Source: a virus. From it: DNA of 25,854 nucleotides. Shown here piece by piece: positions 1-25,854 of the stretch. The notes below the pieces were generated by a model. That model was given only the letters and a program-made list of their open reading frames with translations, did no database searches and was not told where the DNA came from. Within the stretch, counting starts at the first letter, position 1. Each line of letters starts with the position of its first letter. The translations under genes were made by a program, and so were the position numbers. The stretch spans positions 1-25,854 of the IMG/VR virus record IMGVR_UViG_3300015263_000383; one strand, written 5' to 3'.

Positions 1-4
1 TGTT

Positions 5-130
5 ATGCCACCAGACGTTAATATCTTGGCAAAAGCGAGCATGGCGTTAGAAGAATTGAAAGCCGCCATCTTGCCGAAAGCAAATCCTATCGCCGCGAAC
101 CCGAGCGACGGGACGCGAGGCGAGCGGTGA
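5..130 (+). CDS. Small hypothetical protein (41 aa) or 3' end of a gene entering from upstream
   Basis: An open frame reads from the window edge through ATG at 5 to TGA at 128-130. It would give a 41-residue soluble, Ala/Lys/Pro-rich peptide with a helical middle (ALEELKAA) and a Pro/Asn/Gly-rich tail. The frame is still open at base 2, so this may be the C-terminal end of a longer gene. Its stop overlaps the GTG of the next small ORF (GTGA), which is the junction style used throughout this phage and supports it being translated. Function is not recognised. Confidence 0.4.
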   Translation: MPPDVNILAKASMALEELKAAILPKANPIAANPSDGTRGER

Positions 131-231
131 CGGGCGAATACCAAGAAGGCAGATTGGGATGGGATGTGGGAGATATGGTAGTCCCACGCCCCCTCACTCT
201 CGCTTCAAAACACCGCATACCAGGCAAATAG
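127..231 (+). CDS. Small hypothetical protein, 34 aa, GTG start
   Basis: GTG at 127 overlaps the upstream TGA (GTGA), and the frame runs 34 codons to TAG at 229-231. The peptide begins MTGEYQEGRLGWDVGDMVV and ends in a basic segment. No family is recognised. It is supported only by the four-base stop/start overlap and a plausible amino-acid composition. The last 27 bases overlap an open frame on the opposite strand, so one of the two may be spurious. Confidence 0.3.
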   Translation: MTGEYQEGRLGWDVGDMVVPRPLTLASKHRIPGK

Positions 232-441
232 CCCCACAATCAGGCACATATGCGCGTAACCGATGTTATGTAAAGCGTATGTCTCCCACCTGGCAGGCAT
301 AAAGGGCTGAAATATCTGGTAGATTCTCCACTTGAGGGGCTAGACCCCCCTTTGAGGGTCGATGGGAATTGGCACCTCCCATCTCCACATTTTACGGGAC
401 TAGAACTCCTGGTCCCCCATTGCAGCCACATAGAATCCCAT
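205..441 (-). other. Opposite-strand open frame interrupted by two amber codons
   Basis: Read on the minus strand from ATG at 441 to TGA at 207-205, this frame is protein-like but carries TAG at 402-400 and TAG at 342-340. The pieces are 13, 19 and 44 codons long. Internal ATGs lie at 390 and 300. The last piece, from 300, is a 31-residue peptide ending in an aromatic hydrophobic segment (CLIVGLFAWYAVF) that could span a membrane. The frame is open further upstream to 501 but has no start there. It could be a decayed gene, a gene needing amber suppression, or chance. The standard code is clearly used elsewhere in the window. Confidence 0.25.
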
Positions 442-503
442 GTAACCGCCTGAGAAGCCCTGTAGGGCACGATCAGGGTCCGAGTAATACCGAGTAGAGG
501 GTT
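232..503 (+). other. Stretch without a convincing + strand gene
   Basis: On the + strand the ORFs here are very short. A 59-codon open stretch from 274 to the TGA at 451-453 lacks an ATG, GTG or TTG start. The region has a GC-rich partial inverted repeat near 335-350 without a T-run and a 7-base direct repeat just before the next gene. No convincing promoter was found. It precedes a run of overlapping genes that begins at 504, so it is the natural place to look for a promoter of the glycan cluster. Confidence 0.4.
480..496 (+). repeat. Tandem 7-base direct repeat, 10-base period
   Basis: CCGAGTA occurs at 480-486 and again at 490-496, one helical turn apart, ending seven bases before the ATG of the first glycosyltransferase gene. 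The downstream AGAGGG (496-501) is the only purine-rich ribosome-binding candidate for that gene and is very close to the start. The repeat may be chance or a protein-binding site. Confidence 0.25.
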
Positions 504-1577
504 ATGAGAGTACCTGAGCGTATCGCCAGAGAGTACGAATTACATAGTTACGTCCTGAACGAGACAGATTGGACGGAACTAGAGAAAAAGAGGATGAAGA
601 AACGCATCCTCAAGATCCTGAAAAGGGACGGAACCCTCAATATGCAGGCCTTCCCCCCGGAATATCGGTGGGATTACTGCTCCTGCAGGCTTAAACACGG
701 GCTTTTCAAGGATTGGGACGGGTGGGAGTTCCGCTCCCCCTGGATGATGACCTTCCTGGGGATGCATGGGGTCAAGTGCCCCATCCCCCGTTGGGACGGC
801 AAACCGGTAAAACACCTCGTTGTGTTGGGCGAACAGGGGTTGGGGGACGAGATATTGTTCCTCTCGGCCCTTCCAGAGCTGATTGTTCGCTACGGTAGGG
901 ATTGCATCGAGTGGGTCGGTTACGAGAAACTGAACCCCGTTGTAGAACGTTCCTACGGAATCAGGACTTCCCCGCGTAAATTGCTCGGTGAAATCACCGA
1001 AGGCGACGCCGTGATGGCCTCTGGCGACCTTTTCCAGTGGTATAGAAGGGATAAGTCGCATTTCCCAAGAAAACCCTTCCTCAAGCCCGACCCCGAAAAG
1101 GTCGAGCATTGGCGAAATTGGCTGTCCCAGTACGGGGATCGGCCAAAAATCGGCATTTCGTGGTATTCTCGCCACGGATACCTCGACCCGAAAGACCTGA
1201 TGACCGAAAAGGAAGGAGTCTACTTTGACCTTCAATACAGACCGAGTAAAAAGGACGTTCCTGAGCCTGGGATACCGCTTGCAAAGCCGCCTTTTGACGT
1301 TGGCGATGACTTTGAAAACCTGTTTGCTTTCGTTGCCGCGCTTGATTCTGTCGCTAGTGTCACCCAAACCCTCGTCCACGTCGCCGGAAGCATCGGCAAA
1401 GACTGCAAAGCCGTCATCCCGCCGAAAAACGGGGAAGTAAACTGGTACTTGTGGTACCATGAGTGCCGTTCGCTGGTAGAAAGGAACGGGAGTTGGCCCC
1501 ATCTCATCTATGGGAGCGTAAAGGTGTACGATTCGATAGAGTCATTCAAGAATGAGCCACGAACTAGCCTGTCTTGA
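504..1577 (+). CDS. GT-B glycosyltransferase, GT9/GT41-like, lacking TPR repeats
   Basis: This predicted cytosolic enzyme of 357 aa probably transfers a sugar from a nucleotide donor. The N-terminal Rossmann half has the GEQGLGDEILFLSALPEL motif at residues 109-126. This closely resembles the motif in the C-terminal catalytic part of TPR-containing O-GlcNAc-transferase-like proteins and the ADP-heptose transferase superfamily. The second half has IGISWYSR (216-223) and a C-terminal donor-site block, roughly LDSVASVTQTLVHVAGSIGK (280-299), with His292 and Lys299. The usual TPR array is absent and replaced by about 90 unrecognised residues. An in-frame TAG lies two codons before the ATG, which fixes the start. 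It is the first gene of the overlapping operon. Donor and acceptor are unknown. Confidence 0.75.
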   Translation: MRVPERIAREYELHSYVLNETDWTELEKKRMKKRILKILKRDGTLNMQAFPPEYRWDYCSCRLKHGLFKDWDGWEFRSPWMMTFLGMHGVKCPIPRWDGKPVKHLVVLGEQGLGDEILFLSALPELIVRYGRDCIEWVGYEKLNPVVERSYGIRTSPRKLLGEITEGDAVMASGDLFQWYRRDKSHFPRKPFLKPDPEKVEHWRNWLSQYGDRPKIGISWYSRHGYLDPKDLMTEKEGVYFDLQYRPSKKDVPEPGIPLAKPPFDVGDDFENLFAFVAALDSVASVTQTLVHVAGSIGKDCKAVIPPKNGEVNWYLWYHECRSLVERNGSWPHLIYGSVKVYDSIESFKNEPRTSLS

Positions 1578-1845
1578 CGAGATAAAGGGACGTTGCCTCG
1601 CCATATCCATCGCCTATATTGATACAGGCGTCAGGATGCGACCGGCAATCGAGCAGATCACCCGTACCATGTCCCAAGCCTCCAAGGGACCGCTGACGGA
1701 GAAGGAAGTAGCTGAAATCTCCGGTGAGCTATACTCACTGAGGGACTATTTGAAGGAAATCCTGGCCGAATACCCCGAGGTGAAGGGGGAGTTCGAGCCT
1801 ACCATCAAGGCAATCGACTACCTATTGGAGCCGGTGAGCAAATGA
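1552..1845 (+). CDS. Hypothetical helical protein, 97 aa
   Basis: This 97-residue acidic, mostly alpha-helical soluble protein has no signal peptide or membrane segment. It overlaps the end of the glycosyltransferase gene by 26 bases and the next gene by 4 (ATGA). A central stretch (SKGPLTEKEVAEISGELYSL) and a Leu-rich C-terminus look like a small helical bundle. No family is recognised. A small partner or assembly protein is possible but unsupported. Confidence 0.6.
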   Translation: MSHELACLDEIKGRCLAISIAYIDTGVRMRPAIEQITRTMSQASKGPLTEKEVAEISGELYSLRDYLKEILAEYPEVKGEFEPTIKAIDYLLEPVSK

Positions 1846-2051
1846 AAATTTACAGACTTGGGGACAAATCGTTTTTGGTTGATGATAGTGTTGTGTGCGG
1901 TGCCCTTGATGCCGCTGTTGAGCACATAAACCATGCTCATCTTAAGATTCAATACAAACATCAGCTAGATAGTGTTGTAGTTGATTTGAACGGATATGAG
2001 CAGGCCGCCATTGTTAAGATGTTAGGCCACGCAATGACGTTGGCCCTATGA
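1842..2051 (+). CDS. Hypothetical protein, 69 aa
   Basis: This 69-residue protein starts at an ATGA overlap with the upstream stop and ends at another ATGA overlap with the next gene. It has a beta-rich start (MKIYRLGDKSFLVDDSVV) followed by helical segments. Codons end in A or T noticeably more often than in the flanking genes, which may mean a separate origin. Function is not recognised. Confidence 0.6.
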   Translation: MKIYRLGDKSFLVDDSVVCGALDAAVEHINHAHLKIQYKHQLDSVVVDLNGYEQAAIVKMLGHAMTLAL

Positions 2052-2617
2052 ACATCATCATTGTCGGTCACGGACCATCCCTAAAGGGAAAGCAATTGGG
2101 GAAGTCCATAGACTCCTTCGACCTCGTTGTTCGGTTGAAGAACTCAGGCCCGGTCATCGGAACCGAGGATTACGGTAGCCGTGTGGACGTAGTTTGCATG
2201 TCCACCGAAGTCCTTGGCATCGGGCAGTTCATAAAGCCAGAGATGTTCTGGCTCTACCCCAAGCGCGGTACATACGATACCGAGGCTGTCGGTCACTTCA
2301 TGGGCAAGACGGGCGTAGCCGCCCTTGTTCCTTTGGAACTGTGCAACTCATGGAACGAGAAGTTCCGTGGACTCGGTGCGACACACTACAATATGTCCAC
2401 CGGCATGGCGGCTGTGGTCATCGCTTCCGCCCATCTGCGGCCCACCAATATCATCCTTGCCGGATTCGACACCTTGCTCGACCCGGAGGTGCCGTTTACC
2501 CGCAACGATGACATTCCGCGTACCGGGGTCGGCAAGATCGACCACGACTGGAAGAAGGAGCATGAACTCCTGATGGCTGTCTCCGACACATACAATGTGT
2601 CCTTGGGGAAGCTGTGA
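2048..2617 (+). CDS. GT29 (sialyltransferase)-like glycosyltransferase
   Basis: This 189-aa soluble protein resembles the GT29 fold. Residues 4-32 (IIVGHGPSLKGKQLGKSIDS followed by FDLVVRLKN) match the layout of the sialyl motif L, a glycine-rich nucleotide site followed by hD.VvR.kN. Residues 114-142 (YNMSTGMAAVVIASAHL, then GFDTLLD) match the S motif region. His166 and Glu171 in HDWKKE are placed like the VS motif catalytic His and Glu. It lacks the signal anchor of eukaryotic members, as expected for bacterial and phage homologues. The donor need not be CMP-sialic acid, since no sialic-acid synthesis gene is visible here. The start is fixed by an ATGA overlap. Confidence 0.7.
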   Translation: MNIIIVGHGPSLKGKQLGKSIDSFDLVVRLKNSGPVIGTEDYGSRVDVVCMSTEVLGIGQFIKPEMFWLYPKRGTYDTEAVGHFMGKTGVAALVPLELCNSWNEKFRGLGATHYNMSTGMAAVVIASAHLRPTNIILAGFDTLLDPEVPFTRNDDIPRTGVGKIDHDWKKEHELLMAVSDTYNVSLGKL

Positions 2618-3369
2618 TTGCTGTAACCACCTTTGCCCAGAAGCATTGGGAGACATACGGGAAGGAAATGCTCGAATCCTTCTCGAAAAACTGGCCGGGT
2701 GAGATCCACTGTTACGTGGATGAGATTCCCGACACCGAGTTCCCGAAAGTAACCTACAAGATGCTCCGCAAGGTCCACGGCCTTGTGCCGTTCATCCATT
2801 ATTGCGAGGCCATGTCGAGGTCGGCCTGCAAGAAGATGGACGTACCCTACGGTGAAAGGAACAACGTCACTCGCGGGATGATCGAAGGTAACTACTCGTA
2901 CACCTACGACGCCGTGAGGTTCTGTCACAAGGTGTTCGCGCAGCTCGACGCGCTACGCAAGAACGATGGGAAGGTGTTCTGGATTGACGCTGATTCGGTC
3001 GCCTTGAAGCCAATACCGGAGGAATTCCTTGAATCAACGTTCGACGGAAAAACCCTGTCCATATTGTCAAGGCCGGGGTTCTATACCGAAACGGGATTCG
3101 TTGGTTTTGACACTCAAGGAGATAGATTCGACGAATTTCTCGATTCCTACGAGCGGGTATACGGCAAGGGAATACTGTTTACACTACCCGGATGGCACGA
3201 TTGTTACGCTATTGATCGAGCCATCAACGATTCCCAGGTTCCGTACAACGATCTGGTTGGTGGGTGGAAACTGGGAGACAAGCTAGAAGTAATGGAGAAT
3301 ACCGTCCTCGGTGAGTATATCTACCACAAGAAGGGCAACCAGAAGTGGAAAAAATCAGCCTTGAACTAG
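2614..3369 (+). CDS. GT-A type glycosyltransferase with DxD motif
   Basis: This 251-aa predicted cytosolic sugar transferase opens with a beta-strand (IAVTTF) and a helix typical of nucleotide-sugar binding. It carries the metal-binding DxD as WIDADSVAL, with Asp125 and Asp127. A later His-containing segment (GWHDCYAIDRAIND) and a C-terminal YIYHKKGNQ strand resemble the acceptor and diphosphate-binding parts of GT-A enzymes. The GTG start at 2614 overlaps the previous stop (GTGA). The end overlaps the next gene by 25 bases. The TAG stop within this overlap shows that TAG is a normal stop codon here. The exact GT family is not identified. Confidence 0.65.
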   Translation: MIAVTTFAQKHWETYGKEMLESFSKNWPGEIHCYVDEIPDTEFPKVTYKMLRKVHGLVPFIHYCEAMSRSACKKMDVPYGERNNVTRGMIEGNYSYTYDAVRFCHKVFAQLDALRKNDGKVFWIDADSVALKPIPEEFLESTFDGKTLSILSRPGFYTETGFVGFDTQGDRFDEFLDSYERVYGKGILFTLPGWHDCYAIDRAINDSQVPYNDLVGGWKLGDKLEVMENTVLGEYIYHKKGNQKWKKSALN

Positions 3370-3896
3370 ATTGGCAGAACGACCCTTACGTTTGGTGCTA
3401 CCAAGAGGGTGTCTGGGAGCCTGAGTTCTACCGGGAGATGATCGAAAGCCTCCCTCCGTTCGACAAGTACCGCCAGTACAACAATATCTACCCCAACCGC
3501 TTCCTGTATCCCGCGAGGGACGGGATATGGGGTGAGGTGGAGAAACAGTTCATCGAACTGTTCGGTGAGAAGATTCGCGTCCAGCTGTGCCGGGACAAGC
3601 CCGGATACTCGATTGGCCCGCATACTGACGGACAGAAGGAGCGCATGACGCTCCTTTTCTATCTCGCCAAGGATGACTCTCATCCCGGTGTCGGAACTTC
3701 CGTCTACGTCCCCGTAAAGCGCGACTTTACATGCGACGGAAAGACGCACCATGAGTTCGCGGATTTCAGGAAACTCTGGACCGCACGTTATGTCCCCAAT
3801 TCCATGTTCGGGTTTGTCCGTAGCGACAACTCGTTTCATGGCGTTGAGCCAAGCCCCATTACGCGGGATCTGATACAGGTTTCCGTGTACCGATAA
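3345..3896 (+). CDS. 2-oxoglutarate/Fe(II)-dependent oxygenase
   Basis: This 183-aa protein has a double-stranded beta-helix dioxygenase signature. The iron ligands HxD are His93 and Asp95 in GPHTDG, the distal ligand is His165 in SFHGVEP, and the 2-oxoglutarate carboxylate-binding arginine is Arg174. This matches the prolyl-4-hydroxylase/PhyH-like superfamily in spacing and length. It would hydroxylate or otherwise oxidise a substrate using O2 and 2-oxoglutarate. The context suggests a sugar, glycolipid or virion-protein substrate, but none is proven. It starts at GTG 3345 inside the preceding gene. The stop TAA shares one base with the next ATG (TAATG). Confidence 0.8.
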   Translation: MEKISLELDWQNDPYVWCYQEGVWEPEFYREMIESLPPFDKYRQYNNIYPNRFLYPARDGIWGEVEKQFIELFGEKIRVQLCRDKPGYSIGPHTDGQKERMTLLFYLAKDDSHPGVGTSVYVPVKRDFTCDGKTHHEFADFRKLWTARYVPNSMFGFVRSDNSFHGVEPSPITRDLIQVSVYR

Positions 3897-4426
3897 TGCT
3901 TGAGTCATGGCATGATTACCGCGACGGCCCGCTGGTCGTCCTGTTTGGTAGTCAATGTGACATTTCAAGAGAACGTAAGGTATGGGAGTGGGAAAGATCA
4001 ACAAGCGGGATGAACAGGATGTTCTTCTACGATACCAATGGGCTGTGGTATCAGGAGCACATAGACGAGATTGTTGAGAGTCTGTCTGGGCTATCCCCGA
4101 TGGCATTGATAGGATGTTCAAGGGGCGGATACGCCGCGTTGTTGATAGCGTATCTGATAGGATCTTCCGCTATCGCGTATTCTCCTCAGACAATCCTGAA
4201 GGATTCGCGCTGGCCTGAGATAGAAAGGGCCCGCGCAATGTCGAAGTACCCGGATTTGTCGTTCATAACCGGGAATCACCATATTTATTATTGCAAGCAC
4301 AAGAAGGCCGATGCCTTTCACGCAGAACGAATGAAAGTTCATCTGCATCCTGTAGAGTGCGACACGCATATCGTGGCAAAGTTTGTCAAGGTTTTTGATC
4401 CAAGTGAGTCACTGGAGGCAGTTTGA
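3896..4426 (+). CDS. Alpha/beta-hydrolase-like protein
   Basis: This 176-aa protein has a nucleophile elbow GCSRGG with Ser75, preceded by hydrophobic strand MALIG and followed by a helix, as in alpha/beta hydrolases. A likely oxyanion-hole strand is VVLFGSQ at residues 14-20. The catalytic His is plausibly His158 in ECDTHIV. The acid residue is not obvious, and the protein is short for the fold, so a minimal esterase or deacylase is likely rather than certain. Within this cluster it could remove or transfer an acyl group on a glycan. No signal peptide is present. Confidence 0.6.
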   Translation: MLESWHDYRDGPLVVLFGSQCDISRERKVWEWERSTSGMNRMFFYDTNGLWYQEHIDEIVESLSGLSPMALIGCSRGGYAALLIAYLIGSSAIAYSPQTILKDSRWPEIERARAMSKYPDLSFITGNHHIYYCKHKKADAFHAERMKVHLHPVECDTHIVAKFVKVFDPSESLEAV

Positions 4427-5094
4427 AACCGAAGTTCCTTACGCCTAACCGCATCACCCAGAAACGGGCAGACAGGCTTTTGACGAAGGAGCCTGACACA
4501 ATCCGATGGATTGATAATATGTCGGGCATCCTGTACGACATTGGGGCTAATGTCGGGACATATTCAATCTATGCGGGCCTTCGCGGAATCACCGTATACG
4601 CCTTCGAGCCGGAGGCAAGCAATTACGCCCTGCTGAATGAGAACATCAAGAATAACAATCTGGACAACGTGCTGGCGTATTGCCTTGCGTTGTCTGACAG
4701 GCATGAATACGACTCTCTTTACCTGTCTACGACAGAGGTAGGCGGTTCCCTTCACGCATTTGGCGAGAAGCTGGATTACAAGTTACAGCACTTCAACCCT
4801 GTTTTCCGGCAGGGATGCATGTCCGTAACGCTGGATGAAATCAATCTTCCCAAGCCAGACCATATCAAGATCGACGTAGACGGTTTCGAGCACCTTGTTG
4901 TCGCTGGCGGGATGGGCAAGATCATGGACGCACAATCTGTCCTGATCGAGATTAACCATAATCTCAAGGAACATGAGCAGATCATAGATATCCTCGTTGA
5001 GCTTGGTTTCACGGTAAACCAAAGGGAAGCGGAAGAAGCTACGAGAAAGCATGGCCCCATGACCGGGGTTGGCAACGTGATCTTCCGCAAATGA
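4423..5094 (+). CDS. FkbM family SAM-dependent methyltransferase
   Basis: This 223-aa protein carries SAM motif I as YDIGANVGTYSIYAG (residues 38-52), the acidic post-I residue in YAFEPEASNY, and the FkbM-type core PDHIKIDVDGFEH. FkbM enzymes O-methylate hydroxyls of sugars or polyketides, so methylation of a sugar in the cluster product is the natural guess. The start is TTG at 4423, overlapping the previous stop (TTGA). It is backed by a strong GGAGG at 4414-4418, four bases upstream. It ends in an ATGA overlap with gmd. Confidence 0.85.
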   Translation: MKPKFLTPNRITQKRADRLLTKEPDTIRWIDNMSGILYDIGANVGTYSIYAGLRGITVYAFEPEASNYALLNENIKNNNLDNVLAYCLALSDRHEYDSLYLSTTEVGGSLHAFGEKLDYKLQHFNPVFRQGCMSVTLDEINLPKPDHIKIDVDGFEHLVVAGGMGKIMDAQSVLIEINHNLKEHEQIIDILVELGFTVNQREAEEATRKHGPMTGVGNVIFRK

Positions 5095-6017
5095 GGGCGC
5101 TTATATCGGGCGTTACCGGGCAGGACGGGCATTACCTGTCTGAGTTCCTTCTGGAAAAGGGTTACACCGTCTACGGGTTGATTCGCAGGACTTCATCTCC
5201 ACCCAGGGTTCCCAATGGGGTAATCGCCATCGAGGGCGATGTGATGGACCCCGGCACCGTCAAGATCGTGGAGAGGCTGAAACCGGACGAGGTATATAAC
5301 CTCGCCGGTCAGTCATACGTCCTTGAGTCGTTCAATACACCTCAAGCGACGTTCCACATCAACGCCTTCGGTTGCTTCAACATGATCGAGGGCGCGAGGC
5401 TTGCGAACGCCAAGTTCTACCAAGCCTCCACATCGGAGATGTTCGGGCTTAGTCCACCGCCGCACAACGAGAACACGCCGTTCTACCCGCGCAGCCCATA
5501 CGGTAACGCCAAGCTCGCCGCTCACTGGCACACCATCGGGTATCGAGAGCGGTTCAATATGTACGCCGTGGCGGGAATCCTGTTCAATCACGAATCCCCC
5601 CTTCGTGGGCATGAGTTCCTGTCGCAGAAGGTATGTACCGCAGCTGCCAGGATCAAGCTAGGCAAGCAGAACGAAGTGGAACTCGGCAACCTTGATGCAA
5701 GGCGCGATTGGGGTCATGCCAAGGATTTCGTTAAGGGCATGTGGATGATGCTCGAACAGCCGGAGCCGAGGGAGCTTGTCTTTGCTACCGGCGTGAATCA
5801 TTCCGTCCGTGACTTCGTGAAGAAGGCGTTTGATTGCGTTGGGCTTGACTGGACGAACCATGTCAAGTTCAACCCCAAGTTCCTGCGCCCCACGGAAGTC
5901 CCAGACCTTCTTGGCGACCCGACCGAGGCAAGAAAGCTAGGTTGGGAGCCAGAGTATACATTCGATGGTCTTGTAGAAGAAATGGTGGGGGCAGCCCTTG
6001 AGCGCGAATCCCGTTAG
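5091..6017 (+). CDS. gmd: GDP-mannose 4,6-dehydratase
   Basis: This 308-aa short-chain dehydratase/epimerase makes GDP-4-keto-6-deoxy-mannose from GDP-mannose. It has the NAD(P) motif GVTGQDG (residues 7-13), followed by the Gmd-typical GLIRRTSS. The active-site set is Thr114 and Glu116 in STSEMFG, with Tyr137 and Lys141 in YGNAK. The diagnostic GILFNHESPLRG segment is also present. The length is slightly below cellular Gmd proteins. It is the committed step for fucose, rhamnose, perosamine or colitose-type sugars. It overlaps both neighbours, and the following gene is a matching ColD-type enzyme, which suggests a two-step pathway. Confidence 0.9.
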   Translation: MRALISGVTGQDGHYLSEFLLEKGYTVYGLIRRTSSPPRVPNGVIAIEGDVMDPGTVKIVERLKPDEVYNLAGQSYVLESFNTPQATFHINAFGCFNMIEGARLANAKFYQASTSEMFGLSPPPHNENTPFYPRSPYGNAKLAAHWHTIGYRERFNMYAVAGILFNHESPLRGHEFLSQKVCTAAARIKLGKQNEVELGNLDARRDWGHAKDFVKGMWMMLEQPEPRELVFATGVNHSVRDFVKKAFDCVGLDWTNHVKFNPKFLRPTEVPDLLGDPTEARKLGWEPEYTFDGLVEEMVGAALERESR

Positions 6018-7089
6018 TTTTCCCACGGCAACCTCGACATGGGGCGAGGAAGAACGAGACGCCATCATCAGGGTCCTGGATTCAGGACGCATGACGATGG
6101 GCGAGAAAACAGAGGAATTCGAGGAAGCCTACGCCAAGTACGTAGGCACCCGTTATTGCGTGGCCGTCAACTCCGGGTCATCTGCAAACCTGTTGATGGT
6201 GGCGGTATACACGCTTCTTCATGGCCCCGGAACCGTTATTGTTCCAGCAATAGCGTGGGCCACTTCTTATGCGCCTTTCCAGCAATACGGCTGGAAGTTG
6301 AAGTTTGTCGATATTGACTGCAACACGCTGAACTATGACATTGGTGCGCTGAATGCCGTCTATGAGGTAGGCGACCTTATCCTTGCCGTCAACCTGCTCG
6401 GCAACCCAAACGACTTTGACGGGTTCCCTTCGGACGATGTTCTGGAGGATAACTGCGAGGCGATGGGTGCAACCTACATGGGGCAGGACTGCGGATCGTT
6501 CGGCCTGATGGCCTCCCACTCCACGTTCTTCTCCCATCATATGTGTACGATGGAAGGCGGGATGGTCACTACTGATGACCAGCTCCTATACGAGATGCTT
6601 GTCAGCGTTCGTAGCCACGGGTGGACGAGGCACTTCAAGGAAGGGAACGTGCATGGAGTAAAGCCGGAGAAGTTCACGTTCATCTACCCCGGATACAACG
6701 TGCGCCCGACAGAGATACAGTGTGCCATTGGAATCGAGCAGTTGAAGAAACTACCCGCTTTCGTGGAGCAGCGCCACAAGAACTACGAGTCGTTCAAGGA
6801 ATACGCCGCCTCGCAAGGATGGGGGTTCCAGCTTGAGGTGGACGGTGGGTATTCGTCAGCCTTCGGGTGCGCCCTGTTTTCAGACAAGATCGAGGCGATC
6901 AAGTGCTATTTCGACCTGAACGGCATTGACTACCGCCCGATAATGACCGGCAACTTCACCAAGTCGCCGTCCATCAAGTATTACCACTACGAGACATACG
7001 GAAGTCTACCCAACGCAAATTGGGTGGAGAGAAACGGGATCTTCGTCGGGAATCACCACTTCCCGGTTGACTGGAGTGTTCTAGGGTGA
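5998..7089 (+). CDS. ColD-like GDP-4-keto-6-deoxymannose 3-dehydratase (DegT/DnrJ/EryC1 fold)
   Basis: This 363-aa protein has the DegT/DnrJ/EryC1 PLP fold, with NSGSSANL near residue 58 and the conserved EDNCEAMGA block near 150. At the place of the usual Schiff-base lysine it has His180-His181 in FFSHHMCTMEGGMV. Loss of that lysine to histidine is the hallmark of 3-dehydratases such as ColD. These use PLP and glutamate to deoxygenate C3 of GDP-4-keto-6-deoxymannose, the product of the adjacent gmd. True aminotransferases such as perosamine synthase keep the lysine. The start is TTG at 5998, 20 bases inside gmd with a G-rich sequence upstream. The next usable start would remove conserved residues. 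Confidence 0.8.
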   Translation: MSANPVSFPTATSTWGEEERDAIIRVLDSGRMTMGEKTEEFEEAYAKYVGTRYCVAVNSGSSANLLMVAVYTLLHGPGTVIVPAIAWATSYAPFQQYGWKLKFVDIDCNTLNYDIGALNAVYEVGDLILAVNLLGNPNDFDGFPSDDVLEDNCEAMGATYMGQDCGSFGLMASHSTFFSHHMCTMEGGMVTTDDQLLYEMLVSVRSHGWTRHFKEGNVHGVKPEKFTFIYPGYNVRPTEIQCAIGIEQLKKLPAFVEQRHKNYESFKEYAASQGWGFQLEVDGGYSSAFGCALFSDKIEAIKCYFDLNGIDYRPIMTGNFTKSPSIKYYHYETYGSLPNANWVERNGIFVGNHHFPVDWSVLG

Positions 7090-7232
7090 ATTTCCGCAGG
7101 ACCATAGAAGTCATCCTCGACATGAAGATGACGAGGCCAAGACTAATCAGGCTGCTGCGTTATCTGGACAAGGCCGATACGCGGTCCAGGATTGCCAAAG
7201 AGAAACAAAAACTGACGACCAAGAGGCGTTGA
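7086..7232 (+). CDS. Small basic hypothetical protein, 48 aa
   Basis: GTG at 7086 overlaps the previous TGA (GTGA), and the frame runs 48 codons to TGA at 7230-7232, directly abutting the next GTG. About a third of residues are Lys or Arg, with a hydrophobic helical core (RLIRLLRYLDKA) and a strongly basic tail. No cysteines are present. It could be a nucleic-acid-binding or regulatory peptide, or a substrate of the radical SAM enzyme that follows. The sequence alone cannot decide. Confidence 0.6.
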   Translation: MNFRRTIEVILDMKMTRPRLIRLLRYLDKADTRSRIAKEKQKLTTKRR

Positions 7233-8180
7233 GTGATTACAGACAGGATTGATGCAATAACCGGAATCACACCGGAATACATGAAGTCCGTACTGCCCGC
7301 ACCCAAGTCGGTAAAGATCGAACTCACGGGGAAGTGCAACTATCGTTGCGGCTTCTGTGCGCTACGCACGCGAGAGAAGCAGCCGAAGGAGGATATGGAC
7401 TTCGGGCTGTTCCAGCGTATCACCAAGGAAATGCGCGAAGCGGGGGTGGAGGAAATCGGGGTGTTCTACCTCGGTGAATCGTTCATGGCCCCCGACCTTC
7501 TGGTGAAGGCCATCTCGTACCTGAAAGACGAACTCAAGTTCCCGTATGTGTTCCTTACAACGAACGGGAGCATCGCCTACCCGCATATAGTAAGAAAGTG
7601 CTTTGATGCAGGGCTTGATTCCCTCAAGTTCTCCATCAACGCATCGAACGACAGTCAGTTCAGGGAAGTCATGGGCGTGAAGCCCGAGCTGTACCATCAG
7701 GCCGTCGCCAATCTACGCGCCGCCCGGTTCATTCGTGACGAAGGCGGGTTTAGTTGCGGAATCTATGCCTCATCCATCAAGTACGATGGTAGCCAGCAGG
7801 CCGAGATGGAGGAGCTGCTGAAAGAATACGTCCTGCCGTATGTGGACCAGCACTACTGGTTGCCCCTGTATTCGATGGGTTCCGTCGCTACGCAGCGCGA
7901 AGCAGAGCTTGGTTACAGGCCAACCGCAGGGAATCAAGGCCGTCTTGAGATGATGCGAAAGCCGCTCCCCTGCTGGTCTGCCTTCACTGAGGGCCATGTT
8001 CGCGCAGACGGTGGCTTGAGCCTCTGTTGCTTTGACGCAGACGGAAGGTTCGTGGTGGGCGACCTCACGAAAGAGTCGTTCATGGACGCATGGAACTCCG
8101 TTGCGTTCCAGATGATAAGGAAAGCGCATCTCGCGGAGGATTTGACCGGGACAGTCTGTCAGGACTGCGTGGCCTACTGA
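7233..8180 (+). CDS. Radical SAM enzyme with SPASM-like C-terminus
   Basis: This 315-aa protein has the radical SAM cluster motif CNYRCGFC (Cys35, Cys39, Cys42) binding a [4Fe-4S] cluster that cleaves SAM. Downstream come a YLGES strand, a TTNGS motif and a typical partial TIM barrel. The C-terminus has further cysteines (247, 265, 266, 309, 312), with SLCCFDADG and a GDL..ESFMDAWNS segment. That pattern is seen in SPASM or twitch domains carrying auxiliary Fe-S clusters. Such enzymes modify peptides, sugars or cofactors; the substrate here is unknown. It starts at GTG 7233, abutting the upstream stop, and ends TGATG with the next gene. Confidence 0.85.
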   Translation: MITDRIDAITGITPEYMKSVLPAPKSVKIELTGKCNYRCGFCALRTREKQPKEDMDFGLFQRITKEMREAGVEEIGVFYLGESFMAPDLLVKAISYLKDELKFPYVFLTTNGSIAYPHIVRKCFDAGLDSLKFSINASNDSQFREVMGVKPELYHQAVANLRAARFIRDEGGFSCGIYASSIKYDGSQQAEMEELLKEYVLPYVDQHYWLPLYSMGSVATQREAELGYRPTAGNQGRLEMMRKPLPCWSAFTEGHVRADGGLSLCCFDADGRFVVGDLTKESFMDAWNSVAFQMIRKAHLAEDLTGTVCQDCVAY

Positions 8181-8860
8181 TGATACGCTGGTTCATCGGC
8201 TACGACCCCGTTGAGGCGGGGACATGGTACACGCTGGCGCACAGCCTCCACCGCAACTCGTCCATGCCCATTTCGGTGACGCCGGTATCATTGGCTAACC
8301 TTGATGGGATCTTGACTAGGGAGCGTCATCCGTTGCAAAGCAACGATTTCGCGTTCTCGCGCTTCCTCGTTCCGTGGATGTGCAACTTCGATGGTTGGGC
8401 GGTGTTCACGGACTGCGACATGATCGTTCGTGACGACCCCGCAAAGCTATGGGCATTGAGGGATGAAAAATTCGCCGTCAAGGTCGTCAAACATAATCAC
8501 ATTCCCGCAGAGGAAACCAAGTACCTCGGGAACCAGCAAACCCGCTACTCGCGCAAGAACTGGTCATCTGTCGTCCTATGGAACTGTGCTCACCCTGCTG
8601 TCTCAATGCTTACGCCTGAGTACGTTAATCATGCGGAAGGGCTTGACCTTCACCAGTTCCGGTTCATCAAGGACGAGGAAATAGGCGAACTCCCGAAGGT
8701 GTGGAACCACCTTGTCGGGTATGACAAGTTCAATCCCAAGGCGAAGCTGATCCATTACACGACGGGCGGGCCGTATTTCAGGGAATACGCCAACTGTGAC
8801 TACCATAGCGATTGGTTCACCGAGAACGCCCTGATGAACCATATTAACCAGAAGAAATGA
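8180..8860 (+). CDS. GT8-like (GT-A) glycosyltransferase
   Basis: This 226-aa protein has a GT-A core. It opens with IRWFIGYDPVEAGTWYTLAH, and then FSRFLVPWMCNFDGWAVFTD leads to the metal-binding DxD at Asp78 and Asp80 (TDCDMIVRDDP). A C-terminal HYTTGGPYF carries the His and Gly residues that contact the diphosphate in GT8-type enzymes. ATG at 8180 shares one base with the upstream stop (TGATG). An upstream in-frame start at 8090 would lie within the radical SAM gene and adds no conserved residues, so it was not used. This is the last cluster gene and overlaps the terminase start by ATGA. Confidence 0.75.
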   Translation: MIRWFIGYDPVEAGTWYTLAHSLHRNSSMPISVTPVSLANLDGILTRERHPLQSNDFAFSRFLVPWMCNFDGWAVFTDCDMIVRDDPAKLWALRDEKFAVKVVKHNHIPAEETKYLGNQQTRYSRKNWSSVVLWNCAHPAVSMLTPEYVNHAEGLDLHQFRFIKDEEIGELPKVWNHLVGYDKFNPKAKLIHYTTGGPYFREYANCDYHSDWFTENALMNHINQKK

Positions 8861-10305
8861 CCGACCTGGAAGAAGCGGCACGACTCGTTGCAGAACTTGA
8901 GACATACAAAAAGACACACCAGCTCAGATATTACGCGCCCTACGACTACCAGAAGGCTTTTCACAATGCGAAAGGTCACAAGACGGATAGACCGGCTCGC
9001 CAGAAAGCACTTATGGCGGCCAATCAGGTCGGCAAAACGACTTGTGGGGCTTACGAGGTGGCTTTCCATCTGACGGGACAGTATCCCTCATGGTGGGAAG
9101 GAACGAAGTTCACCAAGGCTAACGAATGGCTCGTTGCCTCCACCACGAACGAAACCACCCGCGACCGTTGCCAGAAAGACCTGTTCGGGGATCCTGTAGA
9201 CGACAAGTCAATCGGCACCGGTGCTGTCCCCCTGGATTGCATTGGTGAGAGGATAAGGAAGCCCGGAGTCCCGAACGCCTACGACTCCGTGATGGTCAAG
9301 CACGTTTCCGGTGGGTGGTCGAAGGTCGGGTTCAGGGCATACGAGCAGGGGCCAAAGAAGTTCATGGGTTCCCGCCTCACCGGGGGCTACTGGGCCGACG
9401 AGGAGCCACCGGCAGACATTAACTCGCAGCTTATCCGTGGCCTGTTCGCAACGAACGGCATAGGTCTTCTCACGTTCACGCCGGAAGAAGGCATTACAGA
9501 GGTCGTCAGTCAGTTCATGGATGACCTACAGGAAGGTCAGGCGTTGCAACGTGCAACGTGGGACGACGCACCGCACATGACGCCTGAGCGAAGGGCGATG
9601 GCCCTTGCCGGTATTCCTGCCCATGAGCGCGACATGCGCTCCAAGGGCGAGCCGCTGGTTGGGTCAGGGCTCATCTTCCCCGTCCCGCAGGAAGTATATT
9701 CGGTTGACCCGTTCGAGATCCCCGCTCACTGGGCGAGAATCAACGGGCTTGATTTCGGTTGGGACCACCCGTTCGCTTGTGCAAACATAGCGGTTGATCG
9801 GGAATCCGATACCGTCTACGTCTATGACGGCTACCGTGAATCACGCGCCTTGCCACTCATCCATGTTCAGGCAATCAAGAAGAACGGCGACTGGATTCCC
9901 TGCGCGTGGCCGCATGACGGATTGAAGGCCGACCCGAAATCAGGGCAGATCATCGCGGATATGTACCGCGACTACGGCGTTAATATGTGGAACGTCCCGT
10001 TCACCAACCCGCCGCCTCCTGGCATCGAGGAAGGCAAGGGCGGTAATGGCGTTGAGGCCGGAATCTTCCAGATGCTTGAGATGATGGAAACCAACCGCTT
10101 CAAGGTATTCAAGACGGTGAAATACTGGTGGGAGGAAGTAGGCCGGTATCACCGAAAGAATGTAAACGGGAAGTCTCAGATCGTAGCATTGAATGACGAC
10201 TTTATATCCGCAGTCCGGTACGCGGTGATGTTCAGAAGGCACGCACAAACAAAAACAGTTAAACAGCCTGTCTACAAGGCACCGCAGGGGATAAGGAACT
10301 GGTAA
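8857..10305 (+). CDS. terL: Terminase large subunit
   Basis: This 482-aa protein is the ATPase and nuclease motor that packages phage DNA into the prohead. The N-terminal ATPase domain has a Walker A variant, MAANQVGKT (Lys60), and a Walker B, GGYWADEEPP (Asp181, Glu182). The RNase H-like nuclease domain starts with NGLDFGWDHPFA (Asp299) and continues with the conserved PHDG and a final LNDDFISAVRYAVM. EVAFHLTGQYPSWW after Walker A resembles P22-like and other podovirus terminases. No small terminase subunit is visible in the window. The ATG overlaps the upstream stop (ATGA). Confidence 0.93.
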   Translation: MTDLEEAARLVAELETYKKTHQLRYYAPYDYQKAFHNAKGHKTDRPARQKALMAANQVGKTTCGAYEVAFHLTGQYPSWWEGTKFTKANEWLVASTTNETTRDRCQKDLFGDPVDDKSIGTGAVPLDCIGERIRKPGVPNAYDSVMVKHVSGGWSKVGFRAYEQGPKKFMGSRLTGGYWADEEPPADINSQLIRGLFATNGIGLLTFTPEEGITEVVSQFMDDLQEGQALQRATWDDAPHMTPERRAMALAGIPAHERDMRSKGEPLVGSGLIFPVPQEVYSVDPFEIPAHWARINGLDFGWDHPFACANIAVDRESDTVYVYDGYRESRALPLIHVQAIKKNGDWIPCAWPHDGLKADPKSGQIIADMYRDYGVNMWNVPFTNPPPPGIEEGKGGNGVEAGIFQMLEMMETNRFKVFKTVKYWWEEVGRYHRKNVNGKSQIVALNDDFISAVRYAVMFRRHAQTKTVKQPVYKAPQGIRNW

Positions 10306-12438
10306 ATGGCCGAAGTCAGACCCGTAACAATAACTAGCAAGGATTGGAAGAAGTGTCAGGAGCATGTCAAGAAAGAATACGACAAGCGAAAGACAGACCA
10401 ATTCCGAAAGAAACATGAGCGTATTTGGGCAGAGGTTGACCGTCAGGTAATGATGGAACCCGTGAACCCCACGGGACAAACCAAGAATGACTGGCACTCT
10501 GCCATTGAGCTTGGCGAACTTGCCAAGGCTTCCGAGATTATTACTGCCGACGTAATGCGTATTGCCTTCCCGACCACAAGGGCGTGGTTCGAGGCGCACG
10601 CGGAACTCCCGCCCATGCTGAACCCAGAAACGGGGGAGAACGAGGCATCCAGTCAGGATGAACAGATGCTCATTGACGGCGCTGTTCGTGCGCTGATGGT
10701 GCAGCAGCACCTTGACTTCGGGTTCAAGGCCCGTGTCGCGCTTTCCGTCAAGGAGGCGTTTCACCACGGCTCGTTCGTAGCGGAGGCCAACTGGGAATCC
10801 GCGATGAAGGTGCATGACGGTTCCGGCATCCAGGGGCTATCAGCCCCGGTTTGGAAGCCCTATTCCATGTGGAACTCCTTTCCCGATACTTCCCCATCGG
10901 TGATCGGGGCCAACATGATCTACACGGGTTCCATGATTCTCCGTGATTACATGCCGCTCCATGTCCTCAAGATGCAGAAGGGACAGGGGTGGATGACGGA
11001 CAACTTCAAGAAGATCCCGAAGCAGCAGCACCGCAACAAGGACATTGAGACTCAGGATTTAGAGATAATCAAGTATTACGGTGATATTGTCATCCCGCAG
11101 GGCGAGGGCGACGTTTACCTCCCCAACTCAACTGTCCTGCTGGCGAACGGAATCATCGTGTTCTACGCACCCAATGCGTTGCCCTATCCTTCCATCCTGT
11201 TCAACGGGTACGAGAGGATGGACGTTCGTGACCCGTACTACGTTTCGCCCATTATGAAGCTCGCGCCGATGCACAAGCTGGCCTCTGTGATTGCGAACAA
11301 GTACGTTGATTCCGTCGCGCTCAAGAACGAGCCGCCGATGGTGTATGATGGCAACGACCCGTCGTTCGTGCAGAACGGTGGACCGGTCATCGCCCCCGCG
11401 TGGAAGGGCGCGACCAAGGGCAAGGCTGACGTAAAGATCATAGAGACTGGCGACCCGCGTTACGCCCTTGAGGGGCTTACCGCCGTGCTCCAGCAGATCA
11501 AGGAAGGAACAAGCGTTGACTCGGTTCGTGCCGGTGCGTCCCCCTCCGCAGACCAGACCGCTACGCAGGCCCGCATCCAGCAGGCTCGCGGAGAGGTCCG
11601 TGTCGTGGACTTCGTGGACAAGCTGGAATACACGCTAAAGACGTTCCTCTACATGCAGCACGACCTGAACCGCTCGAACATGGATGTATACGGGTTCTAC
11701 AACCCCGAGATGGACGCGCCCGACTTCATGCGCGTATCGGGGCAGCAGTTGCCCGAGACTGTCCAGTTCGAGGTGGTGGGTTCCCGTGGCGTATTGGGCG
11801 AGGAAGAACGCGCCCAGAAAGCGAGCGTCGTTACAGCCTTCCTTGCCGGTCATCCCGGATTCGAGCCGTTGCTTAACAAGATCGCCATTGCAAAGGAGAT
11901 GTACCAGGATGCCGGTGTCAAGTCCCCGGAGCGTCTCCTGAACGTACCCGGACAGAACCCGGAGGTCGAGGCGGCTGTCAACGAAATCAAGGCGCAGGCA
12001 GAGCAGGCCATACAGGAACTACAGGCGCAGATATTCGAGTTGGAAAAGAAGCTCGCCATTACCCAGTCCGTGAACGATGCCAAGGTGGTCGATGCGACCA
12101 TGAAGGCAGGTGTTCAGGGCGACATTACCATGTTGAAGGCGCAAGTGCAGGCCGCGCTGGATTCCATGAAAACCGGCATGAAGGTGGCAGAGCATGAAGC
12201 GAAACAACAGCCCACTCTCTCTTTTGCTGAGATGGGTTCGTTCGTCAAGTCCCTCGAAAGTCTCCTCGAAAAGCAAAAGGAAGATGGCGAGAAGGAAAAA
12301 GACAAGAACGACAAGAAAATAGAAACCATGCTCGATGCCATCAAGGAAATGAACAAGGCGGTGACGAAGCTATCCAAGCCTCGCCGTATCGTGCGTGACG
12401 CACGTGGAAACATTGAGAAAGCCGTGGTGGATGAATGA
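10306..12438 (+). CDS. Portal protein with long coiled-coil C-terminus
   Basis: This 710-aa portal forms the dodecameric ring through which DNA enters and leaves the capsid. The call rests on its position directly after terminase, its length, and its mixed alpha/beta body with a conserved-looking YERMDVRDPYYVSP segment. The last 150 or so residues are charged and heptad-like (EIKAQAEQAIQELQAQIFEL and following) and predict a long coiled coil, comparable to the helical barrel of P22-type portals. It abuts the terminase gene (TAA then ATG), and its stop overlaps the next gene by four bases. Confidence 0.85.
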   Translation: MAEVRPVTITSKDWKKCQEHVKKEYDKRKTDQFRKKHERIWAEVDRQVMMEPVNPTGQTKNDWHSAIELGELAKASEIITADVMRIAFPTTRAWFEAHAELPPMLNPETGENEASSQDEQMLIDGAVRALMVQQHLDFGFKARVALSVKEAFHHGSFVAEANWESAMKVHDGSGIQGLSAPVWKPYSMWNSFPDTSPSVIGANMIYTGSMILRDYMPLHVLKMQKGQGWMTDNFKKIPKQQHRNKDIETQDLEIIKYYGDIVIPQGEGDVYLPNSTVLLANGIIVFYAPNALPYPSILFNGYERMDVRDPYYVSPIMKLAPMHKLASVIANKYVDSVALKNEPPMVYDGNDPSFVQNGGPVIAPAWKGATKGKADVKIIETGDPRYALEGLTAVLQQIKEGTSVDSVRAGASPSADQTATQARIQQARGEVRVVDFVDKLEYTLKTFLYMQHDLNRSNMDVYGFYNPEMDAPDFMRVSGQQLPETVQFEVVGSRGVLGEEERAQKASVVTAFLAGHPGFEPLLNKIAIAKEMYQDAGVKSPERLLNVPGQNPEVEAAVNEIKAQAEQAIQELQAQIFELEKKLAITQSVNDAKVVDATMKAGVQGDITMLKAQVQAALDSMKTGMKVAEHEAKQQPTLSFAEMGSFVKSLESLLEKQKEDGEKEKDKNDKKIETMLDAIKEMNKAVTKLSKPRRIVRDARGNIEKAVVDE

Positions 12439-12635
12439 ATGTAAGAGAGGATTTTCTGCTTCACATGGGTTCGCATCCTTACTTCATGCTGATGAAGAAG
12501 GAGCTAGAAGAAGGAATACCCATCATCCCTGAATACAACCCCGACGCAAACAACGTCGAGGACTGGAAGTACCTGAGCGCACAGAGGGCTGGATACCTTC
12601 TGTGTCTTGTCAAGTTCGGCATCAAGCTCGATTAA
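12435..12635 (+). CDS. Small hypothetical protein between portal and scaffold, 66 aa
   Basis: This 66-residue soluble protein overlaps the portal stop (ATGA). It has acidic and aromatic residues, including MGSHPYFMLMKKELEEGIP and an EDWKYLSAQRAGYLLCLVKF helix. Genes of this size commonly sit between portal and scaffold in short-tailed phages, but no named family is recognised. After its TAA at 12633-12635, a 74-base intergenic space with a hairpin precedes the scaffold gene. Confidence 0.6.
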   Translation: MNVREDFLLHMGSHPYFMLMKKELEEGIPIIPEYNPDANNVEDWKYLSAQRAGYLLCLVKFGIKLD

Positions 12636-12668
12636 AGAATCAAGGCCAGCCGTGAGGCTCGCCAAGAT

Positions 12669-12690
12669 CGGTGGGGGATAATCCCCACCG
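12669..12690 (+). promoter_or_regulatory. Stable hairpin upstream of the scaffold and capsid genes
   Basis: CGGTGGGG at 12669-12676 pairs with CCCCACCG at 12683-12690, eight base pairs plus a G.T wobble, with a loop of about four bases. There is no T-run downstream, so it is not a typical intrinsic terminator. GGAGA at 12701-12705 is the ribosome-binding site of the scaffold gene, five bases before ATG 12710, and lies outside the stem. It could protect or process the abundant capsid mRNA, or weakly pause transcription. Confidence 0.5.
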
Positions 12691-12709
12691 CCCTTAGCTG
12701 GAGATAACA

Positions 12710-13402
12710 ATGGAAGAAGTCACAAATCAGCCGAGTGCAGCACCGGTTGAAGCCGAAGTAAATGAAGCGCCCACCCAGACCCTTGAGGATATTGCCAAGG
12801 AACTCTCGGTAGAGCAGCAAGCGCAGAACTTCGTATCGTCTGTTCAGCCCCAACTCCCGCCACAGTACCAGCCGCAAGGTTACCAGCAGCAGCCGTTCAA
12901 CGCGCCTGATCCGGTGACCGACCCTGATGGCTATCGTGCTTTCGTGGCGAGACAGTCTGAGGCAATGTTGAAGCTCAATTCCACCGTCGATCAGGTTGCA
13001 AGCAAGATCGGTGAATGGGAGCGGGAGAAGCAGGAACAGAGGATCAACCAGGACGTAGACCGGGCAGTAACGAAGGTTAATGAGAAGCTGAAACTGGACC
13101 CCGATATGGTCGAGGTCGCACTTGAGCTGGAGTATCGAAAGAATCCTTCATTCAAGAAAATCTGGGACGCAAGGGACCGAAATCCCGGTGCTCTGGACCG
13201 CGCACTTGAGATCCTGTCGAGCAAAATCTCTACTCGCTACCAAGTGAGGCAAGACCCCCAGTTGGCTGAGAACGTTCGTGCCGCCAAGTCTGCATTACAA
13301 ACAAACGCTAACCCCGGACAGTCGAATAGCTCGGATGACCCCTCAACTTGGGATCAGGCGAAGTTCGACCGTTGGTGGGCTAGCAGAGGACAGGATATTT
13401 AA
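12710..13402 (+). CDS. Capsid scaffolding protein
   Basis: This 230-aa, highly charged protein has a Glu/Pro/Gln-rich disordered N-terminus (including QPQLPPQYQPQGYQQQ). A central coiled-coil-like region follows (TVDQVASKIGEWEREKQEQR), and the Ser/Asn-rich tail ends in FDRWWASRGQDI. This composition and its place directly before the major capsid gene are typical of phage scaffolding proteins that guide prohead assembly and then leave. It has a good ribosome-binding site (GGAGA) and follows the hairpin at 12669-12690. No protease is visible, so it is probably released rather than digested. Confidence 0.8.
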   Translation: MEEVTNQPSAAPVEAEVNEAPTQTLEDIAKELSVEQQAQNFVSSVQPQLPPQYQPQGYQQQPFNAPDPVTDPDGYRAFVARQSEAMLKLNSTVDQVASKIGEWEREKQEQRINQDVDRAVTKVNEKLKLDPDMVEVALELEYRKNPSFKKIWDARDRNPGALDRALEILSSKISTRYQVRQDPQLAENVRAAKSALQTNANPGQSNSSDDPSTWDQAKFDRWWASRGQDI

Positions 13403-13405
13403 AAA

Positions 13406-14494
13406 ATGGCAGGCTTAGACGTAAGTAACCTGACGAGTACCATTCAGGCACCCATCAACAACGTATATATGCGTGGGCTTCTGAGTGCGGCTCGTAAACG
13501 CCTCCCGTACTTCAACGGCACCCTTCCGGGTTCGCTGGAGAAGAAGGGCGGCTCGATGACCGTCAAGTGGCGGCGCATCGAAAACCTGGCGGCCACGACC
13601 ACGGCTCTGGGCGAACTGACGGAGAACGGCCCGGTAGCCTTCGGTGCCGGTCGCGTGTCGGTCAAGCCCACGATCACCGACCTGACTGTTGCGATTGCCA
13701 AGTACGGCAATTTCATCATCACTTCGGAGGAAGTGGACCTCTTCAACATCAACTCCGACACGATGGCATTGATGGACACCCTCGGCGCGAACGCTGGTGA
13801 GAGCCTCAACACTCTCATGAGCACCGTGTTCAAGGCTAGCACCAATGTCGTGTACGTTGGCGCGGTAGCCAACAAGTCGGCGGTTGCAACGGCCATTACG
13901 CTCCCGGCTATCAAGCAGGCGGTAACGCGCCTTGCCAAGCAGTCGGCCATGCGTTTTGACGGCATGCAGACCGGTTCCACGAACTACAACAGCCAGCCTA
14001 TCCGCTCGTCATTCTTCGGCATCTGCCATACCGATGCTGAGGAGGACGTTCGCGGCTTGACGGGCTTCGTGGGCGTGGAGCAGTACGGTGGCTACACCCA
14101 GACCTACCCGTATGAGTTCGGTTCGGTAGGTGGAGTGCGCTGGACCTCGACGGAAATTGCCCCGATTGAGACTGGCACATCGACAACCTCCGCTACCAAC
14201 CTGTTCGCGGGTCTCAGCACCGGCTTTGCCGATGTGTATTGGACCTTCGTATACGGCAAGGAAGCAGTCGGTTCGGTTGGTCTGGGTGGTCAGCACTCGA
14301 CCGGCATCACCGAGATGTACGATCCGAAAACCCCGCAGGCTGTGGAGATTATCCGCAAGGCTGTTGGTTCTTCGGGCGTGGGCGACCCGTTCAACGAGTT
14401 TGGGTCTATCGCGTGGAAGGCGTGGTTCGCTGGCAAGATCCTGAATCCAAACTGGGTTCAGGCTGTCGTGCATTTGGCGACCTACCATCGCTAG
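13406..14494 (+). CDS. Major capsid protein, N4-gp56 family
   Basis: This 362-aa protein forms the capsid shell (HK97 fold expected). The segments RLPYFNGTLPGSLEKKGG, VKWRRIENLA and LGELTENGP near the N-terminus match the N4-gp56 family. So do the NFIITSEEVDLFN and ANAGESLNTLM blocks. The length fits the family. The upstream sequence has only a weak AGGA ten bases before the ATG in an A/T-rich spacer, which is surprising for the most abundant virion protein. Coupling to the scaffold stop three bases earlier may help. A strong terminator follows. Confidence 0.9.
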   Translation: MAGLDVSNLTSTIQAPINNVYMRGLLSAARKRLPYFNGTLPGSLEKKGGSMTVKWRRIENLAATTTALGELTENGPVAFGAGRVSVKPTITDLTVAIAKYGNFIITSEEVDLFNINSDTMALMDTLGANAGESLNTLMSTVFKASTNVVYVGAVANKSAVATAITLPAIKQAVTRLAKQSAMRFDGMQTGSTNYNSQPIRSSFFGICHTDAEEDVRGLTGFVGVEQYGGYTQTYPYEFGSVGGVRWTSTEIAPIETGTSTTSATNLFAGLSTGFADVYWTFVYGKEAVGSVGLGGQHSTGITEMYDPKTPQAVEIIRKAVGSSGVGDPFNEFGSIAWKAWFAGKILNPNWVQAVVHLATYHR

Positions 14495-14527
14495 TAAGTA
14501 GTCAATAACAACAACGTAGTACGGATT

Positions 14528-14556
14528 GGGGGAGGTCGCTCCTCCCCCTTCTTTTT
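14528..14556 (+). terminator. Rho-independent terminator after the major capsid gene
   Basis: GGGGGAGG (14528-14535) pairs perfectly with CCTCCCCC (14541-14548) around a five-base loop and is followed by TTCTTTTT (14549-14556). This is a textbook intrinsic terminator, 34 bases after the capsid stop. The ribosome-binding site of the next gene (GGAG, 14557-14560) starts directly after the T-run. The tail genes must therefore be reached by read-through or by a promoter not recognised here. Confidence 0.92.
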
Positions 14557-14564
14557 GGAGACTC

Positions 14565-15245
14565 ATGGACTTTGTAACAGGCGTAAACAGGTTGCTCCGC
14601 ATCAACGGGGTAATACGGGGTGACGACGACGCGATCACCACGTTCGCGGATACGCAGCACTCCCATGACATTCAGTTGGCGCAGATTGCGATTCAGGACG
14701 AAATCACGGAACTCTGTTCCGACAACCTGATTCCATACGAACACACGACCGGCACGATTGCGCTTGTCACCAGCACACGCTCCTACACGCTGGCGTCAGA
14801 CTTCGTGCGGCTATTTGAAGCCTCTTTCTACGACTCTACCGATAACGTCCGTATCTGGGAGTTCAAGGGTGGAGAGAAGGCATTGATGCTTTATGACTAC
14901 CAATACAAGACAACGGAAGGTTCACCGATGTATTGGTACTGGGACAACACGACCACCAAGAATGTGGCGTTCTACAACGTCCCGTCCAGCGCCTTCAACG
15001 GACGCTCACTCTCGTATGACTACGAGAAATCCGTGAATGTATCGAGCACATCCGACGCCCTGCCGTTCCATAACAATGACGAGGCTTTCGCCTTCTGCTC
15101 GATGGCGGCGCGGAGGATGGAGAACATGATGAAGGGCGGGCAGGCAGACCTCAACAGTGACCCGGTATATAACAGCGCCAGGGCGCGACTGCTGAACCTC
15201 ATTCGCCCAACCAACCCATGCAATAGTTATGGGAAGAAATACTGA
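14565..15245 (+). CDS. Head-to-tail adaptor protein (gp4/tubular-protein-A-like)
   Basis: This 226-aa soluble, helix-rich protein follows the capsid gene and precedes a nozzle-like gene, as in short-tailed phages where an adaptor binds the portal. It has a helical N-terminus (MDFVTGVNRLLRINGVIRGD), a beta-rich middle, and a long C-terminal helical stretch containing AARRMENMMKG. ATG at 14565 with GGAG five bases upstream is the right start. An in-frame TTG at 14526 would translate the terminator and was rejected. The exact family is uncertain. Confidence 0.7.
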   Translation: MDFVTGVNRLLRINGVIRGDDDAITTFADTQHSHDIQLAQIAIQDEITELCSDNLIPYEHTTGTIALVTSTRSYTLASDFVRLFEASFYDSTDNVRIWEFKGGEKALMLYDYQYKTTEGSPMYWYWDNTTTKNVAFYNVPSSAFNGRSLSYDYEKSVNVSSTSDALPFHNNDEAFAFCSMAARRMENMMKGGQADLNSDPVYNSARARLLNLIRPTNPCNSYGKKY

Positions 15246-16798
15246 TGGCGGTACTTACGTTCGGCGGTGGTCTTAACGAGCAGGACGAGACTTCCGTACA
15301 GCCCGAGGAGTGTGTCGAGGGGTACAACTTCGAGATTGGACTGGGGAATACCCACTTCAAGCCGAGGAAGCCTTTTGACCTTCTCGGAACGGCGTCCAAT
15401 GGCTCTGCGCTCAATGGATTCGTCCAACTCATCACGACGGGCGACATAGAGACTACGCTTGCCCAAGCCGGGGATACCGTGTACCTGTGGGATGGGTCTA
15501 CCGGGTTTACCTCAAAGGGTTCGTGCGATGCCTCGTCCAAGCTGCGCGGCACTACATGGAGCCTCGGTAACTACTCCATCATAACGGACATATCAAAGGC
15601 CACGGTGGTAAAGACATGGGATGGCTCAACCTATGCCACCATGACGACCGGGCTAGGCGTGAACTTCTACGCCAAGTATGCAATCGTTCACCGTGGGCGG
15701 GCGTGGTTCTTCAACTGCAAGGCCACTACCGACACGCCGCACCTTATCGCCGTAAGTCAATTCGAGGTTCCGACGAACCTTGACGTATCGACAAGAGTTG
15801 GTGACGCGGGGTTCTCCACGGGGGAGGAGCCGTTCTACATGCTCACCCCGGACTTGAAGCCCATCAACGGCGTTGCCCTGTTCTACGACGAACTAGTTAT
15901 CTCCACCGAGAATGGAAGGCTCTGGAAGCTGACCGGTACGGATAACTCGGACTTCGCGTGGACGGACTTCTACGCAGGCTCCAGCGCCCTTGGCCCGGAG
16001 TCCATGTCGAATATCGGTAATGACGTTCTCTACATGAAGAAGGACGGCGTTATCGAGACACTGAGGGCCACTCAGGACTTCGGTGATGTGGCGGCTGACG
16101 ACCTGTCGAAGTGGATCAGGACGACAACTAGCAGCATCTCTGCTGCCATAACGGTATACGATCAGGCGAGGCAGAAGGTGTACCTGTTCTGCGGGTCGAA
16201 CAAGGTGCTTGTGCTGTTCAAGGATATGCTTGTAACCAAGCTGTCCCCGTGGACTGCCTACAGGACAAATCACGCATCCAGCTTCGACGCCACATCTGCC
16301 ATCTACATGAGGCAACCAGGTGGCAGCAAGTATTACGTCTACTGGGGCGATTCTTCCGGCAGGGTATACCAGATGGAAGGAACGGGGGATGGCGACCCAT
16401 CCACGACCGCCATAGACACTTACCGCAAGACCATGCTGTTCGAGGACTTGCAGAACGAGAAGGGGAAACCCATCGACCCAAGGATAGACAAGATCCGTGG
16501 TCGGGTTCACTACCGGCGTGTCGCTGATTGCGACCTTCTCATGGACTTCCAGTGGGCAGATGACTACGCAACCAACCGTTGCACCGTCCCACTGGATGGT
16601 CCCGCCTCCGGTTCCGACTCCAACTATTTCGGTGGGTCGGCGTACTTCGGTGGCACGTTCTACTTCAACGCCGGGTTCCAGTTGGCCGAGAGAATATCCA
16701 CCAAGGGATTCTCCCCGGTCGGCAGGGGGCCAGGATTCAGTCTTTCACTAACCGTACAGGATACACAGTCGTTCGACGTACTATCCATAAAGATATGA
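15245..16798 (+). CDS. Tail nozzle / DNA-stabilisation protein (P22 gp10-like position)
   Basis: This 517-aa protein is rich in beta-strands with repeated Gly/Trp/Asp turns (YLWDGSTGFTSKG, KTWDGSTYATMTTG, LWKLTGTDNSDFAW), suggesting a beta-propeller. This fits the nozzle or packaged-DNA stabilisation proteins that plug short tails. The N-terminus opens with the GGGLNEQDE motif common in such proteins. Its place after the adaptor and before the ejection proteins agrees. The start overlaps the previous stop by one base (TGATG), and the end overlaps the next gene (ATGA). Confidence 0.7.
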   Translation: MAVLTFGGGLNEQDETSVQPEECVEGYNFEIGLGNTHFKPRKPFDLLGTASNGSALNGFVQLITTGDIETTLAQAGDTVYLWDGSTGFTSKGSCDASSKLRGTTWSLGNYSIITDISKATVVKTWDGSTYATMTTGLGVNFYAKYAIVHRGRAWFFNCKATTDTPHLIAVSQFEVPTNLDVSTRVGDAGFSTGEEPFYMLTPDLKPINGVALFYDELVISTENGRLWKLTGTDNSDFAWTDFYAGSSALGPESMSNIGNDVLYMKKDGVIETLRATQDFGDVAADDLSKWIRTTTSSISAAITVYDQARQKVYLFCGSNKVLVLFKDMLVTKLSPWTAYRTNHASSFDATSAIYMRQPGGSKYYVYWGDSSGRVYQMEGTGDGDPSTTAIDTYRKTMLFEDLQNEKGKPIDPRIDKIRGRVHYRRVADCDLLMDFQWADDYATNRCTVPLDGPASGSDSNYFGGSAYFGGTFYFNAGFQLAERISTKGFSPVGRGPGFSLSLTVQDTQSFDVLSIKI

Positions 16799-17346
16799 GC
16801 AAAGAAAAACGTGACCGACTTTTCAAGCGGGGCCGTCCGGTATTTCGTTCGTTGCAGGTATTCGACGGTGACAAGTATCACAGGGACATTGGCATCATCT
16901 GGGCGTCCCATTCAAAGTCCCCGTTCACATGGATGGATGATGGGGTAAGCAAGGAAGGGTTCATCGCCAAATTGCTTGACCTCGGTAGCGACAGGGAATT
17001 GCTCGTTGCCGACGACAAGTGCGATGAGTATTCGACCGGGGAGGGGCCGGTAGGAATTGTTACCGTCATCTCACCGGATGGCTGGAGGATAGAGCCGCAT
17101 GTCCAGTTTTTCTCATGGGCAACGCCAAGGAACAAGTTGTCGGTATGCGTGTCATTCTTCCAGTGGGCGAGGTACAAGCGTGGCGTCAAGTCATGCGTGG
17201 TCAGGTCAACGGATGAGTCCGTGGCCTTGTTCGACAAATGCTGTGAATACGGGGTTCTCTCAAGAGTGGGCAAGATACCTGACGGGAACCCATACGGAGA
17301 TGAAACAATCTACTATGTCAGGTGCAATTCAAGGGGTAGAAAATGA
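16795..17346 (+). CDS. GNAT-like phage protein, 183 aa
   Basis: This 183-aa protein starts MSKEKRDRLFKRGRPVFRSL. Its second half reads as a GNAT-like fold, with a PHVQFFSWATPRNK strand, FFQWARYKRG leading to a basic turn, and a C-terminal YGVLSRVGKIPDGNPYG. Proteins of this kind occur among tail genes of short-tailed phages; whether they acetylate anything is unknown. ATG 16795 overlaps the upstream stop (ATGA). The longer reading from 16579 lies inside the nozzle gene and is not used. A role in the virion or in modifying a host or virion protein is possible. Confidence 0.55.
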   Translation: MSKEKRDRLFKRGRPVFRSLQVFDGDKYHRDIGIIWASHSKSPFTWMDDGVSKEGFIAKLLDLGSDRELLVADDKCDEYSTGEGPVGIVTVISPDGWRIEPHVQFFSWATPRNKLSVCVSFFQWARYKRGVKSCVVRSTDESVALFDKCCEYGVLSRVGKIPDGNPYGDETIYYVRCNSRGRK

Positions 17347-17963
17347 GTTTTAAGCTAGGTTTTGGCGGTGGTTCAAAAAGATCGAGTCAGCACGCCGAGT
17401 CAAGCCCGTACTTCACGGATACTGGCTTCTCAAATTTCAATGGCCGGAAGCTGAATCTTGACCCGTCCATCCGTGGGTTTGAGGATACGGCTGCGCAGCA
17501 ATTAGCCGGTATTTATGGAGACACCGGAGACTTCATAAAGCGCCAAAGCGAACTATACAGTTCAAACGAGAACCCGTACTTCAACGCCCGCGTAAATCCA
17601 ATGCGAGAGGCGCGTGACTCTGCGTTGGGCAGGGCAAGAATGTCTGGCGGGCTTCGCGGCCTTTCCGGCTCCAGCTTCCTTGACCAGAATGTTGCTGGTC
17701 TTAGCGGTGATTTCGCATCAAAGATCGGTGACGCCGGAGCTTTGGCGAGAAGGGAATCGCTGGATTCATTGTTGAATGTTCAAAATCTACAGCAGTTTCG
17801 CGCCGCTCTGAGCGGGCAGCTTGGCGCCTTGGCGCAGCAGAGGGCGCAGCGTGAACTTGCTGCATTTGGTCTAGGCAAGAATATTGATTCCACTGGATAT
17901 GAAAAGATGAAGAGTTGGAACGCAGAGGCTGGATTCAATGATCCAGTTTACGGGCAAAAATAA
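17343..17963 (+). CDS. Internal virion (ejection-type) protein, 206 aa
   Basis: This 206-aa protein has a Gly/Ser-rich N-terminus (MSFKLGFGGGSKRSS) and a middle with Asn, Arg and Gly repeats (GRARMSGGLRGLSGS). The C-terminal half is Ala/Leu/Gln-rich and helical (ALSGQLGALAQQRAQRELAA). It has no signal peptide. The position between nozzle and two longer internal proteins, and the amphipathic helices, fit a small ejection protein released with the DNA. It overlaps the previous gene by ATGA and the next by one base (TAATG). Confidence 0.6.
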   Translation: MSFKLGFGGGSKRSSQHAESSPYFTDTGFSNFNGRKLNLDPSIRGFEDTAAQQLAGIYGDTGDFIKRQSELYSSNENPYFNARVNPMREARDSALGRARMSGGLRGLSGSSFLDQNVAGLSGDFASKIGDAGALARRESLDSLLNVQNLQQFRAALSGQLGALAQQRAQRELAAFGLGKNIDSTGYEKMKSWNAEAGFNDPVYGQK

Positions 17964-19204
17964 TGGCTGGACTATACGGAAGTGTAAAGCAACCTACTCT
18001 GCGCGAGGGCTCAGTAAAGGGCAACACTTGGGCAGATGACATTGACAAGCTGGATGCAGATGAATGGCGCCTGCCGGGATCAACGCTTCTACCGCAGCGA
18101 GATGGTAACGAGATACAGGCGAATATCCTGGCAATCATGCAGGGACAGCACGACTACGACGGCAAGGGTGCGGAGCGCGTCCAGAAGTTGATGAAGCGCA
18201 ACCCCTACTCTGCCTCCATGTTCGCGCAAGCCGCTGCTCAGTATGACGCCGTGAAGCGGCAATCTGCCAGCAGAGCCGAAACTGTCGGGAACTACATTCG
18301 TCCTGCAAAGGAGTTTACTGGCGAAGGTGAGGGTCTTGGTTTCATGCCGGTTGGCGGCATCCTGCCAGAAAAGAGAAATCCACAGGGTCTTGTCGATGAA
18401 TTGGTAAGGCAGGGCGATATGGCCGGTGCCAAGGAGATTTCTGCCCTCTACGGTGTGAAGCAGCCAGTCAAGAATCCAATGTCGCTATCAAGTGTCCATC
18501 TTGGCGCTGCTATGGAAAACCCGGAGGCGTATGATCCACTTGGGTTGGTCGATAAACTCGGCGTAGACGGAGCAAGAGATTTTTATAAGAAGGGTTACAA
18601 CAATGCCAAGTCACTTGAGCGAGTAACCGGCCCGTCAGGAACCACGGAGCTTTCTGAGAGAACAGGGGCGAAGGGGAGGACCGATTTCAAGATAGTCCAC
18701 GATGATGCAAGGAAGATTATTGAGGATCATGCAAAGTTGCAGACCCTCCAATCCGGCATGGACGAGCTTGATAAACTAATTGAAAAGGACGAGAGTTCCG
18801 TAAAAGATGCCGTTGGATATTGGAGGAATACGACATTATCGAATTGGGTAAAGTCTGATAAAGCAAAGGAAGCCGTTGCTCAAATATCTAAGATCAAGGC
18901 AGAGGTTATCAGGAAGAACGCCGGTCTTACACAGACCGCTGCCGAACTTGAGCGTGTTACTGAGATGCTTGCATCTAGCGCACAGTTTAGCGCCGAGGAT
19001 TTTATAAAGGCGTTTAGGCTTTTGCAGAACACATACGCTACAGAATACAGGATGTTGTTCAACAGGGCCGGAGCAGACGCAAAAGATATTGCCGCAAAGA
19101 GAATCGGGGTTGACCCCGATAATACTCCGTGGGAAACAAGAAGGAAAAACAAGAAACCATCATCCGGCGATATTGGCGGTGGATGGAAGGTAAAGGTTAA
19201 ATGA
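17963..19204 (+). CDS. Internal virion protein, 413 aa
   Basis: This 413-aa, mostly helical, charged protein has coiled-coil segments near residues 245-330 (DELDKLIEKDESSVKDAV and ISKIKAEVIRKNAG). The lysine-rich C-terminus includes TRRKNKKPSSGD. It has no recognised enzyme motif, signal or transmembrane segment. The location among internal proteins suggests a component of the ejection machinery in the capsid core. Family assignment is by position only. Confidence 0.55.
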   Translation: MAGLYGSVKQPTLREGSVKGNTWADDIDKLDADEWRLPGSTLLPQRDGNEIQANILAIMQGQHDYDGKGAERVQKLMKRNPYSASMFAQAAAQYDAVKRQSASRAETVGNYIRPAKEFTGEGEGLGFMPVGGILPEKRNPQGLVDELVRQGDMAGAKEISALYGVKQPVKNPMSLSSVHLGAAMENPEAYDPLGLVDKLGVDGARDFYKKGYNNAKSLERVTGPSGTTELSERTGAKGRTDFKIVHDDARKIIEDHAKLQTLQSGMDELDKLIEKDESSVKDAVGYWRNTTLSNWVKSDKAKEAVAQISKIKAEVIRKNAGLTQTAAELERVTEMLASSAQFSAEDFIKAFRLLQNTYATEYRMLFNRAGADAKDIAAKRIGVDPDNTPWETRRKNKKPSSGDIGGGWKVKVK

Positions 19205-21312
19205 AAACTTATGTGTTCACTTCCCCAGATGGAAAAGAATACGAAATAGAAGGCCCAGACGGATCTACCGAGCAAGAGGCTTTTGCAAAACTCCAGGAAC
19301 ATCTTGGTCAGCCTAAAGAACAGAAGAAGTCTTACGTCGAGGGGTTAAAGGACTTCGGCAACATGGCGCTAGAGCACATGAATCCGCTCAATGCGCCGAG
19401 GAATCTTGAGGCGATTGCTGCTGGCCTTGCGTCAGGCACAAGGAAGGTCGGCGCTGGAATCGGTGGTGCCGTTGCAGAATACAACGAGGCTATGGGCGTC
19501 GTCCCGCCCGGAACGGCAAAGGCTTTTAGCCAGAGTGTTCAGTCAGACCTTGACGAAACCAGGGGCGTATTCGGCGTATCTCCGGTTACCAAGGCGCTCT
19601 ATGGCGGTGCCGAGACTGTTGGGCAAGCTGCCCCGATGGTGGCGACCGGAGGTCCGGTTGGCGCACTCGGAAGAACCGCCGTAGGCAGCATGTGGGGTCT
19701 GCTCGATTACCAGCCTCCTGACGCACAGTTCAGTCGCGTACAGAAGGCCGCCATGTTCGGTGGCGTGTCTCTTGCGGCCCCTGTTGTAATGGAAGGTGCG
19801 ATTGGGCTTGCGAAGGTTGGCAAGGGGTTGGCACAAAAGGCGTACCGGAATATGACCGGAGCACCGGACCCCTGGCGTCCAATGTCTGAGGCGTTTGCTC
19901 CGCTTACAAGACGGCTCACTGGCGTGAATGATGCCATCTCTGGCCCGCCCACGCCACAGACAAGATCGCTTGCCGAATACGATGATGTGAACTTGCAGGC
20001 TCAAAAGCTGTTTGGCAGGGAGGCGGAAGCGCCATTGTCGGCCCAGATGGGGTCAAAGCGTGCTGCTTCCGCAGAAGCAGGCGTGATGGGGAGCGCACTT
20101 TATGTTGATAAGGCGTCTAACGAAAAGACAAGGATGATAGAGAACGCCTTTAGTCTTGCCGATGATGCGGCTACGGCGCTTCGTACCGGAAAGGTAAGCG
20201 AGGTTCGTGCTGGCAAGATGCTTGCCTCTGCCCAGAGGAACGCCGAGACTGCCGCTCTTTCACTTGCTGACAGGCAATACAAAATTGATATTGCGCCCGT
20301 AAAAACAGCTCTTGGAAAGACAAAGGTTATAGGTAACGAAAACCAGCTTAAAGTGTTGAAGGAGATTGTTGACGAGAATCTGGGGAACATCAAGGATATT
20401 GAAGGGAACGCGGTACGCTTGGCAAAGCGATTCACGAATGATGGGAACCTTGATGTTGATGGATTTATCCTAAGACGCTCACTGTTCTCTAGGTATTCTA
20501 AAAAAGGTGGGCTTCTTGGCATACAGAATCCAGAGCTTGCTAGGCAGGCGGCATACAAAATGTCAAAGGCGGCAGAAGCAGATTTCGCTGCTGCGGTTGA
20601 CAGGTATGTAATTGATGACGGAGTAAAGGAGGCCTTTCAGGTCGCCACCAAAACCTATGGAAAGAATATGTCCAAGGTTGGTGATCTTGAGAACTCCGTA
20701 TTCGGGAAACTTCTCGGAAAAGGTCCGACTACGTTCACCGAGTTTGCCGCCAAAGCCCAGAAGATGACCCCAGAGCAGTATCGTGTTTCCATGAGTGCGT
20801 TAAGAAAGGTGAGTCCAAACATAGACAAGCGAATGGGGCGTTTCATCATGGATGAAGCGAAGAAGGCTTCTGAGGTTGGATCAGAGGCCATGTCAACCGA
20901 GGCTTCTAATTCTGCAACGAAATATTGGGATTATCTCAAGGAGAACGACAAGTTTCTGGCCTCGTTCCCGGAGAGGTCAAGGAAGCAGGTTGAGGTAGTG
21001 CTGGACAATATGCACAGGCTGGCTAATAAATCGGCCAGCGCCGGTGGTGGAGGGGCATCGACACCGCAGGGAGCAATAGAGGCTCCTGCCGCGGCTGCTG
21101 GAAGTATGAGCGTTCCGTTTGTAATCAAAGCCCTTATCAGGTTCGGCTATGGCCCTATTATGCTTGACTCGCTCTACACCGCATCTGGTAGAAAGATGTT
21201 GCTCAACGTCACCAAGGGAGTTCTCGATGATGTAAACCCGCAGTTGTACCAGAGGGCTTTTGCGGAACTCATGGAATATCAAAAGAAGTCACAAGAAAAG
21301 GTACAGGAATAA
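19201..21312 (+). CDS. Large internal virion/ejection protein, 703 aa
   Basis: This 703-aa protein begins with YVFTSPDGKEYEIEGPDGST and then EQEAFAKLQEHLG. This short N-terminal module recurs at the start of many phage internal and ejection proteins. Residues about 70-200 are Gly/Ala-rich and moderately hydrophobic, with possible membrane-inserting helices. The middle is long, helical and charged, and the C-terminus has a hydrophobic patch (VPFVIKALIRFGYG). No lysozyme or transglycosylase active site was seen. It probably forms a channel or scaffold for genome delivery. It overlaps the previous stop (ATGA) and abuts the fibre gene. Confidence 0.6.
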   Translation: MKTYVFTSPDGKEYEIEGPDGSTEQEAFAKLQEHLGQPKEQKKSYVEGLKDFGNMALEHMNPLNAPRNLEAIAAGLASGTRKVGAGIGGAVAEYNEAMGVVPPGTAKAFSQSVQSDLDETRGVFGVSPVTKALYGGAETVGQAAPMVATGGPVGALGRTAVGSMWGLLDYQPPDAQFSRVQKAAMFGGVSLAAPVVMEGAIGLAKVGKGLAQKAYRNMTGAPDPWRPMSEAFAPLTRRLTGVNDAISGPPTPQTRSLAEYDDVNLQAQKLFGREAEAPLSAQMGSKRAASAEAGVMGSALYVDKASNEKTRMIENAFSLADDAATALRTGKVSEVRAGKMLASAQRNAETAALSLADRQYKIDIAPVKTALGKTKVIGNENQLKVLKEIVDENLGNIKDIEGNAVRLAKRFTNDGNLDVDGFILRRSLFSRYSKKGGLLGIQNPELARQAAYKMSKAAEADFAAAVDRYVIDDGVKEAFQVATKTYGKNMSKVGDLENSVFGKLLGKGPTTFTEFAAKAQKMTPEQYRVSMSALRKVSPNIDKRMGRFIMDEAKKASEVGSEAMSTEASNSATKYWDYLKENDKFLASFPERSRKQVEVVLDNMHRLANKSASAGGGGASTPQGAIEAPAAAAGSMSVPFVIKALIRFGYGPIMLDSLYTASGRKMLLNVTKGVLDDVNPQLYQRAFAELMEYQKKSQEKVQE

Positions 21313-22863
21313 ATGGGAACCAAATACAGCAGTAACGCATCATCTGGCTACAACGCTACCCCTCCTGACGACGATGGTACGGTATCCGAGGCCAACAAGG
21401 TCAAGTGGTCAACCATCAAGACCAAGCTATCCGACCCGCTCAAGACCTACGTTGATACCATCAACTCTGAGTTGGCTACCCATTTTGATACCGGCCCGAC
21501 TGCACTAAGCACCAACACCACGCTTGCGGCAAGCCATCACAACCAGATCATCCAGGGGTCTAGCGCCATCACGCTGACGCTCACGGACGCATCTACCCTC
21601 GGTGCGGGATGGTATTGCTGGATCAAGAACAACGATTCAGCCAACACCATCACGGTTGCCCGCGCAACGGCATCCGATACGTTCGACTCCACCACGGCAG
21701 ACTACTCCCTCCCACCGTTTGAAGCCGTCATGGTGGCCGTCAACGCCGCTGCCAACGGGTTCTACAAGGTAACTGCCGGGTATCAGGAGGCGGGACTTAT
21801 CGGCAAGGCTCCAAAGAGCGTAGCCGCTGCCGCCTCGATGGATATTGTATCGTCCACATCCGGCCTCATAGACGTTACCTCGGCTGCATCTGGAACGTCC
21901 ATCTCCTCGTTTACCACGGCATCTTCCGGCGTGTTGAGGCGTCTGCTATTCAATACGGCACTCAACGTAAACCACAACGCAACCTCCATGATTGTCCCCG
22001 GAGGCTCAAACATCCCGGTCGAGACAAACGATAGTGCCCTTGTCAGGTCGGAAGGGGCCGGTAACTGGCGCGTCCTGAACCTGTCGAGGGCAGACGGAAC
22101 CCCCGCCTCTCGTTATGAAGGGCCATCCGTCGCCTCTGCCTCGGATTGCGACATCTGGGCTACTGGCGGTGATACCGTTCATGTCACCGGAACGACGACT
22201 ATTACTGACTGGGGAACGGCACCGAGGGCCGGTGCCTTCAAGCGTGTCATCTTCGACGGTGCCCTGACGCTCACCTATAACGCTACCACGAACGACATTG
22301 ACGGCGGGGCAGACGTAACGACTGCAGCAAACGATGAGTGCATTGTCTACGCCGAGAGTGCGTCTGCTTACCGGGTGAAGAACTACATACGGGCAAGCGG
22401 GAAGCCTCTCAACTCGATTGTCTCGCCAAGTGCAGCCACATCCTTGTCCGGCGGTAGCACCACTGTCACCGGAATCCCGTCATGGGCCACAAGGGTCACG
22501 GTCGTGGTGTGGGGGGCGTCACATAATAGTATTAGCACACCAAGTCTGGGGTTGCGCCTTGGGTATTCAGGTGGTGTCGAGGCAACCGGGTACGCATCTG
22601 CCGCAAGCACAGGTAACTCTACGACAGAGTTCCATATTGCCGATTCTATTTCTTCTTCTGCGTCAGTCTACGGTATCGCTACCATTTTCAAGGTGCCTGG
22701 GACTAATCAGTGGGTCTGTAGTTCGACAATGAACGATGGTTCCACAGCTAGGTATACTCAGTCAGGGGCAAAGACTGTCTCCGGCGGGGCTTTGGACAGG
22801 GTGCAATTACTAGTGTCTACTGATTCATTCAACTCCGGAACAATGACAGTGAGTTGGGAATAA
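21313..22863 (+). CDS. Tail fibre / receptor-binding protein with tandem beta-domains
   Basis: This 516-aa Ser/Thr/Ala/Gly-rich protein is built largely from beta-strands. Residues 194-262 and 293-363 are two copies of one domain. Each has an RR or KR turn, a hydrophobic strand, an Asn-rich turn with NAT, a GG-x-(N/D) turn and a final (R)ASG/RADG. Residues about 66-155 resemble the same pattern more loosely. The C-terminal domain (about 375-516) has TVTGIPSWATRVTVVVWG and an LDRVQLLVSTDSFNSGTM ending, which is found at the tips of many phage tail fibres. It likely recognises the host surface. Confidence 0.75.
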   Translation: MGTKYSSNASSGYNATPPDDDGTVSEANKVKWSTIKTKLSDPLKTYVDTINSELATHFDTGPTALSTNTTLAASHHNQIIQGSSAITLTLTDASTLGAGWYCWIKNNDSANTITVARATASDTFDSTTADYSLPPFEAVMVAVNAAANGFYKVTAGYQEAGLIGKAPKSVAAAASMDIVSSTSGLIDVTSAASGTSISSFTTASSGVLRRLLFNTALNVNHNATSMIVPGGSNIPVETNDSALVRSEGAGNWRVLNLSRADGTPASRYEGPSVASASDCDIWATGGDTVHVTGTTTITDWGTAPRAGAFKRVIFDGALTLTYNATTNDIDGGADVTTAANDECIVYAESASAYRVKNYIRASGKPLNSIVSPSAATSLSGGSTTVTGIPSWATRVTVVVWGASHNSISTPSLGLRLGYSGGVEATGYASAASTGNSTTEFHIADSISSSASVYGIATIFKVPGTNQWVCSSTMNDGSTARYTQSGAKTVSGGALDRVQLLVSTDSFNSGTMTVSWE

Positions 22864-23102
22864 TGGACTGGCACACGGCATTTAATCTGGCCTTTGCTGG
22901 CCTCTCGGCGGTGATGGGGTTCATCATCAAGGTGTTGTGGGACGCGATCAATACACTTCGTCGGGATCTTGGCGACCTCGAACGCTCCATCAAGGATAAC
23001 TACGTCCGTAGAGATGACTTCCGTGATACCATGAGGGCGATGTTCGAGAAGCTGGACCGTATCGAAGGTAAACTAGACGGAAAGATGGACAAGCATACAT
23101 GA
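22863..23102 (+). CDS. Small membrane protein with coiled coil, lysis region (holin candidate)
   Basis: This 79-aa protein has one N-terminal transmembrane helix, about residues 6-24 (AFNLAFAGLSAVMGFIIKVL). A charged coiled coil follows (LRRDLGDLERSIKDNYVRRD). Similar short TM plus coiled-coil proteins lie beside lysis genes in many phages. ATG 22863 shares one base with the fibre stop (TAATG) and was chosen over an in-frame TTG nine bases earlier. It overlaps the next gene by ATGA. It may be a holin or an accessory lysis protein. Confidence 0.6.
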   Translation: MDWHTAFNLAFAGLSAVMGFIIKVLWDAINTLRRDLGDLERSIKDNYVRRDDFRDTMRAMFEKLDRIEGKLDGKMDKHT

Positions 23103-23512
23103 GACTAACCGTAGTCCGTGACCCAAAGCCCAGTGCAACACCGGGGTTCCTCCAAGTAGACGGAAAGTTTTTCTGCTATACCCTTGAGGACGAGGAACGT
23201 GGCATAACCGCCGAGGACTGTTCCGGCAAGGTGTACGGCAAGACCTGTATCCCCAGAGGTCTATATCAGGTAAGGCTCACCTACTCCAGTCGGTTCAGGA
23301 TTATCACGCCTGAGCTGCTGGACGTTCCTTGCTTCCAGTATATCCGCATCCATCCGGGCAACACCACGGAGGACACGGAGGGTTGCTTGTTGGTCGGTAT
23401 GCACCAAGATGGCAACACCGTAACAGCTTCACGGGCGGCTTTCGAGAACCTTATGGAAGTATTGAAGCCGCTTGCGAAGTTCGATATTCCTATCGAGATA
23501 GAGTTCTTATAA
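23099..23512 (+). CDS. DUF5675 family protein, possible lysis role
   Basis: This 137-aa protein matches the DUF5675 layout. It begins with a beta-rich LTVVRDPKPSATPGFLQVDG, then FCYTLEDEERG, then GKTCIPRGLYQVRLTYSSRF. The hallmark is IRIHPGNTTEDTEGCLLVGM. The His-Pro-Gly-Asn and Gly-Cys elements resemble the active-site region of L,D-transpeptidase-like folds, though no catalytic activity is established for the family. It lies in the lysis region where an endolysin would be expected. No other muralytic gene is visible. No signal sequence is present, so export would need a holin-made lesion. Confidence 0.8.
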   Translation: MRLTVVRDPKPSATPGFLQVDGKFFCYTLEDEERGITAEDCSGKVYGKTCIPRGLYQVRLTYSSRFRIITPELLDVPCFQYIRIHPGNTTEDTEGCLLVGMHQDGNTVTASRAAFENLMEVLKPLAKFDIPIEIEFL

Positions 23513-23527
23513 ACAATGGAGATGAAA

Positions 23528-23644
23528 ATGAAATATGTAGTTCTTTCGATGTTGATTGCCACTGGTTTGTTTCTTGGCGCTTGCCAGAAGAAGGGTGGCG
23601 GTGAGCCGCTTCCAAACCCGATTCCAACGTTGCCGTCCAAGTAA
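23528..23644 (+). CDS. Small lipoprotein, 38 aa
   Basis: This 38-residue peptide has a classical lipoprotein signal: a short basic start (MKYVV), a hydrophobic core, and the lipobox LGAC with Cys19. A Pro-rich tail follows (GEPLPNPIPTLPSK). ATG 23528 is preferred over the ATGs at 23516 and 23522, because GGAGA (23518-23522) sits five bases upstream of it and gives a cleaner signal peptide. After lipidation and processing only about 20 residues would remain, Pro-rich like the short outer-membrane subunits of some spanins. It overlaps the next reading frame by 44 bases. Confidence 0.65.
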   Translation: MKYVVLSMLIATGLFLGACQKKGGGEPLPNPIPTLPSK

Positions 23645-23741
23645 GGCAGACCTCCTGTGGGGACTGACGATTCTGATAACAGTGATGACGTCGGTCCTCG
23701 CAGGCTACGTGGTCTTGACCTTGTTACTTGGGCTTCCCTGA
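23601..23741 (+). CDS. Small one-TM membrane protein, 46 aa
   Basis: GTG 23601 opens a 46-residue frame nested with the 3' end of the lipoprotein gene. It has a strongly basic N-terminus (MSRFQTRFQRCRPSK), then a long hydrophobic segment (LLWGLTILITVMTSVLAGYV). That arrangement predicts an N-in membrane protein of holin or pinholin size. An AAGAAGG-rich stretch upstream could serve ribosomes. An upstream TTG at 23556 is also in frame but less likely. The TGA overlaps the next ATG (TGATG). Confidence 0.5.
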   Translation: MSRFQTRFQRCRPSKADLLWGLTILITVMTSVLAGYVVLTLLLGLP

Positions 23742-23842
23742 TGCTGGACCAGTGGATTGAACTGGACATGGTGCTTTACGAACAGGAAATAGACTACATG
23801 GATAGTGAGCACAGAAAGGAGAAGAAGAATGGAAAAGGTTAA
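23741..23842 (+). CDS. Small acidic hypothetical protein, 33 aa
   Basis: ATG 23741 overlaps the preceding stop (TGATG), and 33 codons follow to TAA at 23840-23842. The peptide is acidic at first (MLDQWIELDMVLYEQEIDY) and ends in Lys/Glu-rich residues. An in-frame GTG at 23657 would make a longer protein but lies within another gene. It overlaps the next ORF by 14 bases. Function is unknown. Confidence 0.45.
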   Translation: MLDQWIELDMVLYEQEIDYMDSEHRKEKKNGKG

Positions 23843-23984
23843 AGAGGTTCTTGCGAAGGTTGAGTTGTTCCTTATCCTCAAGGCAAAGATGAAGCCCTCG
23901 CAGGCGAAGGCGGCGATGGTTGCTGTACCGGCGTTGGCGCTGCTTGCCGCTTATCATTTCGTGGCAAAGCTGTTCGGAGGTTGA
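23829..23984 (+). CDS. Small membrane protein, 51 aa
   Basis: A 51-codon frame starts at ATG 23829 with a strong AAGGAG (23816-23821) seven bases before it. The N-terminal half is basic and amphipathic (MEKVKEVLAKVELFLILKAK), and the C-terminal half is a hydrophobic helix (AAMVAVPALALLAAYHFVAK). It may insert in the inner membrane and is of holin size. No family is recognised. Confidence 0.6.
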   Translation: MEKVKEVLAKVELFLILKAKMKPSQAKAAMVAVPALALLAAYHFVAKLFGG

Positions 23985-23985
23985 C

Positions 23986-24285
23986 ATGGAGCATGATGTG
24001 GAGAAGAAATACCGCCGGGAAGGCATGAAGAAGGAACTGGATAAGCACAAGAAGGAAACCGGGTACGACGCGGTGAAGGAAGAATACAAGCGCCGCGAGA
24101 AGGAAGCCGCTGACTCCAAGGCGAAGGAGTACGTCGATCTTGCCGAGGAGCACGACGAGGCCGGTGCGCTACCTGTCGAGGAGAAGATTGATCTTGTCAA
24201 GGCAAAGCTGAATGATAGCTGGAAGCACTGGATCCCGCTTGCTGTCCTCGCCGTCATCGCCGCAGCAGTCTATTTCCTGCAATGA
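23986..24285 (+). CDS. Tail-anchored coiled-coil membrane protein, 99 aa
   Basis: This 99-aa protein has a highly charged helical N-terminal part (MEHDVEKKYRREGMKKELDK and following) and a single C-terminal membrane helix, residues 81-98 (WIPLAVLAVIAAAVYFLQ). ATG 23986 has GGAGG at 23976-23980 and lies two bases after the previous stop. An in-frame start at 23920 is inside the previous gene and was rejected. It overlaps the next gene by ATGA. Its role is unknown; a cytoplasmic domain tethered to the membrane in the lysis region suggests a regulator or scaffold of membrane proteins. Confidence 0.65.
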   Translation: MEHDVEKKYRREGMKKELDKHKKETGYDAVKEEYKRREKEAADSKAKEYVDLAEEHDEAGALPVEEKIDLVKAKLNDSWKHWIPLAVLAVIAAAVYFLQ

Positions 24286-24521
24286 ACTTCGGTCTATCAG
24301 ATTCCCGTGGGCAGAAGTCCACGACGCTTACGCTTGTTCTTATTCCGTGGTTCATCCTGTGCGCCAAGTTCCTCGTTGCCGGTGTGAACATCCCCATGCT
24401 CGGTCTGCAACCGGCAATGGGGGCGGCTGAGTTCGGTGGCGGCCTGACCATGCTGCTCGTCATCTGGCTCGGTAGGGAGGGCATGGACAAGGGCGCTATC
24501 AACTTCGGTGGGCAAAAGTAA
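24282..24521 (+). CDS. Two-TM holin-like protein, 79 aa
   Basis: This 79-aa protein has two predicted membrane helices, about residues 15-34 (TLTLVLIPWFILCAKFLVAG) and 51-64 (FGGGLTMLLVIWLG). They are joined by a Gly/Pro-rich loop, and the tail is short and charged (REGMDKGAINFGGQK). Size and topology fit a class II holin or a small phage membrane protein often seen beside spanins. It overlaps the previous stop (ATGA) and the following start (TAATG). Confidence 0.6.
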   Translation: MNFGLSDSRGQKSTTLTLVLIPWFILCAKFLVAGVNIPMLGLQPAMGAAEFGGGLTMLLVIWLGREGMDKGAINFGGQK

Positions 24522-24739
24522 TGGCAGACGTTTGGGAGTTCAAGGAAGCGGCTGACGACACCACACTTTACTCTGACGGAACCAGCGTACCTCACCGGAG
24601 ACAGGTGGTGCTGTTGAACGGCACCCCTGTCGGTGAGATAGAGATCCACATGCACAAGCGGGCAGGCCGGGACAAGGTTACGGACGTTTCGTTTGGGATC
24701 ACGGCCATTGTGTACGGCCCTGCCCCAGGGGGGAACTAG
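24521..24739 (+). CDS. Hypothetical protein, 72 aa
   Basis: This 72-aa soluble, beta-rich protein begins MADVWEFKEAADDTTLYSDG and has RRQVVLLNGTPVGEIEIHMH in the middle. It starts at TAATG with the previous stop and abuts the i-spanin ATG after TAG. No signal or membrane segment is present. Function is not recognised. Confidence 0.6.
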   Translation: MADVWEFKEAADDTTLYSDGTSVPHRRQVVLLNGTPVGEIEIHMHKRAGRDKVTDVSFGITAIVYGPAPGGN

Positions 24740-25027
24740 ATGAAAGCGTACCTTTACGGTGCCGGAGTCCTTGTCATTATCGGCCTGCTGTTGGGGGTGT
24801 TCTACCTCGGCGGGCAGCATGAGAGGCTGAAACGCGCCCAAGCAGAGGCAGACTTCCGGGCAAGGGAGACTGTCCTGCTGGACGAAATCAACAAGAAGAA
24901 GTCGGAGAGAGAGGTAGTTTACCGTGACAAGATCAAAGTCGTGGAGAAAGTGGTCGATGCTTGCCTTGACACCCCTATGCCTGACGCTGTTCGGTTGCAG
25001 CTCAGTGGCGGTAGTAAGGCCAAGTGA
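24740..25027 (+). CDS. Inner-membrane spanin (Rz-like)
   Basis: This 95-aa protein has one N-terminal membrane helix (residues 5-24, LYGAGVLVIIGLLLGVFYLG) followed by a charged coiled coil (HERLKRAQAEADFRARETVL and beyond) in the periplasm. This is the usual i-spanin architecture. Its last 104 bases overlap, in another frame, a lipoprotein gene (24924-25157), which is the classical Rz/Rz1 nested arrangement. Together they would fuse inner and outer membranes at the end of lysis. Confidence 0.75.
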   Translation: MKAYLYGAGVLVIIGLLLGVFYLGGQHERLKRAQAEADFRARETVLLDEINKKKSEREVVYRDKIKVVEKVVDACLDTPMPDAVRLQLSGGSKAK

Positions 25028-25157
25028 AGCCCTGACCCGCGACTGCGACCGTCCCGAACTAAAGGGTAAGACCTATCGGGATGCCATCAAGCTGTCCATA
25101 GAGCAGGACAAGGCTCTGGCGGATTGCACAGACCGGATGCGAGCCATCCGTAAATAA
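24924..25157 (+). CDS. Outer-membrane spanin lipoprotein (Rz1-like)
   Basis: This 77-aa protein is encoded partly inside the i-spanin gene in a different frame. It has a basic start (MTRSKSWRKW), a hydrophobic core and a lipobox ending LFGC, with Cys25 as the acylated residue. A charged periplasmic domain (KTYRDAIKLSIEQDKALADC) follows. GTG 24924 has a GAGAGAGG sequence upstream; an internal ATG at 24957 could also start a shorter signal. The long C-terminal half beyond the overlap is less Pro-rich than lambda Rz1. Confidence 0.75.
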   Translation: MTRSKSWRKWSMLALTPLCLTLFGCSSVAVVRPSEALTRDCDRPELKGKTYRDAIKLSIEQDKALADCTDRMRAIRK

Positions 25158-25166
25158 GGAGCCTGA

Positions 25167-25514
25167 ATGAGAACCCTCAGACTATCAGCCTTTATCCTTC
25201 TGGGGGTGCTCGTACTGCTCCCTGCGGTGTTGCTTCGACCTGTTCGAGCTGATATTGGCCCTCAAGTCATGTGCCAGCAGACGGGCGAGTTCATGGAGGT
25301 CGTCGCCAAGGAACGGGACAAGGGATTGAAGCTGATCGGGGCATTGGACCGGATACAGGCCATGCTCGCTGGTGGCGGGGTAAGCCTTGAATACTTCCCC
25401 CTATCTGTAGCCATCATCCAGGAGGTCTACCGTTCCCCCAAGAAAACCCCCGTCCAACTCAGGAAGGAGTACGAAACCGGGTGCCTAAAGCACTACGGGA
25501 TCGTTGAGATATGA
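25167..25514 (+). CDS. Secreted/periplasmic protein, 115 aa
   Basis: This 115-aa protein has an N-terminal signal peptide (MRTLRLSAFILLGVLVLLPA and beyond) with likely cleavage after VRA near residue 28. The mature part is helical and has two cysteines (36 and 106) near its ends, which could form a disulfide in the periplasm. AAGGAG at 25156-25161 lies five bases before the ATG. A periplasmic lysis accessory or host-directed protein is possible; no family is recognised. Confidence 0.65.
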   Translation: MRTLRLSAFILLGVLVLLPAVLLRPVRADIGPQVMCQQTGEFMEVVAKERDKGLKLIGALDRIQAMLAGGGVSLEYFPLSVAIIQEVYRSPKKTPVQLRKEYETGCLKHYGIVEI

Positions 25515-25606
25515 AATGGTTCAGGATCGAGCCTGACATAGCCCTTTCCCTGCTGGTTGGGGTTATTGTGTTTCTTGCCCTATTGTTTACTGGCATGCTA
25601 GGATGA
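25511..25606 (+). CDS. Single-TM micropeptide, 31 aa
   Basis: ATG 25511 overlaps the previous stop (ATGA), and 31 codons follow to TGA at 25604-25606, which again overlaps the next ATG (ATGA). The peptide is MKWFRIEPDIALS followed by a hydrophobic helix LLVGVIVFLALLFTGMLG. Both overlaps and the clear membrane helix support a real gene. Function is unknown. Confidence 0.6.
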   Translation: MKWFRIEPDIALSLLVGVIVFLALLFTGMLG

Positions 25607-25851
25607 AACTCAAGGTGGTCGAGGTCACGTTCTACGACGTAGAGAACGGGGCTGGCTGGCACGACTGGTCGGCAAAGAGCCTCAAGGAAATAGCGCCTCT
25701 CAAGGCCGCAGGGTATCTGGTGCATCGGGACAATGACTGGCTGGTGTTGGCTTTCACCTACAACCCGTCAGCGAAGGACTGGTGCGGCAGCTTCTCCATT
25801 CCAGCCGGGATGGTGAAGTCTGTAAGGGTAATCAAGACCACGGAGGTCTGA
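25603..25851 (+). CDS. Hypothetical protein, 82 aa
   Basis: This 82-aa soluble protein has aromatic and beta-rich segments (VVEVTFYDVENGAGWHDWSA, DNDWLVLAFTYNPSAKDW). It starts at an ATGA overlap. The final codons carry GGAGG at 25842-25846, followed five bases later by TTG at 25852-25854. The next gene may therefore start at the very end of the window. Function is not recognised. Confidence 0.55.
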   Translation: MKLKVVEVTFYDVENGAGWHDWSAKSLKEIAPLKAAGYLVHRDNDWLVLAFTYNPSAKDWCGSFSIPAGMVKSVRVIKTTEV

Positions 25852-25854
25852 TTG

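Follow-up and report, generated by a model that had tools for sequence, protein, structure and literature searches.

The genes directly behind the fibre gene of this viral DNA quite probably serve an uncultured podovirus with a Gram-negative host as its late lysis module. The module, a tight run of small genes in the window (the whole 25,854-nt stretch that was analysed; Table 1), is most likely ordinary in kind, with an unusual endolysin, from a family without an assigned function, and a surplus of small membrane proteins over the basic set. The observations behind this reading are the membership of one product in DUF5675 together with its predicted fold, a spanin pair, the gene order, the topology signals and the richness in membrane genes.

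Table 1. Genes of the run behind the fibre gene, with one overlapping alternative frame (TM, transmembrane segment; KD, Kyte–Doolittle).
Gene	Length (aa)	Position	Strand	Features
g1	79	22863..23102	+	N-terminal TM (7–25); charged, probably coiled-coil tail; phrog_462
g2	137	23099..23512	+	DUF5675; proposed soluble endolysin, L,D-transpeptidase fold (H85, C96)
g3	42	23516..23644	+	Tiny lipoprotein: lipobox LGAC, h-region, mature part about 20 aa, proline-rich
g3b		23556..23741	+	Overlapping alternative frame; tenth membrane candidate, TM 2.31
g4	61 from GTG, or shorter	23657..23842	+	Small acidic soluble protein; least certain gene
g5	51	23829..23984	+	C-terminal tail anchor (TM 28–46), N-in by charge
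g6	99	23986..24285	+	Charged N-domain (80 aa; 20 K/R, 23 D/E), C-terminal tail anchor (81–99)
g7	79	24282..24521	+	Two-TM hairpin: TM 17–35 (2.16), 45–63 (1.54)
g8	72	24521..24739	+	Soluble protein; no TM, no family match
g9	95	24740..25027	+	Putative i-spanin (Rz-like): TM 5–23 (KD 2.36), 72-aa charged tail
g10	77 from GTG	24924..25157	+	Putative o-spanin lipoprotein; lipobox LFGC, Cys25
g11	115	25167..25514	+	Signal peptide and predicted periplasmic four-helix protein
g12	31	25511..25606	+	Single TM, KD 2.70; 4-nt overlaps with g11 and g13
g13	82	25603..25851	+	Soluble, closes the module; conserved in relative L089/L191

Positions 22863–25606 hold 12 plus-strand genes (g1–g12), starting behind the fibre gene, and one more (g13) lies immediately past 25606. 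The intergenic gaps from g1 to g13 are at most 12 nt, and the remaining junctions are overlaps (fibre gene/g1, 1 nt; g1/g2, 4; g4/g5, 14; g6/g7, 4; g7/g8, 1; g9/g10, 104; g11/g12, 4; g12/g13, 4). Nine of the 12 genes (g1, g3, g5, g6, g7, g9, g10, g11 and g12) encode a hydrophobic segment by a Kyte–Doolittle criterion (19-mer of at least 1.6), in each case a membrane, signal-peptide or lipoprotein segment. The initial annotation had described about ten consecutive membrane genes, many of them under 60 codons. The nest itself is strong, but its nine members are interrupted by the soluble products of g2, g4 and g8, and only three genes are that short (42, 51 and 31 aa). The frame g3b, considered as a tenth membrane gene, is probably not a gene: its codon score of −0.08 per codon lies below background, compared with 0.02 to 0.34 for g1–g13, and hydrophobic segments turn up in spurious frames too (in 15 of 142 antisense ORFs of 30–140 aa).

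The richness of the cluster in membrane genes is far above chance. Hydrophobic segments occur in nine of the 13 genes g1–g13 compared with one of the window's 25 upstream genes (Fisher p = 3.8e-5). On a second hydrophobicity scale, based on free-energy values and with cut-offs that we set ourselves, the identical nine stand out at the looser cut-off and eight (all but g5) at the stricter; the upstream count is one of 25 either way. When upstream codons were resampled into genes of matching length, the mean was 0.53 membrane genes (maximum of four in 2,000 trials), and random fragments of upstream proteins gave 0.11 (maximum of two); as both controls yield far fewer, the nest stands well above chance. 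It also exceeds the five-gene core of phages KL1 and Kakheti25, in agreement with the earlier statement that the genes outnumber a minimal lysis cassette. The further step from this excess to extra membrane functions does not follow from the number alone, since the post-fibre runs of 11 relatives are likewise membrane-rich (36 of 76 genes of at most 200 aa are membrane-type; for pre-fibre genes of any length, nine of 153). The nearest relative, L002, with a terminase that is 94% identical, stops short of the cassette.

Holins, spanins and regulators had been suggested among these genes. The spanins can be identified with confidence, and credible candidates exist for the holin and the regulator. 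g9 and g10 (24740–25157) are securely assigned from their sequences as an overlapped i-/o-spanin pair. The i-spanin candidate g9, with its N-terminal TM, matches the Rz-like spanin family phrog_1026 (E = 0.0014), and the lipoprotein g10, which starts within g9 in another frame and runs past its end, matches PF23793 LysC (49.6 bits; cut-off 27) and phrog_456 (E = 1.6e-14). g10 resembles the LysC-type o-spanin of phage P2 (PF23793) in lipobox, family match and out-of-frame overlap, although it scores 12 bits against the NCBIfam P2_Rz1 equivalog, below the cut-off of 27. In a survey of 677 phages (PMC6139136), overlapped is the commonest spanin class, with 228.

The gene that opens the run, g1, encodes a lysis-cassette protein and probable lysis regulator. 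Its assignment to phrog_462 comes from a profile match (E = 2.5e-14), the N-terminal TM and a C-terminal motif conserved across eight aligned family members. Relatives were found in 58 phage records (tblastn, E ≤ 0.05), and in all six of these that were opened an annotated lysin lies at most two annotated genes away. In all seven phage records opened, a protein of this type lies among annotated lysis genes or close to them; further relatives are Kakheti25 gp1 and a protein of the uncultured relative L099.

The soluble gene g2, placed between g1 and the spanins, was overlooked as the probable endolysin in the first reading. It has neither a TM nor a signal and belongs to DUF5675 (PF18925; E = 7.2e-30, 103.6 bits, above the curated cut-off of 26.7), to which Pfam assigns no function. 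The residues G16, E30, Y56, H85 and C96 are invariant in 40 of 40 sequences, and G95 is present in at least 90%. The AF2 model of g2 (pLDDT of 94) aligns best with Pgp2 (6xj6; Z of 9.8, 108 residues aligned, 2.6 Å) in a VIA-align comparison. All 39 solved structures listed for this predicted model have the L,D-transpeptidase/carboxypeptidase fold, 34 by title; the others are Pgp2 (twice), Csd6, DpaA and Bd1075, which we take to be of that fold. A Foldseek search returned no PDB match with E < 0.001. We take the catalytic motif of the YkuD superfamily to be His...(S/T)xGC. Against E. coli L,D-transpeptidase (LDT) profiles, the hhalign probability is only 0.16, yet the His and Cys fall in register, with ten intervening residues in DUF5675 compared with 15 in three E. 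coli LDTs. PF18925 is the sole Pfam report for g2 at E ≤ 1. Because the YkuD profile PF03734 is unmatched, we describe g2 as having the same fold and working alike, and do not file it as a YkuD member.

Here, the most likely role of DUF5675 is that of the soluble endolysin, given the L,D-transpeptidase fold and the exchange of lysins among relatives: g2 sits in an endolysin position in which known lysins are swapped. Among ten relatives in which DUF5675 was not found, eight have a peptidoglycan-hydrolase domain behind the fibre gene above the Pfam cut-off, one has such a domain below it and one has none. DUF5675 itself was found in one of 30 records, there directly behind fibre-type genes. The relatives' lysin ranges from the first to the eighth gene after the first fibre gene, so that its position is only loosely common to them, L099 excepted. 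On other viral contigs, 30 of 66 genes at positions −1, +1 and +2 of DUF5675 encode a TM compared with ten of 89 further off (one locus per cluster, with the near and far positions picked after the unclustered table had been viewed), and some of these neighbours match holin or spanin families. Against this, such family matches number only six among the 25 families listed, of 32 in total, for 53 scanned neighbours.

A different role, as a virion-associated or accessory enzyme that processes peptidoglycan or fibre, with the true endolysin off the contig, appears unlikely. In at least one DUF5675 lineage (for example, L160, L174 and L175) the gene stands amid large tail genes, and two of 20 DUF5675 records, of this kind, also carry a GH24 lysozyme; DUF5675 is therefore not always the endolysin. 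In the window it comes shortly after the fibre gene, and a lysin could lie elsewhere because the records of several relatives are longer (40–43 kb compared with a linear 25.9 kb). The immediate surroundings nevertheless argue for the endolysin: g2 is flanked by the lysis-cassette protein and the spanins, the g1 relative of L099 is followed by a GH108 lysozyme at exactly the position of g2, and classical lysins stand behind the fibre gene in other relatives. Of the three lysin families searched for in the 20 DUF5675 records, which are perhaps fragments, PF00959 is absent from 18 and PF13539 and PF01510 are absent from all.

The holin candidates are g6, as a holin or holin partner, and g7, as a class II holin. 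The call of two TMs in g7 holds firmly for the first segment and less so for the second. In both of its tails K/R outnumber D/E, both ends are predicted to be inside and g8 alone separates the gene from the i-spanin. The pair is similar in size and topology to gp63/gp62 of Escherichia phage N4 (in the series gp63/gp62/gp61/gp60/gp60a). The order agrees as well, with a tail-anchored protein before a two-TM one and the spanins later, and gp63 (110 aa) shares with g6 both the 80-residue N-domain and a TM at 81–99. That g6/g7 are a true N4-type pair of pinholin and regulator mediating lysis inhibition is nonetheless doubtful. The order and the topology speak for it, as does the relative L097, which has the full N4 order (an 89-aa tail anchor, a 97-aa membrane gene, a GH19 lysin and an Rz-like gene that weakly matches g9). 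Pairwise BLASTP, however, found no similarity between g6 and gp63 and only E = 1.4 between g7 and gp62 (taken at its annotated length of 87 aa, where the paper gives 109 aa). In N4 a SAR muramidase is positioned after gp62, whereas the lysin in the window stands elsewhere in the order and has no SAR domain; the N4 pinholin gp63 would be unable to release a soluble enzyme, so that a pinholin alone would be insufficient here. The N4 spanins are embedded rather than overlapped, and in the window g8 intervenes between g7 and the spanins. A two-TM gene alone is a common feature, as KL1, Kakheti25 and UF_RH5 have two-TM holins, which gp62 distantly matches (E = 5e-3).

The remaining genes are less clearly placed. 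g11 matches phrog_2315 with E = 0.0099 in a library scan and 1.8e-4 in a one-genome search. Its single-sequence AF2 model (pLDDT of 81) has a best BFVD match of E = 1.5e-3, with none below 0.001; among the best 21 rows, all with a probability of at least 0.95, ten carry a name, in every case from a phage with a Gram-negative host and three times as 'Lipoprotein'. g11 may be a lysis regulator or an envelope-protection protein, and among the genes of the run it alone keeps superinfection exclusion as a possible role; no match to a superinfection-exclusion family was seen. It is rather improbable that g3, g5, g11 and g12 together are superinfection-exclusion or envelope-protection proteins and not lysis proteins. 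Such a role would suit g3, a solitary lipoprotein distant from the spanins, and g11, with its four-helix look-alikes in phages and a Klebsiella relative that adjoins lysis genes, although it is encoded on the other strand. A precedent exists in T4, where lysis inhibition is coupled to periplasmic and membrane exclusion proteins (PMC12642591). The four genes are nevertheless packed tightly together with the lysis genes, and the PADLOC defence models, scanned against the cluster without g4, g9 and g10, gave a weak DpdH match to g1 as their sole match.

We also consider it unlikely that some of the smallest ORFs, namely g3, g4 and g12, are untranslated. They are short, no family relatives were found (the best family match of g3 is no better than E = 0.2 and g4 has none in the family library) and g4 starts with GTG; but their codon scores are positive (0.11–0.20 per codon; 0.19 for g4), short SD-like motifs are present and g12 is locked to its neighbours by 4-nt overlaps. 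AGGAG precedes the start of g5. Conservation, proposed earlier as a check on the cluster, divides the genes. g1, g2, g10 and g13 have clear relatives, g13 being 45–46% identical to its counterpart in L089/L191, where a signal-peptide gene also precedes it. The profile matches of g9 are weak and those of g11 borderline, with no close relative of either in viral_contigs. No relative was found for g6 in phage records (tblastn) or for g7 in phage records (tblastn) and viral_contigs, and family libraries gave no convincing match for g3, g4, g5, g8 and g12.

Taken together, these data suggest the following course of lysis. Soluble in the cytoplasm and of L,D-transpeptidase fold, g2 would probably act as the endolysin, using Cys96 and His85 to cut the stem peptides of peptidoglycan, most simply at the mDAP3–D-Ala4 bond, which would open 4–3 cross-links too. 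A hole-forming holin would free it; the two-TM g7 is the best candidate, and the tail-anchored g6 would be its partner, an antiholin or an alternative holin. We favour this assignment of the pair slightly. It is somewhat more likely that g1 tunes the timing, and g9/g10 would almost certainly fuse the inner and outer membranes. g3, g5, g8, g11 and g12 would play accessory parts, g11 either timing lysis from the periplasm or protecting the envelope. A bolder version, which we regard as speculative and improbable as a whole, would make DUF5675 in many viral lineages a compact endolysin, soluble and with the L,D-transpeptidase fold, that cuts mDAP–D-Ala. Here it would be released by a g6 and g7 holin system of N4-like architecture, either of independent origin or too diverged to be recognised, and g3, g5, g11 and g12 would form a lysis-inhibition sensor tying envelope state or superinfection to timing. 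If true, a domain that in many environmental and gut phages bears no label but 'DUF' would gain a testable role as a lysis enzyme with its catalytic cysteine as a target for mutation, and there would be a second candidate, without sequence similarity to N4, for control of lysis timing by a tail-anchored and a two-TM protein. For annotation, the lesson is that in this podovirus group the lysin of the post-fibre run is exchanged (at least six other Pfam types occur), whereas the surround stays rich in membrane genes.

Comparison with known enzymes places DUF5675 beside Pgp2, Csd6 and DpaA (Z of 9.8, 8.8 and 8.6, respectively), with which it shares a predicted YkuD-type fold and the invariant His and Cys. 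We take Pgp2 and Csd6 to be L,D-carboxypeptidases; DpaA is an amidase of the same fold type. DUF5675 differs from them in its smaller size and in having no signal peptide and no YkuD Pfam match, and from the E. coli LDTs in its shorter His–Cys loop. A DUF5675 relative in a Bacteroides phage, crAss001_30 (39% identical), is annotated as an L,D-carboxypeptidase/transpeptidase and is separated by one gene from a 'lysis regulatory protein/holin', although its neighbours differ from those in the window.

Among lysis cassettes, the five-gene core of KL1 (Burkholderia) and Kakheti25 consists of a phrog_462-type protein, a two-TM holin, an endolysin, Rz and Rz1. The window shares with KL1 and Septimatrevirus (the Pseudomonas phages Kakheti25 and UF_RH5, the latter with one spanin annotated) the phrog_462-type protein, a two-TM gene, an endolysin and overlapped spanins. 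It differs in that the endolysin is DUF5675 and precedes the two-TM gene, and in seven extra small genes (g3, g4, g5, g6, g8, g11 and g12) inserted or appended. A further parallel in order is the uncultured L099 (on the IMG/VR contig of L026), with a g1 relative, GH108, a TM gene, a soluble gene, a two-TM gene, an Rz-like gene and LysC. It has fewer small genes. Its GH108 lysozyme (8e-25) overlaps the g1 relative by 4 nt, as g2 overlaps g1, and because the order matches that of the window, DUF5675 takes the place of GH108 here.

The window is a record of an uncultured virus, 25,854 bases long, and its terminase, head–tail adaptor and major head proteins match phage families. The terminase is at most 51% identical to those in a collection of annotated phages, mostly named after Pseudomonas, Escherichia, Salmonella or Vibrio; the top-ranked relative in this collection is a podovirus from Manatee Spring. 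The genes, which were called on the + strand only, form a near-continuous chain in which the fibre gene closes the structural genes. Behind it, the stretch 22863-25606 is filled almost without gaps by 12 genes, and a thirteenth gene comes next. The topology of all of the small proteins was read from hydrophobicity and charge. A membrane or export segment is present in nine of the 13 post-fibre genes compared with one of the 25 genes upstream (p = 3.8e-5); in resampled controls the maximum was four such genes. The initial annotation, which had placed a nest of about ten consecutive membrane-targeted small proteins here, was therefore right about the nest, but the number is nine and the run is broken by three soluble genes (g2, g4 and g8). 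The overlapping frame g3b was rejected as a tenth membrane gene: it has a TM segment, but its codon usage is below background. Promoters and terminators in 19000-25854 (five and eight, compared with 3.5 and 6.5 in shuffled sequences) gave no usable signal for a single transcript of the run. Searches of the window for Rfam families and tRNAs found none. Upstream of the terminase lies a block of glycan-type genes, in which five of the ten proteins scanned have a Pfam match; the block may modify a host surface sugar or the virion.

Features of the window and of two relatives, with coordinates and match E-values
Feature	Coordinates	Description	E-value
Glycan-type block	2048-8180	Upstream of the terminase	
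GT29-like protein	within 2048-8180		1.8e-8
FkbM methyltransferase	within 2048-8180		6.8e-14
GDP-mannose 4,6-dehydratase	within 2048-8180		5e-103
DegT/DnrJ/EryC1/StrS aminotransferase	within 2048-8180		8e-51
Radical SAM/SPASM protein	within 2048-8180		
Fibre gene	21313-22863		
g1	22863-23102		
g2	23099-23512	DUF5675	
g3	23516-23644	42-aa lipoprotein, mature part ~20 residues	
g3b	23556-23741	Alternative overlapping frame	
g4	23657-23842		
g5	23829-23984	51-aa tail anchor	
g6	23986-24285		
g7	24282-24521		
g8	24521-24739		
g9	24740-25027		
g10	24924-25157		
g11	25167-25514		
g12	25511-25606	31-aa single TM	
g13	25603-25851		
Relative L090, two fibre-like genes	2892-5945 (oriented)		
Relative L100, Tlde1-domain protein	8796-9200 (oriented)	PF10908	1.3e-8

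The second gene of the run, g2, belongs to the DUF5675 family by profile match. In an alignment of the window protein with 39 of the 78 DUF5675 loci found in viral contigs, G16, E30, Y56, H85 and C96 are invariant (40 of 40 sequences). The AlphaFold2 model of g2 has a mean pLDDT of 94, and the fold evidence is that of this predicted model. Foldseek alone gave no significant match to it. A structural second look at 996 chains listed 39 entries, all with the L,D-transpeptidase/L,D-carboxypeptidase fold; the fold is stated in the title of 34, and the remaining five [Pgp2 (two entries), Csd6, DpaA and Bd1075] are known to share it. The best match is Pgp2 (Z of 9.8, 2.6 Å, 108 residues). By sequence, DUF5675 found no usable match in the PDB, and a profile alignment of g2 with E. 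coli LDTs, which places His85 and Cys96 in register with the LDT motif, was not significant. An hhalign comparison of DUF5675 with the Tlde1 protein of L100 (probability 3.4%, P of 0.013) also aligned the H and C motifs, which is suggestive only. The Tlde1-domain protein sits in the lysin place of this relative and is a second candidate L,D-transpeptidase-like lysin of the phage group. An annotation of this type is already on record for a DUF5675 relative: crAss001_30 of Bacteroides phage crAss001 is annotated as an L,D-carboxypeptidase/transpeptidase, and a single gene separates it from a lysis regulator/holin. In the excerpts on DUF5675 from openly licensed PMC papers no lysis role is assigned to the family; one of these excerpts notes that the next ORF encodes a TM-helix protein.

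On the basis of established peptidoglycan chemistry, from which we infer the mechanism, g2 would sever the mDAP–D-Ala bond of the donor stem and the 4-3 cross-link would thereby be opened. As g2 has neither a TM segment nor a signal, its release would require a holin.

The place of the proposed endolysin was compared across relatives. Stretches behind the terminase were taken from the records of 14 relatives, and the post-fibre run was readable in ten of these together with one annotated phage; L094 and L096, with only the fibre start, and L093 and L099, with no fibre match, stand outside the post-fibre counts. DUF5675 is present in one of the 30 relatives' records searched, where it lies directly behind two fibre-type genes. 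Ten relatives without DUF5675 have a lysin-type domain above the Pfam cut-off in eight post-fibre runs (Peptidase_M15, GH24, GH19, glucosaminidase or Tlde1), an M15/VanY match below the cut-off in one and no match in one. The lysin-type gene is the first to eighth gene behind the fibre in these relatives. The clearest case is the uncultured relative L099: a g1 relative is followed there by a GH108 lysozyme (8e-25), then by a TM gene and a soluble gene, and after these come a two-TM gene, an Rz-like gene and LysC. Both the GH108 gene in L099 and the DUF5675 gene in the window have a 4 nt overlap with g1 or its relative, and DUF5675 holds in the window the place that GH108 holds in L099. The gene position agrees with, and supports, the reading of g2 as an endolysin. 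In another relative, L090, the N-terminal ends of two fibre-like genes both match the window fibre (55% over 154 residues and 55% over 55 residues), and these sequence matches suggest a fibre duplication.

The neighbours of DUF5675 in other viral contigs were also counted. Removal of L179 (31 residues matched) and of nine loci not recovered by the gene caller reduced the 78 loci to 68, from which 24, one per 60% cluster, were used. With one locus per cluster, a TM segment occurs in 30 of the 66 genes adjoining DUF5675 compared with ten of the 89 genes farther off. Among 53 neighbours scanned there were holin-family matches (phrog_3427, phrog_199, phrog_689, PF11351 and PF05105) as well as XhlA and Rz-like spanin matches, a few of each. 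Two neighbours match the 'endolysin' family phrog_2252 but also a dATP/dGTP phosphohydrolase family, and they were therefore not counted as second lysins. In Curvibacter phage PCA1 the genes flanking the DUF5675 gene on both sides have no Pfam match. Endolysin-family searches covered 20 chosen DUF5675 records, and a GH24 lysozyme is also present in two of them (L160 and L174). Both belong to a lineage (L160, L164, L165, L174, L175, L177 and L180) in which DUF5675 lies amid large tail genes. The endolysin role of DUF5675 is therefore not universal, and the tail-gene lineage points to a further use of the fold that is related to the virion.

Other genes of the run have counterparts in known lysis cassettes. 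The first, g1, matches phrog_462 (2.5e-14), a family labelled 'lipoprotein'. It lacks a lipobox and looks like an N-terminal TM segment with a charged tail, and the label is probably wrong for this protein. Relatives of g1 occur in 58 phage records (E ≤ 0.05). Six records, picked from the best 20 of the 58, were opened, and in all of them the g1 relative has an annotated lysin no more than two annotated genes away. Kakheti25 was added through a gp62 search; its gp1 is 36% identical to g1 and is annotated as a 'member of phage protein family found in lysis cassettes'. KL1 and Kakheti25 share a plain five-gene core of a g1-type protein, a two-TM holin, an endolysin, Rz and Rz1. In the window, g9 has an N-terminal TM segment and a charged tail (phrog_1026, E of 0.0014), while g10 starts at a GTG inside g9 in another frame, carries a lipobox and gives matches to LysC (PF23793; 49.6 bits, cut-off 27) and phrog_456 (1.6e-14). 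The two genes overlap by 104 nt and g10 extends past g9, which makes them spanins of the 'overlapped' class, described in excerpts of a survey of 677 phages as the commonest (PMC6139136).

The candidates for the holin are g6 and g7. In g6 a highly charged N-domain of 80 residues is followed by a C-terminal tail anchor (81-99), whereas g7 has two TM segments and K/R outnumber D/E on both of its tails. According to passages of a preprint (PMC12642591), N4 gp63 is a tail-anchored pinholin with a cytoplasmic helical domain, and N4 gp62 is a lysis regulator with two TM segments and both ends inside; gp62 was compared in its shorter annotated form. The TM segment of gp63 is at 81-99, as in g6, and N4 and the window share the order of tail anchor, two-TM protein and, further on, spanins, but the sequences of the two pairs are dissimilar. 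By this analogy g6 and g7 may work like N4-type pairs without being filed as members. In two of 11 relatives the lysin comes after a tail-anchored protein (89 aa in L097, 117 aa in L101); in L097 this protein is followed by a membrane gene, after which come a GH19 lysin and an Rz-like gene. A 61-aa protein of g6-like topology in Campylobacter phage F352 is described, in the part of the source seen (PMC7692668), as a putative antiholin. For the soluble g2 a pinholin would be insufficient on its own, and g7 is therefore favoured as the hole former. Several holin-like genes can occur in one phage: P1 combines LydA, LydC and LydD (excerpt of PMC9025707).

The accessory genes g3, g5 and g12 encode very short membrane or exported proteins. 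The g11 protein combines a signal peptide with a periplasmic domain that is predicted to have four helices, and it matches phrog_2315 weakly. The best structural matches to it in the BFVD are phage proteins (21 with a probability of at least 0.95, best E of 1.5e-3); the ten of the 21 that are named all come from phages of Gram-negative hosts. These look-alikes are small four-helix proteins of periplasmic appearance, some of them named lipoprotein, from phages of Pseudomonas, Burkholderia, Salmonella, Stenotrophomonas, Sphaerotilus and others. A g11 relative in a Klebsiella phage has a signal peptide and lies beside lysozyme and holin genes on the opposite strand. Among the genes of the run, it is for g11 that envelope protection is a real alternative. 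Against the PDB, the model gave no match at Z ≥ 5 and the best sequence match had an E of 0.21; Rap1a-type immunity found no support. The ep3_009 gene of E. coli phage ep3, linked to one BFVD hit by length only, was set aside as a counterpart; its product has a signal peptide and it is located outside the ep3 lysis genes. The soluble g13 is 45–46% identical to a protein of relative L089/L191, there too behind a signal-peptide gene.

Viral contig searches with the fibre protein, g9, g11 and g7 found no close relatives of the cassette, and a search with g13 returned only an already known contig. With the terminase as query, a scan of genome contigs found 55 loci; the top one (L199; 63%) stops too early, and the remaining 54 are at most 52% identical. 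No close relative was found to cover the cassette, and its small genes are predicted ones. In the post-fibre runs of 11 relatives, the ends of which were set by eye and some of which are truncated where the contig stops, a TM segment is present in 36 of 76 small genes compared with nine of 153 before the fibre, with genes of up to 200 aa counted after the fibre and of any length before it. A membrane-rich, fast-changing post-fibre run is therefore usual in the group, and the window, with nine of 12, lies at the upper end of the range (the relatives reach at most six of ten and seven of 14). The novelty lies in the combination of a DUF5675 lysin, a pair that is N4-like in architecture but not in sequence, and several untraced accessory genes.
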